Positions 1 through 64,000 of a stretch of DNA of 64,000 nucleotides are shown here, piece by piece. The position numbers and the translations under genes are program-made. Source of the DNA: Kiritimatiellales bacterium (GTDB lineage: Bacteria; Verrucomicrobiota; Kiritimatiellia; Kiritimatiellales; Pontiellaceae); assembly GCA_003246265.1 (NCBI GenBank), contig QKAU01000056.1:1-64000 (forward strand), given 5' to 3'. The notes under the pieces were generated by a model. That model did no database searches, was not told the origin of the DNA, and saw only the letters and a list, made by a program, of their open reading frames with translations. Each line of letters starts with the position of its first letter. Position 1 is the stretch's first letter.

Positions 1-760
1 CACCCGAGTCCGGAAAGCCGGCTACGACGGGGTGGAACTCGCCCTCCCGCTCCACGACGCCCGGAGAACCGCGCATATCGTCGATACCCTGCAGGAGTTC
101 GGGCTCAAATTGATCGGCCAACACTGGGAAACAACCGATCCCGACATCGACAACCACATCGGGCGCTACCGGAAGCGGATCGAGTGGCAGGCCGCGGCCA
201 ACCCGCTGTTCGTCAATTCGCAGACCGGGCTCGACTGGTTCCCCTTCGAAGCGAACCAGCGCATCATCGATGCGGCCCGGGCGGTTTCCGAAAAGACGGG
301 CGTTCGCATCGTACACGAGACCCACCGGGGAAAACTCACCTTCTGCGCCGCCCAGACCCGCCGCTTCCTGGAAGCCAACCCCGAGATGCGCCTGGCTGCC
401 GACTTCTCGCACTGGTGCAACGTCTCCGAATCGCTCCTGGCCGACCAGCATGAATCCGTATCGTCTGCGATTGCCCGGGCCGACCACATCCACGCCCGCG
501 TCGGGCATCCGGAAGGTCCGCAGATTTCAGACCCGCGCGCCCCCGAATGGCAGGAGGCGCTCCATGCCCACCTCGCATGGTGGGACTCCATCGTCGAGAC
601 CCGGAGGGGCGATGGAACCGGGCTGCTCACCATCACGGCCGAGTTCGGACCGCCGACCTACATGCCGACGCTGCCCTACACCCGGCAGCCTGTCTCCGAC
701 CAGTGGGAAATCAACGTCCACATGATGAACCTTCTGAAGGCGCGCTACGCCCAACCATGA
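1..760 (+). CDS. Sugar phosphate isomerase/epimerase-like TIM-barrel protein (5' end outside window)
   Basis: The reading frame is open from the first bases of the window, so the start codon lies upstream; about 252 residues are present. The product looks like an AP-endonuclease-2/xylose-isomerase-like TIM barrel, a fold that isomerises or epimerises sugars using a divalent metal held by Glu, Asp, His and Glu. Matching candidates are visible in order: the Glu of HETHRG, the Asp of AADFSHW, the His of HIHARVGH and the Glu of TAEFGPP. An internal GTG at position 32 could be mistaken for the start, but the in-frame residues before it (KAGYDGVE) match the usual N-terminal strand of the family. 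The stop codon is 17 bases before the desaturase start, which suggests co-transcription. The substrate is unknown; the context suggests a modified sugar. Confidence 0.8.
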   Translation, partial: TRVRKAGYDGVELALPLHDARRTAHIVDTLQEFGLKLIGQHWETTDPDIDNHIGRYRKRIEWQAAANPLFVNSQTGLDWFPFEANQRIIDAARAVSEKTGVRIVHETHRGKLTFCAAQTRRFLEANPEMRLAADFSHWCNVSESLLADQHESVSSAIARADHIHARVGHPEGPQISDPRAPEWQEALHAHLAWWDSIVETRRGDGTGLLTITAEFGPPTYMPTLPYTRQPVSDQWEINVHMMNLLKARYAQP

Positions 761-777
761 CCGAGAGGAGATGCCCC

Positions 778-1788
778 ATGACCCGGCTAGTTGAAAGAAA
801 AGTGGAATGGTACCGGACCCCTATCGACAAGGAGGTGAAGAAGGAACTGATGCAGCGCAGCGACCTGCGCGGCTTCCTCCAGATCATCCCGCAGTTGCTG
901 CTATCGGTCGCTACCGCAACCTTCGTCGTCTATGCCTATCACACGCTCGCCTGGCCGTTCCTGATCGTGGCCCTGTTCATCCACGGCACCGGCTTCACCT
1001 TCGTTGGCGAGCACGCCGCCATCCACGAGCTGTCGCACGGCACGGTGTTCAAGACCAAGGGACTGAACGAGTTCTTCCTCCGGCTTTGCGGATTCATCAC
1101 CTGGAAGAATGTCATCCTCTACCGGGAAAGCCACATCCGGCACCATATGGCCACGGTGCACGGCGACCAGGATCTCGAGGTGCCCCTGCCCTACCATCTC
1201 ACCCTGTGGAACTGGGTACAGTACTACACCTTCGATTTTTCCCGTTTCAAGGCCTGCGCCTGGATGATCATCCGCCACAGCTTCGGCATCCTGTCCGGCG
1301 AGTGGGAACACTTCCTGTTCCCCGAATCCGACCCCAAGGCGCGCAAACGGCTTTTCAACTATGCGCGCTTCGTGCTGGCCGGGCAGCTGCTGATCGCCGC
1401 GGCCATCGTCTATTTCAAGGCATGGATCTTCCTGGCGATCTTCACCTTCCCCTTCTACGCCACCTGGCTCGCATGGCTCGTCACGATCCCCCAGCATGCC
1501 GGACTGACGCCCAACAGCAACGATTTCCGCATCTGCTGCCGGTCGGTCAAGGTGGATCCCTTCACCCTCTTCATGCATTGGAAGATGGACTACCACGTGG
1601 AGCACCACATGCACGCGGGCGTCCCCTTCTACAACCTGCCGAAGCTCCGGCAGGCGATCGGTTACGACCTGCCGCCCATGGACCCCTTCATGAAGACCTG
1701 GAAGGAAATCCGCAGCACCCTGAAGCGGCAGAAGAGCGATCCCTCCTACTGCCACGTGCCGCAGCTCCCTAGCGCCGCGCAAAGCTAG
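778..1788 (+). CDS. Membrane di-iron fatty-acid-desaturase-family oxygenase (MocD-like candidate)
   Basis: A 336-residue membrane protein with the three histidine boxes that bind two irons in this superfamily: H83-ELS-H87, H119-IR-HH123 and H273-VE-HH277, plus an extra QHAG at 238-241. Hydrophobic segments at about 35-75 and 195-235 frame the boxes. The family uses O2 and electrons from a ferredoxin to desaturate, hydroxylate or O-demethylate. The start is the second of two ATGs (778), preceded by GAGAGGAG. It follows a sugar isomerase and precedes a second desaturase-Rieske fusion, and no lipid-synthesis genes lie nearby, so I favour a sugar-directed oxygenase like MocD of rhizopine breakdown over a lipid desaturase. 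That assignment is inference. Its 3' end overlaps the convergent AraC gene by 20 bases. Confidence 0.8.
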   Translation: MTRLVERKVEWYRTPIDKEVKKELMQRSDLRGFLQIIPQLLLSVATATFVVYAYHTLAWPFLIVALFIHGTGFTFVGEHAAIHELSHGTVFKTKGLNEFFLRLCGFITWKNVILYRESHIRHHMATVHGDQDLEVPLPYHLTLWNWVQYYTFDFSRFKACAWMIIRHSFGILSGEWEHFLFPESDPKARKRLFNYARFVLAGQLLIAAAIVYFKAWIFLAIFTFPFYATWLAWLVTIPQHAGLTPNSNDFRICCRSVKVDPFTLFMHWKMDYHVEHHMHAGVPFYNLPKLRQAIGYDLPPMDPFMKTWKEIRSTLKRQKSDPSYCHVPQLPSAAQS

Positions 1789-2575
1789 AGGGCGCAACGC
1801 CCCGGTGCTTTTTGTAGGCGCGCGAGAAATAGAGCGGATCCTCGAAGCCGCACGACGCGGCGATGCGCCCCATGCGCCAGTCGGGATGGGCTTGCATCAG
1901 GCGGTCGGCAAGCTCCAGCCGCTGGAACAACTGGTAGCGTTTGAAGCCGATGCCCATCATCGAAGAGAAGAGGTGCGAAAGGCGCGATGGACTCAGCCCG
2001 ACAAACCGTGCAGCCCCGGACAGCGTGAGCACCTCGGCCGGATCGGTGCGCATTCTTTCGATGAGCGGATTGAGCTGGTCGAAGTCACGCCGCCCGACGA
2101 GGGCATGGTTGGCGATGTGGTGGATCAGCACTTCGAACATGCTAAGCAGGTCGTCGACCTTTTCACGCGTGAACTCGGGCAGTTGTTCCACCGCCGCCTG
2201 CTCCCTTGGATTGCGGATTTCCACCTTGTTCCCGGCAAGGCGGAACTGGCCGATCATGGCGTATCCGATCGGCACGCCGCCGACCAGCACCGGCACCACC
2301 GCCTCGCACAATCCCGCATGGCATTGGTAGAAATGGACTCCGCCCTTTTCCAATGAAGCCTTGCGCCCCCCGTCGTCGTCCGCCAGGCAGGCCGCGTTGA
2401 AGGCCCCCGCGCGGCGTCGCATGGCGCAATAGCCGCAGATGCTGCGGTTCTTGCCGATGCACAACTCCTCCCCATCCATCGAAAAGAAGGCGATGCGCAC
2501 CTCGGTCAGCGAGGTGAAGTGGTCGAGCAGGTTGAGCATTTCGCGGCTGAAGATGTACTCCATGTTTCCGATCAT
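1769..2575 (-). CDS. AraC-family regulator with N-terminal PocR sensory domain
   Basis: The 268-residue protein starts with a cysteine-rich PocR-type domain (about 5-165; Cys clusters ICGYC, ACLADD and QCHAGLC), a domain predicted to bind small organic ligands and possibly a metal. A double helix-turn-helix of the AraC type fills about 170-268 (LTLSGAARFVGLSPSRLSHL, then IAASCGFEDPLYFSRAYKK). Two ATGs are in frame at 2581 and 2575. I chose 2575 because AAAGGA lies 8 bases before it but only 1-2 bases before 2581. It is divergent from the UroD-like gene, with a shared intergenic region carrying a 21-bp-spaced direct repeat that could be its operator. PocR/AraC proteins often control neighbouring catabolic genes. 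The ligand is unknown. Confidence 0.88.
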   Translation of the reverse strand: MIGNMEYIFSREMLNLLDHFTSLTEVRIAFFSMDGEELCIGKNRSICGYCAMRRRAGAFNAACLADDDGGRKASLEKGGVHFYQCHAGLCEAVVPVLVGGVPIGYAMIGQFRLAGNKVEIRNPREQAAVEQLPEFTREKVDDLLSMFEVLIHHIANHALVGRRDFDQLNPLIERMRTDPAEVLTLSGAARFVGLSPSRLSHLFSSMMGIGFKRYQLFQRLELADRLMQAHPDWRMGRIAASCGFEDPLYFSRAYKKHRGVAPSSFARR

Positions 2576-2593
2576 GGACATCCTTTATCACGA

Positions 2594-2620
2594 TATAGCT
2601 AAATTGTCCATGTTTATAGC
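2594..2620 (+). promoter_or_regulatory. Direct repeat TATAGC(t)AAAT with 21-bp spacing, candidate AraC operator
   Basis: TATAGCTAAAT begins at 2594 and TATAGCAAAT at 2615, exactly two helical turns apart in the same orientation. AraC-type proteins typically bind such half-site pairs. The repeat lies between the divergent AraC/PocR gene and the UroD-like gene, upstream of a possible -10 (TACCTT, 2655-2660) of the latter. Regulator assignment is inferred from position. Confidence 0.5.
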
Positions 2621-2691
2621 AAATGCCTCTATGGCCAGGTCCACCGATCCGTCCTACCTTGTTGCGCGGGTGTGAACGCAGGAGAGCAATC

Positions 2692-3744
2692 ATGACGAAA
2701 CGCGAAGTGGTACGAATGGTCCTCAACGGCGAAAAGCCGCCCTATGTCCCGTGGTCCTATAAATTCACGATGGAGGCCGAACATGCGCTCAAGGAACACC
2801 TCGGATGCGAGGACCTCGAACGGACCGTCGGCAACCATATCGTCCGCGTCGGCAGCGATATCGGGTTTTTCGAGGATATCGGCAACGACCGGTTGCGCGA
2901 CGTGTTTGGCGTCGTCTGGGACCGCAGCGTCGACAAGGACATCGGCGTGGTGGAAAACTGCCTGATTCCGGAGCCGACCATGGAGGGATTCCGCTTCCCC
3001 GACCCGCTCGACCACCGCTTCTTCGACAACATCGAACCCAAGCTGGCGGAGTACGCCGACTGTTTCCGCGTCTTTGAACTGGGCTTCTCCCTTTATGAGC
3101 GCGCCTGGACCCTGCGCGGCATGGAGAACCTGATGATCGACATGATCGAAGAGCCGGAGTTCGTGCACGACCTGCTGGCGGCCATCGCCGACTACAACCT
3201 CGCCCAGGTGGAAGAGGCCCTCAAGTACGACATCGACGCCGTCTACTTCGGCGACGACTGGGGCCAGCAGCATGGGCTCATCATGGGTCCGGACCGGTGG
3301 CGGGAGTTCATCCTGCCGCAGCTCCGGCGGATGTACGGCAAGGTGCGCGCAGCCGGCAGGTTCGTGATGATCCACTCCTGCGGCGATGTCGACGAATTGT
3401 TCGACGACCTGGTCGACGCGGGCCTGAACAGCTTCAATCCGTTCCAGCCCGAGGTGATGGACATCCACGCCATCCTGCCGGCCTATCGTGGCCGCCTCGC
3501 CTTCCACGGCGGGTTGAGCATGCAGAAGACCCTGCCGTTCGGCACGGTCGAGGAGGTCCGCAGGGAGTCGCGCGACCTGCTTCGGCTGGGAGCCGACGGC
3601 GGCTACATCTTTTCGCCTTCGCACTCGGTGGAGAGCGACACGACCGTCGAAAACATGGTTGCCTTCATCGAAGAGGCCTTCGCGCAGGAGGGATACCAGG
3701 CGCTTCATCCCGGGGATGGACTGAAGCTGCCCGCAACGGCGTAG
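2692..3744 (+). CDS. Uroporphyrinogen-decarboxylase-superfamily (UroD-like) methyltransferase
   Basis: A 350-residue protein of the UroD fold, with a start at 2692 preceded by AGGAGAG. In this superfamily true HemE makes coproporphyrinogen, but most members beside regulators and catabolic genes are cobalamin-dependent methyltransferases such as MtaA. Here HSCG (about residue 225) and the SPSHS segment near the C-terminus occupy positions where MtaA-type enzymes bind zinc with His and Cys. The PRP/GRQAGR-type N-terminal substrate motif of HemE is not seen; the N-terminus reads PPYVPWSYK. No corrinoid protein or other haem gene is adjacent. It sits between a PocR/AraC gene and a desaturase-Rieske gene, suggesting handling of methyl groups from a methylated carbon source. 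That role is inferred. Confidence 0.75.
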   Translation: MTKREVVRMVLNGEKPPYVPWSYKFTMEAEHALKEHLGCEDLERTVGNHIVRVGSDIGFFEDIGNDRLRDVFGVVWDRSVDKDIGVVENCLIPEPTMEGFRFPDPLDHRFFDNIEPKLAEYADCFRVFELGFSLYERAWTLRGMENLMIDMIEEPEFVHDLLAAIADYNLAQVEEALKYDIDAVYFGDDWGQQHGLIMGPDRWREFILPQLRRMYGKVRAAGRFVMIHSCGDVDELFDDLVDAGLNSFNPFQPEVMDIHAILPAYRGRLAFHGGLSMQKTLPFGTVEEVRRESRDLLRLGADGGYIFSPSHSVESDTTVENMVAFIEEAFAQEGYQALHPGDGLKLPATA

Positions 3745-3803
3745 GGCCATAGGGGGTGCGGTGGCGCAGCCAGGGGAAAAGGCTGTTCAACAGGAGACCT
3801 ACC

Positions 3804-5219
3804 ATGACAAACCCCCTAGACCTGATCATTGAAGAAGAGTGGTACAAGCCGGAGATCGACCGGAGCGTGTTCAAGGCGCTCATGCAGAAGGACGACGTCC
3901 ACGGCATCGCCAACACGGCGCTGTGGATCGGATCGTTGCTGGCCAGCGGATACCTCGCCTGGCTGGCGATTCCCCACGGCCTGTTTTTTTCCGTACCGGC
4001 GTTCCTGCTCTACGGCATCTTCTACTGCGCCTGCGACGCGCGCTGGCACGAGAGCTCGCACCACACGGTCTTCAAGACGCACTGGATGAACGTCGCGCTG
4101 AACTTCCTCTCCACCGCCATGCAGCAGCGCGACATCGTTTTCACGGCTTGGTCGCATGCGCGGCACCACTCCTACACGATTATCACGGAGGTCGACCCCG
4201 AGATCACGGTGACCCGCCCGCCCAAATTCTGGCCGCACTTCCTCGATTTCTTCAGCCTCAAGGAGGCCACCTACTACTATCCCATCCTCATTCTCCACAG
4301 CCTCGGCATCCCGAGCAAGGCGGCCAGGGAGTTCGTGCCCGAGGAGGAGTACGGGAAGATGTTCTGGTGGGCACGCGCCTCGTTCGCCCTGAACGCCGTG
4401 CCGGTGGGCTTCGCCATCGCCTGCCATACGTGGCTGCCGCTGCTCTACTTCATCGGGCCGAAGTTCTACGCCAACTTCGTCCAGCGCGCCTTCATCCTCG
4501 CGCAGCACGCGGGAATGGATGAAAACGTCTGGGACCACCGGGCCAATTCCCGGACCATCAGGGTGAACCCGCTCCTGGGCTTCCTCTACATGAACATGCA
4601 GTACCACATCGAGCACCACATGCATCCCCTGATGCCCTTCCATGCGCTGCCCAAGTTCCATGAGCGCGTAAAGGACCAGCTCCCGGAACCCTACAAGGGG
4701 CTTTGGGCGGTCTACAGGGAGATGCTTCCCGCACTGGGGAAGCAGGCCAAGGACACGAGCTACTGCATCCAGCGGGCGGTGCACGGCCAGGTGCCCCCCC
4801 GCCGCGCCGTGCGCCGCAAGGACAGGGCCGCCGAAGAAATCGCTACCGGGCACGCCGCGCAGTGCGAAACCGCGGGGCGGGAACTGGTGTGGCACCCCGT
4901 ACTCGGCGCCGATGAACTGGGGGTCAACGACTCGATGGATGTGGTGGTCGATGATGCGCACTACGCCGTATACCAGCTTGAAGCCGGAGACTACCGGGCC
5001 ACCGAAGGGGTCTGCACCCACGAATTCGCGCTGCTGGCCGACGGGGTGCTCCAGGATGGCTGCATCTCCTGCCCCAAGCACAACGCAAAGTACGACATCT
5101 GCTCCGGCAAGGTGCTTTCGCGCCCCGGCAAGCGCGACCTGCTGACCTTCCCCGTGAAGCTGGAGCGCGGCAAGCTCTTCCTCGGACTGGCCCGGAAAGA
5201 CGAGCCGCACTTGCCCTGA
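3804..5219 (+). CDS. Desaturase-family di-iron oxygenase fused to a C-terminal Rieske ferredoxin domain
   Basis: A 471-residue fusion. Residues about 1-330 form a membrane desaturase domain with histidine boxes H82-ESS-HH87, H118-AR-HH122 and QYHIEHH near 270; an extra QHAG matches the neighbouring desaturase. After a basic linker (about 330-360) comes a Rieske-type [2Fe-2S] domain with C404-x-H406 and C423-xx-H426. Together these would supply oxygen activation and its immediate electron donor in one chain. In rhizopine catabolism the same two activities are separate proteins, MocD and MocE, which with a reductase (MocF) remove an O-methyl group. No reductase is found in the window. The start at 3804 follows CAGGAGA. 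O-demethylation of a sugar is my favoured but unproven reading; lipid or carotenoid hydroxylation is the alternative. Confidence 0.82.
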   Translation: MTNPLDLIIEEEWYKPEIDRSVFKALMQKDDVHGIANTALWIGSLLASGYLAWLAIPHGLFFSVPAFLLYGIFYCACDARWHESSHHTVFKTHWMNVALNFLSTAMQQRDIVFTAWSHARHHSYTIITEVDPEITVTRPPKFWPHFLDFFSLKEATYYYPILILHSLGIPSKAAREFVPEEEYGKMFWWARASFALNAVPVGFAIACHTWLPLLYFIGPKFYANFVQRAFILAQHAGMDENVWDHRANSRTIRVNPLLGFLYMNMQYHIEHHMHPLMPFHALPKFHERVKDQLPEPYKGLWAVYREMLPALGKQAKDTSYCIQRAVHGQVPPRRAVRRKDRAAEEIATGHAAQCETAGRELVWHPVLGADELGVNDSMDVVVDDAHYAVYQLEAGDYRATEGVCTHEFALLADGVLQDGCISCPKHNAKYDICSGKVLSRPGKRDLLTFPVKLERGKLFLGLARKDEPHLP

Positions 5220-5301
5220 CGCGCGCACCTTGCGGTCGGCTGGGAAACCGGCGACGGACAACACTCGCCATCCCATGTTGCATGGGGTATTCTGGTCCGC
5301 C

Positions 5302-6450
5302 ATGAGTACCCTTCCCGAAACCTACGAGGTCAGCGTCCTGGTCAACACCTCCCTGCAATGGGGACGGGACATCGTTTCGGGCGCCTTGGACTACGCCTAT
5401 GAAATGGGTCCATGGTACGTCAGGGTCTACCCCAACCACCCCGCCAACGCCATGCAGCTTCCCGCCGGATTCCGCGCGGATGGCGTGATTGCCAATGTCA
5501 ACTCTCCCGAGATGGCACAGGCCCTCGCGGACTATGGCGCCCCGGTCGTCAACGTGGCCGACCATACGGTCGAGGGCATCGCCGCCCCGAGCATACGCAC
5601 CGACGACAATGTTTCGACGCGGATGGCGGTCGACCACTTTATCGAGCGCGGATTCCGGAGGCTCGCCTTCGTGGGCCCGCGACACACCCCGAACCCGATA
5701 TGGTACGCGAAGGTCTTCCGTCAAACGGCGGAAAAGGAGGGACTGCCCCACGCGGAATTCACCGTGCATGACAACTACCGGGACCAGATCGACGAGCTGG
5801 TTCCCTGGCTCAGGTCGCTGCCGAAGCCCATCGGGATCCTGGTGTGGGGACTGGGCGTGGCCCAGGTGGTGGTGGATTGCTGCATGCGGGCGGATATCCC
5901 CGTCCCGCACGATGTGGCGGTCCTATGCGGAAGCTATGACGAAGTACTGTCGCACGCCTGCTTCCCCGCCCTCTCAGGCATCCTCATCCCCACCCGGAAG
6001 ATCGGCCATACCGCCGCCCAGACCCTGCACCGCATCATGAGGGGGGAAAAGATCCCCGCGAAAACAACCTACATTCCCCCGCTCGGCATCCGCGAGCACC
6101 TTTCCACCGACACGATCAAGGTCGAGGATGGCCACATGCTCAAGGCCATCAAGTTTATCCGGGAACACGCCTATGAGCCATTCCTGATCGACGACATCCT
6201 GCGCCATGTCCCGATGACCCGCCGCTCCCTCGAACGCCGGTTCCGCCAAACCTTCGGCCACTCCATCGGCGACGAGATCAAGCGCCTGCGGATCGGCAAG
6301 GCCCGCCAGCTCCTGGTCCAGACCGACCTGCACATGCAGGAGATCGCCGAAGCCTGCGGCTATGCCACCTACAACCATCTCACTTCCGTCTTCAAAAAGA
6401 CGACCGGCATGAGCCCGCGCGACTACCGCAAGCAGCAAGGCGGTTCCTAG
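5302..6450 (+). CDS. XylR-like regulator: LacI-type sugar-binding domain with C-terminal AraC HTH
   Basis: The protein (382 residues from 5302) lacks an N-terminal DNA-binding domain. Residues about 8-265 resemble a periplasmic-binding/LacI-type sensor (for example GADGVI-like and RRLAFVGPRH segments), and about 270-380 are an AraC-type double helix-turn-helix ending in a typical SPRDYRK. This is the architecture of XylR of xylose catabolism and of many PVC glycan loci. It probably senses a monosaccharide released by the adjacent fucosidase/GH43 set and activates those genes. The ATG at 5302 is favoured because homologues usually start just before the sensor's first strand (YEVSVLV); an ATG at 5275 is possible. 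No strong ribosome-binding site is visible for either. Confidence 0.85.
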   Translation: MSTLPETYEVSVLVNTSLQWGRDIVSGALDYAYEMGPWYVRVYPNHPANAMQLPAGFRADGVIANVNSPEMAQALADYGAPVVNVADHTVEGIAAPSIRTDDNVSTRMAVDHFIERGFRRLAFVGPRHTPNPIWYAKVFRQTAEKEGLPHAEFTVHDNYRDQIDELVPWLRSLPKPIGILVWGLGVAQVVVDCCMRADIPVPHDVAVLCGSYDEVLSHACFPALSGILIPTRKIGHTAAQTLHRIMRGEKIPAKTTYIPPLGIREHLSTDTIKVEDGHMLKAIKFIREHAYEPFLIDDILRHVPMTRRSLERRFRQTFGHSIGDEIKRLRIGKARQLLVQTDLHMQEIAEACGYATYNHLTSVFKKTTGMSPRDYRKQQGGS

Positions 6451-6650
6451 ACCGGACCAGCGCCGCGGAAGCGATCCGGAGGAAGCCAGTGGCATCCTTT
6501 CCGGGTACCGTTCTTGAACGCAGGCAGCCCCACCCCTGGCCGGGGCTTGTACGTTCCGCACTGGCCTTTAGGATGGGCCGGGCAGGCTTGCATAGCCCCC
6601 GCATCCGGTGGGATGCTGTACGGCGTAATCATGCGAAGGAGGAAGGCGAG

Positions 6651-8132
6651 ATGCGGAGATGCATTGCACAGGGGCTGGTCGCGGCGACAGCCATGGTGGT
6701 GGCAACAGGCTGGGCGGAGGACTTCCGATACCAGCCCGACTGGGACTCCATCCGGAGCCGCTACGAGGTGCCGGCCTGGTTCCGCGATGCCAAGTTCGGC
6801 ATCTTCATCCATTGGGGCCCCTATGCCGTCCCGGCCTACATGTCGGAAAAGTATCCGCCCGGCATCTACGATCCCAACTGGAACAAGGGCGGCATGAACG
6901 CGTACGCCTACCACCGCAAGCACTATGGCGATCCGTCGGAATTCGGCTACAAGGACTTCATCCCGATGTTCAAGGCCGAAAGGTTCGATGCCGCGGCATG
7001 GGCCCGGCTCTTCAAGGATGCCGGCGCCCGCTACGTCGTCCCCGTGGCCGAACACCACGACGGATTCGCCATGTACCATTCGCACCATACCCGCTGGAAC
7101 GTGGTCGACATGGGGCCGAAGAAGGACACCCTGCGCCTGCTCGCCGACGCCTGCCGCGCCGAAGGACTGAAATTCGGCGCCTCCTCGCACTTCGCCCTCA
7201 ACCGCATCTACTACAGGACCGACGATCCGGATTGGGACACCAACGATCCGCAATATGCCGACCTCTACTGGAAGCCCGTCGACAAGGACTCCCCGCCGGA
7301 ACCGGAGTTTCTCGACCTGTGGTGGCGGCGAACCACCGAAATCATCGACCAGTACGAGCCCGACCTGCTCTGGTTCGACTACGGCCTCGACAAGCCCGGC
7401 TGGGAGCCGGTCCACAAGAGGATTCTCGCCTACTACTACAACAAGGGCCTCGACTGGGGGAAAGAGGTGGTCTTCCAGGACAAGAACATGAGGCACGAAT
7501 CCTTCCCCGAAGACCTCATCGTCCTCGACATCGAACGCGGCCGCATGGCGGACATCAACCCCCGCCCGTGGCAGACGGACACCTCCGTCGGGAAAATCTC
7601 GTGGGGCTACATCGAAAACGAGGACTACAAGAGTTCCGACTACCTCGTCGACGAACTCATCGACATCGTCAGCAAGAACGGCTGCCTGCTGCTCAACATC
7701 GGACCGAAGGCCGACGGCACCATCCCGGATGAAGCCCAGGCAATCCTCCGCGACATCGGCGCATGGCTCCGGGTCAACGGCGAGGCGGTCTACGGTACGC
7801 GCCCATGGAAGATCTTCGGCGAAGGCCCAACCAAGGTGGCGACGGGCCACCATTCCGAAAAGGAAAACACGGACCATGTTTCGGCCGACATCCGCTTCAC
7901 GACGCGGGACGACGTGCTCTACGCCATCGCGCTCGCCTGGCCGAAGGACGGCCGGTTCAACATCCGCTCGCTGGCCAGGGGCAACCCGCACGAATCCCGC
8001 CCGGTCAAGGCGGTGGAATTCATCAGCGGTCGAAGTCCCGTCCGCTGGAAGCAGACGGCGGACGGGTTGGCATTGTCGGTCGAGGGAAAACCTCCCTGCG
8101 AAGCCGCCTATGTTTTCAGGATCCGTTTCTGA
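6651..8132 (+). CDS. Secreted GH29 alpha-L-fucosidase
   Basis: A 493-residue enzyme with a signal peptide (1-22, cleavage near GWA-ED). The GH29 catalytic TIM barrel is recognised by FGIFIHWGPYAVPAY, the EHHDGFAMY segment and LLWFDYGLD, whose Asp243 fits the position of the catalytic nucleophile in retaining fucosidases. A C-terminal beta domain follows (about 370-493). It would cleave terminal alpha-L-fucose from glycans in the periplasm or outside the cell. The start at 6651 is preceded by GGAGGAAGG. It heads the row of degradative genes after the XylR-like regulator, followed by two sulfatases and two GH43 enzymes, consistent with breakdown of a sulfated fucose-containing polysaccharide. 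The acid/base residue cannot be assigned with certainty by eye. Confidence 0.93.
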   Translation: MRRCIAQGLVAATAMVVATGWAEDFRYQPDWDSIRSRYEVPAWFRDAKFGIFIHWGPYAVPAYMSEKYPPGIYDPNWNKGGMNAYAYHRKHYGDPSEFGYKDFIPMFKAERFDAAAWARLFKDAGARYVVPVAEHHDGFAMYHSHHTRWNVVDMGPKKDTLRLLADACRAEGLKFGASSHFALNRIYYRTDDPDWDTNDPQYADLYWKPVDKDSPPEPEFLDLWWRRTTEIIDQYEPDLLWFDYGLDKPGWEPVHKRILAYYYNKGLDWGKEVVFQDKNMRHESFPEDLIVLDIERGRMADINPRPWQTDTSVGKISWGYIENEDYKSSDYLVDELIDIVSKNGCLLLNIGPKADGTIPDEAQAILRDIGAWLRVNGEAVYGTRPWKIFGEGPTKVATGHHSEKENTDHVSADIRFTTRDDVLYAIALAWPKDGRFNIRSLARGNPHESRPVKAVEFISGRSPVRWKQTADGLALSVEGKPPCEAAYVFRIRF

Positions 8133-8167
8133 CGGCGGCAGGCGCACCGCCCATCCTGTCCGTACTC

Positions 8168-8197
8168 CATATGTTTTTCACGCAATCGCATATTACG
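8168..8197 (+). promoter_or_regulatory. Conserved 30-bp element upstream of the first sulfatase
   Basis: Positions 8168-8197 match 12502-12531, upstream of the second sulfatase, at 22 of 30 bases when aligned without gaps. Shared blocks include CATAT, a T-run ending in C, CG.AAT and CAT.T. It lies 50 bases or more before the start codon, just upstream of a candidate -10 (TACGTT, 8216-8221). A binding site for the XylR-like regulator is a reasonable inference. Confidence 0.45.
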
Positions 8198-8246
8198 GGT
8201 GGGCATGGATCTGCTACGTTTGCTGCACCATCAACGGAGCCCAGTC

Positions 8247-9770
8247 ATGAAACTCATGGTAATCCTCGCCCTTGCCGCATCGGGTATCGCCCTCGCCGCC
8301 CCGGCGGCCGAACAGCCGAACATCATCTGGATCATGGCCGAAGACATGGGGCCCGACCTCGCCTGCTACGGCATGGCCGGCGTGAAGACGCCGAACCTCG
8401 ACCGAATGGCCCGGAAGGGAATGAAATTCACCCGGGCCTACTGCGCCAACCCGATCTGCTCGCCCAGCCGCTCCTCCATGATGGTCGGTGTGCACCAGAC
8501 CGTCATCAACGCCCAGCACCACCGCAGCAACCGCGACATTCCGCTGATGGCCCCCTACAAACCCTTCACCTACTGGCTGCGCCAGGCCGGCTACACCTGC
8601 ATCCTCGGCAGCGACCTGGTGATGGGCAGGGGACGCAAGATCGACTGCAACTTCAAGTACGAGGAGACCGGCCCCTATGACGGGGTTTCGCAGTTCGGCC
8701 TCTTCGACAAGCTCGACACCTTCACGAGGGACGACCAGCCCTTCTTCAGCCAAATCCAATGCGTGGTCACGCACCGCGGCGACTGGTGGAACGAGGTGCG
8801 CCGGGAATCGAAGCATCCGGTTTCCGTCGATGCCATCGAGCTGCCGCCCTGGTTCGCCGACACGCCGGAGATCCGCTACGACTGGGCGGCCTATTGCGAC
8901 ACGATCGAATACATGGACGACGAGGTCGGACAGATCCTGAAGCGGGTGGATGAGATGGGGATCGCAACCAACACCTACGTGGTCTTCATCGCCGACAACG
9001 GCCGGTGCAACCTGCGCGGCAAGGGCTACCTGCAGGACACCGGCATCCATGTGCCGATGATCGTCCGCGGCCCCGGCATCCAGGCTGGTACCGTGGTGGA
9101 AGATCTCGTCTGCATGACCGACATCACCGCCACCATCCTCGCTCTCGCCGGCGCCGAATTGCCGGACTACCTCGACGGACATCCGGTGTTCGGGATCGCG
9201 AACCCGCAGTACCGCGAATATGTCCGCTCCGCGCGCGACATCTGGGACGAGATCGACGAATGCTCGCGCAGCATCACCACCAGGCGGTTCGCCTATATCA
9301 AGAACCACATGCCCGAAGTGCCGTGGGACGCCCACCAGGCCTATCTCGACCTGAACCGCCCGGCCATCCACGTCATGCGCCGCCTCAAGGCGGAGGGGAA
9401 GCTCTCTGCCGACCAGCTGGTCTTCATGGCCGAATCCAAGCCGCCCGAAGAGCTCTACGACCTGGAGAAGGATCCCTTCCAGATGAACAATCTTGCCGGG
9501 AATCCGGAATATGCGGAAGTGCTGGAAAAGATGCGCGGCCTTGAAGCACAATGGCAGTCCGGACATCCCGACATGGGACTTGCCGACCTGGGGAAGCGCA
9601 TCCCGGAGATGACCAGGGCCTGGGCCGCCCAGACCGAAACGGGCGTTAAGGAGCAGGCTCCGGAACTATGGGCCAGGCTCGAGGCCGGCGAGCTGATGGA
9701 GACCCATCAGTGGAAGAAATACCGTGCCGACCAGCGCAGGCCGGAAAAAAAGGCTGCTACTGGAAAATAG
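8247..9770 (+). CDS. Exported S1-family sulfatase with CSPSR formylglycine motif
   Basis: A 507-residue protein with a signal peptide (1-21). The sulfatase core has PNIIWIMAEDMG (first metal-binding acidic pair) and C71-SPSR75, the sequence in which Cys is oxidised to formylglycine by a maturase. FIADNGR supplies the later Asp-Asn metal ligands, and LYDLEKDPFQMNNLA closes the family domain. It would hydrolyse a sulfate ester on a sugar. No formylglycine-generating enzyme or anaerobic maturase is in the window, so one must be elsewhere. It lies 114 bases after the fucosidase and carries an upstream element shared with the second sulfatase. Sulfate position and sugar cannot be deduced; its subfamily is unassigned. 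Confidence 0.93.
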   Translation: MKLMVILALAASGIALAAPAAEQPNIIWIMAEDMGPDLACYGMAGVKTPNLDRMARKGMKFTRAYCANPICSPSRSSMMVGVHQTVINAQHHRSNRDIPLMAPYKPFTYWLRQAGYTCILGSDLVMGRGRKIDCNFKYEETGPYDGVSQFGLFDKLDTFTRDDQPFFSQIQCVVTHRGDWWNEVRRESKHPVSVDAIELPPWFADTPEIRYDWAAYCDTIEYMDDEVGQILKRVDEMGIATNTYVVFIADNGRCNLRGKGYLQDTGIHVPMIVRGPGIQAGTVVEDLVCMTDITATILALAGAELPDYLDGHPVFGIANPQYREYVRSARDIWDEIDECSRSITTRRFAYIKNHMPEVPWDAHQAYLDLNRPAIHVMRRLKAEGKLSADQLVFMAESKPPEELYDLEKDPFQMNNLAGNPEYAEVLEKMRGLEAQWQSGHPDMGLADLGKRIPEMTRAWAAQTETGVKEQAPELWARLEAGELMETHQWKKYRADQRRPEKKAATGK

Positions 9771-9836
9771 CGGACACCACCGGCCCCGCTGCGGAAATTC
9801 CAAGGAACCTGCATTCCCTTGGACCGCGTTCCTTGC

Positions 9837-9842
9837 TATCCT
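9837..9842 (+). promoter_or_regulatory. Candidate extended -10 (TGC-TATCCT) before the GH43 pair
   Basis: TATCCT preceded by TGC lies about 40 bases before the start of the first GH43 gene. Similar TAnnnT hexamers precede several other genes in this window. No good -35 is visible. Confidence 0.35.
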
Positions 9843-9880
9843 CCCGGCAGACTGATCCTATTGTAGCCGAGGGGGGGGCG

Positions 9881-10837
9881 ATGAAGGCCAGAGACATCCT
9901 GCTGATCACGGCGCTGGCGGCGAATGCGCCGGCCCGGAATCCGTTCATCACGCATATCTACACGGCCGACCCTTCGGCCCGGGTGTTCGGCGACGTGCTC
10001 TACGTCTACCCGAGTCACGACCGCGACCATGCCCAGTGGTGGGACATGGAGGACTACCACGTCTTCAGCACCACTAACATGGTGCACTGGACGGATCACG
10101 GCAGGGCGCTGGACATCGCCGACATCCCATGGGCGCAAAAGCATGCCTGGGCCCCCGACTGCATGGAGCGCGATGGCAGATACTACTTCTACTTCCCCAC
10201 TGACCAGGCCCATATCGGCGTTGCGGTCGGAGGCACGCCGTGGGGCCCGTTCAAGGATGCCCTGGGGAAACCGCTGCTCTCCAAGCATTCGGAAGGCGTG
10301 GTGTGCCGTCGCGATTTCATCGATCCCTGCGTATTCATCGACAACGACGGGCAGGCCTACCTCTTCGCCGGGCAGCTCGACCTCAATGCCGTCAAGCTTG
10401 GCCGCGACATGGTTTCGATCGATGGTCCGGTGCGGCAGATCGAAGGGCTCGACCATTTCTTCGAAGCCGCATGGATCCATGTGCGTGAAGGAAGATATTA
10501 CCTTTCCTATTCCGGGCAGGGAAGGATCCTCTATGCCGTGTCGGACCAGGTGCTGGGCCCCTACGAGTTCAAGGGGACGATCCTGGGCAAGGTCAATAGC
10601 GGCACGAACCACCATTCCATCGTAAAGTACAAGGGGCGCTGGTACCTCTTCTACCACACCGCCGACCTCTCGATGCAGCGGAATCCCAAGGGCTCCCCGG
10701 AGGCGAAGTACAGCCAGTGGCGCCGGTCGATCTGCGTGGACGAACTTGCCTACCACGAGGACGGGAGCATCCAGGAAGTGGTGCCGACATTGGAAGGCGT
10801 TGCTCCCGCCGCCGCGCCAGCGGATCTCGCACCATGA
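9881..10837 (+). CDS. GH43-family glycoside hydrolase, single domain
   Basis: A 318-residue five-bladed beta-propeller glycosidase. The GH43 acid triad is visible: Asp in IYTADPSARVF (general base), Asp in RRDFIDPCVFID (pKa modulator) and Glu in HFFEAAWIH (general acid). The family removes arabinofuranose, xylose or galactose units. The N-terminus (MKARDILLITALAANAPAR) could be a weak signal peptide, but cleavage is unclear. The start at 9881 is preceded by GAGGGGGGGGCG, where a run of eight Gs acts as the ribosome-binding site. Its stop overlaps the start of the next GH43 gene as ATGA, so the two are translationally coupled. Substrate is not predictable by eye. Confidence 0.87.
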   Translation: MKARDILLITALAANAPARNPFITHIYTADPSARVFGDVLYVYPSHDRDHAQWWDMEDYHVFSTTNMVHWTDHGRALDIADIPWAQKHAWAPDCMERDGRYYFYFPTDQAHIGVAVGGTPWGPFKDALGKPLLSKHSEGVVCRRDFIDPCVFIDNDGQAYLFAGQLDLNAVKLGRDMVSIDGPVRQIEGLDHFFEAAWIHVREGRYYLSYSGQGRILYAVSDQVLGPYEFKGTILGKVNSGTNHHSIVKYKGRWYLFYHTADLSMQRNPKGSPEAKYSQWRRSICVDELAYHEDGSIQEVVPTLEGVAPAAAPADLAP

Positions 10838-12480
10838 AGATGCTCCTCGCCGCATTGATGCTCGCCGCAGCCGGTGCCTTCGGCACCTTCGCCGGAACCT
10901 ATACCAATCCAATCGTCACGGCCGACTTTTCTGATCCCGACGTGGTCCGGGTCGGTGACGACTTCTACATGACCGCCTCAAGCTTCAACATGGTGCCGGG
11001 GCTGCCCATCCTGCACTCGCGCAACCTGGTTGACTGGCGGCTGGTCGGGCATGGGCTTCGTCACCTTCCACCCATTCCTGAACCCACCCCGCGGCGGAGC
11101 GGGAACGAACTGGACTACGACCTCCCCCGCCCCGGTTGCGGCGTCTATGCCCCCAGCATCCGCTTTCACGACGGCTGGTTCTGGATATTCTGGGGAGATC
11201 CCGATGCCGGCATCTACATGACCAGGGCGCGCAACGCCGCCGGACCTTGGTCCGAGCCGCATCTGGTCCATCCCGGGCAGGGCCTGATCGACACCACGCC
11301 TTTGTGGGACGATACCGCGGGCAAGGCCTATCTCGCCCACGCATACGCCCACTCGCGCAGCGGGATCAACGGGCGGATCGTGGTGCATGAGATGGCCTGG
11401 GACGGATCCCGGCTCATCGGAGCCCCCGCAACGGTGTTCGATGCTTCCAAGCCCGAGCGGTTCCCCTCCGACCGCCATCATTCCGTGATCGAAGGAGCCA
11501 AGTTCATGCAAAGGGATGGGTGGTACTATCTGCTCTGTCCCGCCGGTGGCGTCGCGTTCGGGTGGCAGACCGCCCTGCGCGCCAGAAGCCCCATGGGCCC
11601 CTACGAAATCCGGACGATCTGCGCCCGGGGGAGCACGGATGTCAACGGCCCCCATCAAGGAGCCCTAGTGGACACGCCTCAAGGCAGCTGGTGGTTCGTC
11701 CATTTTCAGGATGTCGGTACGCTGGGCCGGATTACCTGGTTGCAGCCGGCCCGGTGGGAAGATGCATGGCCCGTCATTGGCGAGGATCCGGATGGCGATG
11801 GGACTGGACAACCCGTCCATCTGGCTCCACTTCCGGTCGACCTGCGCGAGCCCCTGTCGCCAACGCTCGGTTCCGACAGCTTCAACGGACCGGAAATCGG
11901 CCTGCAGTGGCAATGGCCTGCAAACCCGAAACCCGGCTACAGCCTGCTTGAGGATGGGATACTCCGACTGCCCGCCCATCCGGTGCCGGACGGCCGTCTG
12001 GAATGCGCACCCCACGTGCTCACCCAGATGTTTCCCGGCTACTGCTTTGCCGCAACCGCGAAAGTGGAACTCGATTCCACGAATCCCTCGGTATATGGAG
12101 GTCTGGCCGCCATGGGCCGGACGTGCTCGGATATCGCCATCCACAGGCTTGGCGAAGGGCTCGAGGCCCGTGTCCGTATCAAAGGTGCTCCCACAGCCAT
12201 CGCCTCGCTGCCGGCCGGTTCCATCTGGCTCAGGTTGGAAGCCGAAGGCGAACTCCCGCTTCCCTACTCCGGCAAGAATGGGCAAATCGCCTGCCGCTTC
12301 GCCTACAGCACCAACGGGAGGAATTTTGTGCCACTGGGCGAAACCTTCCATGCCAGGGCGGGAACATGGATCGGGGCGCGCGTCGGCCTTTTCTGCTCCG
12401 GCGCGGACCCGCAAGCTGGCAGTCTCAAGGTAGACGATCTGGATATGGCTGTGGAGGATCGTACAGGAAGGGGCCTATAG
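10834..12480 (+). CDS. Secreted GH43 glycosidase with C-terminal concanavalin-like domain
   Basis: A 548-residue protein with a signal peptide (1-20). Residues about 22-320 form a GH43 propeller: Asp in DFSDPDVV (base), Asp in LIDTTPLWDD and Glu in HSVIEGAKF (acid). About 345-540 resemble the beta-sandwich of the beta-xylosidase C-terminal domain (FNGPEIGLQWQW onward). This two-domain form is typical of beta-xylosidases and alpha-L-arabinofuranosidases related to GH43 subfamily 12. Its start overlaps the upstream GH43 stop (ATGA). The signal peptide suggests that it acts in the periplasm or outside, perhaps before the shorter partner. Exact sugar specificity is open. Confidence 0.9.
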   Translation: MKMLLAALMLAAAGAFGTFAGTYTNPIVTADFSDPDVVRVGDDFYMTASSFNMVPGLPILHSRNLVDWRLVGHGLRHLPPIPEPTPRRSGNELDYDLPRPGCGVYAPSIRFHDGWFWIFWGDPDAGIYMTRARNAAGPWSEPHLVHPGQGLIDTTPLWDDTAGKAYLAHAYAHSRSGINGRIVVHEMAWDGSRLIGAPATVFDASKPERFPSDRHHSVIEGAKFMQRDGWYYLLCPAGGVAFGWQTALRARSPMGPYEIRTICARGSTDVNGPHQGALVDTPQGSWWFVHFQDVGTLGRITWLQPARWEDAWPVIGEDPDGDGTGQPVHLAPLPVDLREPLSPTLGSDSFNGPEIGLQWQWPANPKPGYSLLEDGILRLPAHPVPDGRLECAPHVLTQMFPGYCFAATAKVELDSTNPSVYGGLAAMGRTCSDIAIHRLGEGLEARVRIKGAPTAIASLPAGSIWLRLEAEGELPLPYSGKNGQIACRFAYSTNGRNFVPLGETFHARAGTWIGARVGLFCSGADPQAGSLKVDDLDMAVEDRTGRGL

Positions 12481-12501
12481 ACGGGTCGCCTGACGGATTT
12501 A

Positions 12502-12531
12502 CATATTTTTTTCGCGGAATTCCATGTAGCG
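12502..12531 (+). promoter_or_regulatory. Conserved 30-bp element upstream of the second sulfatase
   Basis: This segment aligns without gaps to 8168-8197 at 22 of 30 positions, and both lie ahead of sulfatase genes. It includes an EcoRI-like palindrome GGAATTCC at 12516-12523 not fully kept in the other copy. A similar GCGGAAATTCCA occurs at 9790-9801 before the GH43 pair. Possible operator of the locus regulator. Confidence 0.45.
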
Positions 12532-12596
12532 CCCGAGCACCGAAAAGCCTTCAATGCAAAGGCGTCCCGGAAGCACTGGCGCAGGAGAATGAAGCC

Positions 12597-14051
12597 ATGA
12601 TTAGAAGATGTGCAGCTTGGACAGCCGCATTGCTCAGCGGCCTGGCTTGCGTGGCGGGCAACGCCGCTGTTGGCGGGCGCGCTGGAAACCCCAACCTCAT
12701 CCTGTTTGTTGCCGACGACCATGGCACCGATGCCCTTGGGTGCTACGGGAATCCGGTCATCCAGACACCGAACCTGGACCGCCTCGCCGCGGAAGGCGTG
12801 CGCTTTACCCGCGCCTACTGCACCAGCGCCAGCTGTGCCGCCAGCCGGTCGGTGATCCTTACCGGCCTCTATGGCCACGCGACCGGCTCGTACGGGCACA
12901 CCCACGACTACCATCACTTCAGCACCTACGACACCGTAAAGTCGCTCCCCGTCCTCCTCGAGGCGGCGGGCTACCATACCGCACGCATCGGCAAGTACCA
13001 CCTTGCACCCGACTCGGTCTACCACTTCCAAACCGTCCTGCAGGCCGACCCGCGCAGCACGATTGAAATGGCCGACGCCTGCGCAGGCGTGCTCGGACAG
13101 GACAAGCCCTTCTTCCTCTACTTCTGCACCGACGATCCCCACAGAGGCCACCCCTTCACCCCCGATCCGTGGAATGCACCGAATCCGTTCGGCAACAAGC
13201 CCGAACCCTATCCGGGCGAAAAGCAGGTCAAGTACGACCCGGGAGAGGTCGTCGTTCCACCATTCCTTCCCGACACCCGCGAGTGCCGGGAAGAGCTGGC
13301 CCAGTACTACCAATCCGTTTCCCGCATAGACCAGGGCTTTGGCCGGCTGATGCACCTTCTGGAAAAGTCCGGCAAGACGGACAACACCGTCGTCATCTAC
13401 ATCTCCGACAACGGCATCGCCTTTCCCGGCGCCAAGACCACCCTCTACGAACCGGGAATCCGTCTCCCCTGCATCGTCAAGGATCCACGCACTTCCTTGA
13501 ACGGACACGTCAACGACTGCATGGTCTCGTGGGTCGACCTGGCCCCCACCATCCTTGATCTCGCCGGCGTCGAATTCGACCCCAAGGCATTCCAGGGCCG
13601 TTCCTTCCGGCTTGTTCTCGACAAGGTCTTCGTCGACGGCTGGGATACCATCCACGCGTCGCACACGTTCCACGAAATCACCATGTACTACCCCATGCGC
13701 GTTGTCCGCCAAGGCGACCTCAAGCTCATCTGGAACATAGCGTACCAGCTGCCCTACCCCTTCGCTTCCGACCTGTGGGCCGCCTCCACCTGGCAAAGCA
13801 TCTACCGCGGCAAGGGGGAATGGTTTGGGAAGCGGAAGGTCCAGGACTACCTCCACCATCCGGAATTCGAACTCTACGACCTTGCTGCGGACCCGGATGA
13901 AACCCGCAATCTTGCGCTGGATGAGAAGTATGCCGAGACGCTGGACCACATGAAAAGGCAGCTCAAGGACTTCCAGCTCGAAACCAAGGATCCGTGGCAG
14001 ATCATGTGGAGCCACGAATCCGAGGTACAGGGAACTGGCGTAAACCTGTAG
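12597..14051 (+). CDS. Exported S1-family sulfatase with CAASR formylglycine motif
   Basis: A 484-residue protein with a signal peptide (1-24). NLILFVADDHGTD carries the first metal ligands, and the modification motif is C80-AASR84, the alanine-containing variant accepted by formylglycine-forming enzymes and common in heparan N-sulfatase-like S1 proteins. YISDNG provides the later metal ligands, and FELYDLAADPDETRNLA marks the C-terminal subdomain. The start at 12597 has CAGGAGAA upstream. It differs clearly from the CSPSR sulfatase 2 kb upstream, so the two probably attack different sulfate positions. The maturase is not encoded here. Resemblance to N-sulfoglucosamine sulfohydrolases is by motif only. 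Confidence 0.93.
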   Translation: MIRRCAAWTAALLSGLACVAGNAAVGGRAGNPNLILFVADDHGTDALGCYGNPVIQTPNLDRLAAEGVRFTRAYCTSASCAASRSVILTGLYGHATGSYGHTHDYHHFSTYDTVKSLPVLLEAAGYHTARIGKYHLAPDSVYHFQTVLQADPRSTIEMADACAGVLGQDKPFFLYFCTDDPHRGHPFTPDPWNAPNPFGNKPEPYPGEKQVKYDPGEVVVPPFLPDTRECREELAQYYQSVSRIDQGFGRLMHLLEKSGKTDNTVVIYISDNGIAFPGAKTTLYEPGIRLPCIVKDPRTSLNGHVNDCMVSWVDLAPTILDLAGVEFDPKAFQGRSFRLVLDKVFVDGWDTIHASHTFHEITMYYPMRVVRQGDLKLIWNIAYQLPYPFASDLWAASTWQSIYRGKGEWFGKRKVQDYLHHPEFELYDLAADPDETRNLALDEKYAETLDHMKRQLKDFQLETKDPWQIMWSHESEVQGTGVNL

Positions 14052-14241
14052 CCCGGAATGGGTGTAGCAACGCCTTGATCATACGCGGCGCGCCTGCCAT
14101 ACCGGACTCGGTTCGGCATGAAATAGTTGTCCCGTAGGCCTATTTCCCCGAATCCGGAAACAGCAGATTCACCCATCCGAAGTCGTGCCTTACAAACCCA
14201 TTCAATAGGCCGGGCATATACGGCCCCAGATTATTTGCGAG

Positions 14242-14303
14242 TGGTGCCGGAGGTGGGACTCGAACCCAGAATCCCGTGCGTCTACCAATTTCGCCACTCC
14301 GGC
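14242..14303 (-). pseudogene. tRNA-Leu with anticodon arm half and variable arm deleted
   Basis: Read on the minus strand, the 7-bp acceptor stem GCCGGAG/CTCCGGC is perfect and followed by ACCA. The D-arm (GCGAAATTGGTAGACGC) is leucine-type with its 3-bp stem, and the T-loop TTCGAGT sits on a mostly paired stem. After the 5' half of the anticodon stem (CGGGA) and two loop bases, the sequence jumps straight to the T-arm. The anticodon, the 3' half of that stem and the long variable arm (about 24 nt) are missing. The gene is therefore about 61 nt instead of about 85 and cannot decode. Either it is a genuine pseudogene or an assembly deletion. Confidence 0.75.
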
Positions 14304-14323
14304 CCGGGTGGGGAAAGAGTCGG

Positions 14324-14351
14324 AAGATACCAAACCAAGTAGGTTTGGCAA
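14324..14351 (-). promoter_or_regulatory. Promoter of the truncated tRNA-Leu (TTGCCA-N16-TATCTT)
   Basis: On the minus strand TTGCCA (14351-14346) and TATCTT (14329-14324) are 16 bp apart and would start transcription about 13 bases before the tRNA 5' end. The spacer carries a 7-bp inverted repeat. This suggests the tRNA locus is or was transcribed. Confidence 0.5.
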
Positions 14352-14479
14352 CTGCTTTTCATGGCGGGGCGGCGGGGTGCATGCAACTGTGCGCAGCCCT
14401 TTCCCCGACAGGCCGCACGAACCATGCACCCGCTGCTCCCGGCGGTACCGCATGTACGGCGAAGGTTGACTGCAGAGGG

Positions 14480-15562
14480 CTACAACAGGTCGTCGTAGCC
14501 GCCCTTTTCGCGCAGGGCGACGACGAGTTTCTTGATATCCTGGGCCCGCTCCTTGGGGCAGACCAGCGTGACGCCGTCGGCCTGCACGACGACGAGGTCC
14601 TTTACGCCTATGAGTGCCGTCAGCCGGTCTTTCGACAGGACGATGTTGCCCCCGGCATCAAGCGCCTCGACCCGGCCAATGCGGGTATTGCCGGAGTTGT
14701 CCTGGGCAAAGTGGCTTTCGAGCGCCGGCCAGGAGCCGACATCGTCCCACGCAAAGGTTCCGCAGGCCATCACGATGTTGCCGGCCTTCTCCATCAGCGC
14801 GTAGTCGACCGAGATCTTCCTCAATTCGGGATAGGTGGCATCCATGCCTTCGTGAATCCTACCCTCCCGGGCGTACCCGGAAAGACGTTCCATAAGGCGG
14901 GCCATTTCGGGGCAGTGCGCCGCAAACGCCTTTTCCAAAGAGGGGACGGACCAGATGAACATGCCGGAATTCCAGTAGAACCTGCCGGTGGCGAGATATC
15001 CGGCCGCCGTGGCCTCGTCGGGTTTTTCGACGAACCGGTTGGCCTGACGGAATTCGACCCCGGCTGCGGTCTGGAAGGGTTCACCGGATTCGATATACCC
15101 GAATCCGGTGGCGGGATAGGTCGGCCGGATGCCAATGGTCACGAGAATATCGTTCTGCTCGGCGAGATCCATCCCGCCCCGGATCGTGGCGGAAAAGAGA
15201 CCGAGGTCCCCCATCACCTGGTCGGCCGTGAGCACGGCGAACACAGCCTGCCCATCGCGCGCCTTGACCAATGCGCCGCCGCAGGCCACGGCGGCAGCGG
15301 TGTCGCGTCCCATCGGTTCGCCGATAATGTTCGCCGGCGGAATTGCGGGAGCCGCCTTGCGTGTCGCTTCAACCAGATCGGCATTCGTCACCACGAATAC
15401 GTTTTCAGGAGGGACCACGCCGTCCAGGCGATCGACCGCCTGGGCAATCAATGGCTTGTCCCCGACCAAGGCCAGCAACTGCTTGGGCTGCTTCGAGGTG
15501 CTCAAGGGCCAGAACCGCTCGCCCTTGCCGCCCGACATGATGACCGCATATCGACCCGCCAT
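14480..15562 (-). CDS. manC: Mannose-1-phosphate guanylyltransferase
   Basis: A 360-residue nucleotidyltransferase that makes GDP-mannose from mannose-1-phosphate and GTP in the cytoplasm. The N-terminal signature GGKGERFWPLS binds the nucleotide, and RFVEKPDE carries the second sugar-nucleotide motif. The length equals the short single-domain form without the C-terminal phosphomannose isomerase domain. I started at the ATG of MAGRYAVIMSGG (15562); upstream in-frame codons lie inside trpA and are not conserved. It is one base downstream of the trpA stop and probably co-transcribed. GDP-mannose is also the precursor of GDP-fucose and many surface polysaccharides. Confidence 0.9.
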   Translation of the reverse strand: MAGRYAVIMSGGKGERFWPLSTSKQPKQLLALVGDKPLIAQAVDRLDGVVPPENVFVVTNADLVEATRKAAPAIPPANIIGEPMGRDTAAAVACGGALVKARDGQAVFAVLTADQVMGDLGLFSATIRGGMDLAEQNDILVTIGIRPTYPATGFGYIESGEPFQTAAGVEFRQANRFVEKPDEATAAGYLATGRFYWNSGMFIWSVPSLEKAFAAHCPEMARLMERLSGYAREGRIHEGMDATYPELRKISVDYALMEKAGNIVMACGTFAWDDVGSWPALESHFAQDNSGNTRIGRVEALDAGGNIVLSKDRLTALIGVKDLVVVQADGVTLVCPKERAQDIKKLVVALREKGGYDDLL

Positions 15563-15563
15563 C

Positions 15564-16370
15564 TCAAACCTCCTTGACCGCCTTGACCATCCTCCCGACG
15601 AATGCCGCCGCGGCAGCGCGACCTTCCGGCGCATGGGGATTGTTGTGGAATTGGTTGACGATTGCGCTGCCGACCACCACGGCATCGGCTAGCCGCGCCG
15701 CATCGCGGGCCTGTTCCGGGGTGCCAATGCCGAAGCCCAGCGCCACGGGCAGGGTGGAACGCGACCGAATCCGGTCCACCAGCGCCCCGGCCCCTTCGGA
15801 GATCCGGTCCTGCACGCCGGTGACACCCTCGCGCGAAACACAATAGATGAAGCCATTGGCCCGCCTGGCGATCTTGGCGATGCGGTTGTCGGGGGTCGTT
15901 GGCGTCACAAGCTGGATGGTATTGAGGCCATTGCGGTCCAGCGCCTGGCGATACGGCGCCGCCTCCTCGACCGGAAGGTCGAGCAGCAGGAAGCCGTCGA
16001 TGCCGGCCTGCGCCGCCGCCTGGATCGACCGGTCGAAGCCCCGCGCCAGCAGCGGATTCATGTAGGCGTAGAAAATCATTGGGATCTGGCTTCGCTCGCG
16101 GATTTGGGCGACGCAGGCCATGACGCCATCGAACGTAGCGCCGGCTTCCAGCGCCCGCGTGGCGGCTTCCTGGTTGACCCGTCCATCCGCCAGCGGATCG
16201 GAAAACGGCAGGCCGAGCTCTACGACGTCGACCCCCGCATCCTCGAGGCGCAGCACGATATCGACGGTATCGTCGAGACATGGATCCCCGGCCGACAGGT
16301 AGGCGACGAACCCTTTCTTCCCGTTTTTACGCAAGGCCGCGAACGCGCGGTCGACCCTCGTCTTCTTCAT
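15564..16370 (-). CDS. trpA: Tryptophan synthase alpha subunit
   Basis: A 268-residue TIM barrel that converts indole-3-glycerol phosphate to indole and glyceraldehyde-3-phosphate, normally in complex with TrpB. The catalytic Glu is in VVELGLPFSDPLADG and the catalytic Asp in the same segment (PLADG). The phosphate-binding region GFGIGTPEQA and GSAIV are present. The usual PTIQ after PLADG is replaced by RVNQ, a departure worth noting. The start at 16370 gives MKKTRVD. No trpB or other trp gene is in the window; it instead precedes manC. Identity is secure from the fold motifs. Confidence 0.92.
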   Translation of the reverse strand: MKKTRVDRAFAALRKNGKKGFVAYLSAGDPCLDDTVDIVLRLEDAGVDVVELGLPFSDPLADGRVNQEAATRALEAGATFDGVMACVAQIRERSQIPMIFYAYMNPLLARGFDRSIQAAAQAGIDGFLLLDLPVEEAAPYRQALDRNGLNTIQLVTPTTPDNRIAKIARRANGFIYCVSREGVTGVQDRISEGAGALVDRIRSRSTLPVALGFGIGTPEQARDAARLADAVVVGSAIVNQFHNNPHAPEGRAAAAAFVGRMVKAVKEV

Positions 16371-16441
16371 GGAATACCCCAATGCGATGGTTTGCGTTGC
16401 ATTCTACGGAAAACGGGAGCCTTGGGAAGCGTTGCGCAAAC

Positions 16442-16468
16442 AAAAAAGGGCCGCGCCAAGCGCGGCCC
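16442..16468 (-). terminator. Intrinsic terminator of the TPR-ExbBD operon
   Basis: A perfect 8-bp stem GGGCCGCG/CGCGGCCC with a 5-base loop (16448-16468) is followed on the minus strand by six Ts (16447-16442). It lies 20 bases after the last ExbD stop and before trpA, separating the two minus-strand units. Confidence 0.9.
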
Positions 16469-16488
16469 TCCATAAAAACGGAAACCGT

Positions 16489-16926
16489 CTACTCCTCGGC
16501 CTTGCTGAAGGTCAGGTTCGTCACGCCCGCGGCGGCGCAGGCGTCCATCACGTCCACGATGCGGCGATGGATCGATTCCTTGTTGGGCACCAGGTTGACG
16601 AAGAAGGGCGAACGCTGGGCCATGGCGATGGCCTGCAGTCCCTGCACCTGGGACACCAGCTCGTCCAGGTTGCGGTCTTCGCTGGCGAAGCGCAACCCTT
16701 CCATCTGCACGGTATCGTCGGCATTGATTTCGATGAGCACTTCAACCGGGATGTCCTGCATTTCCTCGGCCGGCACATTGGCGGGAAGCATGAACGAGAT
16801 GTCGCCCTCCTTCTTGATCAGCGAGGCGGTCACCATGAAGTAGATGAGCAGCAGGAAGACGACGTCGATCAACGGCGCGATCTGCAGCTCCATCTTGTCT
16901 TCTTCGTAATGCTTGTGCAGGTTCAT
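16489..16926 (-). CDS. ExbD/TolR-family protein (second copy)
   Basis: A 145-residue single-span inner-membrane protein: a short cytoplasmic N-terminus, one transmembrane helix (about 16-36, with the proton-relay Asp in APLIDVVFLLLIYF) and a periplasmic domain. ExbD/TolR proteins pair with ExbB/TolQ to couple the proton gradient to outer-membrane work. It is the last gene of the operon, 3 bases after the first ExbD and just before a terminator. The periplasmic part differs from the first copy, so they may form a hetero-oligomer. No TonB, TolA or Pal gene is present. The partner and cargo are unknown. Confidence 0.87.
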   Translation of the reverse strand: MNLHKHYEEDKMELQIAPLIDVVFLLLIYFMVTASLIKKEGDISFMLPANVPAEEMQDIPVEVLIEINADDTVQMEGLRFASEDRNLDELVSQVQGLQAIAMAQRSPFFVNLVPNKESIHRRIVDVMDACAAAGVTNLTFSKAEE

Positions 16927-16929
16927 GGA

Positions 16930-17340
16930 CTACTCCTCGAAGGCAGAATAGATAAGGTCCTGCGCCCCGACCTCGGCACAGACGCGGGTAACCTTCTCGG
17001 TGACCTTGTACTTGGCCGAGGAATCGGCGCGGATCAGGATGCGCAACTTGGGATCGGCCTCGATTTCTGCGGCGATGGCGTCCTTGAGTTCCTCGAGCGT
17101 AACCGGTGTCTTGTTCGATCGGAGGAAGAACTTTTCGTCCTTGCTCACGGTGATCATCAGGCGCCCGGTAGTATCCTCCGGCACCTTGGCATAGGCCGCG
17201 GTCGGAATATCCACCTTCGGTTTTTCGTCGACAATCTGCGACGCCACGATGAAGAAGATCAAGAGGAGGAAGACCATGTCGATCATGGGCGACATGTTCA
17301 TCTCAAGATCATCACCGGTATCTTTCGGTTCGAGTTTCAT
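16930..17340 (-). CDS. ExbD/TolR-family protein (first copy)
   Basis: A 136-residue protein with one transmembrane helix (about 17-36; MSPMIDMVFLLLIFFIVAS, with the conserved Asp required for proton-driven force generation) and a periplasmic domain ending in VGAQDLIYSAFEE. It lies between ExbB and a second ExbD. Operons with one ExbB and two different ExbDs are known in gliding, TonB-dependent and uncharacterised systems of several phyla. The energised function here cannot be told from the sequence, but the operon also carries a very long TPR protein. Confidence 0.88.
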   Translation of the reverse strand: MKLEPKDTGDDLEMNMSPMIDMVFLLLIFFIVASQIVDEKPKVDIPTAAYAKVPEDTTGRLMITVSKDEKFFLRSNKTPVTLEELKDAIAAEIEADPKLRILIRADSSAKYKVTEKVTRVCAEVGAQDLIYSAFEE

Positions 17341-17366
17341 CCCACTGCTTCCCGTTCGGGGTTATC

Positions 17367-18137
17367 CTACTCGCCATCCAGCTGTTTCAGCGCTTCCAGG
17401 TCCATGAAGCTGACAGGCTTCTTGCCGGTCTGCAGGCAGTCGAACAGGAAGCCGATGTTGCGGCCGAGGGTGGCCAGGGTTTTCTGGAAGCTCTTCTTGA
17501 AGAAGAAGAAGAAGAACATCGCGGGAATCGCGATGATCAGGCCGGTCGCCGTCGTGATCAGCGCTTCACCGATGTTGGCGGCCAGCAGTTCCGGCTTGCC
17601 CATCCCCTGCGCGCCCATGGTGTGGAACGCCTTGATCATGCCCGATACCGTACCGAGCAGTCCAAGCATCGGGGAGCTGACACCGATGATGGAGAGATAG
17701 TCGATCGGCTTCATCAGCTTCGTCATCTGTTCGACGGACGCCTCTTCGACCGATTCCTTTACCTTGGCGAAGTCGATGTTGTCCTCGCCGTCGAGGCACC
17801 GCTCCAGCCCTGCGCCGAAGGTATTGGCGAACATGGAGGGATGTTCGCGGCAGTAGATCAGGGCCGTCTTGCACTTCTTGTTGAGCATCATGTCCAGCAG
17901 TTCCGGCATCTGCTCGGTATGCAGCAGGGTCTTCGGACGCAGGGAGATGAAATTCTGTATGATGAGCGCCACCATGAAGAATGAGAAGCCGCCCAGCGGC
18001 CACATGGACCATCCGCCCGTCTTGATCAGCTGCCACAGGTTGGTCTGTTGCGCCGCGGCTGCGGCTTCGATGTCGCCCTGGGCGAACACGCTGCCCGCCA
18101 CCAACAGCAGCGCCATTGACAAGATTCCTTTTTTCAT
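17367..18137 (-). CDS. ExbB/TolQ/MotA-family proton channel protein
   Basis: A 256-residue membrane protein with an N-terminal signal-like segment (1-19, SVFAQ), a first membrane helix at about 42-65 and two more at about 155-180 and 195-220, including the typical SPMLGLLGTVSGMIKAF and IGEALITTATGLIIAIPAMF segments. It should form the pentameric proton channel with the two downstream ExbD proteins. The signal-peptide-bearing form resembles ExbB proteins of TonB systems with a periplasmic N-terminus rather than TolQ. It follows a small exported protein by 18 bases and is followed by ExbD after 26 bases. Confidence 0.9.
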   Translation of the reverse strand: MKKGILSMALLLVAGSVFAQGDIEAAAAAQQTNLWQLIKTGGWSMWPLGGFSFFMVALIIQNFISLRPKTLLHTEQMPELLDMMLNKKCKTALIYCREHPSMFANTFGAGLERCLDGEDNIDFAKVKESVEEASVEQMTKLMKPIDYLSIIGVSSPMLGLLGTVSGMIKAFHTMGAQGMGKPELLAANIGEALITTATGLIIAIPAMFFFFFFKKSFQKTLATLGRNIGFLFDCLQTGKKPVSFMDLEALKQLDGE

Positions 18138-18155
18138 GTGATTGCCTCCGTTTCC

Positions 18156-19022
18156 TTATTCAGATTGCTGTTCGTCTTGCTGTTCGCCCTGCGGTTCATC
18201 CGTTAATCCCAGGCTGGCCTGCAGCTTTGCCGCATCCGCCGCGATGTTCGACCCCGCATAGATGTTCTTCACCTGGCGGGCCGTCAGCGCCGCGGAATTG
18301 GTCTGGCCCATGTCCAGATAGAGCTGGGCGCTGAGCAACTCGGCCTGCGGCATCCACTCGAGATCGTTGCCGTGGTCGGCGATGATCTCCGCAACGTGCT
18401 GGATGGCGGCCTTGGGCTGTTGGTTCGCCCGTTCGACAATGGCCTGGAGGAAAAGCGAGCCCGCGGGGGAGTCCAGTTCGCTCCGCAACTCCTCGACCCG
18501 CTGGAAATCCCCCTTGGCGGCGGCGGCCAGCGCCAGCGTCGATTTGCCCTTGCGGACAATGACGGGGTTGTCGCTGGCCAGCAGGAGCGCGGCGCATTCT
18601 TCCGCCTTGCCGGCGTCGCCCGAACGGAGATACGAATCCATCAGCATTACATAGGCTTCCTGCAGATTGTTGCTCACGGACATGTATGGCGCGAATTCCT
18701 GCATCGGCTCGGCCAGCGCCTGCAAGACCGCCGGGTAGTCGCCTTCGGCATAGGACTGCCCAGCCCCTCCCACCTCGAACTTTGGATAAAACTCGAAGCG
18801 GCGAACCTTGCTCGTCTCCACGGTCATATTGTTCGGGGAACCGAACGGTTGGAAGGTGAGGTTGCCATCCGCCAGGCCCTGCAGGAAAACGCGCGCCATC
18901 TTGCCATTGATGGCTTCGAGGCGGGCGGGCGTCCCGGTTTGCTGTGGCGTGGCCGCCTGCTGCTGGGCCACGGCGACGGCGATCATGCTGCCTGCGGCTA
19001 AACTGGTTAAAAGCGCCCTCAT
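18156..19022 (-). CDS. Exported helical-repeat protein of unknown function
   Basis: A 288-residue protein with a signal peptide (1-20, AVAVAQQ). The middle is rich in alpha-helical segments resembling degenerate tetratricopeptide repeats (AEECAALLLASDNP, LLSAQLYLDMGQTNSAAL). The C-terminus is a hydrophilic glutamine-rich tail (EPQGEQQDEQQSE). I do not recognise a family. It overlaps the upstream TPR gene by 4 bases (ATGA) and precedes exbB by 18 bases, so it is translationally coupled to the TPR protein and probably a periplasmic part of the same machine. Confidence 0.75.
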   Translation of the reverse strand: MRALLTSLAAGSMIAVAVAQQQAATPQQTGTPARLEAINGKMARVFLQGLADGNLTFQPFGSPNNMTVETSKVRRFEFYPKFEVGGAGQSYAEGDYPAVLQALAEPMQEFAPYMSVSNNLQEAYVMLMDSYLRSGDAGKAEECAALLLASDNPVIVRKGKSTLALAAAAKGDFQRVEELRSELDSPAGSLFLQAIVERANQQPKAAIQHVAEIIADHGNDLEWMPQAELLSAQLYLDMGQTNSAALTARQVKNIYAGSNIAADAAKLQASLGLTDEPQGEQQDEQQSE

Positions 19023-22000
19023 TCTGCGCCCTCCATGGCTGTATCCCCCTCGTCGCCTGCCATCGCCGCATCGTCGGCACTGGCCGGTTCGTCCGTCCCG
19101 GCACCGCCATCGGCGACTTCGCCCTCCGAGGCAGGCGCCGCCGTTTGCGGCTGTTGCTTGACCGCATCGGATCCGGTCGTGCCTACCGGCATATCGGTTT
19201 CAACGGAAATGGTCAGGTTCGTTGTGTTGCCGGCCTCGAGGAAGGCCGCGATCTCTGCCGTTTCGGCGGATCCAAGATACTTGCGGGCCACTTCGGCCTG
19301 CGGCAGGTAGTTGACGTAGGCGTCGTAGAGCATGGCGCGGTAGGTGTTGCGCACGTCGTTGGCAAATTCGGGGCCGAGCTTTTCCAGAACGCGGGCACTC
19401 GCCAGATAGGCCTCGGCTGCCCACAAGCCATTGGCATGGCCCTTGTACTGGAAGTAGGTCCGCTGGTAGAAGGCGAAGGACTGGCGCCACTTGCGCGATT
19501 TTTCCTTGCTGTCCACCGCTTCGTCGCCCGCCCGTTCCTCGACCTGGCCCAGCTGGTAGGTGGCCTGGGCTACCGCCTCGCCGCGCCATGCCCGGATCCC
19601 GAGCACGAAGCGGTTGGCTTCGCGGGATTCGTCGATCTTGCCCTGGTCGAGCAGGATCTGGGCCTTCATGAGCTGCGCCCACGCCACGTCATACTCCGTG
19701 CCGTAGAGCCCCTGCGCATCCTCGACGGTCTTGAGCGCACCTTCGTAATCCTGTTCGGCATACTGCCCGTAGGCCCGCAACTTGTAGGCGGCGCGCATGA
19801 AATCCGAATCCTCGAAGCGGTTGCGGAAGAGGCGCAGTATCTCCTCGGCGCGCGAATAGTCCTTCATTTCGAACGAGGCGTCGCAAATCACCGCCAGCAC
19901 GGGCGGCGGCGCGCTCTCCAGGTCGGGCAGCTCGTGGATCAGCTTGTTGCCCAGTTCGATTTCGCTGCCCGTGAGTTTCGCCAGGGCTACACGCAGGCGC
20001 AGCGACAGCACATCGCTGCCCGAAGCGGCCAGGGCCTCGTCCAGTGACTTGATCAGGTTCCCGCGTTGTTCGGCATCGAGGTAGACCCGCGATATCTTGA
20101 GGAGCTCGTTGATCATCAGGTCCACGCCGTCCTGACGGAGGTCGCCGCCGAAATCGACGATGGCCCGCAAGTAGGTTTGGACCGCCTCGTCGTAGCGCTT
20201 CTGCTGGATCATGGTCTTGCCGATCCAGAACAGGCCCTTGGCCACGTCGGCTTCGGACTTCCACTGGTCCAGGTAGCGCTGGACGATCGAGATCAGCTTG
20301 TCCAGGTTTTCGGCGTCTTCCTCCCACGCCTCGTAGATGGCCGCCTCCTGGAAGGTGGCGTAGGTGGCCTGCTGGACGCGCTTGGACGCTGCGATCGCCT
20401 TCTCATAGTCGGCAATGGCCAGGTCGAGTTCGCCCTCGGCGCCATAGAGGTCGCCGCGCATGCTGCATGCCTCGGGAAAGACGGAGGATTCGGGATAGTT
20501 TTCGATCACGTACGTGAAGCGCTCCTTGGCCTCTTCGTACTTCTCCTGGCCAAACAGGCAGATCCCGCTCTGGAACTGGCATTCGTCGATGTACTGCCCA
20601 TCCGGGAACTGCCGGATGTACTTTTCGAAATTGGGGTAGGCCTCCAACCATTTCTGCAGGAAGATCTGCGACATGGAGTACCAGTAGAGGGCGTTGGCCT
20701 CCTGGTGTGAACCCGGAAATTCGTCCAGCACGTACTTGAAGCTCACCTCCGACTTCTCGTAGTTCTGCATGATCAGGTCGGCCACGCCCTGCATGAAGTA
20801 GAGTTCCGTGTCGTACTGCACGATCGTGGCGTCGTTGGTCCGCACGAAGGTGTCCAGATAGGGCTTGAGCGGCTTGATGGCCGCCATGCTGTCGTTCTTC
20901 TGGTAGTATCCGGTCAGCAGGTAGGCGAGCTGGCGTGGCGTGATCCCCTCCTTGTGGCCGACCATGTAGTCAAAGCCGCGCCGCTCCGCCTCGGCGGGTT
21001 CGTCCAGCCGGTTGAGCAGGATGTCGACCATTTCGTAGATGGAGCGCTCGCCAATGTCCTGTTCGGGAACGACGGCGTAGACCCGTTCAAAGAACTTGAG
21101 TCCTTCCCAGAAGCGTTCGACGGCCTTGTAGAGTTCGGCCATCCGGAAATCGACATGGGTTTCGTAGGGTTCGAGCTTCTTGAGGGCGGCGACCAGCACC
21201 TCCAGCTCGCGCAGCTCTTTCGACTTTTCCTCCTCGACTGCAGGAACGCCGTTCGTGGCGGAGGCATCGTCGGCCACTCCGAAGAGGAGCTTTTCATCCT
21301 CCGTCATCTCCTCGCCCATTTCGGGCGGGAGCCCTTCTGCCACGCGCATTTCGCGGATCCTGGCCTCCTGGTATTCGACAAGCACATCGCGGGGAAGGAT
21401 CATGCGGTAGAGCGGCAGGGCGCTGTCGTACTGCTCCGCTTCGTACAGCGCGGCGGCGGCGTTCAGCAGCGCCAGATTGACGCGGATGTCATAGCGGGCC
21501 GACGTCCGGTAGAGTTGCGGCACCCATTCCATGATCCGGCCGAAATCGGGTATTTCGATCAGGGCATTGATGATCTGCATGATCGCATAGCCCTTGCGCT
21601 GCTCGTTGGCGGTATTGGCGATCACGTATTCGTAGGGTTCGATGCAATCACGCCAGTGGTCGCCGAGCTTGAAATAGGCTTCGGCGAGCGTGAGGTGGAG
21701 CATGGTCAGATCCTCCGGCGTATAGGGCGCCTCGGGCTTGATATCGATCTTGCCGTAGTCCTCGACCTCCTCGCCATCCTCGTCCTTGGCGGTCCGGGCC
21801 TGCTTTTCGATCTCTTCGGCGTGCTCGTTGTAGTAGAGGGCATTGGTGACCGCCCCGACGCACTCCTCGTACATGGAGGACTCGTAATAGCAGGTGGCCA
21901 GCATCTTGCGGGCCTGGCGGGGGAAGGCCGCGTAGGGTTTCTCCACATACTGGCGAAGGATTTCAGCGGCCTCGTCGAGCCGCTCGGACTTGATCAGGAT

Positions 22001-22264
22001 GGTCGCAAGCTTGAAGCGGACGTCCTGGGCTATGAAGACCACGCGGGGGAGCTTCGATTCCTCCACCTCGCCCAGGTACATGTACATGGTGCTGGCGGCG
22101 TCTTCGTACTTCCCGGCCTCCATGAGCTTCAGGGCATCCTTGAGCATTTCCGCGCTGGTCTTTTCCTGCGCACGCCCCGCGAGCGCCGACCCGAGCACGA
22201 GAACCATGGCCAAGAAAAACGGCCGCAACGCCGCCCGACACCTGGTTTTTCTATCCCCCATCAT
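19019..22264 (-). CDS. Giant exported tetratricopeptide-repeat protein (1081 residues)
   Basis: A signal peptide (about 1-33, LAGRAQE) is followed by almost uninterrupted helix pairs with TPR character, for example LKLMEAGKYEDAASTMYMYL, PPYTPEDLTMLHLTLAEAYFKLGDHW, YEEAKERFTYVIENYPES and YSRAEEILRLFRNRFEDSD. The tail (about 1030-1081) is acidic, alanine-rich and probably disordered. It is the first gene of an operon with ExbB and two ExbDs. TPR superhelices scaffold multiprotein assemblies, so it may be the periplasmic platform energised by the ExbBD motor. No enzymatic motif is seen. Two adjacent ATGs (22264, 22261) can start it. Confidence 0.85.
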   Translation of the reverse strand: MMGDRKTRCRAALRPFFLAMVLVLGSALAGRAQEKTSAEMLKDALKLMEAGKYEDAASTMYMYLGEVEESKLPRVVFIAQDVRFKLATILIKSERLDEAAEILRQYVEKPYAAFPRQARKMLATCYYESSMYEECVGAVTNALYYNEHAEEIEKQARTAKDEDGEEVEDYGKIDIKPEAPYTPEDLTMLHLTLAEAYFKLGDHWRDCIEPYEYVIANTANEQRKGYAIMQIINALIEIPDFGRIMEWVPQLYRTSARYDIRVNLALLNAAAALYEAEQYDSALPLYRMILPRDVLVEYQEARIREMRVAEGLPPEMGEEMTEDEKLLFGVADDASATNGVPAVEEEKSKELRELEVLVAALKKLEPYETHVDFRMAELYKAVERFWEGLKFFERVYAVVPEQDIGERSIYEMVDILLNRLDEPAEAERRGFDYMVGHKEGITPRQLAYLLTGYYQKNDSMAAIKPLKPYLDTFVRTNDATIVQYDTELYFMQGVADLIMQNYEKSEVSFKYVLDEFPGSHQEANALYWYSMSQIFLQKWLEAYPNFEKYIRQFPDGQYIDECQFQSGICLFGQEKYEEAKERFTYVIENYPESSVFPEACSMRGDLYGAEGELDLAIADYEKAIAASKRVQQATYATFQEAAIYEAWEEDAENLDKLISIVQRYLDQWKSEADVAKGLFWIGKTMIQQKRYDEAVQTYLRAIVDFGGDLRQDGVDLMINELLKISRVYLDAEQRGNLIKSLDEALAASGSDVLSLRLRVALAKLTGSEIELGNKLIHELPDLESAPPPVLAVICDASFEMKDYSRAEEILRLFRNRFEDSDFMRAAYKLRAYGQYAEQDYEGALKTVEDAQGLYGTEYDVAWAQLMKAQILLDQGKIDESREANRFVLGIRAWRGEAVAQATYQLGQVEERAGDEAVDSKEKSRKWRQSFAFYQRTYFQYKGHANGLWAAEAYLASARVLEKLGPEFANDVRNTYRAMLYDAYVNYLPQAEVARKYLGSAETAEIAAFLEAGNTTNLTISVETDMPVGTTGSDAVKQQPQTAAPASEGEVADGGAGTDEPASADDAAMAGDEGDTAMEGAE

Positions 22265-22463
22265 GAACGAATCCCGTGTTATGCCCTATGCAGAACCTGC
22301 ACAGGCCATGCGGCAGGCATGGATAGAAAAGGGGGGCAACGTACCGGCACCCCCTGCATGCCCGCGCATATGATCTGCGCATAGTAGGAACAATGTATGG
22401 GGAACCGGGGCGGATTGGAAGTTCCATTTTGCGCAAAGTTGCGGAATACGCCCCCGAACGCGT

Positions 22464-22913
22464 TCAGCCGTCCCGGCAGGCGGAGCGCCACGCACCGAAG
22501 AACTCCACGGCGGCACCCAGGTTGTTCCGGGCCGCCGGGCTGAGGTGTTCGCCGAACCCGTTGAATTCATAGCCCCTTATGGCCATGGCGTAGGCCCGGG
22601 GAACCGAGCCGAAAAGCGCTTCCGCCAGACCCAGCAGCGATCCCGCCGTAATGCTGTGGCTCGAAAATCCCACCATGGGCGCATGCCGGTCCAGCGGACG
22701 GAAATCGAACGGTTCCGCCGAATCGACCGATGCATCGGCGAATACGACGTGGCCGTAGCGGGAGACCAGTTCCGCGTCCTCGATGTTCAACTGGTAGTTG
22801 GATTCGACCTCGACGCCCGGCAGGCCCATCAGGCGGATCCGCTCGGCAAACGCCGGACCCAGGCCGTCGTCCAGCCGCCCAGGGTTTCCATAGCCTAGCA
22901 CCAGGGTTTTCAT
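22464..22913 (-). CDS. hoxW: [NiFe]-hydrogenase maturation endopeptidase (HoxW/HycI type)
   Basis: A 149-residue protease that trims the C-terminus of the large subunit after nickel insertion. The N-terminal LVLGYGNPGRLDDGLGPAF carries the conserved Asp/Glu-type nickel-sensing position, and VVFADASVD carries the second conserved Asp. The Hox-type GxGNPGRxDDG signature is clear. It is the last gene of the hox operon, 15 bases after hoxH, whose C-terminal extension is its substrate. About 200 bases of non-coding sequence separate it from the TPR operon, which is transcribed in the same direction. Confidence 0.9.
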   Translation of the reverse strand: MKTLVLGYGNPGRLDDGLGPAFAERIRLMGLPGVEVESNYQLNIEDAELVSRYGHVVFADASVDSAEPFDFRPLDRHAPMVGFSSHSITAGSLLGLAEALFGSVPRAYAMAIRGYEFNGFGEHLSPAARNNLGAAVEFFGAWRSACRDG

Positions 22914-22928
22914 CGTTCCATGCCGGCA

Positions 22929-24359
22929 TCAATCGCGCACGCGACGGTCCAGCGTCCTCCCCGCCGCGTCGTGCAGTTCGACCACCAGCGGCATGCGGCC
23001 CATGGCATGGGTGGCGCAGGATAGGCAGGGGTCGTAGGCGCGGATCGCCACCTCTACCCGGTTGAGCAGCCCTTCGGTGATTTCCGCGCCGGAGAGGTAT
23101 TTCCGCGCCACCCCCTCCACCGCCCGGTTCATCGGGGTGTTGTTGTTGGTGGTCGAGACGATCAGGTTGGCCATCGTCACCTGGTCGTTTTCGTCGACCT
23201 TGTAGTGGTGGAAGAGGGTGCCGCGCGGCGCTTCGATGAGCCCGACGGACTCTCCGCGGCGCTCGCCCTTCAAGACGAGGTCCCCGCCCTGCAGGTCGGG
23301 ATCGTGCAGCAGCTCGCGGATCTTCTCGCCGGCGTGCAGCAGCTCGACCATGCGCGCCCAATGGTAGGCCATGGTGATGTTGTTCGGTTGGCCGTCGGTG
23401 ACGGAAAGAAAGTCCTTGCGGGCGACTTCGGCTTCGGGCGTGTCGATAAAGTCGCAGGCGTTGATGCGGGCGAGCGGGCCGACCCGGTACCAGCCCGTCT
23501 CCGGACCGAGCGAGGAGATGAAGGGGAACTTCATGTAGGACCACGGCTTCACCTCTTCGGCGATGTACTTGAAATAGCCCTGGTAGTCGACCTGGTCGAA
23601 GATGCGGTTTCCGTCCTTGTCGATGGCCCGCAGGTTGCCGTGGTAGAGATCCATCGCTCCGTCCGCGCGCACGAGGCTGACATGGTTGGAGTCGAACGAG
23701 CCGAAATCGGCCAGCTCGTCCAGGTGTTCCAGCGTGTAGTCCCTGGCGATCGTCAGCGAGGTCCGGCACCATGCGAGCATCTGGTCGATCTCCTTGAGGA
23801 AGCCGTCGCGCTCGGCAATGGAAAGGTTCTTGTTGATGCCGCCGGGGATGGCGCCCGTGCCGTGGATCTTCTTGCCGGCGGTGGCCTTGATGATCTCCTG
23901 CCCGTACTTGCGCATCATTACGCCCTGCACGGCGAGTTCAGGATACTTCCGGGCCACCCCGATCACGTTGCGCTCCAGCGGATCGGCGTCGAAGCCGAAG
24001 AGCAGGTCGGGCGAAACGAGGTGGAAGAAATGGAGGGCATGGCTCTGGAACATCTGCCCGTAGTGCATCAGGCGCCGCATCTTCTCCGCCGTGGGCGTGA
24101 GCCGGTCGACGCCGACAATCCCGTCCATCGCCTTGGCCGCCGCAAGGTGGTGGCTGACCGGGCAGATGCCGCAGAGCCGCTGGACGAGTACCGGGATCTC
24201 CCAATAGGGCCGCCCCTGGATGAACCGCTCGAAGCCGCGGAACTCGACGATGTGCAGCCGCGCCTGGCTCACCTGCCCCGCCTCATCCAGCAGGATGGTC
24301 ACCTTCCCGTGGCCCTCGACGCGCGTCACCGGTTCAATCACGATCTTCCTTGTGCCCAT
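22929..24359 (-). CDS. hoxH: NAD-reducing [NiFe] hydrogenase large subunit
   Basis: A 476-residue subunit with both cysteine pairs that hold the Ni-Fe(CN)2CO site: RLCGICPV (about 62-69) and DPCLSCATH near the C-terminus. Twenty-five residues follow the last His and would be removed by HoxW. The N-terminus IEPVTRVEGHGKVTI and other segments fit the group 3 (cofactor-reducing, cytoplasmic) family. The ATG at 24359 is chosen because GGAGAAGG lies just upstream; an in-frame ATG at 24377 overlaps hoxY. Together with HoxY, HoxU and HoxF it should oxidise H2 to make NADH, or release H2 during fermentation. Confidence 0.94.
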   Translation of the reverse strand: MGTRKIVIEPVTRVEGHGKVTILLDEAGQVSQARLHIVEFRGFERFIQGRPYWEIPVLVQRLCGICPVSHHLAAAKAMDGIVGVDRLTPTAEKMRRLMHYGQMFQSHALHFFHLVSPDLLFGFDADPLERNVIGVARKYPELAVQGVMMRKYGQEIIKATAGKKIHGTGAIPGGINKNLSIAERDGFLKEIDQMLAWCRTSLTIARDYTLEHLDELADFGSFDSNHVSLVRADGAMDLYHGNLRAIDKDGNRIFDQVDYQGYFKYIAEEVKPWSYMKFPFISSLGPETGWYRVGPLARINACDFIDTPEAEVARKDFLSVTDGQPNNITMAYHWARMVELLHAGEKIRELLHDPDLQGGDLVLKGERRGESVGLIEAPRGTLFHHYKVDENDQVTMANLIVSTTNNNTPMNRAVEGVARKYLSGAEITEGLLNRVEVAIRAYDPCLSCATHAMGRMPLVVELHDAAGRTLDRRVRD

Positions 24360-24369
24360 GGCCTTCTCC

Positions 24370-24915
24370 TCAATCATACTTCAACAGTTCGTACGGCAGT
24401 TCGATGGGCTGGCCGGAGAGCAGCGCGGTGAGCGCGGCCCACAGCGTATCGGCCGAGGGCGGGCAGCCCGGGAGGCAGTAGTCGATCTTCACCACCTCGT
24501 GCGCGGGGTAGACCTTGTCGAGCAGGAGCGGAATTTCCGGATCGTCCGGCACAATGCCCTGCGGATTGTAGACGGTGGGTCCGCTGCGATAGGCCTCGTC
24601 GATGCACTCCTCCAGCGGGATGTTGTTGCGCATGGCGGGGATGCCCCCCATCGTGGCGCAGTCGCCGAACGAGATCAGGACGTCGCAGTTCGCGCGGAAC
24701 TCTTCGAGCACATGCACGTTCTCCTCGTTGCAGCAGCCGCCTTCGACCAGCCCGATGGCGCAGCGCTGCGAGATGTGCTTGATGTCGTCGACCGGCGAAC
24801 GGTCGAACTCGACCAGGTCGATGAGCTGCAGGATGCGGTCGTCGATGTCGAGCAGCGACATGTGGCAACCGAAGCATCCGGCCAGCGACGTGGTGGCAAC
24901 CCTTGGCTTGCTCAT
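24370..24915 (-). CDS. hoxY: NAD-reducing [NiFe] hydrogenase small subunit
   Basis: A 181-residue small subunit carrying the proximal [4Fe-4S] cluster: C14-FG-C17, GGCCNEEN and DYCLPGCPPSAD supply the cysteines. It is short, as expected for group 3d enzymes that lack the medial and distal clusters of membrane uptake hydrogenases, and it has no Tat signal, so the enzyme is cytoplasmic. It overlaps hoxU by 4 bases (ATGA), indicating translational coupling, and is 10 bases before the hoxH start. Confidence 0.93.
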   Translation of the reverse strand: MSKPRVATTSLAGCFGCHMSLLDIDDRILQLIDLVEFDRSPVDDIKHISQRCAIGLVEGGCCNEENVHVLEEFRANCDVLISFGDCATMGGIPAMRNNIPLEECIDEAYRSGPTVYNPQGIVPDDPEIPLLLDKVYPAHEVVKIDYCLPGCPPSADTLWAALTALLSGQPIELPYELLKYD

Positions 24916-25619
24916 GCCCGCACCTCCTCGATGTCGGATCCGATCGGCCGGGTGTCGTAGAGCCGCTGCCCGATCGGCTTTTCGAATCCCACGCGCTTCC
25001 TGACGATGCAGCCTACCGGGCAGATGTCGGCCGCCTTGTCGGTGGCCGCCATGTCGGTATCGCCCAGCGCCCGCTCCCCATTGACGCCGATCTTGCGCGC
25101 AAAGCCGCGGCCGATCGACTGGAAGACGTTCTTGCCGTCCAGTTCCTGCGAAGCCCGCACGCAGCGCGCGCACATGATGCAACGGTTGTGGTCGAGCAGG
25201 ATGTCCGGATGCGAGGCGTCCACCTCCTTCTCGGGGAACTGGAAGGGATACTGCGGAGCGGTGATGCCGAAGCGGTAGGCCATGGCCTGCAGCTCGCAGT
25301 TCCCGCTCTTCTCGCAGAACATGCAGAAGTGGTTGCCCTCGACGAACATCATGTCGACAATGTTGCGTCGGTGCTGCAGCAGCTCCGGCGTGCTGTTCTG
25401 GACCACCATGCCATCCATGACCGGCTTGACGCAGGCGGCCTGGGGCCGCCCGTCGACCACCACCGTGCAGACGCGGCAGCTGCCGATCGGCTTCAGGTCC
25501 GGGTGCGAACAGAGCCGCGGGATGTAGATGCCTGCCGCGTCCGCCGCCTCGAGAATGGTCTGGCCCGGCCGCGCCTCGATGTTACGGCCGTCGATCGTGA
25601 TGGTTACGCTATCGCTCAT
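24912..25619 (-). CDS. hoxU: Hydrogenase diaphorase subunit with iron-sulfur clusters
   Basis: A 235-residue protein like the N-terminal part of NuoG. A ferredoxin-type [2Fe-2S] domain (C37, C48, C51, C63 in the CSHPDLKPIGSCRVC region) is followed by a His-Cys3 [4Fe-4S] motif (GNHFCMFCEKSGNCELQ) and a further [4Fe-4S] motif (CIMCARCVR with CPVGC). It carries electrons between the hydrogenase module (HoxYH) and the FMN site of HoxF. It lies 9 bases after hoxF and overlaps hoxY. Confidence 0.94.
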   Translation of the reverse strand: MSDSVTITIDGRNIEARPGQTILEAADAAGIYIPRLCSHPDLKPIGSCRVCTVVVDGRPQAACVKPVMDGMVVQNSTPELLQHRRNIVDMMFVEGNHFCMFCEKSGNCELQAMAYRFGITAPQYPFQFPEKEVDASHPDILLDHNRCIMCARCVRASQELDGKNVFQSIGRGFARKIGVNGERALGDTDMAATDKAADICPVGCIVRKRVGFEKPIGQRLYDTRPIGSDIEEVRA

Positions 25620-25628
25620 GGACTCCTC

Positions 25629-27443
25629 CTAGGCGTGGAATATTTCCGACCGGCGCCCGGCAATGGCGCTGGCCTGCTCGACCGCCTTCATGATGTGGAA
25701 CGACTTGTTCACCGTCCCGCCCCCATCCTTCACCAGCGCGTTGTAGACCGGCCGGAAGTGCTTCAGGGTCGAAAGGATCGGGTTGGGCGATGTCTGGCCC
25801 AGGCCGCACCGGCTGGAGAACTTGACGCTCTCGCCCAGGCGTCGGAGGTAGTCGAGGTCGCCCTTCGTCCCCTCGCCGTTGCGCACGCGCTCCAGCCGGC
25901 TCCGCAACAGCACGTTGCCGACCCGGCACGGCACGCAATAGCCGCAGCTCTCCTCGACGAAGAACTCCATGAAGGCCCCGGCCACCTCGAGGATGTCGCG
26001 CTGGCTGCTGAAGACCATGACGGAACCGCCGGTCGAAAGCTCCTCGTAGCTGATGCCCATGCCGAACTGCGCGGGCCCCACCATCTGGCCCGACGGGCCG
26101 CCCACGCAGACGCAGGCCACATCTTCGGCGCCCGCGCGCTTGAGCACCTCGCCCAGCGGCGTCCCGAAGGGCACTTCGTAGATGCCGGGCCGCTCGCAGT
26201 CGCCGCAGAGGCTCAACAGCTTGGTGCCGGCGCTGCGGGCCGTGCCGATGGAGGCGAACCAGCCCGGCCCCATGTCCATGATGCGCGCCGCGCAACAGTA
26301 GGTTTCGACGTTGTTCACCGCCGTCGGCGACACCATGTAGCCCTTGACCACCGGGAACGGGGTGCGGTCGGTTGGATCGCCGCGCGTCCCTTCGCAGGAG
26401 CTGATGAGCGAGGTCTCCTCGCCGCAGACGTACGCCCCCGCCCCCATCTGGATACGGATATCGAAGTTGAAGCCCTCCCGGCCGAGGATGGTGTTGCCCA
26501 GCAGCCTGGCTTCGCGCCGGCGGTTCAGCTTTTCCTCGAGGAAGCGGCGGAGATAGGCGTACTCGCCGCGCAGGTAGATGATCCCCGTTTCCGCGCCGAT
26601 GGCGTAGGCCGCCACCGTCATGCCTTCCAGCACCAGGTCGGCGCGCTCGGTCAGCAGCACGCGGTCCTTGAAGGTCCCGGGCTCGCCTTCGTCGGCGTTG
26701 CAGAGCACATATTTCTCCGTTCCGGGCGACTGGCGGGTCAACTCCCACTTCAGCCCCGTCAAGAACCCCGCCCCACCCCGTCCGCGCAGGCCGGAAATCT
26801 TGATATCCTCGATCACCTCGTCGGGTGTCTGGGTCAGCGCCTTGCGCAATCCGCCCTCCTTCCGGTAGTTGGCCAGGATGACCGGCCCGGCCTCGCGGAT
26901 GTTGCTGTTGACCATCGCCTGCACAAGCGGATCGGCGTTGTTGCCATCACCGAATTCGGTCACCAGCGCCTGCGGGTCGGGATTGCGGCGCAAGGCTTCC
27001 ACCAGGGCGGGCACCGCCTCCGGGGAGAGGTTGGTGACGACGGTGTCGTTGACCATCATGGCCGGCGCCTGGTCGCTCATGCCGATGCAGGGCGTCTTGT
27101 CGAGCGTGATTCCGCCGTCCGGCGTCGTCTCCCCGAATCCAATGCCGAGGGCCTTGCAGAGGGCGGCCCCCACCTCTCCCCCCCCCTTGAACCGGTCGAT
27201 GATGTCGTCGCAGAGGCGGAGGACCACCCGGCCCTGCTTCTTGTCGGTGAGAAAGGCGTAGAAGGAGACGACACTCTCCACCTCGACCCGGTGGGTGTTC
27301 GCCTCCCGCGCGATCAGTGCAAAGCTTTCGCGGGGCACATGGCCGAGCTGCTCCTGCACATCGCGGACCATGTCCATCAGCCGGGCGCGACTGTTGCCGT
27401 AGCGCTTGCAGACTTCCTTGATCGTCGATTCCATCGCACCCAT
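25629..27443 (-). CDS. hoxF: Hydrogenase diaphorase subunit, NuoE-NuoF fusion
   Basis: A 604-residue fusion. Residues about 1-150 are a NuoE-like thioredoxin-fold domain; about 170-604 are NuoF-like, with the NADH-binding GRGGAGFLTGLKW, the FMN-binding ADEGEPGTFKDR and GAGAYVCGEETSL, and the [4Fe-4S] cysteines ESCGYCVPC and RCGLGQ. It exchanges electrons with NAD+. In the NuoE-like domain only the first cysteine of each usual pair remains (CDDIID and CIGMSD), so that [2Fe-2S] cluster is probably absent; this may be normal in group 3d enzymes. The start at 27443 has AGGAGG five bases upstream. It is the first gene of the operon. Confidence 0.93.
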   Translation of the reverse strand: MGAMESTIKEVCKRYGNSRARLMDMVRDVQEQLGHVPRESFALIAREANTHRVEVESVVSFYAFLTDKKQGRVVLRLCDDIIDRFKGGGEVGAALCKALGIGFGETTPDGGITLDKTPCIGMSDQAPAMMVNDTVVTNLSPEAVPALVEALRRNPDPQALVTEFGDGNNADPLVQAMVNSNIREAGPVILANYRKEGGLRKALTQTPDEVIEDIKISGLRGRGGAGFLTGLKWELTRQSPGTEKYVLCNADEGEPGTFKDRVLLTERADLVLEGMTVAAYAIGAETGIIYLRGEYAYLRRFLEEKLNRRREARLLGNTILGREGFNFDIRIQMGAGAYVCGEETSLISSCEGTRGDPTDRTPFPVVKGYMVSPTAVNNVETYCCAARIMDMGPGWFASIGTARSAGTKLLSLCGDCERPGIYEVPFGTPLGEVLKRAGAEDVACVCVGGPSGQMVGPAQFGMGISYEELSTGGSVMVFSSQRDILEVAGAFMEFFVEESCGYCVPCRVGNVLLRSRLERVRNGEGTKGDLDYLRRLGESVKFSSRCGLGQTSPNPILSTLKHFRPVYNALVKDGGGTVNKSFHIMKAVEQASAIAGRRSEIFHA

Positions 27444-27500
27444 CGAAGCCTCCTTCCATCCCCCGCCGGCGTTGTGGAATACCGCGGGAAATACGGTATA

Positions 27501-27528
27501 AAAATATCGATTTAGGCCCGCATGGCAA
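27501..27528 (-). promoter_or_regulatory. Promoter of the hox operon (TTGCCA-N16-TATTTT)
   Basis: On the minus strand TTGCCA (27528-27523) and TATTTT (27506-27501) are 16 bp apart and would give a leader of about 50 bases before hoxF. No NarL- or FNR-type site is evident beside it. Confidence 0.5.
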
Positions 27529-27592
27529 GCAAACACCGTAGTCCTGTACGGATTTTTGCTCTTTATACAAGATCCCGGTTTGTTTTTGGATT

Positions 27593-27607
27593 GCACTGGG
27601 CCAGTGC
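27593..27607. repeat. Perfect 7-bp palindrome GCACTGG-G-CCAGTGC
   Basis: It lies 11 bases before the first possible start of the TlyA-type gene, in the hoxF-tlyA intergenic region. It could be an operator, or a hairpin over the ribosome-binding region, since no ribosome-binding site is seen there. Confidence 0.4.
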
Positions 27608-27618
27608 CTGCCGCGTTA

Positions 27619-28359
27619 ATGGCCGGCATGCCGAAACAACGACTCGACCAACTGCTGGTCGCCCAGGGACTGGCCGAAAGCCGCGAACAGGCGCAACGCC
27701 TGATCCGCGCCGGCTCCGTGCGCGTGGGGAGCCAGCCAGCCGGAAAACCGGGGCATCTCTATCCGGAGGATGCCCAGGTCGAGGTGATGGCGCCCGAGAA
27801 ATATGTCAGCCGCGGAGGCCTCAAGCTCGAAGGGGCGTGGAAGGCGTTCGGCTTCGACCTGGCCGGTGCGGTCTGCCTCGACATCGGTTCCTCCACCGGC
27901 GGCTTCACCGACTTCATGCTCCAGCACGGTGCCGCCAAGGTCTATGCGGTCGACTGCGGCACCAACCAGCTCCATTACCGGCTGCGCGAAGATCCCCGGG
28001 TGGTCGTCATGGAAAACACCAATGCGCGCCACCTGACGGACCACGATATTCCCGAAAAGGCCCGGTTCTGCAGCATCGACGTCTCCTTCATCTCGCTCAC
28101 CCTCGTCCTCCCGCCGCTGAAGCTGCTGATGGAACCCGGCGGGCAGATCGTCTCGCTGATCAAGCCGCAGTTCGAGGCGGGCAAGGAGCAGGTCGGCAAG
28201 GGTGGCGTCGTGCGCGATCCCGAAGTCCATCGGGAGGTGGTGGAGAAGGTCAGGCGGTTCGGCACCGAAGAACTCGGCTTCGAATGGCTCGGGCTCTGCA
28301 CCTCCCCCATCACCGGACCGGCCGGCAACATCGAATTCCTCGCCTATTGGAAAACCTAA
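27619..28359 (+). CDS. tlyA: TlyA-family rRNA (cytidine-2'-O)-methyltransferase
   Basis: A 246-residue protein. An S4 RNA-binding domain (about 4-63, QRLDQLLVAQGLAESREQAQ) is followed by an FtsJ-like SAM methyltransferase domain with motif I VCLDIGSSTGGFTDFML. TlyA methylates 16S and/or 23S rRNA; a hemolysin role claimed for some homologues is doubtful. Two ATGs are possible, 27619 (MAGMPKQ) and 27628 (MPKQRLD), neither with a clear ribosome-binding site. The S4 domain begins directly after the second, so 27628 is equally plausible. It is divergent from the hox operon and followed by an MFS gene after 24 bases. Confidence 0.88.
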   Translation: MAGMPKQRLDQLLVAQGLAESREQAQRLIRAGSVRVGSQPAGKPGHLYPEDAQVEVMAPEKYVSRGGLKLEGAWKAFGFDLAGAVCLDIGSSTGGFTDFMLQHGAAKVYAVDCGTNQLHYRLREDPRVVVMENTNARHLTDHDIPEKARFCSIDVSFISLTLVLPPLKLLMEPGGQIVSLIKPQFEAGKEQVGKGGVVRDPEVHREVVEKVRRFGTEELGFEWLGLCTSPITGPAGNIEFLAYWKT

Positions 28360-28383
28360 ACCCCGCCTGCAAGTACCCGACCC

Positions 28384-29847
28384 ATGCCCACCGAACTCTC
28401 CCGTAAAACCATCGAAACCTCGTTGCGCAACAGCACGCTTGCCGGCGTCGTCGGCATCTTCTTCTTCATGACCATCCAGAACGGCCCCTTGCCGCTGATG
28501 CTCGAAAAGCTGGGTGCCGGCGGCGTGGCGATCGGATTGACGGTCACCCTCTTCCAGCTCGGGATGCTGGCGCAGGTGCCCGCCACCTTCTTCACGGAGC
28601 GGCTTCGCAGCCGGAAACCGTACTGGGCCCTTTCCACCATCCTCGCCCGCCTGCTCATCGCCCTTCCGGGGCTCTATCTGCTGCTCTGCCCCGGCCGCCT
28701 GGACGCCGCGACCGCCCTGACCTTGTCGGCCATCGGCGTGTTCAGCTTCGTGGCGCAGAGTAGCAGCCCCGTCTGGTTCGGCTGGATGGCGGACCTCATC
28801 CCCGACGACCTGCGCGACACCTTCTGGGCCCGGCGGCAGGGATGGGTCATGGCCGCCAGCGTGGCCAGTGTCGCGTTCACAGGCTGGTTCCTCGACCGGT
28901 TCCCGGAAACCTCCTTCGCCGGCTTCGGATGGCTGCTGCTGCTGGCATCGGCGATGGGCGTGGCGGACATCGCCATCCACTGGTTCGTCGCCGAGCCCCC
29001 CATTCCGCCGCCCTCCCGAGGGCTTTCAACGGCGGAACGGCTCGCGCGCCCCCTGCGGAATCCCGACTTCCTCTTTTTCACGCTGGCCATGTGCGCATGG
29101 TATTTCGGCCTGGGCTTCTTCGGCCCGTTCCTCAACGTCTACCTCAAGGGCACCTTCGGCACGAGCTACACCCACCTGGCCGCCATCCAGCTCTCCGGCA
29201 TGCTCAGCAGCGTCGTGGCCAGCTTCGTGGGCGGCCACCTGATCCGGACCACGGGGCTGCGCACCTACGGCCTGGCCATGGTCCTGGCCGCGCCGCTCTT
29301 TTCGACGGCATGGTTCTTCCTCGATGGCCAGGCCACCCTGCAGCTCCCGCTGGCCGGATCCGTCCCGCAGCCCGTGGCGGTGCTCTTCGCCACCTCCCTG
29401 GTGGCGGGCGGCATCTACGCCGCGGTCGGCATGCTCCAGCTCAACCTGCTCTCCGCCCTGGCCCCCCTTGAAGGGCGTACCATGGCGATGGCGGTGCACT
29501 GGTCGATGGTCGGCCTCTTCTCCGCGCTCGGGCCCCTGGCCGGCGGAGGGGTGAAGGACGCCCTTGCGCGGCACCCGATCGGATTGCACCTTTTTGCGGG
29601 AACGCACTTCTCCTATTTCCACGCCATCCTGCTCCTGCATGCGCTGGTGGTGTGGGGCGTCGTCTTTCCGCTGCTCTGCCGGATCCGCAAGCAGGAGGGC
29701 GAGTGGCCGCTGGAACGGGCCGTGGCGCACATCTTCGTCCTTTCGCCGCTGCGTACTGTGCGCGACCTGTATGGGTTCAACCTCGCCGTGGGCGGCCGGA
29801 TGGCCGGCCGCATCGCCGACCGGTTCAGGAGCGACGGCCAGGGCTAG
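28384..29847 (+). CDS. Major facilitator superfamily transporter
   Basis: A 487-residue polytopic inner-membrane protein with about 12 hydrophobic helices. A hydrophilic central loop at about 200-222 (PPIPPPSRGLSTAERL) separates two halves, and FWARRQGWVM resembles the cytoplasmic loop 2-3 motif of the superfamily. I cannot assign a substrate: no family-specific signature is obvious and the neighbours are unrelated. It is probably in one transcript with tlyA. Confidence 0.78.
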   Translation: MPTELSRKTIETSLRNSTLAGVVGIFFFMTIQNGPLPLMLEKLGAGGVAIGLTVTLFQLGMLAQVPATFFTERLRSRKPYWALSTILARLLIALPGLYLLLCPGRLDAATALTLSAIGVFSFVAQSSSPVWFGWMADLIPDDLRDTFWARRQGWVMAASVASVAFTGWFLDRFPETSFAGFGWLLLLASAMGVADIAIHWFVAEPPIPPPSRGLSTAERLARPLRNPDFLFFTLAMCAWYFGLGFFGPFLNVYLKGTFGTSYTHLAAIQLSGMLSSVVASFVGGHLIRTTGLRTYGLAMVLAAPLFSTAWFFLDGQATLQLPLAGSVPQPVAVLFATSLVAGGIYAAVGMLQLNLLSALAPLEGRTMAMAVHWSMVGLFSALGPLAGGGVKDALARHPIGLHLFAGTHFSYFHAILLLHALVVWGVVFPLLCRIRKQEGEWPLERAVAHIFVLSPLRTVRDLYGFNLAVGGRMAGRIADRFRSDGQG

Positions 29848-29856
29848 CGCGTGCGG

Positions 29857-30273
29857 TCAGCCCACCGGAACCGCGTCCTCGTCCGGCGATTGCTCCCCGG
29901 CGGCGGATTCTGACCTTTCCGGCGCAGCCTGGACGGGCACGATGGTCTCCAGCAGGATGTTGGTGGCGGGCGCGGCGGGGTCGATCTCCACCGAAAGCAG
30001 GGAGGGGTCGATGCCTGCGACCACCGCTGCGCCCGATGCCTCCGCCCCGGGCGCCGGCGGCGCCGGGGCCGTCCGCCACGTCTGCACGTCCGGGTGCTCC
30101 CCGACCAGCTTGAGGAACGGCCCGTAGGCCCAGGGCGCGATCCGCGCCACCGTCGAAGAGCGGATTTCCAGCAGGCCGCCCATCACCGCCGCCTCGAAGG
30201 CGAAGACCAGCGCGAGCACCGCGATGGCCGCGTACGACACCGGCACGATTCTCCTGGACTCCTTTTCGCGCAT
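29857..30273 (-). CDS. Small single-span membrane protein, function unknown
   Basis: A 138-residue protein with one transmembrane helix (about 12-33, AAIAVLALVFAFEAAVMGG) after a short charged N-terminus, and a proline/alanine-rich extracytoplasmic tail. I start at the ATG 30273; an in-frame GTG at 30309 follows a better purine-rich site and could be the real start, adding 12 residues. It resembles no family I know. It is convergent with the MFS gene and divergent from glycyl-tRNA synthetase. Confidence 0.5.
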   Translation of the reverse strand: MREKESRRIVPVSYAAIAVLALVFAFEAAVMGGLLEIRSSTVARIAPWAYGPFLKLVGEHPDVQTWRTAPAPPAPGAEASGAAVVAGIDPSLLSVEIDPAAPATNILLETIVPVQAAPERSESAAGEQSPDEDAVPVG

Positions 30274-30371
30274 GGCAATGGGGTAGTCGAGTTTGCCCCC
30301 TTTGTACACGCTTTTCTTCCGGTTGTTCGTCTTGACCCCCCACCCCCCCCTTGGGCATGCTCTGCCGCCTT

Positions 30372-31910
30372 ATGAAAGCAAACGACTACCACGTGACCAT
30401 GGATGCCCTTGTCAGCCTCTGCAAGCGGCGCGGCTTCATTTTCCAAACCTCCGAGATCTACGGAGGCATCAACGGCTTCTGGGACTACGGCCCCCTCGGC
30501 GTCGAACTCAAGCGCAACATCAAGGCGTGCTGGTGGAAGTCGATGACGCAGCTGCGCGAGGATATCGTCGGCCTCGACAGCTCGATCATCATGCACCCGC
30601 GCGTATGGGAAGCCTCCGGCCACGTCGGCAACTTCAAGGATCCGATGCTCGACTGCCGCGAAACCAAGGGGCGCTACCGCGCCGACCAGATCCAGGTCCT
30701 CCGGCACAGGACCGACGACGACGCCCCCATGTTCGCCTTCCACGAAGGCGCGCCCGCCCCGGCCGAAAAGAAGGTCCAGAAGATCGCCAAGGGCAACCCC
30801 GCCGACTACGAGACGGTCGCCCTCCTCGACATCCCGCTCGACCAGTATCCCCGGCTCGTCGGCCCCGACACCAGCGAACCCGGCACGCTCACCGAACCGC
30901 GCGCCTTCAACCTGATGTTCAAGACCTACGTCGGTCCCGTGGAGGAAAGCTCCAACATCGCCTATCTCCGCCCCGAGACGGCCCAGGGCATCTTCGCCCA
31001 GTTCGGCAACGTCTGCTCCACCGTCCGCAACAAGGTCCCCTTCGGCATCGCCCAGATCGGCAAGGCATTCCGCAACGAGATCAATCCGCGCAACTACACC
31101 TTCCGCTCCCGCGAGTTCGAACAGATGGAGCTCGAATACTTCATCAAGCCCGGCACCGACGCCGACCAGCACGAATACTGGGTTGCCGAGCGCCTCAAGT
31201 GGTACGCAAAGGTCGGCCTGCCCGAAGGCCGCATGCACCGCGACATCCACGGCGAGGAGGAGCTGGCCCACTATGCCAGCGCCTGCACCGACATCCTCTA
31301 CGACTTCCCCTTCGGCACCCAGGAGCTCGAGGGCATCGCCGCGCGCGGCGCGTTCGACCTCACCCAGCATCAGGAGTGCAGCGGCAAGTCGATGGAGTAC
31401 TTCGACGAGGAGACCAAGGAAAAGTACATCCCGCACGTAGTCGAGCCCTCCGCCGGCGTCGACCGCATCGCCCTCGCGCTGCTCTGCGAAGCCTACCGCG
31501 AGGAGTGGATCCCCAAGGGCGGCGGCGACGTCCTCACCGCCGACCCCGGAGCCAGGCAGGCGCCGGAAGGCTACGAGGCCCGCACCGTCATGCGCTTCGC
31601 CCCCTGCATCGCCCCCTACAAGGTCGCCGTGCTTCCGCTGGTGAAGAACAACGAGGCCCTCGTCGCCAAGGCCCGCGAACTTTTCGGACAGCTCACCCGC
31701 CGCTGGAAGTGCTTCTACGACCAGACCGCCGCCATCGGCCGCCGCTACCGCCGCCAGGACGAAATCGGCACGCCGCTCTGCGTCACCGTCGACTTCGAAA
31801 CGATCGAGAAGGACAACTGCGTTACCGTCCGCGACCGCGACAGCATGGAACAGGTCCGCCTGCCCATCGACGAACTGGAAGCCTACATCTCCAACATCGT
31901 CGATTTCTAG
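30372..31910 (+). CDS. glyS: Glycine-tRNA ligase (dimeric, single-chain type)
   Basis: A 512-residue class II aminoacyl-tRNA synthetase that charges tRNA-Gly. The N-terminus has the family hallmark KRRGFIFQTSEIYGG and FWDYGPLGVELKRNI; class II motif 2 is FRNEINPRNYTFRSREFEQ and motif 3 is AGVDRIALALL. The anticodon-binding domain fills about 400-512 (APYKVAVLPLVKNNEAL). This is the alpha2 type found in eukaryotes, archaea and some bacteria, not the alpha2beta2 type of E. coli. The start at 30372 is favoured; ATG 30399 is also possible. A run of eight Cs lies in the leader (30343-30350). Confidence 0.93.
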   Translation: MKANDYHVTMDALVSLCKRRGFIFQTSEIYGGINGFWDYGPLGVELKRNIKACWWKSMTQLREDIVGLDSSIIMHPRVWEASGHVGNFKDPMLDCRETKGRYRADQIQVLRHRTDDDAPMFAFHEGAPAPAEKKVQKIAKGNPADYETVALLDIPLDQYPRLVGPDTSEPGTLTEPRAFNLMFKTYVGPVEESSNIAYLRPETAQGIFAQFGNVCSTVRNKVPFGIAQIGKAFRNEINPRNYTFRSREFEQMELEYFIKPGTDADQHEYWVAERLKWYAKVGLPEGRMHRDIHGEEELAHYASACTDILYDFPFGTQELEGIAARGAFDLTQHQECSGKSMEYFDEETKEKYIPHVVEPSAGVDRIALALLCEAYREEWIPKGGGDVLTADPGARQAPEGYEARTVMRFAPCIAPYKVAVLPLVKNNEALVAKARELFGQLTRRWKCFYDQTAAIGRRYRRQDEIGTPLCVTVDFETIEKDNCVTVRDRDSMEQVRLPIDELEAYISNIVDF

Positions 31911-31935
31911 GCGCCGCCCTGACTGTGCGAACGGG

Positions 31936-32529
31936 TTAACGGAGATGGGCTAGCTCGCCCACCGTCAATCCGCCCCACCCCGGCTGTTGCAGCAGCCGCT
32001 CCAGCAATGCGGCGCAGGCCACCGCATCGTACAGCGCGTCGTGCGCCGCGCGGCCCGGGCAGAGCGCCTCGATGCGCGGCGCCAGGCCGAGCGTCGCAAC
32101 GAGGTCTTCCAAGGCATAGGAACCGCACCCCGGCCAGGCCCTGCGTGCTAGCTTCAGCGTGTCGATCCACGGTCCGCAGCGGTGCATCGGCGCCATCGCG
32201 CGCAGGAATCCCTTCTCGGTCGATGCGTTGTGGGCCGCCAGCGGCAGGCCCAACCGCTCCCGGATCCGCGGCCAGAGCTCCAGCGGCGTCGGCGCCTGCG
32301 CAATCCGGTCGCGCAGCAGCGCATGGCGCCCGGGGGCATGGGGATTGAACGGTCGGTTGATGTCGACGCGCAGCAGGCTCTCGAACAGCGATCCCGCATC
32401 GACCCACCCACCCTTGAGCGCAACCATGCCTAGTTGCCACGGTTCGTTGGAAAAACCGCGCACAGCACCCGTTCCCTCGTAGTCCAGCACCGTGATCGTC
32501 GCATCAAAAATGGCCATGTCCGGAAACAT
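31936..32529 (-). CDS. DEDDh-type 3'-5' exonuclease (DnaQ/RNase T-like)
   Basis: A 197-residue nuclease domain. The metal-binding acids are visible: Asp-x-Glu in VLDYEGTG, a second Asp in WIDTLKLARR, and His plus Asp in AAHDALYDAVA, the Exo III motif of the DEDDh class. LPLAAHNASTEKGFL provides the Exo II region. It may be a stand-alone proofreading or RNA-trimming exonuclease. Two Mets (32529, 32517) can start it. It lies 35 bases downstream of the pyruvate dehydrogenase E2 gene on the same strand and may share its transcript, although the roles are unrelated. Confidence 0.78.
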   Translation of the reverse strand: MFPDMAIFDATITVLDYEGTGAVRGFSNEPWQLGMVALKGGWVDAGSLFESLLRVDINRPFNPHAPGRHALLRDRIAQAPTPLELWPRIRERLGLPLAAHNASTEKGFLRAMAPMHRCGPWIDTLKLARRAWPGCGSYALEDLVATLGLAPRIEALCPGRAAHDALYDAVACAALLERLLQQPGWGGLTVGELAHLR

Positions 32530-32564
32530 GGCCACGATCTTCCACAGCGAAGGTTGGATTGCAA

Positions 32565-33869
32565 TCAGCCTTCGAGCGAAATGAGCATCGGCTCCTCGAT
32601 CGCCTCGACGATCCAGCGCAGGAAGCGCGCGCCGTCGGCGCCGTCGATGATGCGGTGGTCGTAGGAGAGCGACAGCGGCATCCGCAGGCGCGGGGCGCAG
32701 AGCTCGTTCTTGCCGATGCACGGATCCATGATCGCCTTGCCGACGCCGAGGATCGCCACTTCCGGCGCATTGACGATCGGCGTGAAGAAGGAGCCGCCGA
32801 TGCCGCCAAGGTTGGTGATCGTGAAGGTGCCGCCCTGCAGGTCGGAGAGCTGGATCTTGCCTTCGCGCGCCTTCTTGGCGATTTCGCCGAGGTCGACGGC
32901 GATGTCGACCATGTTCTTCTTGTCGGCGTCGCGGATGACCGGAACCATCAGGCCCTTCTCGGTGTCCACGGCGATGCCGATGTTGTAGTACTGCTTGTAG
33001 ATGATTTCGGCCTTGGCCGGATCGATGCTGCAGTTGAACTTTGGGAACACCTTGAGCGCCGAAGCCACCACCTTCGCGAGGATCGCGGTAACCGTCAGCT
33101 TGGTGCCGACCGCCTCGGCTCGGGGGGCGAAGCGCTTGCGCAGCTGCTCGAGCTTGGTGATGTCGGCCATGTCGTGCTGGGTGACGTGCGGGATGGTGGC
33201 CCAGCAGTGCGCCATGTGCTCCATGGTCGCCTTGCGGATGGAGCTCATCTTCTCGACACGCACGGCGCCTTGCGCACTGGACGGACGGAGGGCCCCTCCG
33301 CCACTGGAAAGGCCGGCCTTCGCAAAGTTCTTCACATCCTCCATGCTGATGCGCCCCCCGGGCGTGGAGGATTCTACCGCATGGATATCGACGCCGAGTT
33401 CGCGCGCCAGACGGCGTACGTTCGGGGCGGCATTGACCGCCTTTTCCACCGAAACAGGGGCCGGTGCGGGGGCTGCCGGTTTGGGAGCGGGGGCTGCTTT
33501 CGGGGCTTCCGCCTTGGGCGCTTCGGCCTTCGGAGCCGGGGCAGCCTCGGCCTTGGGTTCGGGCTTGGATTCCGCCTTGGGCGCCGCAGCCGGTTCGGCC
33601 TTGGCTGGGGCCTTCGGGGCCGGTGCGGCACCGCCCTGCTCGATGGTGAAGGCAAGCTGGCCCACCTCGACGCTGTCGCCCTGCTTGACGTGCACGGCGG
33701 CGATGGTTCCGGAGACGGGCGAAGGGATCTCCATGCTGGCCTTGCCGGCTTCGATTTCGAGCAGGGACTGCCCTTCCGACACGCTGTCACCGACCTCCAC
33801 CAGGACGTTGACGACGTCGCCGGATTCGATGTTCTCGCCCAATTCGGGCAGTTTGAATTCAAGTGCCAT
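32565..33869 (-). CDS. aceF: Pyruvate dehydrogenase E2, dihydrolipoyl acetyltransferase
   Basis: A 434-residue E2 core protein. One lipoyl domain (1-78) carries Lys43 in EAGKASME. A long Ala-Pro-Lys linker (about 80-140) follows, then an E1/E3-binding domain (about 145-182, NVRRLARELGVDI) and the catalytic acyltransferase domain (about 205-434) with SYDHRIIDGADG (His405). It transfers acetyl groups from E1 to CoA. The lipoylated sequence reads EAGK rather than the common ETDK. The gene is 2 bases after aceE; an E3 (lpd) gene is not in the window. Confidence 0.95.
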   Translation of the reverse strand: MALEFKLPELGENIESGDVVNVLVEVGDSVSEGQSLLEIEAGKASMEIPSPVSGTIAAVHVKQGDSVEVGQLAFTIEQGGAAPAPKAPAKAEPAAAPKAESKPEPKAEAAPAPKAEAPKAEAPKAAPAPKPAAPAPAPVSVEKAVNAAPNVRRLARELGVDIHAVESSTPGGRISMEDVKNFAKAGLSSGGGALRPSSAQGAVRVEKMSSIRKATMEHMAHCWATIPHVTQHDMADITKLEQLRKRFAPRAEAVGTKLTVTAILAKVVASALKVFPKFNCSIDPAKAEIIYKQYYNIGIAVDTEKGLMVPVIRDADKKNMVDIAVDLGEIAKKAREGKIQLSDLQGGTFTITNLGGIGGSFFTPIVNAPEVAILGVGKAIMDPCIGKNELCAPRLRMPLSLSYDHRIIDGADGARFLRWIVEAIEEPMLISLEG

Positions 33870-33871
33870 GG

Positions 33872-36511
33872 CTATACTCCTACCGGATTGGGTTTGGCGG
33901 AATCGATGCCCAGCTCCTGGCGGGCCTTTTCCAGTTTCTTGCCGTCGAATTCACCCCTGGCGGCCAGCGACGAAAGCACCGTCCACGCAATGGCGTTGAA
34001 ATCGACCTCGAAATGCTTGCGCAGGGCGCGGCGTCCATCGGAGCGCCCGAACCCGTCGGTCCCCAGCGACACCAGGCCGTTTGGAACGCATTTCGCGAGC
34101 GAGGCCGACAGCAGCTTCATGTAGTCGGAAGCCGCGATGACCGGGCCGTTTTCGTTTTCGAGGCACTGCGTGATGTAGGGCTTGGCCGGATTGCCGTTGC
34201 GGACGGTTTCGCGTTCAGCGTCGAGCGCATCGTTGATGAGGTTCTTGTAGCTCGTCACCGACCAGACGTTGGTTTCAACGCCGTATTTCTCCTTGAGCAG
34301 CGCGGCGGCCTTGACCGCCTGCGGCAGGATGGCGCCGCTGCCGAGGATCTGCGCCTGCGCCTTTCCGGAGGATTGGAACTTGTACATCCCCTTCAGGATG
34401 CCTTCCTCGCAACCGGCCGGCTTGGCGGGCTGCTCGTAGTTGTCGTTCATCAGGGTGATGTAGTAGAAAACCTGCTCGTTATCAACGTACATGCGGCGGA
34501 TGCCGTCCTTGATGATCGCCGCCAGTTCAAAGGCGTAGGCGGGGTCGTAGGCGACCAGGTTCGGGATGGTCAGCGCGAGCACGATGCCGTGCCCGTCCTG
34601 GTGCTGGAGGCCTTCGCCAGCCAGCGTCGTGCGGCCGGCGGTGGCGCCCATGAGGAAACCCTTGCAGCGCGAGTCGCCCGCCAGCCATGCGGAATCGCCG
34701 ATGCGCTGGAAACCGAACATGGAGTAGTAGGTGTAGAACGGGATGGTGTTGATACCGTGGTTGGCGTAGGCCGTGCCCGCCGCGACGAACGAGGAAAACG
34801 CGCCGGCTTCGGTGATCCCCTCTTCGAGGATCTGCCCGTCCTTGGCCTCCTTGTAGAAGAGGAGGTTGTCGGCGTCGACCGGTTCGTAGAGCTGGCCGGA
34901 GTGGGCGTAGATGCCGACCTGGCGGAAGAGCGCGTCCATGCCGAAGGTGCGGGCTTCGTCGGGCACGATCGGCACCACCAGCTTGCCGACGCCCTTGTCG
35001 GAGAGCAGCTTGCTGAGGATGCGTACGAAGACCATCGTGGTCGAAACCGGCCGGTCGGATCCCGCGTCGAATTCCTGGAAGATCTTGTCCGCCGGCATCG
35101 CAACGGGCACGAACCCGGTACGGCGGGTCGGGACATAGCCCCCGAGTTCGGCACGGCGCGCCATGAGATACTTCATTTCCGGACTGTCTTCCGGCGGACG
35201 GTAGAACGGCACGGAATCGATCTCCTCGTCGGAGATCGGAATGCCGAAGCGGCTGCGGAATTCGCGCAGGGCGTCCTCGCCCAGCTTCTTCTGCGAGTGG
35301 GTGATGTTCTGCCCTTCGCCGGCGCGGCCCAGGCCGTAGCCCTTGACCGTCTTGGCGAGGATGACCGTCGGGCGGCCGTTGTTTTCGGTGGCGCGCTTGT
35401 AGGCGGCATAGATCTTGGCCGGGTCGTGGCCGCCGCGGCGCATGCGCTTGATTTCGGTGTCGGAGAGGTGTTCGGCCAGCTTGAGCAGGCGTGGATCGGT
35501 GCCGAAGAAGTGTTCGCGGACATACTTGGCGTCCTCGACGGTATATTTCTGGTATTGGCCGTCGACCACCTCGCCCATCCGCTTGACGAGCACACCGTCC
35601 GAGTCTTTTTCGAGCAGCGGATCCCAGCTATCGCCCCAGATGACCTTGATGACGTTCCAGCCGGCGCCGCGGAAGGAGGCTTCGAGTTCCTGGATGATCT
35701 TGCCGTTGCCGCGGACGGGGCCGTCGAGGCGCTGGAGGTTGCAGTTGATGACAAAGGTCAGGTTGTCGAGCTTCTCGCGCGAGGCGAGGTTGATGGCGCC
35801 GAGGGTCTCGGGTTCGTCGGTTTCGCCGTCGCCGAGGAAGGCCCAGACGCGCTGGCCGGTCGGTTCGCGCAGGCCGCGGTCTTCCAGATACTTGATGAAG
35901 CGCGCGTGATAAATGGCGGTGATCGGGCCGAGGCCCATGGAGACGGTCGGGAACTGCCAGAAATCGGGCATGAGCCACGGATGGGGATAGGAGGAGAGTC
36001 CAGGCGTGTCGTGCAGCTCGTGGCGGAAGTTGGACAAGTGGTCGTCGCTCAGGCGGCCTTCGAGATAGGCGCGGGCATAGACGCCCGGGGAGGAGTGGCC
36101 CTGGAAGTAGACAAGGTCGCCGGGAAAGGTGTCGGTCCGGCCGCGGAAAAAGTGGTTGAAGCCGACTTCGTACATCGTCGCGATCGACTGGTAGCTCGAA
36201 ATATGGCCGCCGATGCCGTCTTCTTCGCGGTTGGCGCGCACGACCATGGCCATGGCGTTCCAGCGGATGAGGCCCTTGATGCGGCGTTCCATTTCGCGGT
36301 CGCCGGGATAGGCCGGCTGCTCGTCGAGCGGAATGGTGTTAATGTAGGGGGTGTTGGCCGAGAACGGGAGCCGCACGCCCTTGCGGTGGGCGCTGACCTG
36401 GAGATCGTGCAGGATGTCCTTGACCCGTTCGGGCCCCTCGCTCTCCAGCAGTTCGTCGAGGGCATCGAGCCAATCCTGGCGCGCGTAATCCATGTTTTCG
36501 GCCTTTTCCAT
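33872..36511 (-). CDS. aceE: Pyruvate dehydrogenase E1, homodimeric type
   Basis: An 879-residue thiamine-diphosphate enzyme that decarboxylates pyruvate and acetylates the lipoyl group of E2. It has the length and layout of the E. coli-type single-chain E1: DGIGGHISSYQS near 105, the thiamine-diphosphate motif GDGETDEPE with NCNLQRLDG, and AGRTTLAGEGLQHQDGHG in the second half. I start at ATG 36511, which has AAAAGGA upstream, not at the in-frame TTG 36541. A convincing promoter lies at 36553-36581. With a 2-oxoacid:ferredoxin-type oxidoreductase also present, the cell has two possible routes from 2-oxoacids. Confidence 0.95.
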   Translation of the reverse strand: MEKAENMDYARQDWLDALDELLESEGPERVKDILHDLQVSAHRKGVRLPFSANTPYINTIPLDEQPAYPGDREMERRIKGLIRWNAMAMVVRANREEDGIGGHISSYQSIATMYEVGFNHFFRGRTDTFPGDLVYFQGHSSPGVYARAYLEGRLSDDHLSNFRHELHDTPGLSSYPHPWLMPDFWQFPTVSMGLGPITAIYHARFIKYLEDRGLREPTGQRVWAFLGDGETDEPETLGAINLASREKLDNLTFVINCNLQRLDGPVRGNGKIIQELEASFRGAGWNVIKVIWGDSWDPLLEKDSDGVLVKRMGEVVDGQYQKYTVEDAKYVREHFFGTDPRLLKLAEHLSDTEIKRMRRGGHDPAKIYAAYKRATENNGRPTVILAKTVKGYGLGRAGEGQNITHSQKKLGEDALREFRSRFGIPISDEEIDSVPFYRPPEDSPEMKYLMARRAELGGYVPTRRTGFVPVAMPADKIFQEFDAGSDRPVSTTMVFVRILSKLLSDKGVGKLVVPIVPDEARTFGMDALFRQVGIYAHSGQLYEPVDADNLLFYKEAKDGQILEEGITEAGAFSSFVAAGTAYANHGINTIPFYTYYSMFGFQRIGDSAWLAGDSRCKGFLMGATAGRTTLAGEGLQHQDGHGIVLALTIPNLVAYDPAYAFELAAIIKDGIRRMYVDNEQVFYYITLMNDNYEQPAKPAGCEEGILKGMYKFQSSGKAQAQILGSGAILPQAVKAAALLKEKYGVETNVWSVTSYKNLINDALDAERETVRNGNPAKPYITQCLENENGPVIAASDYMKLLSASLAKCVPNGLVSLGTDGFGRSDGRRALRKHFEVDFNAIAWTVLSSLAARGEFDGKKLEKARQELGIDSAKPNPVGV

Positions 36512-36552
36512 GCTTTTGTCCTTTTCTGCTTCCTCGTTCAAAGGGTGGCCGC

Positions 36553-36581
36553 AGAGTAAATACGACCTTTACGGTACACAA
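36553..36581 (-). promoter_or_regulatory. Promoter of aceEF (TTGTGT-N17-TACTCT)
   Basis: On the minus strand TTGTGT (36581-36576) and TACTCT (36558-36553) are 17 bp apart. Transcription would start near 36546, giving a leader of about 35 bases to the ATG at 36511 and making the TTG at 36541 too close to the 5' end. Confidence 0.6.
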
Positions 36582-36759
36582 TAAAAAAAGCTCCAGAAAC
36601 GTGTCCTGCCGAATCACCTTTTCGGCATTTGCACCCAAGCTCTTCCATATTCGGCCATTCCGGGGGGCATGCCAAGCCGGTTTAGCGCCCAATCTTGCTT
36701 TTTTCGACGGAGTCGATGTGGTTTAAAGGGGCCCATTGCCCGCAAACGGAGAAATTTTG

Positions 36760-37605
36760 ATGAAATTCATCGGAGCCCACGTCAGCGCCGCCGGCGGCGT
36801 CGAAAACGCCCCCCTGAACGCCGCTGCCATCGGCGCGAACGCCTTCGCCCTCTTCACCAAGAACCAGCGCCAATGGGTCGCCAAGCCCCTGGAGGCGGCG
36901 AGCATCGACGCCTTCCGGCAGCATTGCGCGGACAAGGGGATCGCTCCGGAGCATGTCCTGCCCCACGACAGCTACCTCATCAACCTCGGCCATCCCGAGG
37001 CCGACAAGCTGGCAACATCGCGCGCAGCCTTTCTCGACGAAATGCGCCGCTGCGCTCAGCTGGGATTGAAATTGCTCAACTTCCATCCCGGCAGCCACCT
37101 CGGCCAAGTTTCCGAGTCCGAGTGCCTGGCGACCATCGCCGCCTCCATCAACAGTGCGCTCGCCCAGAGCGAAGGCGTCGCGGCCGTCATCGAAAACACC
37201 GCCGGACAAGGCACCAATCTGGGCCACCGGTTCGAGCAGCTCGCGGAAATCATCGACCAGGTCGACGACAAGCGGCGCGTCGGCGTCTGCCTCGACACCT
37301 GCCACGCGTTTGCTGCGGGCTACGACCTGTCGACCCAAGCCGGCTGCGCCGCGGTCTTTGCGGAATTCGAACGGGTGGTGGGCTTCGGCTACCTGCGCGG
37401 CATGCACCTGAACGACTCCAAGAAGGGCCTCGGCAGCCGCGTCGACCGCCACGACAGCCTAGGCAAGGGCGTCCTGGGGCTGGAGGTCTTCAAGTACATC
37501 ATGAACGACCCCCGCTTCGACAACCTGCCCCTCATTCTCGAAACCATCGATGAAGCGCTCTGGGCGGAAGAGATCAACCTGCTCCGCAGCTACGAAAGGA
37601 CATAG
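36760..37605 (+). CDS. nfo: Deoxyribonuclease IV (AP endonuclease)
   Basis: A 281-residue TIM-barrel endonuclease of base excision repair that cuts 5' of abasic sites using three zinc ions. Family motifs are clear: [11 protein letters not shown] at the N-terminus, [53 protein letters not shown] and LILETI. The start at 36760 is preceded by GGAGAAATTTTG. It is divergent from aceE, and a TrmJ-like gene follows after 24 bases in the same direction. Confidence 0.96.
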
Positions 37606-37629
37606 CCGCACCGGACGCGGCGGCGAAAA

Positions 37630-38376
37630 ATGAACCTGTTGGAAAACATACGAATCGTCCTGGTGGAGCCGATGCACGGGGGAAACATCGGCTCGGTCTG
37701 CCGGGCCATGAACAACAACGGCATTACCGACTTGGCCATCGTCGCCCCCCGGCCGGAGACCGACTGGGACGATGCGCGCAAGCTCTCCTGCCAGGCGCAC
37801 GCCCAGCTGGAAGCCCGGAAGGAGTACGCCTCGCTGGCCGAGGCGGTGGCCGGATGTACCCTGGTGGCCGGCACCTCCGCCCGGACGGGCTTCTACCGCG
37901 ACACCGCGCTGACCCCGCGCGAATTCGCCCCCATCGCCCTGGAAAGCGCATCAACCCACAAGGTTGCGCTGGTCTTCGGCCGCGAGGACAAGGGGCTGTA
38001 CAACGAGGAATTGGCGCTCTGCTCGCACATCCTCCAGATACCCTCGAGCGAACTCTACACCTCGCTCAACCTGTCGCACGCCGCCTATGTCTGCGGCTAC
38101 GAGCTCTTCTGCGCCGCCGACGTCTTCCACCCCTCGGAGGAGAAGGCCGACGAGGCCTCCAGCGCGCTGCGCGAGCGCATGTTCGACATGTGGCGGGAGA
38201 TGATGGTCCAGACCGAGTTCGTCCACGACCAGAAACTCGACCACATGATGATGGGGCTGCGACGCATCTTCAACCGCGGAAAGCTGACCATCCCCGACTG
38301 CAAGATCCTGATGGGGCTGGCCAAGCAGTCCGTCTGGGTCGCCAACCAATGGAGGAAAGCACAATCCAATGACTGA
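37630..38376 (+). CDS. trmJ: TrmJ-type SpoU-family tRNA/rRNA 2'-O-methyltransferase
   Basis: A 248-residue SPOUT methyltransferase. The three SpoU motifs are NIGSVCRAMNN (with the catalytic Arg), VALVFGREDKGLYNEEL and IPSSELYTSLNLSHAAYVCGYE, which form the trefoil-knot SAM site. The extra C-terminal helices (about 170-248) fit TrmJ, which methylates position 32 of tRNA, better than TrmH. It overlaps the following exonuclease gene by 8 bases. Exact target is inferred from the family. Confidence 0.87.
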   Translation: MNLLENIRIVLVEPMHGGNIGSVCRAMNNNGITDLAIVAPRPETDWDDARKLSCQAHAQLEARKEYASLAEAVAGCTLVAGTSARTGFYRDTALTPREFAPIALESASTHKVALVFGREDKGLYNEELALCSHILQIPSSELYTSLNLSHAAYVCGYELFCAADVFHPSEEKADEASSALRERMFDMWREMMVQTEFVHDQKLDHMMMGLRRIFNRGKLTIPDCKILMGLAKQSVWVANQWRKAQSND

Positions 38377-38983
38377 TTTCCCGGAAAAGAGACAGATCTC
38401 CAAGGCCGAGATCAATGAACTGCCGATGAAGCAGTACGAAGGCGAGATCATCCTCTGCCGGACGCCGGAAGAGGCCGAAGCGGCCGCGAGGCGGCTGCTG
38501 GACGAGCCCCTGCTCGGCTTCGATACGGAAACCCGCCCCGCCTTCCGCAAGGGCGAGAGCTACGACCCCTCCCTGCTCCAGCTGGCGACGGCCGGGGCCG
38601 TCTACCTGTTCCAGATCCAGCAATGCGGATTCCCCGCAAGCCTGCTCAAGGTGCTGGCCGATCCCGCCATCGCCAAGGCGGGCGTGGCGATCGAGCGGGA
38701 TGTCGCCGAGCTACGCGCCCTGGCGCATTTCGAGCCGGCGGGATTCGTGGAACTCGCCACCATCGCCAAGCAGGCCGGGATCAAGAACCTCGGACTGCGC
38801 GGGCTGACCGCCATCCTCTTCGGCTTCCGCATCTCCAAGAAGGAGCAGGTCTCCAACTGGGCGCGGAAGGAGTTGACCGGGTCGCAACAGACCTACGCCG
38901 CCACCGACGCCTGGCTTGGCCTCCGCATCTACCTGGCCTTCCGGGAGGGAGGGCTTGCAGGGCCGCCATCGGGGGTGGCATGA
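38369..38983 (+). CDS. RNase D-like 3'-5' exonuclease domain protein
   Basis: A 204-residue DEDDy-type exonuclease domain: Asp-x-Glu in LLGFDTETRPAF, the ERDVAEL region with the second Asp, and YAATDAWLGLRIY, with the Tyr and Asp of Exo III. It lacks the HRDC domains of full RNase D. Such short proteins occur beside RNA-modification genes and probably trim RNA 3' ends. It overlaps trmJ by 8 bases, so coupled translation is likely. The stop lies at the edge of a strong terminator. Confidence 0.85.
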   Translation: MTDFPEKRQISKAEINELPMKQYEGEIILCRTPEEAEAAARRLLDEPLLGFDTETRPAFRKGESYDPSLLQLATAGAVYLFQIQQCGFPASLLKVLADPAIAKAGVAIERDVAELRALAHFEPAGFVELATIAKQAGIKNLGLRGLTAILFGFRISKKEQVSNWARKELTGSQQTYAATDAWLGLRIYLAFREGGLAGPPSGVA

Positions 38984-38984
38984 A

Positions 38985-39010
38985 AAAAGGCGCCTGCGGA
39001 GGCGCCTTTT
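38985..39010. terminator. Bidirectional intrinsic terminator
   Basis: A perfect 10-bp stem AAAAGGCGCC/GGCGCCTTTT with a 6-base loop lies between the convergent exonuclease and thioredoxin genes, with A and T runs suited to termination in both directions. Confidence 0.92.
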
Positions 39011-39031
39011 CCGTTTTGCCATGTCGATGGA

Positions 39032-39352
39032 CTACTGCGCAGCCTCGATGGCCGAGACCAGCGCCGCCTGCTGCTGCAGGCCGACGAACTGCTGCTTGTT
39101 TTCACCGTCCTTGAGCAGGATCAGCGTCGGGATCGAGCGGATGCCGTACTTGGCGGCCAGCTCGGGATTCTCGTCGACGTTCACCTTGGCGATCACGGCC
39201 TTGTCGCCCACGGCGGCGGCTACCTTTTCCAGGATCGGGGCCTGCATCTTGCAGGGACCGCACCACGGCGCCCAGAAATCCACCAGCACAACCCCGTTCC
39301 GGGTCGACTCCTCATAGCCCTTGCCATCGAGTTCGATTACACCTTCTGCCAT
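39032..39352 (-). CDS. trxA: Thioredoxin
   Basis: A 106-residue cytoplasmic disulfide reductant with the redox site W30-CGPCK35, the cis-proline loop GIRSIPTLIL and the buried Asp in VDFWAPW. Length and motifs equal the classical thioredoxin 1. AAGGAG precedes the start. It is convergent with the exonuclease gene, sharing the terminator at 38985-39010. Confidence 0.96.
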   Translation of the reverse strand: MAEGVIELDGKGYEESTRNGVVLVDFWAPWCGPCKMQAPILEKVAAAVGDKAVIAKVNVDENPELAAKYGIRSIPTLILLKDGENKQQFVGLQQQAALVSAIEAAQ

Positions 39353-39422
39353 TTTCGTTACTCCTTACGTTTCGCAAACAGACGGACTATCCCCTCTTCC
39401 GTTCAAAAAGGGAACTTCAAAA

Positions 39423-39932
39423 CTACGGCCATTTGTTCAAGTGGACGCGCGACGCGTCGTAGCGGTAGTCGGGCGGCACCACCTCGTTGGGAACCCCCAT
39501 GGCCAGCAGGGCGAAGGGAACGACCGCATCGGGGGCCCCGAGCACCTCGCGGCAAAGCCGGACCCGCTCCTCCAGGGGATGGACCGCGATCCAGACGCAG
39601 CCGATGCCGATATCGTGGGCGGCCAGCTGCATGTTCTGGGCGGCGCAGGAGCAGTCCTGCGGCCAGAAGCCCGGATAGGTCTCCTTCGACGGATCGCCGC
39701 AGACCACCACCAGCCAGGTCGCCTCGGCCAGCATCTCCGTCCCGCCCATCCCGGTAAACTTTGCGATCGTGCCGGGATCGTCGACCGCCACGAAATGCCA
39801 GGGGCGGGCATCGGCCGCCGAGGGGGCGTTCATTGCCGCCTCGAGGATGGTTTTCCGCTCCGTTTCGGCGACCGGTTCGGTCGTCCAGCTCCGGATGCTG
39901 CGGCGCGTCATGATGGCCTTGATCGTCTCCAT
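39423..39932 (-). CDS. Nitroreductase-family FMN oxidoreductase
   Basis: A 169-residue flavoprotein. The N-terminal IMTRRSIRSW binds FMN phosphate, and AAMNAPSAADARPWHFV, SCAAQNMQLAAHDIGIGCVW and ALLAMGVP complete the family profile. These enzymes reduce nitro groups, quinones or other acceptors with NAD(P)H; the physiological substrate is unknown. I start at ATG 39932 (METIK), preceded by GAAAGGACA. It may be co-transcribed with trxA, 70 bases downstream. Confidence 0.9.
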   Translation of the reverse strand: METIKAIMTRRSIRSWTTEPVAETERKTILEAAMNAPSAADARPWHFVAVDDPGTIAKFTGMGGTEMLAEATWLVVVCGDPSKETYPGFWPQDCSCAAQNMQLAAHDIGIGCVWIAVHPLEERVRLCREVLGAPDAVVPFALLAMGVPNEVVPPDYRYDASRVHLNKWP

Positions 39933-39979
39933 GGATTGTCCTTTCTTCGCTCCCCACCATACCGGGCATGCATTGGAAG

Positions 39980-39994
39980 GCAAAATATTTTTGC
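39980..39994. repeat. Palindrome GCAAAA-TAT-TTTTGC over the rlmD -35
   Basis: Six-base arms with a three-base spacer overlap the -35 hexamer of the rlmD promoter and lie in the divergent nitroreductase-rlmD intergenic region. Possible operator. Confidence 0.35.
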
Positions 39995-40019
39995 AACGGC
40001 ATGGGGGGTGGACTATGTT
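39991..40019 (+). promoter_or_regulatory. Promoter of rlmD (TTGCAA-N17-TATGTT), near-leaderless
   Basis: TTGCAA (39991-39996) and TATGTT (40014-40019) are 17 bp apart. The predicted transcription start, about 7 bases after the -10, falls within two bases of the ATG at 40028, and no ribosome-binding site is present, so the mRNA may be leaderless. Confidence 0.55.
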
Positions 40020-40027
40020 GCGCCGCC

Positions 40028-41464
40028 ATGTACCGCAAAGGGCAAATCGTTGAACTCGGGATCGTCGACCTCGGCGACAAGGACCAGTGCTTCGGACGGC
40101 TGGAGGACGGCATGGCCGTCTTCGTCCAGGGCCCGGCGGCCGTAGGCGACACGGTGAAGGCCGAAGTCTTCAAGATCAAGAAGAACTACCTGGCCGCCCG
40201 CCTGCGCGAGGTGGTCGAACCCTCGCCCCGCCGGACCGACCCCGTCTGCCCCTACTTCGGGGTTTGCGGCGGCTGCAAGTGGCAGCACATGGACTATGCC
40301 GAACAGTTGCGCCTCAAGCGCAAGCAGGTGCAGGATGCCCTGGAACACATCGGCGGCTTCAAGGACATCGAGTGCGCCCCCTGCCTGCCCGCCCCCGCCC
40401 AGTACGGCTACCGCAACAAGATGGACTTCTCCTTCACCGACCTGCGCTACCTCACTCCCGACGAGATCGGCACGGAACCCGGACAGCACGCGAAGCCGCT
40501 CGATTTCGCCCTCGGCTTCCATGCCCCCGGCTGCTACTCGAAGGCCATCGACATCGACCGTTGCGACCTCTCCACGCCCGAGATGAACATCGCCCTTGCC
40601 ACCGTCCGCGCCTTCTGCCTGCGGCATCGCGACGAACTGCCCGTCTATTCGACCCGCACGCACACCGGCGAACTGCGCAACCTCGTTGTCCGCCACGGGG
40701 GCAACACCGGTGAATTCATGGTCAACCTGGTCACGACCACCCAGAACCCCACCTTGATGCGCGAACTCTGCGCGGAGCTTGAAGCGGCGCTGGGCGACCG
40801 ACTGGCCACCTTTGTCAACAGCACCACCTCGGCCAAGAACACCGTGGCCTTCGGCGAGCGGGAATTCGTGCTCCGCGGTCCCGGCCACATCACCGACCGG
40901 CTGGGCGACCTGACCTATCGCATCTCCCCCAACTCCTTCTTCCAGACCAACACCGCCCAGGCCGAAACCCTCTACAACCAGACCCTGGCCGCCGCGCGGC
41001 CCGGACCGGACGATGTCGTCTACGACCTCTTCTGCGGCACCGGCTCCATCGCCCTCTTCGCCGCCGCCCACTGCGGCAAGGTGCTGGGCGTCGAACTGGT
41101 GGAAAGCGCCGTGCGCGACGCCCGCGAAAATGCCGGGCGCAACGGGGTAGGCAACTGCACCTTCCTCCAGCTCGACCTCAAGGACATCCGGCACATCGAA
41201 GATGAGATGAAGGCCTTCGGCGCGCCCAATATCGTCATTACCGATCCCCCGCGCGCAGGCATGCATCCCAAGGCCGTCGCCATGCTGCGCGAGCTGGCCC
41301 CCCCGGCAATCGTCTATGTCAGCTGCAATCCCGCCTCGTTGGCCCGCGACGGGCAGCTGCTCTGCGAAGGCGGCCTCTATCGCCTTGCCTCCTGCCAACC
41401 CATCGACCTCTTCCCCCAGACGAACCATGTCGAAAGCGTCGCCCGCTTCGAAAAGGCAATTTGA
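40028..41464 (+). CDS. rlmD: 23S rRNA (uracil-C5)-methyltransferase, RlmD/RumA type
   Basis: A 478-residue enzyme that methylates a uracil of 23S rRNA using SAM. An N-terminal TRAM domain (1-60) is followed by the iron-sulfur site CPYFGVCGGCKWQH with a fourth cysteine in the IECAPC region, the SAM motif VVYDLFCGTGSIALFA, the DPPRAGMHPK motif and the nucleophilic cysteine in YVSCNPASLARD. The start at 40028 begins the TRAM domain (MYRKGQIVEL). RlmD and TrmA share the fold; the iron-sulfur site favours RlmD-like function. Confidence 0.92.
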   Translation: MYRKGQIVELGIVDLGDKDQCFGRLEDGMAVFVQGPAAVGDTVKAEVFKIKKNYLAARLREVVEPSPRRTDPVCPYFGVCGGCKWQHMDYAEQLRLKRKQVQDALEHIGGFKDIECAPCLPAPAQYGYRNKMDFSFTDLRYLTPDEIGTEPGQHAKPLDFALGFHAPGCYSKAIDIDRCDLSTPEMNIALATVRAFCLRHRDELPVYSTRTHTGELRNLVVRHGGNTGEFMVNLVTTTQNPTLMRELCAELEAALGDRLATFVNSTTSAKNTVAFGEREFVLRGPGHITDRLGDLTYRISPNSFFQTNTAQAETLYNQTLAAARPGPDDVVYDLFCGTGSIALFAAAHCGKVLGVELVESAVRDARENAGRNGVGNCTFLQLDLKDIRHIEDEMKAFGAPNIVITDPPRAGMHPKAVAMLRELAPPAIVYVSCNPASLARDGQLLCEGGLYRLASCQPIDLFPQTNHVESVARFEKAI

Positions 41465-41500
41465 TTTGACGCATCTCGGCCTGCGCGACACCGTGGTGCC

Positions 41501-42034
41501 ATGGATCCCGTGAACACCATCCTAGGCTCGCTGTTCATGAGCATCCTGGTCGGATTCGTATTTCTTTTCCGGTCCAGACATGCGCCGCGGGAGGCGGGAT
41601 ATTGCAAGCTCTCCTACTCCCTGCCCTTGAAGCTGTTTGCCCTCTTTGGATCGACCCTGTTCATCATCGGGATCATCTACCTGCTGAAGAGCGCGCCCTT
41701 GGAAGAAGGGTTGACGGGAATCGCCACCATGCTGCCGATCCTGCTCCTGGTTTTCGGAGGCATGGTCGAAACGCTGCTGTTCGAGATCCGCTACGACCGC
41801 AATTCGATACGGCAATCATCGCCCTGGTCGAGGGACAAGGAGATTCCATTGGAGGAGCTGGCCGGCATCACGCGCTCCCGCCTCACGGACCAAACCCTGC
41901 TGGTATCCAGCCAGGGCGTTAGAATCAGGGTTCCCGCGAAGCTCAATGGGGCCGAAGAGCTCATGGAGGCGGCCGCATGGGTCGTTGAATACAACCGGAT
42001 GCGGCTGGAACAACAGGAGATTCTCCCTTCCTAG
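41501..42034 (+). CDS. Membrane protein with PH-like C-terminal domain, unknown function
   Basis: A 177-residue protein with hydrophobic helices at about 5-24, 44-62 and 70-88, then a cytoplasmic segment (about 92-165) with the alternating pattern of a bacterial PH-like domain (YDRNSIRQSSPWSRDKEIPL, ELAGITRSRL, LLVSSQGVRIRVPAKL). I do not recognise a specific family. It lies 36 bases after rlmD and 47 before hypB; no ribosome-binding site is obvious. Confidence 0.6.
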   Translation: MDPVNTILGSLFMSILVGFVFLFRSRHAPREAGYCKLSYSLPLKLFALFGSTLFIIGIIYLLKSAPLEEGLTGIATMLPILLLVFGGMVETLLFEIRYDRNSIRQSSPWSRDKEIPLEELAGITRSRLTDQTLLVSSQGVRIRVPAKLNGAEELMEAAAWVVEYNRMRLEQQEILPS

Positions 42035-42081
42035 CTGCCGGTTCTTGCGCTAACCTGCCGCGGCAACCATAGGAGTAGACC

Positions 42082-42813
42082 ATGTGCGAAAGCTGCGGAT
42101 GCGGAACGGCGAACGAGCACCATCACCACGACCAGGGGCAGGGGCATGAACACGACCACGGACATACCAGGACCCTGGCGCTCGAGCAGAAGGTGCTGGC
42201 GCACAACGATGCGCTTGCGGCGCAGAACCGCGCATGGCTGGCGGAGCGCGGCGTCGTGGCGATCAACCTCATCTCGGCCCCCGGCTCCGGAAAAACCCTG
42301 TTGCTGGAAAAGACGCTCGAACGCCTGCGGGGGAGGATCCCCTGCTCCGTCATCACGGGCGACCAGCAGACAGACCGCGACGCCCGGCGGCTCCTGGGCA
42401 GGGGGGCGATGGTCCACCAGATCGAAACCATCAGTGCCTGCCACCTCGATGCGCACCAGGTGGCGCACGCGATGCCCCATGTGATCACGGAAGAGACCCG
42501 GCTGCTCTTCATCGAGAACGTCGGCAACATGGTCTGCCCCACGGCCTTCGATCTTGGTGAAAGTTTCAAGGTGGCGCTGCTCTCGACACCGGAGGGCGAG
42601 GACAAGCCGGTCAAATATCCGGTGCTCTTCGCCATTGCCAAGGCAATCCTGCTCACCAAGATGGATCTGGCCCCCGCATTGGACTGGAGCCTGTCCGCCT
42701 GCCGCGGATACATCCAGCAGGTCCAGCCCGGGGCCCATGTCATCGAACTCAGCGCCCGGACCGGCGACGGGATGGACGCCTGGATCGGCTACCTCGAACG
42801 CCTAGTCCAATAG
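42082..42813 (+). CDS. hypB: Hydrogenase nickel incorporation GTPase HypB
   Basis: A 243-residue GTPase that, with HypA, delivers nickel to [NiFe]-hydrogenase large subunits. The N-terminus carries the high-affinity nickel motif CESCGCG (residues 2-8) and a His-rich stretch (13-28) that can store metal. The G domain has the P-loop SAPGSGKT, the Mg-binding GDQQTDRDA, IENVGNMVCP and the base-recognition TKMD. AGGAG precedes the start. It is about 15 kb from the hox operon, and no hypA, C, D, E or F is in the window. It overlaps the convergent pseudouridine synthase gene by 12 bases. Confidence 0.95.
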   Translation: MCESCGCGTANEHHHHDQGQGHEHDHGHTRTLALEQKVLAHNDALAAQNRAWLAERGVVAINLISAPGSGKTLLLEKTLERLRGRIPCSVITGDQQTDRDARRLLGRGAMVHQIETISACHLDAHQVAHAMPHVITEETRLLFIENVGNMVCPTAFDLGESFKVALLSTPEGEDKPVKYPVLFAIAKAILLTKMDLAPALDWSLSACRGYIQQVQPGAHVIELSARTGDGMDAWIGYLERLVQ

Positions 42814-43494
42814 GCTCCACCAGGGCGAGACGGACGGATACGGGGCTTCGATGCATACCGTCTCCTTGAGGGTAGGATGGACCACCTCCAGCCGACGGTG
42901 GTGCAGGGCGATCGATCCCGCTTCGTCGTTCCGGACGGCACCGTATTTTCCGTCGCCCGCGATCGGCATCCCGCGGGCAGCGAGCTGTGCGCGGATCTGG
43001 TGGTAACGTCCCGTCTCAAGATCGATCGCCAGCAGGGCTAGGCCGCGTACCTGCCGAATCACCTGGTAGCGGAGCACCGCGCGCTGCGCCCCGGGATCGG
43101 ACGGCCGGCAGACCTGGGCCATGTGGTGATCGTGCGAAAGCCAGTCGACCAGCTCGGCCCCTGCTTGTTCGGGAGAGCCCTCGACAAGCGCGTGGTAGCG
43201 CTTCAGGCACCGGCGCGTGCGGATATCCTCGTTGAGCCGCGCCAGCGCCTTGCTGGTGCGCGCAAAAAGCACGATGCCGCTAACGGCCCGGTCGATGCGA
43301 TGGACGGCGTTGAGGAAGACGGCACCCGGCTTGCCCTTTTCGACGCGCACCCACTCGCGCGCCCAATCCTCCAGGTTCCCCAATCCGGTCCCGCTGTCCT
43401 GCGAGAGCAGACCGGCCGGCTTGTTCACCGCCAGCAGATGGTTGTCCGCGAAGAGAACCAGCGGATCCAATTCCCATGCCCGGTAGTCACTCAT
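42802..43494 (-). CDS. RluA-family pseudouridine synthase
   Basis: A 230-residue enzyme that isomerises uridine in rRNA or tRNA. The catalytic Asp is in [16 protein letters not shown], and the second family motif is [28 protein letters not shown]. No N-terminal S4 domain is present. It overlaps the upstream methyltransferase gene by 8 bases, so it belongs to the tail of the dcw transcript. The exact target uridine is not assignable. Confidence 0.9.
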
Positions 43495-44341
43495 TGATCC
43501 AGCGGGCCCAGTTGCCGTTGGGCAGCTCCATCGTGCCCGGCTTTCCCGTCAACAGCATTTCGCCGGACTCGATGGTCCCGCCTTCATGGTACTGCCGGAG
43601 CAGGTTTCCGAGCACGATCGGCGAGAAGCCGGGCGTATGCGAGGTGAGCAGCACGAAGCAGGGGTCGTCGGACAGCACCTGGTGCACCAGGTCGAGGGTT
43701 TCCATCAGGCTCTCCTCGATTTTGTAGAGCTCGCCCTTCTTGCCGCGCCCGAACGAAGGGGGATCGAGCAGGATGGCGTCGTAGCGGTTTTCGCGCTTCA
43801 CCTCGCGCCGCAGGAACTTGATGACGTCGTCGACGATCCAGCGGATCGGCGCATCCTGCAGCTGGTTGAGCGCGGCGTTTTCGCGCGCCCACTCCACCAT
43901 GCCCTTCGAGGCGTCGAGGTGGCAGCAGTGCGCCCCGGCCTGCGCGGCGGCCAGCGTGGCGCCGCCCGAATAGGCGAAGAGGTTGAGGAACCGCGGCCCG
44001 CGCTGCCCGGCATTGCGCCGATTCCGCAAGGTGGCGCGGATCCAGTCCCACAGTGCGCGGGTCTCGGGAAAGACGCCCAGATGGCCGAAGTCCGTCGCCG
44101 AGAGCTTCATGACCACGCCGGCGATCCGCACGGTCCATGCCTGCGAAAGGTTGCCGCGCCCCTGCCAGTTCAACCCTTCGTTGCGGTCGAAGCTGGCGGC
44201 CGCCTGCTGCCACAGCCCGGGCGAACCCGGCTTCCACACGGCCTGGGCACAGGGCCGCGCCAGCACCACGTCGCCGAAGCGCTCGAGCTTCCTGCCATCG
44301 CCGCTGTCCAGCAGTTCGTACTGGTCCGTCGCATCTGCCAT
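43487..44341 (-). CDS. Class I SAM-dependent methyltransferase (RlmI/RlmK-like)
   Basis: A 284-residue protein whose central domain (about 100-240) has the SAM motif [20 protein letters not shown], the acidic [14 protein letters not shown] and the catalytic-loop [12 protein letters not shown] typical of rRNA base methyltransferases of the RlmI/RlmK group. The N-terminal part ([17 protein letters not shown]) resembles the short linker seen in stand-alone forms lacking the PUA domain. It lies between ftsW and an RluA-type gene at the end of the dcw cluster, where murG would be expected. rRNA is the probable substrate. Confidence 0.8.
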
Positions 44342-44353
44342 CGAAACCTTCCC

Positions 44354-45481
44354 CTACACCTTCCGCGCCCGGTCCTTAAAAAGATTGCGCGCGGTGGCCG
44401 ATGCCGGGCACAAGGCCGAGTGCGCAATATTGACCAGGATGCCGACCATCACCCCCGAAATCACCAGGCTCGATCCGCCATAGCTGATGAACGGCAGGGC
44501 AAGCCCCTTCGTGGGAACGCAGCCGGTCACGACCGCGAAGTTGATAAGCGCCTGCAAGGTGATCATGAGCGTGATCCCGAACGCCATGAAACGACCGAAG
44601 TCGTCGCGGGCGTTGAACGCGATGCGCATGCCGAGGATGAAGAGCAGCAGGTACAATCCCACCACGCCGGTGGATGCGACCAGCCCCAGCTCCTCGCCGA
44701 TGATGGGGAAGATGAAATCGGTGTGCGCTTCGGGCAGGTAGTCGTACTTCTGCATGCTGTTGCCGAAGCCGACGCCCAGCAGTTCGCCGCCCGCAAAGGC
44801 GCGCAGCGAATTGATCAACTGCCAGGCCTTGTCCTTCTCGTACTTCTGTGGATCGAGGAAAGCCAGGATGCGGCTCATCCGCTCCTGGTTCTGGAAGATC
44901 AGGAAGACGATGCCGAGCAGCCCGCTCAACCCCGTGATCAGGAGCGGCGCGATGCTTGCCCCGCCCAGGAACATCAGGCAGACGGCCACCGAAGAGACCA
45001 GCATGGTCGTCCCGAAGTCGGGTTCGACGACGATCGGCAGGACGAAGCAGGCCAGCAAACCGAAGGGCACCAGGATGCCGCGCCTCAGCTCGTCGATGCG
45101 CCGCTGGCTGCGCGCAAGCCACCAGGCGAAGAGGACGATCATCGCCACCTTGGCGATTTCCGAAGGCTGGATCGAAACCGGACCGAGCTTGATCCAGCGC
45201 CAGCTGCCGTTGACGGTGGAGCCGATGCCGGGAATCCGCACAAGGACCAGCAGCACGATGGACGCCACGGACATGGGAACCGCCATTTTTTGGAACAGGC
45301 GATAATCAAGCCTGGACACGACCGCCGCGGCGCAAAAGGAAAGCGCCAGCCACAACAGCTGGCGCTTCACAAAATAGGTGGCGTCCTCGTATTTCTCGGA
45401 GCTGGCGCTGGCGAGGATCAGGACACCGAGGGTGACGAGTATCAATACGATCGCGATAAACAGCGAAATGGTCCTGCGCAT
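44354..45481 (-). CDS. ftsW: FtsW-type SEDS peptidoglycan glycosyltransferase
   Basis: A 375-residue integral membrane protein with about ten helices. SEDS hallmarks are present: KLGPVSIQPSEIAK, VVEPDFGTTML (with the catalytic-type Asp), FPIIGEELGL and PFISYGGSSL. FtsW polymerises lipid II with FtsI at the division septum. Position in the dcw cluster favours FtsW over the elongation paralogue RodA. It lies 18 bases after the LysM gene. Confidence 0.92.
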   Translation of the reverse strand: MRRTISLFIAIVLILVTLGVLILASASSEKYEDATYFVKRQLLWLALSFCAAAVVSRLDYRLFQKMAVPMSVASIVLLVLVRIPGIGSTVNGSWRWIKLGPVSIQPSEIAKVAMIVLFAWWLARSQRRIDELRRGILVPFGLLACFVLPIVVEPDFGTTMLVSSVAVCLMFLGGASIAPLLITGLSGLLGIVFLIFQNQERMSRILAFLDPQKYEKDKAWQLINSLRAFAGGELLGVGFGNSMQKYDYLPEAHTDFIFPIIGEELGLVASTGVVGLYLLLFILGMRIAFNARDDFGRFMAFGITLMITLQALINFAVVTGCVPTKGLALPFISYGGSSLVISGVMVGILVNIAHSALCPASATARNLFKDRARKV

Positions 45482-45499
45482 CGATACTCCGTCGCCAGG

Positions 45500-46468
45500 C
45501 TACTCCGCGATCGGAATGCGCAGGCGCTGCCCTTCGCGGACCTGGGTTTCGTCGGTGATGTTGTTCAGCCGCATGATTTCCGCCTTGGTCACGCCGTACT
45601 GGCGCGCCACATCGTCGAGGGTTTCGCCCGGATAGAGCATCTTGTCCTCGACCATGTCGACCTTGACGGTGTCGGCCGGCTCAACCTGCACATCGGCAGG
45701 GGCCGGAGCCACCGGTGCCGGGGCGGGGGCGACGGCGGCCGGCGCAGGCTCCACGACCGGCGCGGCCTCCTTCTTGGGGGCCGTGCTCTTCTGGGCCTTG
45801 GCGGGCACCTTGCCGCCCGCCGGAATATCGAGCGTCTCTCCGGCGATGATCCGGTCGCCCTCGATGTTGTTGAGCGCACGCAGGTCGGCAACGCTCACGC
45901 CGGCGGCCAGCGCGATGCCGGAGAGGGTGTCGCCCTTCTGGATCGTGTAGGTGCCGCCCTTCTTGATCGAAGCCGCAGGCTTGGCGCTGCTGCTCTTCTT
46001 GGCGGCACCGCCGCCACGGCCGGCCGGAACACGCAGTTCCTGCCCCACATAGAGCACGTCGGGATTGGAGAGGCTGTTCAGGCGAACCAGCTCGGCGGTG
46101 GTTGTGCCGAAATCGACGGCCAGCTGCGAGAGAATGTCGCCCTTCTTGACGATGTAGACCTCGGTTCCCGCCGTGGAGACCGGCGGCATGGGTTCGACCG
46201 GCGTGTAGCTCTTACGGGATTCGATGACCGGCGGGGCGTACAGCGGGGCTGCGCCCATGCCCATGTCCTGGTCGGGATAGCCGCCCTGCTGGACCGCGAC
46301 CGCACCGCTGTCCGACGCAGCCTTGTGTTCATGGGCAACGATTCCGCGGTGGCGCGCGCCCGCGCCGCGTCCACTACCTTGCGATTCCGTGGTTACACAA
46401 CCCTGGGTAAGCGCAAACAGGCCCAAAACAGCCACGTGAACTGCCAATACTGCCGACCCGACCTTCAT
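45500..46468 (-). CDS. Exported triple-LysM protein (possible lipoprotein) in the dcw cluster
   Basis: From ATG 46468 the protein has 322 residues: a signal sequence (1-23) ending ALTQGC with a possible lipidated Cys24, then a low-complexity region and three LysM domains (about 105-150, TEVYIVKKGDILSQLAVDFG; about 170-215, GTYTIQKGDTLSGIALAAG; about 275-322) separated by Ala-Pro-rich linkers. LysM domains bind peptidoglycan N-acetylglucosamine. The start is chosen because AAGGAG lies 7 bases before it; upstream in-frame GTG 46519 and ATG 46513 overlap murD. A LysM gene between murD and ftsW is not part of the classical cluster; it may tether the divisome to the wall. Confidence 0.85.
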   Translation of the reverse strand: MKVGSAVLAVHVAVLGLFALTQGCVTTESQGSGRGAGARHRGIVAHEHKAASDSGAVAVQQGGYPDQDMGMGAAPLYAPPVIESRKSYTPVEPMPPVSTAGTEVYIVKKGDILSQLAVDFGTTTAELVRLNSLSNPDVLYVGQELRVPAGRGGGAAKKSSSAKPAASIKKGGTYTIQKGDTLSGIALAAGVSVADLRALNNIEGDRIIAGETLDIPAGGKVPAKAQKSTAPKKEAAPVVEPAPAAVAPAPAPVAPAPADVQVEPADTVKVDMVEDKMLYPGETLDDVARQYGVTKAEIMRLNNITDETQVREGQRLRIPIAE

Positions 46469-46515
46469 AATCAAACTCCTTTTCCACTGCGCCCTCTCGG
46501 CCGCCGATTCCATTT

Positions 46516-47823
46516 TCACATCGCATCACCTCCCGCCTGGACCATTTGCCGGAAAAGCGCCGCGAAGCGCTCACCGCGTTCCTCGAAGCTACGGAACTGG
46601 TCGAAGCTTGCACAGCCGGGTGAAAGAAGGATGGTGTCCCCCGACCGGGCCGCGTTTCGGGCGGCGCTGAAAGCCTGTTCCAGCGTGCCGCATTCCACGC
46701 ACGGGCAAACCCCGTTCCAAGCTTGGTACATTGCTCGGGATGCTTGGCCGATAAGGTATATGCTCCTTACCCGTTCCGCCAGTATTTCTTTTACAAAAGT
46801 GTAGTCGGACTCCTTCGGAAGCCCCCCTGCAAGAAGGTGGATCCGTCCCCTGCAGGCCTGCAGCGCCGCCGCCATCGCCGCCAGGTTGGTGGCCTTGGAA
46901 TCGTCCACGAAAGCGACGCCTCCGGCCTCCCCCAGCCGCTGCAGCCGGTGGGGCAGCGGGCAAAAGCCCCGGGCGGCGGTTTCGGCGGCGGAAAAGGGCA
47001 CTCCGCAAGCCCAGGCCGCGCCCGCCACGGCCGCCCCCGTGCACCCGCCGAGGACCGGGGATTCGAACGGGGTTCCCCGCAGGTCGAGCACCGCCCCCCC
47101 ATGGTGGTGGACGAACCCACTCCCGTAGCTGAAATCGGCTTCCTCCTGGGCACCGAAGGTAATCCAGCGGCGACCGGGGCCCACCTCGTCCCGAAACGTC
47201 CCCGCCAGCCCGATAGGGACCAGGCACGCATCCCCGGCTGAGGAGGAGGGGCCGAAGATGCGTGCCTTGGTGCGCCGATAGACGTCCATGGAGCCGTGGC
47301 GGTCGAGGTGGTTGGGCAGCACATTGAGAAGGATCGCCACGTCGGCCCGGAAGTCGCGGACGGTTTCGAGCTGGAAGGAACTGACCTCCAGCACCAGCCA
47401 TTCCGCCGCCGGATGATCCAGTACCGCCTCGCACGCCGGAATGCCGTAGTTGCCGCCGATCGCCGCCGTCTTGCCGGCGGCCTGCAGGGTTTCGCAGATC
47501 CATTTCACTGCAGTGCTCTTGCCGTTGGAGCCGGTCACCGCGACGGTCCTGCCCCGATGGCGCGACCAGCCGAGTTCCAGCTCGGGCAGCACGGGGATCC
47601 CCGCTCCATGCACAGCGGCCATCCAGGGATGGGCTGGCCCGAAGCCGGGACTGGCGATGCAGGCATCGAATCCGCCCGCCGCCAGGATGCGTCCGAAGCC
47701 GTCGTCGCCGATGGTTTCGCGCGCGGCGACCACGGTTTGCACCCCCTCGGCCTGCAGCAGCCGTTCCGCGGCCTTGCCGCTGCGGCCGTATCCAAGCACC
47801 AGGACTTTCTTGAAGGTTTGCAT
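46516..47823 (-). CDS. murD: UDP-N-acetylmuramoyl-L-alanine:D-glutamate ligase
   Basis: A 435-residue cytoplasmic Mur ligase that adds D-Glu to the peptidoglycan precursor. The N-terminal Rossmann domain begins VLVLGYGRSGKAAERLL; the ATP site is VTGSNGKSTAV; LNVLPNHLDRHGSM and FVDDSKATNLAA are characteristic Mur ligase segments. The start at 47823 overlaps the mraY stop by one base (TGATG). All Mur steps from UDP-MurNAc-tripeptide formation to lipid I, except murC, are represented in this cluster. Confidence 0.94.
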   Translation of the reverse strand: MQTFKKVLVLGYGRSGKAAERLLQAEGVQTVVAARETIGDDGFGRILAAGGFDACIASPGFGPAHPWMAAVHGAGIPVLPELELGWSRHRGRTVAVTGSNGKSTAVKWICETLQAAGKTAAIGGNYGIPACEAVLDHPAAEWLVLEVSSFQLETVRDFRADVAILLNVLPNHLDRHGSMDVYRRTKARIFGPSSSAGDACLVPIGLAGTFRDEVGPGRRWITFGAQEEADFSYGSGFVHHHGGAVLDLRGTPFESPVLGGCTGAAVAGAAWACGVPFSAAETAARGFCPLPHRLQRLGEAGGVAFVDDSKATNLAAMAAALQACRGRIHLLAGGLPKESDYTFVKEILAERVRSIYLIGQASRAMYQAWNGVCPCVECGTLEQAFSAARNAARSGDTILLSPGCASFDQFRSFEERGERFAALFRQMVQAGGDAM

Positions 47824-48962
47824 CAGCGGATCTTCAGGGTGGCGACGCCAATGAGGGCGAAGATGATGGAGAGGATCCAGAAGCGGGTAACGATAACGGT
47901 CTCGACCAGTTCGGGAGGACGGTTTTCGTCCATCGCGCGCTCCTTCTCGACAAATTCGAAGTGGTGGTGCAGCGGCGCGCACTTGAAGACGCGGCGCCCC
48001 TTCCCGTAGCGCTTGCGGGTGTACTTGAACCAGCCGCTCTGGATCATGACGCTGGCCGCCTCGATGACGAACACCCCGCCCACGATGACGAGCAGGAGCT
48101 CCTGCTTGATCAGGATCGCGAGCATGGCGATGGCGCCGCCAATCGCCAGGCTGCCGGTATCGCCCATGAAGATCTTGGCGGGGTGGCAGTTGAACCACAG
48201 GAAGCCCAGCCCGGCGCCGAGCAGTGCGCCGCAAAAGACGGTCAGTTCGCCGCTGCCTCGCACGTAGGGGACCTGGAGGTATTCGGCGAAGTTGAAGTGG
48301 CCGGCCACGTAGGTCAGGAAGAGATAGGCGACCGCCACCGAGTTGGAACAACCAATGGCCAGGCCATCGAGCCCGTCGGTGAGGTTGACCGCGTTGGAGG
48401 CGCCGACGAGGACCAGCACGATGAAGAGCAGCGTACCCGCCGCGCCGAGCTGGAGCACTGGATATTTGAAGAATGGCACCATGAAGTCATGCACCCGCTC
48501 CCGGGTATCCGGAACCGCGCACAGGACGGCGAAGATCACTCCCGCCCACGCCAGCTGCGCCGTGAACTTGGCCTTGGCGCTCAGTCCGTTGCGCCGCTTG
48601 ATCTTGAAATAGTCGTCGGAAAACCCGATCGCGCCCATCAGGCAGAAGGTCCCGAGCGTCAGCAGGATGTGGGGGTTGGTGGGGATCGCCCACAGCAGCG
48701 ACGCCCCGGTGGCGGAGGCGATGATCAGCAAGCCCCCCATGGTCGGCGTGCCGACCTTGCCGCGCTTATCGAGCCCGTCGACCCGGCGGTCCTCCGACAG
48801 CTCGCCGAAATTGACGATGCGCAGGCGACGGATCAGCCAGGGCGCCAAGGCCAGCGAAAGGACAAAAGCGGTCGCCGACGCCCCCAGCGTGCGGAACGTG
48901 ATGTATTGGAAGAGCCGCAGCTCCGACATGTAGCCTTCCAGCAGCGAAAGATAGTAAAGCAT
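47823..48962 (-). CDS. mraY: Phospho-N-acetylmuramoyl-pentapeptide transferase
   Basis: A 379-residue membrane enzyme with about ten helices that makes lipid I. The catalytic and Mg-binding segments are GFSDDYFKIK, NAVNLTDGLDGLAIG, WFNCHPAKIFMGDTGSLAIGG and KCAPLHHHFE. It lies 3 bases after murF and overlaps murD by one base. Alternative starts at Met1 and Met12 are possible; I use the first, which has AGGAG immediately before it. Confidence 0.95.
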   Translation of the reverse strand: MLYYLSLLEGYMSELRLFQYITFRTLGASATAFVLSLALAPWLIRRLRIVNFGELSEDRRVDGLDKRGKVGTPTMGGLLIIASATGASLLWAIPTNPHILLTLGTFCLMGAIGFSDDYFKIKRRNGLSAKAKFTAQLAWAGVIFAVLCAVPDTRERVHDFMVPFFKYPVLQLGAAGTLLFIVLVLVGASNAVNLTDGLDGLAIGCSNSVAVAYLFLTYVAGHFNFAEYLQVPYVRGSGELTVFCGALLGAGLGFLWFNCHPAKIFMGDTGSLAIGGAIAMLAILIKQELLLVIVGGVFVIEAASVMIQSGWFKYTRKRYGKGRRVFKCAPLHHHFEFVEKERAMDENRPPELVETVIVTRFWILSIIFALIGVATLKIR

Positions 48963-48965
48963 CTC

Positions 48966-50300
48966 CTACGTCTCCTTGAAAATATCGAGCACCCGCTCCA
49001 GCCGCTCGCCCCGCGACGCCTTGAGCAGCACCCGGTCGCCCTCGCGCAGCTGGCCCTTCAGGAAGGCCGCCGCCTCGTCGGGCCCATCGCAATGGAAGAC
49101 GGGCCGGCCACCGGCTTCGCAGCGGATCAGGCGACCGAGTTCACCGAGGATTACGACACCATCGAGCGGCAGCGCATCGATGAACCGCCCGAGCGCGGCG
49201 TGTTCGGCTTCGGCGGTCTCGCCCAGTTCGCGCATGCCACCCACCACCGCCCACTTGGCCCCGGGTCCGCGCAGGGCGGCGAAGGTGCGCAGGTTCGCCT
49301 GCATGGAAAGGGGGTTGGCGTTGTAGGCGTCGTTGATGAAAAGTACGCCCCCGCACTCCTCCTGCTGCCATCGCATGGGCGGCGCCTTGAAGCGCGCCAG
49401 ACCATCGGCGATCCGGGCAGGACCCAGTCCCAGCTCGAGGCCCAGGGCGATGGCGCGCAGCGCGTTGCGCATGACATGCTCGCCCGGCTGGGGCATGAGG
49501 TAGTCGAATCCGTCCACCTGAAGGAGGTTCTCGCCCGACCTGCGCCCGACATGGTCCGCGCATCCGCCGAGCGACACGGTGACGACCCGCGCAGCCACCC
49601 TCGGTCTGATCGAGGCGTACCACGGGCTGTCCCGGTCGAGCAGGACGAAGCCGGTGCGGGCCACCTTCTCCGCCAGCCGCCCCTTCTCGGCGGCGATGGC
49701 GTCCAACGAAGGAAAACTCTCGCGATGGGCGTTGCAGATATCGGTCAGGATGCCGGCCGTCGGCTGGAGGAGCTCGGAAAGCACGGCGATCTCGCCGGGG
49801 TGGTTCATGCCGATCTCGAAGACGCCGAACCGCGCACCCGTCGGCATGGCCAGCATGGTGAGGGGAAGGCCGATATGGTTGTTGTAGTTTCCGGCCGTGC
49901 GGTGGGTCTCCCCCTTGAGGGAGAGCACGTCGGCACACATCTCCTTCACCGTGGTCTTGCCGACGCTGCCCGTGACCCCCACCACCGTGGCCGCCCAGGT
50001 CTTGCGATAGCCGCGCGCCAGATCCTGCAGGCCCTTGACCGTGTCGGGCACCTTGAGCAGCGGATTGGCGCTCCACGGGCAATCCTCGCACACCATGGCG
50101 CCCGAGGCCCCCTTGGCAAAGGCTTCGCCGAGAAAGGCGTGGCCGTCGAACCGGTCGCCGCGAACAGCCACGTAGAGGTTTCCCGGACGGAGGGTGCGGG
50201 TATCGTGCGAGACGCCGGTGACGAACCCCTCGGGCATTCCGTTCCTCCAGAGCCGGGAGACCCACTGCGCCAATTCGCCTGGACGGAAGGAGGGCGTCAT
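48966..50300 (-). CDS. murF: UDP-MurNAc-tripeptide:D-alanyl-D-alanine ligase
   Basis: A 444-residue Mur ligase that attaches D-Ala-D-Ala. ATP-binding VVGVTGSVGKTTVKEM, the FEIGMNHPGEIAVLSELLQP segment and NDAYNANPLSMQANL are typical of MurF. The start overlaps the murE stop (ATGA at 50297-50300). It is cytoplasmic and acts before MraY. Confidence 0.94.
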   Translation of the reverse strand: MTPSFRPGELAQWVSRLWRNGMPEGFVTGVSHDTRTLRPGNLYVAVRGDRFDGHAFLGEAFAKGASGAMVCEDCPWSANPLLKVPDTVKGLQDLARGYRKTWAATVVGVTGSVGKTTVKEMCADVLSLKGETHRTAGNYNNHIGLPLTMLAMPTGARFGVFEIGMNHPGEIAVLSELLQPTAGILTDICNAHRESFPSLDAIAAEKGRLAEKVARTGFVLLDRDSPWYASIRPRVAARVVTVSLGGCADHVGRRSGENLLQVDGFDYLMPQPGEHVMRNALRAIALGLELGLGPARIADGLARFKAPPMRWQQEECGGVLFINDAYNANPLSMQANLRTFAALRGPGAKWAVVGGMRELGETAEAEHAALGRFIDALPLDGVVILGELGRLIRCEAGGRPVFHCDGPDEAAAFLKGQLREGDRVLLKASRGERLERVLDIFKET

Positions 50301-51754
50301 CCTGCAATCTCCCTGACCACTTCGCGGTCGTCGAAGGGCACGATGGAGTTGCGGAACTCCTGGTAGGCCTCGTGCCCCTTGCCGGCGACCAGCAGGACAT
50401 CGTTGCGCCCCGTCTCCTCGATGCCCCGGGCGATGGCATCGCGCCGGTCGAGCACCACTTCGAAGCGGCTGTCCGGACCGTAGCCCTTGAGGATGTCCCC
50501 GGCAATGGCGCCGGGATCCTCGCTGCGCGGGTTGTCGGAGGTGATGATCCCGTAGTCGGCCAGCGCGGCGGCCACCTGCCCCATCTTGGTCCGCTTGCCG
50601 CGGTCGCGGTCGCCGCCGCAGCCGAACACGACCACGAGGCGGCCCTTGCAGATTTCACGCAGGGTGGATAGGACGTTGCGCAGCGCATCGTCGGTGTGGG
50701 CATAATCGACAAAGACGCGGCGCCCCTTGCGGGTGGAAACCAGTTCCAGGCGGCCCGGAATCGCCTTCAAGGCATCCAATGCGTTCACCATCGCGGACAA
50801 TCCGATGCCGCAGGCACCCCCTGCGGCGATCGCGGCCAGCGCGTTGTGGATGTTGAAGCGCCCCAGCAGATGAAGCCGGACAAGGGCCTCCCCCCAGGGC
50901 GTGTGGAGGCGAAACGCAGTCCGGTCGGCTTCCACCGAGGCCTCGGTGGCCCGCACCATCGCATCCTCGCGGAAACCGTACGTCACGATGCCCGAACGCA
51001 ACGCCCCCTCTTCCACCAACCGGCGGCCCCACGGGTCGTCGGTGTTGATGACGGCGGTGCGCCCCGCCACCCGGTCCAATCCGGAGAACAGGCGGCTCTT
51101 CGCCGCAAAATAGCGCTCCATGTCGAGGTGGTAATCGAGGTGGTCCTGGGTGAGGTTGGTGAAGACCCCGACCTGGAAATCGATCCCATGCACGCGGTCG
51201 AGCGCCAAGGCGTGGGACGAAACCTCCATCACTGCGGAATCGCATCCCGCCTCCCTCATCTGCTGGAACAGGGCATGGATGTCGGGGGCTTCGGGGGTGG
51301 TGCGGGCGGAGGGAAGGGATCGTTCGCCGATTTCGTAGGACACCGTCCCAAGCAACCCGGGCCGGGCCCCGCCCGCCCGGAGGATTTCGCGCAGCATGAA
51401 GGCGGTGGTGGTCTTCCCGTTGGTTCCGGTGACCCCGATGACGCGCATGGAGCGCGAGAGGTGGCCATAGTAGGCGCTTGCGATTTCAGCCAGGGCGCGG
51501 CGGGCGCGCGGCACCTGGACATGGGCCACCTTCGTTCCGAGATCCAGATCGTGCTCGGACACCACGGCGACGGCCCCTTTTGAAACCGCCTCGGTGATGA
51601 AGCCGGCGCCATCCGTCCGATGGCCCTGCACGGCTACGAAGACCCAGCCCGGCTTGACCTGGCGGGAGTCGTAGGCCATGCCTTCGATCCCGACATCCTG
51701 CGGGCCGTGGACGCCGACCGTCGTGACCTGTTCGAGCAGTTCCCTGAGGTTCAT
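50297..51754 (-). CDS. murE: UDP-MurNAc-tripeptide synthetase, meso-diaminopimelate type
   Basis: A 485-residue Mur ligase. The ATP site is VIGVTGTNGKTTTAFML, and the amino-acid selectivity motif SDNPRSEDP contains DNPR, the signature of enzymes that add meso-diaminopimelate, so the organism should have Gram-negative-type peptidoglycan. The start at 51754 overlaps the ftsI stop (ATGA). An apparent upstream extension of the frame lies within ftsI and is not used. Confidence 0.95.
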   Translation of the reverse strand: MNLRELLEQVTTVGVHGPQDVGIEGMAYDSRQVKPGWVFVAVQGHRTDGAGFITEAVSKGAVAVVSEHDLDLGTKVAHVQVPRARRALAEIASAYYGHLSRSMRVIGVTGTNGKTTTAFMLREILRAGGARPGLLGTVSYEIGERSLPSARTTPEAPDIHALFQQMREAGCDSAVMEVSSHALALDRVHGIDFQVGVFTNLTQDHLDYHLDMERYFAAKSRLFSGLDRVAGRTAVINTDDPWGRRLVEEGALRSGIVTYGFREDAMVRATEASVEADRTAFRLHTPWGEALVRLHLLGRFNIHNALAAIAAGGACGIGLSAMVNALDALKAIPGRLELVSTRKGRRVFVDYAHTDDALRNVLSTLREICKGRLVVVFGCGGDRDRGKRTKMGQVAAALADYGIITSDNPRSEDPGAIAGDILKGYGPDSRFEVVLDRRDAIARGIEETGRNDVLLVAGKGHEAYQEFRNSIVPFDDREVVREIAG

Positions 51755-53568
51755 TCTTCCGGCCTCGCAACATAGACGCGGTTGCCGTCGGGCCCGATCC
51801 GCAGGTAGCGCACGGCGAACTCGGCGATCTCCTTGAATGCCGGCCCGCACACCGTGCCGCCGTAGTAGCCGATCTTCTGCCCGTTCTCCTTGTAGATCCC
51901 CGGGTCGTCGGCCACGACGATGATGCCGATTTCGGGATTCTCCGCCGGAAGGAAGCCAACAAAGGAGGAGGTGAAGTTCTTGGCGAAATAGCCGCCTGCG
52001 GGATTGATCTTCTGGGCGGTTCCGGTCTTGCCCGCCACAGTATAGCCTTCGACGCGCGCCTTGGTTCCGGTCCCCTCCTCCTCGGTCACGCGCGACAGCA
52101 GCCGCTGCATCCTCCGGGCGGCGGCGGGCGTGAGGGGGCGGCCCAGTTCGCTTGGATTGAATTCCTCCAGCACGGTGCCGTCGGGGTCGACAACGCGCTT
52201 GACGAGATAGGGCTTCATCTGCACCCCGTTGTAGGCGATGGCATTCATCATGGAGAGGATCTGCAGCGCGGTCGCGGCGATCTCCTGCCCCATGCCGATG
52301 CGGGTGATACTAATCTTGGACCAGTTGCCGGGGGCATAGAAGATGCCGCCTTCCTCCCCGGGCAGGCCAACGTCGAGGCGCTGTCCGAAGTGGAATCCCC
52401 TCAGGCTGCGGTAGAGCAGGTCGTCGCCCATCATCAGCGCGATCTTCGCCGTCCCGATGTTGCTCGAGAACTTGATGACGTCCTCGACGGGAATGATCCC
52501 CTCGCCGTGGCTGTCCCGCAGCGCCTTGCCGCCGTAGACCCAATAGCCTTTCTCGCAGTCGATCAGGTCGTTCTCCTTCACGATGCCATGGTCCAGGGCG
52601 GAGGCAATGACGGCGGCCTTCATGGTGGAGCCGGGTTCGTAGTTGAAGCCGATGGCCCGGTTGCGGCGCCACTCCTCGGGCGCGTCGCCATAACGGTTGG
52701 GGTCGTAGGTGGGGAACGAGGCCATGGCCAGGATCTCGCCGGTACGCACGCACTGGACGATCGCCCAAACCGCCTGGGCATTGAATTCGGTGCAGGTCTT
52801 CTCAATCGTCTTCTCGACCTGGTACTGGAGCCACGAATCGAGCGTCAGCTCCACGGTGGCACCATCCCTGGGCGGAATATCGAGTTCCCGTTCGCTGTAG
52901 ATTTCGCGGTTGCGGCCATCGCGCTTGCTGATGCGACGCCCCTCCTTGCCGCACAGATAGGCATTCATCCGGTATTCGATGCCGGCGGAACCCTGCCCTT
53001 CCCGGTTGGAGAATCCGAGCACATGGGCCATCAGCGGGCCGTTGGGATATTTGCGGATCGGCACTTCGTCGATGACCAACCCCTTCAGGACGCGGTTGGT
53101 CTCCCCGCCTGAACCGGCCTCGGCGTCCGCATAGATCCAATGCCCTGAGCGGCCGCGATGGAACTTCTTCAGCTGCGCGGCGGGCACGTAGTTCTTGACG
53201 ACCACGTATTGCCGGTTGGTCTGCGCCAGGTCCGCCCGCAGCTCCTGTTCCGGCACATCGAGCTCGGACGGCAGGATCCTGCAGAGCAGTTCGGGGTCGC
53301 CATGCTGGCTTATGAATTCAGGATCGACACCGACGTGGAAGACGATGCCGGAGACGTCCATGGCCAGGATTTCGCCGTTGCGGTCGACAATGCGGCCACG
53401 GCTGCCTACCGGGGTCCAGTCCAGGCGGCGTGCCTTCTCGATGGGCTCGAGCACCCACTCCGCCGGACGCAGATGGAGCGCGGAGAGACGGACCGCGATG
53501 CCGACGAAAACCACCACCACGACCGTGGCCAGCACTCCGACCCGTCCCTTGTAGCGTACCGATGCCAT
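51751..53568 (-). CDS. ftsI: Septal peptidoglycan transpeptidase (PBP3/FtsI)
   Basis: A 605-residue bitopic protein. One transmembrane helix (about 8-28) is followed by the non-catalytic pedestal (about 55-230) and a transpeptidase domain with S314-TM-K317, S368-S-N370 and K514-T-G516, the three penicillin-binding motifs. No C-terminal PASTA domain is present. It cross-links septal peptidoglycan with FtsW. A 93-base gap with a strong inverted repeat separates it from the ftsL-like gene, the longest gap inside this otherwise overlapping cluster. Confidence 0.94.
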   Translation of the reverse strand: MASVRYKGRVGVLATVVVVVFVGIAVRLSALHLRPAEWVLEPIEKARRLDWTPVGSRGRIVDRNGEILAMDVSGIVFHVGVDPEFISQHGDPELLCRILPSELDVPEQELRADLAQTNRQYVVVKNYVPAAQLKKFHRGRSGHWIYADAEAGSGGETNRVLKGLVIDEVPIRKYPNGPLMAHVLGFSNREGQGSAGIEYRMNAYLCGKEGRRISKRDGRNREIYSERELDIPPRDGATVELTLDSWLQYQVEKTIEKTCTEFNAQAVWAIVQCVRTGEILAMASFPTYDPNRYGDAPEEWRRNRAIGFNYEPGSTMKAAVIASALDHGIVKENDLIDCEKGYWVYGGKALRDSHGEGIIPVEDVIKFSSNIGTAKIALMMGDDLLYRSLRGFHFGQRLDVGLPGEEGGIFYAPGNWSKISITRIGMGQEIAATALQILSMMNAIAYNGVQMKPYLVKRVVDPDGTVLEEFNPSELGRPLTPAAARRMQRLLSRVTEEEGTGTKARVEGYTVAGKTGTAQKINPAGGYFAKNFTSSFVGFLPAENPEIGIIVVADDPGIYKENGQKIGYYGGTVCGPAFKEIAEFAVRYLRIGPDGNRVYVARPEE

Positions 53569-53596
53569 TGCTCCGCCCTATCTGCTCCACCTGCGT

Positions 53597-53637
53597 GGCA
53601 AACCCCGCAGCCTGCCAGGCAGCCTACGGGGTTTACC
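53597..53637. repeat. Inverted repeat between ftsL-like gene and ftsI
   Basis: Arms GGCAAACCCCG (53597-53607) and CGGGGTTTACC (53627-53637) pair at 10 of 11 positions, with a smaller hairpin GCCT/AGGC (53610-53620) inside the loop. There is no T-run, so it is not a standard terminator; it could be an attenuator, processing site or protein site. Confidence 0.6.
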
Positions 53638-53661
53638 GGATCCAAACCGTTCCACCCCGGG

Positions 53662-54027
53662 CTATGGCCGCCCGGTCAAACTCACCATGGACTCGGGGGA
53701 CCACGCCCCCACCCGCACGACCTGGGAATCGTGCGGCATCGTCATCTCCAACCTGTGGCCGCGAATGGCGCGCTGGAGATTGGGAGGCGAGGTGATGCTC
53801 GACCAGCGGTCCTGCTCCGCCACAAGGCGCTTCCGCGCCGCCGCCAACTCCACTTCCTTCTGCTTGATATCGCGGCCGAGCGCGGCACAGCGCGAGCAGA
53901 GCCACATGTAGCTCAAGCCCAGCACCGCAACGAGCACCAGCACGTTGGCCAGCACCACCGGGAAGGGCACCTGCACCTGGTTCTTCTTCATCCTGCGCTT
54001 CTTCGTATTCTTTCGCCTTGCCGCCAT
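53662..54027 (-). CDS. ftsL: FtsL-like bitopic division protein
   Basis: A 121-residue protein with a very basic cytoplasmic N-terminus (1-17), one transmembrane helix (about 22-43) and an extracytoplasmic coiled-coil-like stretch (about 48-75, RDIKQKEVELAAARKRLVAE). FtsL is poorly conserved, and the name rests on size, topology and location between rsmH and ftsI. It lies one base downstream of... the rsmH stop follows its start by one base on the other side, so the two are tightly coupled. Confidence 0.75.
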   Translation of the reverse strand: MAARRKNTKKRRMKKNQVQVPFPVVLANVLVLVAVLGLSYMWLCSRCAALGRDIKQKEVELAAARKRLVAEQDRWSSITSPPNLQRAIRGHRLEMTMPHDSQVVRVGAWSPESMVSLTGRP

Positions 54028-54028
54028 G

Positions 54029-54958
54029 TCACACCCCCACTTCCACCGCCCGTAGCTTGGCCGATCGCGCCCGCGGGTTGGTCAACTGCTCCGCTTCCGA
54101 CGCCACCAGCGGCTTTTTCCAAATCCATCGTACCGGCGGCTCCTCGACGATGCGCCGGACCCCGCCCTGGGGTAGCGACTCTTCGCGCGGCACATGGCGC
54201 GTGAAGAACTGCTTCACCAGCCGGTCCTCCAGGCTATGGAAGGTCAGCACCACCATCCGCCCGCCTTTCACCATCCTGCCCACCATGTTTTCCAAAACCG
54301 CCTCGATGCCTGCCAACTCCTCGTTGACCGCCATGCGCAGGGCCTGGAACGCCTGCGTGGCCGGATGGGTCCGCCGTCCCCGTCGACCGCCCTTGGCCTG
54401 CTCGACGATCCCGGCCAACTGCAGCGTGGAGCCGATCCACGCCTTCTTGCGCGCCTCCACGATCGCCCGGGCGATGCGGCGCGCATCCCGATCCTCGCCC
54501 AGACGGAAAATGATCTCCGCCAGCTCCTGTTCCCCGGCGTGGTTGACCAGGTCGGCGGCCGTCTCCCCGCGCGTCTGGTCCATCCGCATGTCGAGCGGTC
54601 CATCCTGCTGGAAGCTGAAACCCCGCTCCGCCACATCGAGCTGGAACGAACTCACCCCCAGATCGAGCAGCAGGCCATCGACCGAGCCGATGCCCAGGCG
54701 GTCGAGGTGGCCGGCCATGTCGGCATAGTTGCCGTGCACCAGTTCCACGTGCGCGCCCGGTTTCGTCCCCAGCCTCATCCGCACCCTCTCAATCGCTTCG
54801 ATATCGCGGTCGAAACCCACCAGGGTTCCCCTTGCACCCAGCCGCTCCAGCAGGGCCGCCGCATGTCCGCCGTTGCCCAGGGTGCCATCCACATAGATCC
54901 CGTCGGGGTTTGTCAGCAGCGCATCGATGCATTCGTCGCGCATGACCGGTATGTGCAC
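54029..54958 (-). CDS. rsmH: 16S rRNA (cytosine1402-N4)-methyltransferase
   Basis: A 309-residue SAM enzyme (formerly MraW). Motifs are IYVDGTLGNGGHAAALLERL (SAM site), GLLLDLGVSSFQLD, the FSFQQDGPLDMRMD block and LTFHSLEDRLVKQFF. I choose the GTG at 54958, which yields the family-typical VHIPVM start and has AAGGGG nine bases upstream; an ATG at 54943 would remove this block. It is immediately downstream of a 66-codon ORF and followed by the ftsL-like gene. Confidence 0.93.
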   Translation of the reverse strand: MHIPVMRDECIDALLTNPDGIYVDGTLGNGGHAAALLERLGARGTLVGFDRDIEAIERVRMRLGTKPGAHVELVHGNYADMAGHLDRLGIGSVDGLLLDLGVSSFQLDVAERGFSFQQDGPLDMRMDQTRGETAADLVNHAGEQELAEIIFRLGEDRDARRIARAIVEARKKAWIGSTLQLAGIVEQAKGGRRGRRTHPATQAFQALRMAVNEELAGIEAVLENMVGRMVKGGRMVVLTFHSLEDRLVKQFFTRHVPREESLPQGGVRRIVEEPPVRWIWKKPLVASEAEQLTNPRARSAKLRAVEVGV

Positions 54959-54959
54959 C

Positions 54960-55160
54960 CTACATCCCCTTCCCCGCACTGCGGACGTGCGTCGGCTCCG
55001 CCTGCTCCCGTCCAAAATTCCAATGGCGCCGATCCCCGTAGAGGCACGAGAAGAGCCGCCCCGAATTGGCCATCGAAAGGTTGAAGTACCGTTCGCCCTC
55101 GCACGGCACGTCGACCGACCGCGAATAGCTCAGATATCTCGCCACATCGAATATGCTCAT
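54960..55160 (-). CDS. Small unknown ORF between mraZ and rsmH (66 residues)
   Basis: An ATG at 55160 preceded by AAGGGG at six bases spacing opens a 66-codon frame ending one base before the rsmH start. The predicted product (MSIFDVARYLSYSRSVDVPC onward) is neither clearly membrane-bound nor of a known family. Good ribosome-binding site and exact abutment to rsmH argue for a translated gene or leader peptide; lack of recognised homology argues for caution. Confidence 0.5.
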   Translation of the reverse strand: MSIFDVARYLSYSRSVDVPCEGERYFNLSMANSGRLFSCLYGDRRHWNFGREQAEPTHVRSAGKGM

Positions 55161-55195
55161 GCTCAACCCCTTCGCCTACCGGCAACCAGCAACGC

Positions 55196-55651
55196 CTAGT
55201 ACCCCCCGAAAAACAGGTTTTCCGCAGCGGACGAATCCTGCGGCAATGCCAAATCAAAGTTTTCCGCACTCCACACCTCGATGCGGGTCAGCGCACCGAC
55301 CAGCACCAGTTGCTCCCTGGCCTCGATATGGGCCAGCAGGTTCTCGCCGATGCGTATGCGCCCCTGGACATCCCAGGCCAGCATGTCCGCCCCCGCCATG
55401 ATGGAGCGGATGGCCTGCTGCTCTCCACGGTCCAGCGCTCCGCCTGAACGCAACGCCTCCAGCCGCCGGGCCATTTCCACCGCCGTGTAGAGGTAGAGGC
55501 ACTTTTCCTCGGGATGCGGAAAGGCATAGAGCTGGTTCGCTTCGCCCGCCAGCGTCCGCCAGCCCGAAGGGAAGATCAGTCGTCGCTTGGCATCGAGCGA
55601 GTGCGTGAACGATCCCACAAACAAAAATGGAGTTTCCTGAGTACTCACCAT
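55196..55651 (-). CDS. mraZ: Transcriptional regulator MraZ
   Basis: A 151-residue protein with two AbrB-like beta-barrel repeats: FVGSFTHSLDAKRRLIFPSGWR near the N-terminus and MLAWDVQGRIRIGENLLAHI in the second half, each with the DxKxR/DxxGRI signature. MraZ binds repeated boxes ahead of its own gene to control the dcw operon. It is the first gene of the cluster here; GGAG lies upstream of the start. Ten-bp-phased boxes at 55661-55705 are its likely operator. Confidence 0.94.
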   Translation of the reverse strand: MVSTQETPFLFVGSFTHSLDAKRRLIFPSGWRTLAGEANQLYAFPHPEEKCLYLYTAVEMARRLEALRSGGALDRGEQQAIRSIMAGADMLAWDVQGRIRIGENLLAHIEAREQLVLVGALTRIEVWSAENFDLALPQDSSAAENLFFGGY

Positions 55652-55660
55652 ATATTTACT

Positions 55661-55705
55661 CCACTACACTCCCTTTGATGGGATGTTATTCCACTTTAAA
55701 CCACT
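55661..55705 (-). promoter_or_regulatory. mraZ: MraZ operator boxes in 10-bp register
   Basis: CCACT on the plus strand (AGTGG on the coding strand) occurs at 55661, 55691 and 55701, and a degenerate CCCTT at 55671. All starts fall in one 10-bp register. Known MraZ operators are direct G-rich repeats with the same period ahead of mraZ. The boxes lie between the start codon and the -35. Confidence 0.8.
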
Positions 55706-55714
55706 ACACGTCAA
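55686..55714 (-). promoter_or_regulatory. Candidate dcw promoter (TTGACG-N17-GAATAA) overlapping MraZ boxes
   Basis: TTGACG (55714-55709) matches the -35 consensus at five of six positions. The -10 at 55691-55686 is weak, and TAACAT at 55688-55683 is an alternative. Two MraZ boxes lie within the spacer, so binding would block RNA polymerase. Confidence 0.5.
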
Positions 55715-55883
55715 AGGCATTTCTTCATTTTTTTCATGTCACCCTGAATTGTTTCCGAGGATTTCCTCCTCTCGGCCAAGGAAACCATCGAATCGGATCC
55801 GATGGGAAGATCCTCCCCGGCGTCCTGTGTGCGCACGGTTTTCCACTCCACCACCGGGGTGGGCCCGATGAATGGCGGGAAAG

Positions 55884-55913
55884 GTGACAAAAGATGTAGG
55901 ATTTAGGTATTTT
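55884..55913 (+). promoter_or_regulatory. Candidate promoter of the oxidoreductase operon (GTGACA-N18-TATTTT)
   Basis: GTGACA (55884-55889) and TATTTT (55908-55913) are 18 bp apart. Transcription would begin near 55920, after the ATG at 55915, which supports translation from the ATG at 55963. The rest of the 310-bp mraZ-operon interval (55715-55883) shows no further gene. Confidence 0.5.
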
Positions 55914-55962
55914 AATGCTGAAATGGGGGTGCGACTGTGTTTTAAGGGTGTCCAGACATACC

Positions 55963-57795
55963 ATGTTTAAAGAGCGATTGTTTCCGCCGCCGCCCGGGGC
56001 GCACATTGGAGGAACCGTGAAGCCGACCGACACCAGCAATCCCGAGTACTTCCACAAGGTGGTCGACTGCCAGTTTGCCTGCCCCGCCCACACTCCCGTC
56101 CCGGAGTACATCCGGCTGATCGCGGCGGGCAAGTATGCCGACGCCTACATGGTCAACTGGGAATCGAATGTCTTCCCCGGCATCCTGGGCCGCACCTGCG
56201 ACCGGCCGTGCGAACCCGCCTGCCGCCGTGGCCGTGTAGAGGACAAGCCGGTAGCCATCTGCCGCCTCAAGCGGGTCTGTGCCGACTTCAAGGACGATGT
56301 CAGGGCGCGCATGCCCAGGATCCCCAAGGAGAAGAACGGCCGGCGCGTCGCCCTGGTCGGGGCGGGACCGGCTTCGCTGACGGTGGCGCGCGACCTGATG
56401 CCGCTGGGCTACGAGGTCGACCTCTATGAGGCCACCGGCAAGGCGGGCGGCTTCATGCGGCAGCAGATCCCCTCCTTCCGCCTTCCCGAATCGGTCATCG
56501 ACGAGGAGACCGGCTACATCCTCGACATGGGTGTTTGCACCTTCTTCAACCAGCGCGTCGAAAGCATGAAGGCGCTGCTGGACAAGGGCTACGATGCGAT
56601 ATTCGTCGGCACCGGCGCCCCGACCGGGCGCCAGCTCAAGCTGCCGGGATTCGAGGCCGACGGGAGCAGGAGCATCCGCGTGGGCGTCCAGTGGCTGGCC
56701 GAGGTCGCCTTCGGGCACCTGACCGAAGCCCCGACGGACGTGATCGTGATCGGCGGCGGCAACACCGCCATGGACTGCTGCCGCACCGCCCTGCGACTCG
56801 GCGCCAGGAATGTGAAGGTGGTGCTGCGCACACCCGTTTCGGCAATGGTCGCCTCGCCGTGGGAGATCGAGGATACGCAGGCGGAGGGGATCCCGATCAT
56901 CGAAAACCACAATCCCATGGAGTACATCGTGGAAGATGGCCGGCTGAAGGCCATGACCTTCGAGCTGATCGAGTACGCGGTCAAGGAAGACGGCACGGAG
57001 GTGTTCACGCCCGTGGGCCGCCAGGAAACCATCCCCTGCGAACTGGTCCTGCTGGCCATCGGGCAGGCCAACGCCTTTCCGTGGATCGAGCGGGATCTCG
57101 GCATCGAGTTCAACAGCATCGGCCTGGCCGTCGTCGACCAGGCTACCTTCCAGTCGACCCATCCGAAGATCTTCTTCGGCGGCGACGCCGCCTTCGGTCC
57201 GAAGAACATCATCACCGCCGTGGCCCACGGGCACGCGGCGGCGCTATCCATCCATCTCTTCCTCGAAGGGAAGGACCTGCGCGACCGCCCCGCCCCCGGC
57301 ACCAACCTCGTCACCCAGAAGATGGGCATCCACGACTGGAGCTACGCCAGCATGGTCACCGAGGAGCGGCGGCATATCGTGCCGCATGTCGACCTCGACC
57401 AGGCGATCCACAGCCACAAGCTCGAGGTCGAGCTGGGCTTCGATGCGGACACCGCCTACGAAGAGGCGCAGCGCTGCCTCAACTGCGATGTCGAAACCGT
57501 CTTCACGGCCGAGAAGTGCATCGAGTGCGATGCCTGCATCGACATCTGCCCGGTCGACTGCCTGTCCCTCACCGACAACGAGGAGGAGGCGGAGCTGCGG
57601 CGAAGCCTGAACGTGCCCGCCTACAACCTTTCCCAGCCGATCTTCGTCTCCAAGACGCTCAAGACCGGGCGCGTCATGGTCAAGGACGAGGATGTCTGCC
57701 TCCATTGCGGGCTCTGCGCCGAACGGTGCCCGACCTCGGCCTGGGACATGCAGAAATTCCTCTACATCACGGCAAAGGCAGGTAGCAAAGCATGA
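55963..57795 (+). CDS. GltD-like FAD oxidoreductase fused to a two-[4Fe-4S] ferredoxin domain
   Basis: A 610-residue flavoprotein. Residues about 30-110 carry the cysteine-rich N-terminal domain of the glutamate synthase small subunit (CQFACPAHTPVPEY and CDRPCEPACRRG). About 125-465 form FAD and NAD(P)-binding Rossmann domains (VALVGAGPASLTVARDL; VIVIGGGNTAMDCCRTA; KIFFGGDAAFG). The C-terminus has two ferredoxin motifs, CIECDACIDICPVDC and CLHCGLCAERCPTS. It overlaps the next gene by 4 bases (ATGA). With the alpha and beta subunits of a 2-oxoacid:acceptor oxidoreductase downstream, it probably passes electrons from the decarboxylase to NAD(P), or the reverse. It is not a glutamate synthase: no large subunit is present. 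Confidence 0.88.
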   Translation: MFKERLFPPPPGAHIGGTVKPTDTSNPEYFHKVVDCQFACPAHTPVPEYIRLIAAGKYADAYMVNWESNVFPGILGRTCDRPCEPACRRGRVEDKPVAICRLKRVCADFKDDVRARMPRIPKEKNGRRVALVGAGPASLTVARDLMPLGYEVDLYEATGKAGGFMRQQIPSFRLPESVIDEETGYILDMGVCTFFNQRVESMKALLDKGYDAIFVGTGAPTGRQLKLPGFEADGSRSIRVGVQWLAEVAFGHLTEAPTDVIVIGGGNTAMDCCRTALRLGARNVKVVLRTPVSAMVASPWEIEDTQAEGIPIIENHNPMEYIVEDGRLKAMTFELIEYAVKEDGTEVFTPVGRQETIPCELVLLAIGQANAFPWIERDLGIEFNSIGLAVVDQATFQSTHPKIFFGGDAAFGPKNIITAVAHGHAAALSIHLFLEGKDLRDRPAPGTNLVTQKMGIHDWSYASMVTEERRHIVPHVDLDQAIHSHKLEVELGFDADTAYEEAQRCLNCDVETVFTAEKCIECDACIDICPVDCLSLTDNEEEAELRRSLNVPAYNLSQPIFVSKTLKTGRVMVKDEDVCLHCGLCAERCPTSAWDMQKFLYITAKAGSKA

Positions 57796-59636
57796 AGCGC
57801 GACATCGTCACCAACCTCTTCGTCGTCAAGTTCGCCAACGTCAACGGCACCGGCTCGGCCAGCGCCAACAAGCTCTTCAGCAAGGGCGTTTTCCGCATGG
57901 GCGTGCCGATCAGCGCCAAGAACATCTTCCCCTCCAACATCCAGGGGCTGCCCACGTGGTACGAGGTCCGCGTCAACGAGAAGGGCTTCCTCGGCCGCCG
58001 CGGTGGCATCGACGTGATGGTCGGCATGAATCCGCAGAGCATGGCGCGCGACATCGCCGAGGTCGAGAAGGGCGGCTACTTCGTCTACGACTCCACCAAG
58101 CCGCTGGAGAAGTCGATGCTGCGCGACGACATCGATTTCATCGGCCTGCCGCTCACGGAAAAGTGCCGGGAACTCTACGAGGATCCCCGGCAGCAACAGC
58201 TCTTCCGCAACGTCATGTACATCGGCGCCGTGGCCGCGCTGCTCGACATGGAGCTCGACGTGCCCAAGGCGCTCATCGGCGAACAGTTCAAGGGCAAGCC
58301 GAAGCTAGTCGAGCCCAACGTCAAGGCGCTGGAGACCGGCTACGACCTCGCGCGCGCACTGCACGACTGTCCGCTCGCCTTCCGCATCGCCCGGCGCGAC
58401 AATGTCGGCAACCGCATCCTCATGACCGGCAACATGGCCTGCGGCCTGGGCGCGGTCTACGGCGGCGCCACCGTCACCAGCTGGTACCCGATCACCCCCT
58501 CCACTTCCGTCATCGACTCCTTCTCCAGGTTCTGCCGCCAGTTCCGCGTCGATCCGGAGACGGGACGCAAGAACTACACCGTGATCCAGGCCGAGGACGA
58601 GCTCTCGGCCATTGGCATGGTGATCGGCGCCGCATGGAACGGTGCGCGCTCCTTCACCGCCACCAGCGGTCCCGGCCTGTCGCTCATGACCGAGTTCCTC
58701 GGGCTGGCCTACTTCGCCGAGATTCCGACCGTGCTGATCAATGTGCAGCGCGCAGGCCCCTCCACCGGCATGCCCACCCGTACGCAGCAGTCCGACATCC
58801 TCACGGCCGCCTACGCCTCGCACGGCGATACGCGCCACATCTGCCTCTATCCCTCCACGCCCAGGGAGTGCTTCGAGTTCACCGCCACCGCCTTCGATTT
58901 GGCCGAACGCTTCCAGACGCCGGTGATCGTCATGTCCGACCTCGACCTTGGGATGAACGACAACATGTGCGATCCGCTCGAATGGGACGATGCGCGCACC
59001 TACGACCGCGGCAAGGTCTACCGGGCCGACGATCTTGAAAACCTCCCGGGACGCTTCGGACGCTATCTCGATACCGATGGCGACGGCATCTGCTACCGCA
59101 CCTACCCGGGTACCCATCCCACCAAGGGCTCCTTCTTCACCCGTGGCACCTCGAAGGACGAGTACGCCGTCTACACCGAGGCCGGCGAGAAGTATGTCGC
59201 CAACGTCGACCGGCTGATGCGCAAATGGCATACCGCCAGCCACCATGTGCCCAAACCGGTGATCCGCAAGACCGACCGACCCTGCACCGTCGGCGTCGTC
59301 TACTACGGCACCAGCGAATCCGCCACCCTCGAAGCGATCTACCACCTCGAGGACCTGCACGGCATCTCGCTCGACGCCATGGGGATCAAGGCGCTCCCCT
59401 TCACCGACGAGATCGAGGCGTTCATCGGACAGCACGACTACGTCTTCGTCGTCGAACAGAACCGCGACGCCCAGATGCGTTCGCTGCTCATCAACGAGCT
59501 GGAGCTCGATCCGCAGCGGCTCGTGCCGGTCCTGCACTACGACGGGAGCCCCATCACCGCGCGCTTCATCCGCCACGAGATCCGCGACTGGATCCTGCAG
59601 ACCACCACCTCCCCTCGCCGCCGCATCCGCAAATAG
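57792..59636 (+). CDS. 2-oxoacid:acceptor oxidoreductase, fused gamma-alpha subunit
   Basis: A 614-residue subunit. Residues about 1-190 are the gamma domain (NVNGTGSASANKLFSKGVF in place of the typical GxGGQG start), and about 200-600 the alpha domain, with YPITPSTSVIDSF, the QAEDELSAIGMVIGAAWNGAR segment and TSGPGLSLMTEFLGLAYFAEIP. These enzymes oxidatively decarboxylate pyruvate or 2-oxoglutarate to acyl-CoA, using thiamine diphosphate on the beta subunit. The order gamma-alpha fits the KorA/OorA type, so 2-oxoglutarate is a likely but unproven substrate. The start overlaps the GltD-like gene. Confidence 0.92.
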   Translation: MKRDIVTNLFVVKFANVNGTGSASANKLFSKGVFRMGVPISAKNIFPSNIQGLPTWYEVRVNEKGFLGRRGGIDVMVGMNPQSMARDIAEVEKGGYFVYDSTKPLEKSMLRDDIDFIGLPLTEKCRELYEDPRQQQLFRNVMYIGAVAALLDMELDVPKALIGEQFKGKPKLVEPNVKALETGYDLARALHDCPLAFRIARRDNVGNRILMTGNMACGLGAVYGGATVTSWYPITPSTSVIDSFSRFCRQFRVDPETGRKNYTVIQAEDELSAIGMVIGAAWNGARSFTATSGPGLSLMTEFLGLAYFAEIPTVLINVQRAGPSTGMPTRTQQSDILTAAYASHGDTRHICLYPSTPRECFEFTATAFDLAERFQTPVIVMSDLDLGMNDNMCDPLEWDDARTYDRGKVYRADDLENLPGRFGRYLDTDGDGICYRTYPGTHPTKGSFFTRGTSKDEYAVYTEAGEKYVANVDRLMRKWHTASHHVPKPVIRKTDRPCTVGVVYYGTSESATLEAIYHLEDLHGISLDAMGIKALPFTDEIEAFIGQHDYVFVVEQNRDAQMRSLLINELELDPQRLVPVLHYDGSPITARFIRHEIRDWILQTTTSPRRRIRK

Positions 59637-59645
59637 GAGCATGCC

Positions 59646-60698
59646 ATGAGCTACAAGGTCCCCGGCTTCCGCCACCCCAACCTGCCCAGGAACGATCTCG
59701 GCTACACCACCAAGGACTACGAAGGCGCCGTCTCCACGCTGTGCGCCGGCTGCGGACACGACTCCGTCAGTGCCGCCATCATCGAGGCCTGCTTCGAGAT
59801 GTCGATCCAGCCCCACCGCGTCGCCAAGCTCTCCGGCATCGGCTGCTCGTCGAAAACCCCCACCTACTTCCTCGGCAACTCGCACGGCTTCAACTCGGTC
59901 CATGGCCGGATGCCCGCCGTCGCCACCGGCGCCAACATGGCGAACCGGAACCTGCTCTACATCGGCGTCTCCGGCGACGGCGATACCGCATCGATCGGCA
60001 TGGGCCAGTTCGTCCACGCCGTGCGCCGCAACGTCAACATGGTCTACATCTGCGAAAACAACGGCGTCTATGGCCTCACCAAGGGCCAGGATTCCGCCAC
60101 CACCGATGTCGGTTCCACCTCCAAGCGGGGCGAACCCAACGCGCTGGAACCGATCGATCTCTGCGCCATCGCCCTGCAGCTCGGCGCCACCTTCGTCGCC
60201 AACAGCTTCTCCGGCGACAAGAAGCAGCTCGTGCCGCTCATCAAGGCCGCCATCGCCCACGAGGGCTTCGCCTTCATCAACGTCATCTCCCCATGCGTCA
60301 CCTTCAACAACGTGCCTGGCTCCACCAAGTCCTACGACTACATGCGGCAGTACATGGCCTCCTCCAACGCCGTCGACTACGTACCCGACGCCGAGGAGAT
60401 CACCACCGACTACGCCGAGGGCACCTCGGAGCGGGTCTTCATGCACGACGGCTCCGCCATCCATCTCCATAAGATCGATCCCAAGCTCGACATCCACAGC
60501 AGGCGCTCCGCGCTCGATCTGATCCACGACTACAAGGCCCAGGGCAAGGTGCTCACCGGACTCCTCTTCGTCGACGAAGACGCCAAGGATATCCACGAAA
60601 CCATGAACACCACCAAGACCCCGCTGCGCAACCTCACGGAAAAGGAGCTCTGCCCCGGGAAGGCCGCCCTCGACCGGCTCAACGACCTCTACCGCTGA
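59646..60698 (+). CDS. 2-oxoacid:acceptor oxidoreductase beta subunit
   Basis: A 350-residue thiamine-diphosphate-binding subunit. LCAGCGHD and GIGCSSKT supply cysteines for the [4Fe-4S] cluster, and GDGDTASIG followed about 24 residues later by ENNGVYGLTKGQ is the cofactor and Mg motif; a later Cys (SPCVTFNN) is the probable fourth cluster ligand. GGAGC precedes the start, 9 bases after the alpha subunit. It completes the three-gene operon with the GltD-ferredoxin fusion. Confidence 0.94.
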   Translation: MSYKVPGFRHPNLPRNDLGYTTKDYEGAVSTLCAGCGHDSVSAAIIEACFEMSIQPHRVAKLSGIGCSSKTPTYFLGNSHGFNSVHGRMPAVATGANMANRNLLYIGVSGDGDTASIGMGQFVHAVRRNVNMVYICENNGVYGLTKGQDSATTDVGSTSKRGEPNALEPIDLCAIALQLGATFVANSFSGDKKQLVPLIKAAIAHEGFAFINVISPCVTFNNVPGSTKSYDYMRQYMASSNAVDYVPDAEEITTDYAEGTSERVFMHDGSAIHLHKIDPKLDIHSRRSALDLIHDYKAQGKVLTGLLFVDEDAKDIHETMNTTKTPLRNLTEKELCPGKAALDRLNDLYR

Positions 60699-60720
60699 CC
60701 GGGCCACAAAAACGGGATGC

Positions 60721-60746
60721 GCAGGCTGGCCCTGCCCCGGGCCTGC
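60721..60746. repeat. Inverted repeat GCAGGC/GCCTGC after the oxidoreductase operon
   Basis: Six-base arms (60721-60726 and 60741-60746) with a GC-rich 14-base loop lie between the beta subunit stop and the next gene; the right arm abuts a possible -10, TATCCT (60751-60756). No T-run follows, so termination is uncertain. Confidence 0.3.
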
Positions 60747-60782
60747 CGTCTATCCTGACTGGTGAAGCAACGGGAGGTCGCC

Positions 60783-62648
60783 ATGCGCAAGGGAACCGTA
60801 TCGGGGTTGGTTGCAGCCATCGTCGTTATTGCCGTCGGACCGGACCATACGCGGGCCGAAGCCGATACGAACGCCGTACCGGGCGGTACCGGGAATTCCA
60901 AGGCCGGACGGCTCCATCCGGGCGAGGTAGCCAGCTTCCGGACGGCCGGAGCGCATGCCGTCGCGTACCATGTCTATTGCCCCGCCTCCTTCGATGCCGC
61001 CCAGCCCCCCCCAATGGTGGTTGGATTCAGCGCCGGCGGCAATGGCATGGGCATCCTGCAATCGTTCCGCGATGCCGCCGAATCGATGGGATGGATCGGC
61101 GTGGGGTGCGATGTATTGCGCAACCGGATGGACAACCACGACGAGGAGATCGAGATCGAGGATGAACTCCTGGACGACATCCTTGCCACCATCCCCCACG
61201 ATCCAAGGCGTGTCTACCTGACCGGCAACTCGGGTGGCGCCATGCGGTCCTACGGGATCACGGCCCGGCGCCCGGAACGGTATGCCGGCATCATCGCCCA
61301 TGGCGGTTGGCTCGGTGGCCCGGAGTACCAGGACAAGCCCTACCCGGCCGGCATGGCGATAGCCATGATCAACGGCAACTTCGACATGGGCGCGGGGGCA
61401 TGGACGCTGATCGATACGAAAACCCTGCGCGACCGCGGCTGCACCGTGAAGCGCTTCGTCTGCCTGGGCGGGCATGTCATCGCACCGGCACCGGTTACGT
61501 TGCTCGCCATGCAGTGGCTTGATGCACAATGGTCGAAGGATGTTTCCGTACCGAACGGGAAGATCGCGCTCGACATACTGTACGTCGGGCGTTCGCCGGA
61601 ACGGCGCACCAGGTTTACTACGTTTCTGGAAGCCTATTTCCAATCGGTCCGGGCCGTCGACACCGCCGAACTTTCGCTGGAGCAGGCGAACCGGGCGGAT
61701 GTCCTTGTCCTGGACGAAGCCTCCTATGTGCTGCCGGACAACCACAACAAGGCCATGCTGCTGATCGGCCCCGCCGCCATCGATACCGGCCGCCGCTACG
61801 GCTCAAAGGCCGATGCGTCCTATTCCGGCAAGGGGGTGCGCGTGACCGGAATGCTCGCCGCCCACCCCGTTTTCCAGACCCCGTTTGAGGTCGCGCGGCG
61901 GTTTGTCGACCCGGCTTCCTCCTCCGGCCACGCGCCAGCCAGGACGTGGACGATCAGCAACAACGCCGGATCGGACGTGCTGCTGGCCCGGACAGAGCCG
62001 CTCGAAACGGCCGGGGATTCCGAGATCATCGCGACGGGCACGACCCTTGGCGGAGCACAGGGTGCATTGCTGTTCCGCGAAGCCCATCGGCTATTCTGGG
62101 GCGACAACTCGGCACCGGACGAGCTGGAGGAGGAGGCCCGCAAGACTTTCGTCAACGCCCTGGTTTGGATCCACGGCTTCGACGGCGCGCGGCAGATCGA
62201 TTTCAACGGCCTGACGCCGCGCGACGCCATCGTCCAGCTGGTGGACACCACCGATCTCCGGTCGGATGATGCATTGCGCTGGTTCCCGGCGGAGACCCTT
62301 GCAACCTGCAACTACGAACGGGAAGTCCTGCGCGATTTCTACGCCCGGCGCCTTCCGTATGTCTTCACCCGGTACGGCAGCGGCCAGTTGCGCATCGATC
62401 CCGACGCCGAGGCATGGGGCACACCAAACAACGATCCTGCGTCGATCCCGGTCTGGATCGAACGGCTATCCGGGTCCCAGCGCCGCGAAGCGTTGGAGAT
62501 GCTGATCCGCTACACCGACCAGCGTATCCGGAATCCCGAAGCATGGCAGGCGTGGTACGCCACCAACCAGAACGCCCTGGTCTTCAGCGACGGACGAGGA
62601 TACCGCTTCTTCCCACAGAGCGGCATCGACGCGCAGGCGGAGCAATAG
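60783..62648 (+). CDS. Exported two-domain protein: alpha/beta hydrolase plus ThuA-like C-terminal region
   Basis: A 621-residue protein with a signal peptide (about 1-25, THTRAEA-like). Residues about 40-260 resemble esterase/PHB-depolymerase-type alpha/beta hydrolases: MVVGFSAGGNGMG (oxyanion region), the nucleophile elbow GNS150GGAM and a later GGHVIAP with the candidate His. From about 265 a second Rossmann-like segment (ALDILYVGRSPERR, ADVLVLDEASYVLP) resembles ThuA/glutamine-amidotransferase-like domains, followed by a helical C-terminus of unknown type. GGGAGG precedes the start. It might be a carbohydrate esterase acting on acylated glycans. The combination is unfamiliar to me and the function is open. 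Confidence 0.65.
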   Translation: MRKGTVSGLVAAIVVIAVGPDHTRAEADTNAVPGGTGNSKAGRLHPGEVASFRTAGAHAVAYHVYCPASFDAAQPPPMVVGFSAGGNGMGILQSFRDAAESMGWIGVGCDVLRNRMDNHDEEIEIEDELLDDILATIPHDPRRVYLTGNSGGAMRSYGITARRPERYAGIIAHGGWLGGPEYQDKPYPAGMAIAMINGNFDMGAGAWTLIDTKTLRDRGCTVKRFVCLGGHVIAPAPVTLLAMQWLDAQWSKDVSVPNGKIALDILYVGRSPERRTRFTTFLEAYFQSVRAVDTAELSLEQANRADVLVLDEASYVLPDNHNKAMLLIGPAAIDTGRRYGSKADASYSGKGVRVTGMLAAHPVFQTPFEVARRFVDPASSSGHAPARTWTISNNAGSDVLLARTEPLETAGDSEIIATGTTLGGAQGALLFREAHRLFWGDNSAPDELEEEARKTFVNALVWIHGFDGARQIDFNGLTPRDAIVQLVDTTDLRSDDALRWFPAETLATCNYEREVLRDFYARRLPYVFTRYGSGQLRIDPDAEAWGTPNNDPASIPVWIERLSGSQRREALEMLIRYTDQRIRNPEAWQAWYATNQNALVFSDGRGYRFFPQSGIDAQAEQ

Positions 62649-62665
62649 GCTGTCGGCCGGCCCGC

Positions 62666-62956
62666 CTAGGCAACGGGCGTCATTTCATGCAGAGAGAACT
62701 CGGCGATCGCCCCTTCGGTCGCGGCAACATATTCTTTCAGGTGCCGGGCGTTCATGTGCGCCTGCCATAGCGCGCGCGACTCCCAATTCTCGTAGAACAT
62801 GAAGTGGGCGGGGTTTTCGTTGTCCTGGTGCAGGTCGTAGTCGAGGCAGCCCTTTTCTGCCCGCGTGACGGGAACGAGCTTTTCGAGTTCGGCCTTCACC
62901 AGTGCGATCTTGTCGGGCATGGCCGTGATATGGGCCACGATGGTCAGTTTCGGCAT
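62666..62956 (-). CDS. ABM-family monooxygenase (YgiN-like)
   Basis: A 96-residue dimeric alpha-beta barrel protein of the antibiotic-biosynthesis-monooxygenase family. Typical segments are LTIVAHITAMPDKIALVKAE, CLDYDLHQDNENPAHFMFYENWES and LWQAHMNARHLKEYVA. Members such as YgiN act on quinols without a metal or flavin. It lies 33 bases downstream of a zinc-type alcohol dehydrogenase on the same strand, a pairing that suggests joint handling of quinones or aldehydes. Substrate unknown. Confidence 0.9.
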   Translation of the reverse strand: MPKLTIVAHITAMPDKIALVKAELEKLVPVTRAEKGCLDYDLHQDNENPAHFMFYENWESRALWQAHMNARHLKEYVAATEGAIAEFSLHEMTPVA

Positions 62957-62989
62957 GGCTGTCCTTTCCTTCTTGAAAAGGTAATTGGA

Positions 62990-64000
62990 CTATTCCTGCC
63001 GGAAGCCGTCGAGCACATTCTTGCCGATGACGCGGCCACCCTCCTGCAGCACGTGCGCCTCCTTCAGGGTTGCGGCACAGAGCGCCCCCAGGTTGCGGGT
63101 TACGGTGGAGACCAGCGTACCGTCGTCGACCAGCTCCGATATCCGGTTCAGGAGCACGTGCTGCGCATCCATGTCCTCCGTCTGGAACATCGGGCGCGCA
63201 AACATGAACTCCCAGCTGAAGCTCAAGGCCTTCAATTTGCCGGGCGAAATGTCCAGGGCGCCGGGATCGTCGATCAGCGCGACATGGCCGCGCGGCTTGA
63301 TCAGTTCGAGGATTGCGGGAAAGTGCTCGCCGGTTCCATTGAGCGCAGCGACATAACGGGGCGCAACCCCCAAGTCCCGCACCTGATCCACCAGCGATTC
63401 GCGATGGCTGATCACATGGTCGGCCCCCATCTTCTTTACCCACTCGACGGTTTCGGGACGTGACGCCGTAGCGATCACGGTCAAGCCGGTCAGTTTCCTG
63501 GCCAGCTGGATGAGAATCGATCCGACTCCCCCGGCACCTCCCACGACCAGCAGGCTCTCGCCCAGGCCCTCCCCCTCGTGGAGTCCGAAGGAGTCGAACA
63601 GGAGTTCCCACGCCGTGATGGAGGTCAGCGGCAATCCGGCCGCTTCGGCGAACCCGAGCGGGGCGGGCTTCTTTCCCGCGATCCGTTCGTCGACAAGGTG
63701 GAACTCCGAATTGGTTCCTGGACGGGTGATGTCGCCGGCATAGAAAACCTCGTCGCCCGCCTTGAACCGCGTTACCGCGCCACCGACCTGTCGAACAATA
63801 CCCGCCGCGTCGTAGCCGATGATCTTGGTTTTCCCTGCCTGCGGACCGAACTGGGGCATGGCGCGCACCTTCACATCCACGGGATTGACCGATATGCCCC
63901 GCACCTCGACCAGCAGGTCGTGCTGCCCCGGAACCGGGATCTCCGTTTCAAACTCGATCAATGCGTCCGGCTCCGTGATGGGCCCCGCCTGCGTGTAACC
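62990..64000 (-). CDS. Zinc-type alcohol dehydrogenase / quinone oxidoreductase family (5' end outside window)
   Basis: The frame is open to the right edge, so the start lies beyond it; 336 residues are present. The upstream codons ([18 protein letters not shown]) match the N-terminus of the zinc-binding alcohol dehydrogenase family. A GroES-like domain ([25 protein letters not shown]) precedes a Rossmann domain with [17 protein letters not shown]. Catalytic zinc ligands of classical ADH are not evident, so it is probably an NADPH:quinone reductase type. An apparent TTG start at 63961 is not used. It precedes the ABM gene and may share its transcript. Confidence 0.9.

Follow-up and report, generated by a model that had tools for sequence, protein, structure and literature searches.

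Many glycans of algae and plants are capped by O-methylated sugars. For taking the methyl ether off such a sugar monomer, we know of only one proven route, that of a cytochrome P450. As described in PMC10033563, this P450 demethylase of Zobellia and Formosa performs the oxidative O-demethylation of 6-O-methyl-D-galactose together with a ferredoxin and a reductase. Two other systems serve as references here: the MocDEF oxygenase of rhizopine (3-O-methyl-scyllo-inosamine) and the corrinoid O-demethylases of acetogens. The latter belong to the UroD superfamily and take methoxylated aromatics as substrates, according to PMC13222342. The described Pontiella species are oxygen-intolerant (PMC7356697, PMC10880615), which makes an oxygenase in Pontiellaceae an odd find.

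The window analyzed here is a stretch of 64,000 nucleotides opening contig QKAU01000056.1 of a Kiritimatiellales bacterium from this family, a marine organism that seems to live on algal sugars and in whose genome cytochrome bd is present. As the contig starts at window base 1, the first gene, coding for a TIM barrel, lacks its 5' end (Table 1). An earlier note, made from the sequence alone, had described two desaturase-fold oxygenases sharing a QHAG motif, one of them with its own Rieske domain, next to PocR/AraC and XylR-like regulators and away from lipid genes. All of this held: both oxygenases are open frames at the places given, with a Pfam FA_desaturase domain (99.1 bits for desat1 and 107.7 bits for desat2, cut-off 29.7); the motif lies at 1492-1503 and 4503-4514; the C-terminal part of desat2 matches the Pfam Rieske domain at 56.6 bits; Pfam confirmed the domains of both regulators; and the eleven window proteins scanned with Pfam, between 2 and 14051, include no lipid gene. 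Two labels stood only in part: the supposed sugar isomerase is a xylose-isomerase-like TIM barrel and only putatively an isomerase, and the “UroD-superfamily methyltransferase” does carry the URO-D domain, with only a distant likeness to MtaA/CmuA (mtaA_cmuA model 68.9 bits, cut-off 235.4; hemE model 21.0 bits, also below cut-off). Further along the window, Pfam confirmed a fucosidase, two sulfatases, and two GH43 genes; no cytochrome P450 domain was found in seven Pfam-scanned window proteins, nor any Rfam family in window 1-16000. One has to keep in mind that our simple gene-calling script drops some genes in GC-rich DNA, the window's TIM barrel among them.

Table 1. Features of the oxygenase/URO-D region, in window coordinates.
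Feature	Position	Strand	Evidence
Xylose-isomerase-like TIM-barrel gene, 5' end missing	2..760	+	Pfam AP_endonuc_2 34.7 bits
desat1, MocD-like membrane di-iron oxygenase without Rieske domain, 336 aa	778..1788	+	Open frame, Pfam, tree
PocR sensory domain + AraC-type HTH regulator	1769..2581	-	Pfam PocR 84.5 bits, HTH_18 62.8 bits
31-bp conserved intergenic element, candidate operator/promoter of the URO-D/MocDE operon	2604..2634	+	
URO-D superfamily protein, candidate corrinoid methyltransferase I	2692..3744	+	Pfam URO-D 84.4 bits
desat2, MocD-MocE fusion: membrane di-iron oxygenase + Rieske ferredoxin domain, 471 aa	3804..5219	+	
Rieske [2Fe-2S] motif CxH..CxxH in desat2	5013..5081	+	
XylR-like regulator: periplasmic-binding-type domain + AraC HTH	about 5302..6450	+	Pfam

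Four other Pontiellaceae genomes share the core of the locus (desat2 76-79%, URO-D 87-89%), and the conserved unit is only the PocR/AraC regulator, the URO-D protein, and MocDE. The same core is present in the strain Pontiella sulfatireligans F21. The regulator gene is divergent from the URO-D gene, and desat2 starts 59 bp past the latter. The 31-bp element occurs as one copy per genome in seven of the eleven Pontiellaceae genomes searched (up to three mismatches), always beside the URO-D ortholog, with 0 matches for the reversed-pattern control; URO-D and MocDE have this one element and one PocR-type regulator in common. No XylR-like gene was found directly beside any of the four orthologous cores, and this regulator is probably part of the glycan gene set after it in the window and not of the conserved core. 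The earlier note had tied the module to the fucosidase/sulfatase run, a claim that is weakened: at the four orthologous cores, the run is not adjacent as it is here, and GH29 genes are little above background near MocD-like genes (within 3 kb of at least 2/30, 0.99 expected; within 6 kb of at least 5/30, 1.95 expected, with the window accounting for two of the five; within 10 kb of at least 5/30, 3.15 expected), with 1 to 88 GH29 matches per genome across ten genomes. The window's own link of the MocDE module to the fucosidase and sulfatases is weak.

Alignment and phylogeny indicate that desat2 is a MocD-MocE fusion, in keeping with the kinship to rhizopine catabolism put forward before. Indeed, its alignment with the neighboring mocD and mocE of rhizobia runs from one end to the other (residues 12-465), at about 35-43% (full-length rows among the matches listed), and its oxygenase domain clusters with the MocD of a rhizopine-type cluster (bootstrap/SH-aLRT 97/93), apart from acyl-CoA desaturases; neither a grouping with lipid desaturases nor a recurrence with lipid genes, the outcomes named beforehand as contrary to the proposal, was seen for this protein. 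On the MocE model TIGR02377, its Rieske domain scores 60.0 bits, below the curated cut-off of 136.15, and the stand-alone MocE of locus L173 scores 178.1 bits. In a PDB structural search (best 50 rows), the fused domain matched Rieske proteins, and the oxygenase domain reached E<0.001 only for subunits of two chloroplast FtsHi motor complexes (rmsd 7.7-10.2); this search does not separate MocD-like from desaturase subfamilies. No MocF-type reductase was found beside desat2 among the eleven Pfam-scanned window proteins, and five Pontiellaceae genomes plus one further genome gave no match (E<=1e-10) to the reductase that adjoins gammaproteobacterial fusions.

For desat1, the proposed relation to MocD holds for the motifs they have in common and not for a firm placement: it forms a Pontiellaceae clade of its own, which joins divergent, long-branched plasmid “fatty acid desaturases” at 92/66, and its position is only tentative. 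Outgroups were plasmid and own-genome desaturases, with no characterized Delta-12, carotenoid, or AlkB enzymes; some rows of the first tree had very long branches, and in the second L178 and L183 were removed, rows thinned, and outgroups added, some again long-branched. The trees had their Caldilineaceae and Burkholderiaceae rows thinned and two fragments omitted. No PDB sequence matched desat1. Its gene begins 17 bp past the TIM-barrel gene, whose product is 52% identical to L143_8; members of this TIM-barrel family lie directly beside MocD-like genes at L143, L148, L150, L152 (after), and L171 (before).

The association of URO-D with MocD-like genes extends well beyond the window. We retained 30 MocD-like genes from 32 distinct places, G009:C120 and G011:C1:4024384 being dropped because they matched only the oxygenase end and the Rieske part, and compared them with 101 URO-D genes (110 matches minus nine HemE genes). 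A URO-D gene lies within 3 kb of 15/30 MocD-like genes, for 0.41 expected; without desat1 and the four desat2 orthologs, the count is 10/25, for 0.34 expected. In the recurrence check that the earlier note had asked for, the family does recur with sugar genes: MocD-like genes stand beside sugar or inositol genes in rhizobia, Burkholderia, Acidiphilium, Verrucomicrobiota, and Pontiellaceae, and one lies close to an agarase in Pseudocolwellia. A verrucomicrobial survey (20 loci, from 19 of 34 genomes with a match; 109/116 near and 109/117 far genes scanned, leaving out short, contig-end, and very long frames, the near Rieske protein L157_3 being one of the genes left out) gave a MocD-Rieske-reductase triple fusion at 19 of the 20 loci. 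One same-strand run of mostly overlapping Pontiellaceae genes reads URO-D/MocD/MocE/GH120/GH120/GH67, which points to 4-O-methylglucuronate as the substrate at that locus. Demethylation of 4-O-methyl-D-glucuronate is not evident among the papers listed in one literature search; among those listed in the literature searches as a whole, no pathway is described for such a gene set, as the earlier note had supposed, bar the P450 6-O-methylgalactose route (PMC10033563).

The URO-D protein of the window retains the HxC motif, with His instead of Cys at the usual third metal-ligand position. Within the module of the window itself, no corrinoid protein was found; a small, free-standing one is encoded at C37 of the same genome with a RACo activator adjoining (L185), and the genome's corrinoid locus comprises these two, a sodium symporter, a rhamnose mutarotase, two URO-Ds, CobW, and a membrane hydroxylase of a different kind. 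At locus L136, the ortholog of the window's URO-D sits inside the corrinoid locus itself, among cluster mates of URO-D/thioredoxin, CobW, and homocysteine methyltransferase proteins, and two genomes have the PocR+URO-D pair without an adjoining MocDE (L134, L135). Membership in a second, corrinoid route, missed by the earlier note, is the best reading of the window's URO-D gene.

We propose, with a probability of roughly 0.55, that MocDE and URO-D would carry out a co-regulated O2-dependent and O2-independent demethylation of one methylated sugar. The sequence itself establishes the families, the fusion, the gene order, the common intergenic element, and the association of URO-D with MocD. The core consists of three genes, the PocR/AraC regulator and an operon of the URO-D protein and the MocD-MocE fusion; the regulator would detect the substrate and switch on URO-D and MocDE from one promoter. 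In what we infer for the chemistry, the substrate, and the split by oxygen, the MocD domain, receiving electrons via the fusion's own Rieske cluster, would use its membrane di-iron centre to hydroxylate a small methylated sugar or sugar acid at the O-methyl group, and the resulting hemiacetal would break into the free sugar and formaldehyde; without oxygen, URO-D would act as methyltransferase I, with the cell's single small, free-standing corrinoid protein as acceptor of the same methyl. A second, related pair would be formed by the TIM barrel and desat1. Points against the proposal are that no reductase was found among the scanned window proteins, that the Rieske domain stays below the MocE cut-off, that a distant MocD relative lies among N-methyl genes, and that an oxygenase is odd in a group with oxygen-intolerant species, though cytochrome bd is present. 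HemF and HemN are an oxygen-dependent/oxygen-independent enzyme pair, and a bolder, more tentative reading is that Pontiellaceae may hold matched demethylases for one methylated sugar (O2-dependent MocDE and O2-independent corrinoid URO-D), both controlled by one PocR-type regulator; this would be another HemF/HemN-like pair and bring the first corrinoid O-demethylases for sugars.

The oxygenase might instead act on methylated sugars while URO-D performs another step, such as a later decarboxylation or isomerization, with no parallel demethylation. The distance of URO-D from known methyltransferases (68.9 bits for a cut-off of 235.4), its His at the third metal-ligand position, and a module without a detected corrinoid protein would fit; the L136 ortholog among corrinoid-type cluster mates argues against it, and PocR+URO-D pairs free of MocDE are compatible with an independent route. 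We consider this account rather unlikely. Less likely again is that the oxygenase takes off a different group, N-methyl for example, or that its target is a carbon in a non-sugar metabolite (e.g., a betaine), which it would hydroxylate: a distant MocD-like gene of Ruegeria does lie among sarcosine oxidase and trimethylamine methyltransferase genes, and a Marinomonas homolog among apparently non-carbohydrate genes (judged by eye), but many neighborhoods are of the sugar or inositol kind, from those of rhizobia to that of Pseudocolwellia near its agarase.

Ordinary acyl-lipid or acyl-CoA desaturases lying by chance near glycan genes would agree with the Pfam name FA_desaturase and with the weak joining of desat1 to the plasmid enzymes (92/66). 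Three His boxes and a QHxG motif are present in each of desat1 and desat2; however, the boxes differ (HxEHH here vs. HNNHH in acyl-CoA desaturases), the QHxG motif is common to MocD and one other plasmid desaturase (L179), desat2 has its Rieske fusion, and no lipid gene is among the scanned window proteins. Neither protein shows the HxxxxH, HxxHH, HNNHH set of acyl-CoA (Delta-9) desaturases or groups with them, and the nearest desaturase model, NCBIfam DesB, gives 37.5 bits for desat1, 38.1 for desat2, and 35.8 for the rhizopine-type MocD, with a cut-off of 500. Plain lipid desaturases were rejected on His-box motifs and tree; we regard this explanation as very improbable and, for desat2, as largely refuted.

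If true, the demethylation of one methylated sugar by MocDE and URO-D would account for several membrane oxygenases kept by oxygen-intolerant marine bacteria. The MocD-like family, whether free, Rieske-fused, or in Rieske-reductase triple fusions, would give a second oxidative route in several phyla, to which the URO-D partner would add an anaerobic one; the GH67 run offers a directly testable substrate, 4-O-methyl-D-glucuronate.

Compared with MocDEF, desat2 is homologous end to end to adjacent MocD and MocE, with the same His boxes and QHxG motif; it differs in being one polypeptide, in having no MocF reductase found beside it (eleven window proteins scanned), and in its URO-D partner, with inositol genes and the moc regulator not seen. 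Like MtvB, OdmB, and VdmB, acetogen enzymes of the UroD superfamily, the window protein has a URO-D domain, and a corrinoid protein, a RACo activator, and URO-D/thioredoxin occur elsewhere in the genome; unlike these enzymes, it stands in a sugar setting, with a rhamnose mutarotase, a sodium symporter, and an oxygenase in the neighborhood. The P450 demethylase is unrelated to desat2, a membrane di-iron enzyme; the reaction proposed for desat2 would resemble that of the P450, the oxidative O-demethylation of an algal methyl sugar.

The genes on which the earlier note built its proposal are present in the window where it had placed them (see table). This window spans the first 64 kb of a contig 120 kb long, in a genome of 3.0 Mb.

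Coordinates of the features discussed, by locus
Locus	Feature	Position	Strand
Window	TIM barrel, truncated by the contig start	2-760	
Window	desat1, MocD-like oxygenase without a Rieske domain	778-1788	+
Window	PocR/AraC regulator	1769-2581	-
Window	31-bp element	2604-2634	+
Window	URO-D gene	2692-3744	+
Window	desat2, MocD-MocE fusion (MocDE)	3804-5219	+
Window	ExbB/ExbD-like and TPR-like genes	15564-22264	-
L148	MocD-like gene, TIM barrel, glycyl radical enzyme	4170-10297	
L150	Same set as L148	9487-15685	
L173	R. leguminosarum A1 plasmid, mocDEF and following genes	9001-13417	
L178	Ruegeria plasmid, MocD-like pair	8953-10218	
L185	FA_hydroxylase membrane enzyme	12449-13438	

By Pfam, desat2 is an FA_desaturase protein with a Rieske domain at its C-terminus. 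In the best 60 of 385 matching plasmid records, residues 12-465 align at about 35-43% identity with adjacent gene pairs, mostly described, where annotated, as a fatty acid desaturase and a MocE ferredoxin; at least 80% of desat2 is covered in 270 of the 385 records, and the matching genes of R. etli CIAT 652 are named mocD, mocEa and mocFa. The HxEHH box is common to the MocD-like sequences, as is QHxG with few variants, whereas acyl-CoA desaturases carry HNNHH instead. Scores from the NCBIfam model DesB are 36-38 bits for desat1, desat2 and rhizopine-type MocD alike; hits to the guanitoxin hydroxylase model are listed for desat1 and MocD but not for desat2, and comparison of predicted structures (mean pLDDT 80 and 74) gave no separation of the subfamilies. 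In a tree of 63 sequences, desat2 falls in a 32-member group with rhizobial MocD proteins (support 97/93), next to fusions of Colwellia, Pseudocolwellia and Marinomonas (100/100); desat1 belongs to a Pontiellaceae-only group of 11 (100/99), joined at 92/66 on long branches, its placement being unsure.

The earlier note had proposed a sugar O-demethylation module, pointing among other things to the fucosidase, sulfatases and GH43 enzymes nearby. As a general case, the association of the MocD-like family with sugar genes holds well. The phylum search found matches in 34 of 387 genomes, with frames of 710-885 residues holding 31 of 40 among the matches listed; oxygenase, Rieske motif and reductase part share one protein in 19 of the 20 verrucomicrobial loci read (one of the 19 truncated), and in the one fusion scanned with Pfam the FA_desaturase, Rieske and NAD-binding domains were all confirmed. 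Pfam families were compared between 109 genes no more than three positions away from these oxygenases and 109 farther genes from the same loci. TIM barrels (6), AraC regulators (6), aldose 1-epimerases (5) and Gfo/Idh/MocA proteins (4) lead the near set, followed at two each by rhamnogalacturonan lyase, rhamnosidase, GH43, sulfatase, URO-D and others; methyltransferases (4) lead the farther set, where TIM barrels number 2 and none of the AraC, epimerase and Gfo families reaches the top 25. Elsewhere, a reductase gene and a fusion lie close to an agarase in Pseudocolwellia agarivorans, and inositol or sugar genes adjoin MocD-like genes in Acidiphilium, Burkholderia and rhizobia; other rhizobial copies are flanked by cob and nad genes. 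The family is not limited to sugars, since a distant MocD-like pair on a Ruegeria plasmid lies amid genes for sarcosine oxidase, a Rieske oxygenase and trimethylamine methyltransferase, which suggests an N-methyl branch. Tandem MocD-MocE fusions also occur in Caldilineaceae (Chloroflexota; L041 and others), with Gfo/Idh/MocA-like, TIM-barrel and SDR genes after them, families read by eye.

The local case, by contrast, is weak, because the regulator, URO-D and MocDE core is kept in four further genomes with differing flanks, and because GH29 proximity to MocD-like genes is close to background. A GH29 fucosidase or GH120/GH29 protein does lie one to four genes from a MocD-like gene in four Pontiellaceae loci (L142, L143, L144, L151). 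In another (L149), URO-D, MocD, MocE and a GH120-type gene form one same-strand run with overlaps of 1-4 bases, continued after 154 bp by a second GH120-type gene, a GH67 gene and a third GH120-type gene; GH67 enzymes free (4-O-methyl)glucuronate from xylan. In P. sulfatireligans, MocD-like and URO-D genes sit beside a rhamnose mutarotase and a symporter; PMC7356697 gives this species five GH139 2-O-methyl-fucosidases and P. desulfatans none. The ExbB/ExbD-like and TPR-like block (read by eye) that follows the window's glycan run keeps its order in L152, with a MocD-like fragment and a TIM barrel on its far side.

A recurrent partner is a non-HemE URO-D gene: in ten Pontiellaceae genomes, 15 of the 30 MocD-like genes have one within 3 kb against 0.41 expected, as do 10 of 25 against 0.34 once desat1 and the four desat2 orthologs are removed; both expectations come from random placing, which ignores operon structure, and paralogous clusters are non-independent. 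Such a gene lies within three genes in 14 of 22 Pontiellaceae loci, 1 of 20 verrucomicrobial loci and none of 37 from Gammaproteobacteria, Caldilineaceae and Burkholderiaceae, groups that may have few URO-D genes overall. MtvB, OdmB and VdmB, known corrinoid O-demethylases, belong to the UroD superfamily (PMC13222342). A small corrinoid protein occurs once in each of 11 genomes, except for one genome with two. The window genome's corrinoid locus holds a RACo activator, DUF1638, an AraC regulator, a sodium symporter, rhamnose mutarotase, URO-D, a fatty-acid-hydroxylase-type membrane enzyme, URO-D/thioredoxin and CobW, and no MocD-like gene; the membrane enzyme (L185) stands where P. sulfatireligans has a MocD-like gene. 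In the latter genome, two MocD-like genes have a similar set within 16 kb, and an ortholog of the window URO-D (86%) sits within the corrinoid locus of another genome (G001). The 31-bp element lies in the gap separating URO-D from the divergently oriented regulator gene and is conserved in seven loci, two of them without adjoining MocDE; allowing three mismatches, it occurs once in each of seven of the 11 genomes searched and nowhere else, the reversed pattern matching in none, which argues that URO-D and MocDE are probably under one switch.

We favour an account in which a MocD-type oxidative demethylase, used with oxygen, and a corrinoid demethylase, used without it, would act on the same methylated sugar. 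The described Pontiella strains are oxygen-intolerant yet have terminal oxidase genes, according to PMC7356697 and PMC10880615; cytochrome bd is present here, and the oxygenase may be used at low oxygen. In L148 and L150, a pyruvate-formate-lyase-like glycyl radical enzyme (assigned by Pfam in L148 and by shared protein cluster in L150), together with its likely activator, is encoded close to a MocD-like gene and a TIM barrel, once more placing oxygen-using and oxygen-sensitive enzymes near each other. Among the matches listed in a literature search covering neither bioRxiv preprints nor the majority of subscription papers, none joined MocD-like enzymes or URO-D methyltransferases to glycan sugars.

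Among the closest known systems is rhizopine catabolism, where the conversion of 3-O-methyl-scyllo-inosamine to scyllo-inosamine is ascribed to MocD in PMC2593844. The R. leguminosarum A1 order (substrate-binding protein, Gfo/Idh/MocA oxidoreductase, PLP-type regulator, desaturase, Rieske protein, FAD oxidoreductase) can be read as such a cluster. PanB-like genes also come after mocDEF in R. etli and Sinorhizobium, after mocDE, with a hydrolase gene between, in Marivivens, and in the vicinity of the MocD-like genes of L142 and L166; their products may capture the released one-carbon unit. In the A1 plasmid, the genes next after mocDEF are a PanB-like one and purU, which encodes formyl-tetrahydrofolate deformylase, a pair that would suit the processing of that unit.

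Follow-up and report, generated by a model that had tools for sequence, protein, structure and literature searches.

A desaturase-fold oxygenase fused to a Rieske ferredoxin domain in the Pontiella lineage: a two-domain form within a MocDE(F)-like family

A single uninterrupted frame of 471 codons at positions 3804..5219 (+ strand) of the Kiritimatiellales contig QKAU01000056.1 encodes a fused protein, here called DE, that consists of a desaturase-fold oxygenase domain followed by a Rieske [2Fe-2S] domain and is a two-domain member of a widespread, poorly studied MocDE(F)-like family. The frame lies near the beginning of the window, i.e., the whole stretch of 64,000 nucleotides that was analyzed, which comes from a seafloor sugar-degrading bacterium of the Pontiella lineage; Pontiella is a genus described as strictly anaerobic (PMC7356697, PMC10880615). 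Taken as a whole, DE is likely to be a membrane diiron MocD-like monooxygenase with a fused MocE-like Rieske donor, an external reductase, and a probable carbohydrate-derived substrate. The parts of this explanation differ in strength: DE is very likely to be an oxygenase with a built-in Rieske donor, a carbohydrate-type substrate is somewhat favored, and O-demethylation as such, suggested by analogy, is a tentative assignment of the reaction.

The start of the frame was placed at ATG 3804 in preference to the alternative mechanical start GTG 3756 because an AGGAG ribosome-binding site is found 7 nt upstream of the former. The N-terminal part (residues 1-325, positions 3804..4778, + strand, like all features of the DE gene listed here) is a MocD-like oxygenase domain with predicted membrane helices, assigned from Pfam, AlphaFold, and Foldseek results; it matches the FA_desaturase family (PF00487) over residues 64-301 (E=1.1e-30, 107.7 bits versus a cut-off of 29.7). 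It contains three His boxes, H82-ESS-H86 (4047..4061), H118-AR-H121-H122 (4155..4169), and H268-IE-H271-H272 (4605..4619). After a variable linker of low predicted confidence (residues 326-360, 4779..4883) comes a Rieske domain similar to those of MocE and NdoA (residues 361-465, 4884..5198), which matches PF00355 over residues 363-450 (E=2.4e-15, 56.6 bits versus a cut-off of 20.3) and PDB entry 2qpz (5.7e-16). Its ligands, C404-T-H406 (5013..5021) and C423-PK-H426 (5070..5081), are spaced as CxH-X16-CxxH, in line with the family pattern CxH-X(15-17)-CxxH. These domain assignments are far above chance and bear out the first-pass annotation, which had recognized three complete His boxes and a complete Rieske site in one chain of 471 residues. 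The 11 His residues (those of the three boxes plus H165, H235, and H245) and the 4 Rieske ligands are identical in 60 of the 60 aligned fused relatives. The alpha subunit of a Rieske oxygenase combines an N-terminal Rieske domain with a C-terminal mononuclear-iron catalytic domain; DE instead has its Rieske domain at the C terminus and an FA_desaturase domain as its catalytic part. The frame stops after the Rieske domain, so that the C-terminal NqrF-like reductase domain is absent from DE, as it is from all its close orthologs.

The AlphaFold model of the whole chain, made with 60 relatives, has a pLDDT of 87.9 and a pTM of 0.85, with low confidence limited to the N terminus and the linker (pLDDT <50 at residues 341-355); the pLDDT of the oxygenase domain is 89.2. 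In Foldseek searches, the matches to the C-terminal part were Rieske ferredoxins from the naphthalene and carbazole dioxygenase systems (2qpz, TMt 0.95). These proteins (NdoA, 2qpz; CarAc) and BphA3 share their fold and ligands with the C-terminal domain of DE but are soluble separate ferredoxins that feed Rieske oxygenases and not desaturase-fold enzymes. The oxygenase domain alone retrieved a Chlamydomonas FtsHi motor complex subunit, followed by FtAlkB (8sbb; TMq 0.59, E 0.016). The closest solved fold to this domain, ahead of AlkB, is that of this subunit of the chloroplast Ycf2/Orf2971-FtsHi motor complex (PDB 8xks_K, 8xqw_M). AlkB from Fontimonas thermophila is a natural fusion to its electron donor, FtAlkB-AlkG (PMC10113152). 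Like DE, it is a membrane oxygenase of similar fold fused to a one-electron donor, but the donor is a rubredoxin, the substrate is an alkane, and the sequence similarity to DE is marginal (profile match to AlkB 8f6t, E 0.02). By analogy, FtAlkB-AlkG would be a good precedent for the working mode of DE.

The first-pass annotation had named two findings that would speak against such a fusion, a frameshift revealing two separate genes and a loss of the Rieske ligands in close homologs. Neither was seen, as the orthologs keep the fusion and every ligand. The same fusion is present in independent assemblies, namely, four other genomes of the genus (including that of the isolate Pontiella sulfatireligans F21, L057, with 78% identity to DE) and a metagenome-assembled genome (MAG), which excludes a frameshift or an assembly artifact. 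DE was also compared with four Pontiella-lineage orthologs (G226, P. sulfatireligans F21, P. desulfatans F1, and a Kiritimatiellales MAG): dN was ∼0.10 in the desaturase part, 0.16 to 0.21 in the Rieske part, and 0.60 to 0.87 in the linker, and dS was >1 or saturated in both domains. Judging by these values, both domains are under purifying selection and the linker between them is fast-changing. The idea that DE is a frameshift-joined pair of genes or a decaying pseudogene, which could draw on the genome G297, where both parts are in different frames, is hardly credible given the recurrence of the fusion, the purifying selection on both parts, and the retention of all ligands. The locus in question (L157, G297:C1:4023530-4024845) belongs to a single-contig genome and has its desaturase and Rieske parts in different, overlapping frames. 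This break is probably an assembly indel, since other copies in the same genome also have in-frame stops.

In tblastn searches of plasmid records, the whole of DE aligned collinearly (38-43% identity, ∼90-97% of the query) to adjacent separate genes for a MocD-like protein and a MocE-family ferredoxin in Rhizobium, Burkholderia, and others. These genes, annotated as “fatty acid desaturase family protein” and “MocE family 2Fe-2S type ferredoxin” and followed by a gene for an FAD-dependent reductase, look like homologs of MocD, MocE, and MocF, judging from the alignments. Bahar and coworkers are said to have found in 1998 that MocDEF takes the O-methyl group off 3-O-methyl-scyllo-inosamine. MocDEF is presented as a ferredoxin oxygenase set for the catabolism of this rhizopine in two later articles (Bahar et al. 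1998, cited via PMC5132102 and PMC10107442). The MocDEF loci of rhizobia and Burkholderia have the same domain order as DE, and in many of them a xylose-isomerase-like TIM barrel is encoded nearby; however, they consist of separate genes with an adjoining Pyr_redox-type reductase, MocF, and a LacI regulator, whereas DE is one fused chain that has a PocR-AraC regulator and a URO-D partner and no adjacent reductase. DE thus differs from an operon of separate mocD, mocE, and mocF genes in that D and E are fused and the F neighbor is absent. The top NCBIfam model for its Rieske part is TIGR02377 (MocE family), but the score of 60 bits is below the curated cut-off of 136.15, so this part is referred to as MocE-like and not as a MocE family member. 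When the genome of Rhizobium pisi DSM 30132 was inspected for a true rhizopine moc cluster, it revealed only a MocD locus of the LacI/TIM-barrel type, around which no mocA, mocB, mocC, or mocR was recognized by eye; the rhizobial LacI/TIM-barrel MocDEF homologs may therefore serve another O-methyl polyol. Among the sequences covered, none was recognized as the bona fide MocD of rhizopine catabolism, which counts against the MocD-based explanation of DE. The neighbors of several of these rhizobial loci (L053, L055, L084, and L113) are genes for cobalamin biosynthesis, a KPHMT-like gene, and nadABC.

Full-length matches to DE within a single open frame were found in 23 of the 289 sampled genomes of the phylum. 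Except for two from the window's own genus, these frames have ∼700-890 residues, and the surplus residues form an NqrF-like FAD/NAD reductase domain. The best 80 loci from 84,980 species genomes comprised 38 with separate genes, 37 with three-domain proteins, and 5 with two-domain proteins, which are counts within this best-match list and not frequencies. Among these loci, separate genes were found in Proteobacteria and Paenibacillaceae, and the three-domain form was found in Verrucomicrobiota, Acidobacteria, Bacteroidota, and single MAGs elsewhere; by this sequence survey, the three-domain protein is the usual form in Verrucomicrobiota, Acidobacteria, and Bacteroidota. The first-pass view that oxygenase and donor are usually separate proteins is correct for the neighboring genes of Proteobacteria and Paenibacillaceae but has to be qualified for this phylum, where, at 23 of 289 genomes, fusions are not rare. 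The search by domain architecture and taxonomic spread that it proposed does recover the fusion in this order, but mostly with an added reductase (in Verrucomicrobiota, Acidobacteria, and Bacteroidota). Likewise, one chain does hold both the oxygenase and the [2Fe-2S] donor, but a “self-contained” oxygenase “needing only a reductase” turns out to be a less complete member of the family, because nearly all fusions in the phylum also carry the NqrF-like reductase domain. The three-domain proteins (∼760 aa; loci within L005-L025, L038-L049, and L059-L136) have the desaturase and Rieske domains in the same order as DE, show 34-40% identity to it, and share all the ligands; they add a C-terminal NAD-binding reductase domain, which is missing from the window clade, placed outside theirs. 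No published description of a desaturase-Rieske-NqrF fusion was found in the open-access literature (subscription papers were outside the search), and the three-domain members appear to be undescribed in the searchable open literature.

In the oxygenase-domain tree, the window clade (four rows, support 100/100) was placed outside the clade into which all three-domain proteins and the majority of the MocD-like proteins from Proteobacteria fall. In AU tests of oxygenase-domain topologies on a 41-row set, a topology uniting the window and three-domain clades was rejected (p=0.0037), and so, more strongly, was one that also included L034, the second type of fusion in Pontiella (p=2e-5). The L034-type fusions cluster with the Rieske-less oxygenases L037 and L050; a single clade of the window clade and the L034-type fusions was neither shown nor rejected (p=0.25). 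On this phylogenetic evidence, the joining of oxygenase and Rieske domains probably occurred more than once, and a separate origin of the Pontiella two-domain fusion is probable because the window clade falls outside the three-domain clade (AU p=0.0037); support for multiple fusions is moderate and not strong because the branches are long. The same placement argues against the alternative that DE descends from a three-domain oxygenase-Rieske-NqrF reductase protein and was shortened by loss of the reductase. Three domains are seen in most fused relatives of the phylum, and the two-domain proteins L067, L099, and L118 nest in the three-domain clade and resemble such losses. For DE itself, this origin is unlikely given its position outside the clade of three-domain and proteobacterial MocD proteins and the two rejected constraints, which the long branches keep from being final.

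In the proposed electron path, a separate NAD(P)H reductase would reduce the tethered Rieske cluster, which, carried on a linker predicted to be flexible, would pass electrons singly to the diiron site. The added reductase of the fused relatives is a natural completion of this path and is counted in favor of the Rieske-donor model. As a point against the model, no reductase gene was found in the island around DE (window positions 1-14051), and neither a clear MocF nor a second MocE-like ferredoxin was found in the genome, whose sole other Rieske gene is located ∼3 kb from a heme-copper oxidase gene. The best candidates for the reductase are encoded on contig 10 (a rubredoxin-Pyr_redox_2 protein with 36% identity to the MocF homolog over ∼315 residues) and on contig 22 (NqrF, with 50% identity to the reductase domain found in the three-domain proteins). 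Rieske-less paralogs may borrow the donor of the fusion or use another one. One such protein is encoded 2 kb upstream of the fusion (772..1788, + strand; Pfam 4.8e-28; 30% identity to DE); it is a second desaturase-fold oxygenase, belongs to the same superfamily as DE, and has no Rieske domain. It has its own overlapping TIM-barrel gene, and its relatives in the genus, 70-75% identical, are found in different contexts.

The island begins with a gene, cut by the contig start (2..760, + strand), for a xylose-isomerase-like TIM-barrel protein (AP_endonuc_2, 1.1e-4, below the curated cut-off; profile match 4e-76). Between the second oxygenase and DE are the divergent gene for an AraC-type regulator with a PocR domain (1769..2581, - strand; PocR 8.9e-24, HTH_18) and, directly upstream of DE, that for a URO-D/MtaA-like protein (2692..3744, + strand; Pfam URO-D 9.7e-24; MtaA PDB 4ay7, 9e-6). 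Downstream, all on the + strand and assigned from Pfam matches, come a XylR-like AraC regulator with a periplasmic-binding-protein domain (5230..6450), a GH29 alpha-L-fucosidase (6489..8132; 2e-106), a sulfatase (8199..9770; 1.4e-37), two GH43 glycosidases with uncertain starts (9668-10837 and 10717-12480; 2.9e-36 and 2e-56), and a second sulfatase (12003..14051; 3.1e-52), the true start of which is probably near 12.6 kb, as the domain begins at residue 230. Three of these genes, those for the PocR-AraC regulator (73-76% identity), the URO-D protein (87-89%), and the fusion itself (∼82% in the desaturase part and 72-78% in the Rieske part), adjoin in every locus with a DE ortholog. The polysaccharide-related (CAZyme) neighbors differ among close ortholog loci, where the PocR and URO-D genes are the only conserved ones. 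The URO-D/MtaA-like partner is better conserved than the oxygenase. Compared with the zinc site of MtaA, it keeps the HxC motif (HSCG versus HICG), has His in place of the third Cys ligand in the alignment, and scores well below the MtaA/CmuA subfamily cut-offs; URO-D genes also flank other members from Pontiella and Bacteroidales (L099, L157, and L160-L162).

The PocR-AraC regulator would switch the DE gene on, and the diiron site would activate O2 and use one O atom to oxygenate a C-H bond in a small substrate of carbohydrate origin. Were this carbon part of an O-methyl group, collapse of the resulting hemiacetal would release the sugar and formaldehyde, i.e., the reaction would be an O-demethylation; the URO-D/MtaA-like partner would take as its own substrate either the same compound or the C1 unit set free. 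An oxidative demethylation of an algal sugar has a precedent in the P450 of marine porphyran degraders, which converts 6-O-methyl-D-galactose to the sugar and formaldehyde (PMC10033563). This heme enzyme differs from DE in its fold and is not homologous to it. A more speculative and rather improbable proposal is that the PocR, URO-D/MtaA-like, and DE proteins form an undescribed catabolic module of Pontiella, in which an O-demethylase or hydroxylase working at trace O2 passes its C1 product or substrate to a relative of zinc/corrinoid-type methyltransferases; if true, the module would couple an oxygenase to a methyl-transfer protein of the kind found in anaerobes.

A carbohydrate-derived substrate is suggested by the gene neighborhoods of the family. 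The island around DE contains the GH29, the two GH43, the two sulfatase, and the xylose-isomerase-like TIM-barrel genes; for the Pontiella clade, the sugar link is circumstantial because the CAZyme neighbors are not conserved in close orthologs. Among the best 80 loci, a TIM barrel is encoded at most 300 bp from 16 of the 37 three-domain and 3 of the 5 two-domain genes; for 21 of the 38 separate operons, one is encoded within 2.5 kb (counts taken without a random-placement control). This neighbor has been noted before at rhizobial mocDEF, and an inositol-type substrate was inferred from it (PMC3538637). One specific candidate, 2-O-methyl-L-fucose released by GH139 enzymes, was considered and rejected: by published counts, P. 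sulfatireligans F21 has five GH139 genes and P. desulfatans F1 has no GH139 2-O-methylfucosidases, yet F1 carries an ortholog of DE, so the 2-O-methylfucose link is not supported. A true fatty-acyl desaturase or hydroxylase, in which the fused Rieske donor replaces cytochrome b5 or ferredoxin, would agree with the Pfam family name, the three standard His boxes, the predicted membrane helices, and a weak NCBIfam similarity to DesB, at 38 bits far from the cut-off of 500 bits. Such lipid desaturation is quite unlikely because the close relatives of DE are MocD-like pairs and not acyl-lipid desaturases and because, according to the published description of Pontiella, its major fatty acids (i-C12:0, i-C14:0, C18:0, and i-C18:0; PMC7356697) include no unsaturated ones; moreover, the neighbors are catabolic genes and regulators, with no lipid genes among them.

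The use of O2 is the most curious point about DE, and one that counts against the proposed function, because the Pontiella isolates are described as obligate anaerobes that do not grow in oxic medium (PMC7356697, PMC10880615). The window organism is placed in the same genus by genome-level assignment; the anaerobic description is that of the isolates. They grow only in reduced zones and have cytochrome bd and cbb3 oxidases, as well as putatively O2-dependent sulfatase-maturation enzymes (PMC7356697, PMC6388578, PMC10880615); genes for cytochrome bd and a heme-copper oxidase are also present in the genome to which the window belongs. In such a host, a catabolic enzyme that uses O2 and has its own regulator is unexpected but, given the sulfatase-maturation enzymes, not unique. 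Elsewhere in the window, a NiFe hydrogenase large subunit with HoxU- and HoxF/E-like subunits of the bidirectional type (22929-27629) fits a fermentative host, and a GltD-like flavoprotein with a ferredoxin domain is encoded together with KorA/KorB-like 2-oxoacid:ferredoxin oxidoreductase subunits (55915-60698). Diiron oxygenases require a substrate for efficient O2 turnover, which speaks against removal of trace O2 by uncoupled oxygen reduction as the main role of DE in this anaerobic lineage, with any substrate being incidental. Pontiella cultures do widen the reduced zone in oxygen-gradient tubes (PMC7356697), and the genome retains both types of oxidase; however, these oxidases could already do the job, and every ortholog is accompanied by a sensor-type regulator dedicated to it and by a URO-D partner, as in a substrate-specific pathway, which makes O2 removal a very unlikely main role.

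Fusion of a MocD-like oxygenase to its Rieske donor has thus probably occurred more than once, and the complete single-chain version (oxygenase, Rieske domain, and reductase) is common in Verrucomicrobiota. Such fusions would be handy, self-sufficient catalysts. They would also offer a clean model of how electrons enter membrane diiron sites, for which donor docking is difficult to investigate. If the link to carbohydrates is true, they would provide a non-P450 route to demethylate algal or plant sugars. Their occurrence in organisms described as obligate anaerobes offers a case in which O2-dependent catabolism at trace oxygen can be tested.
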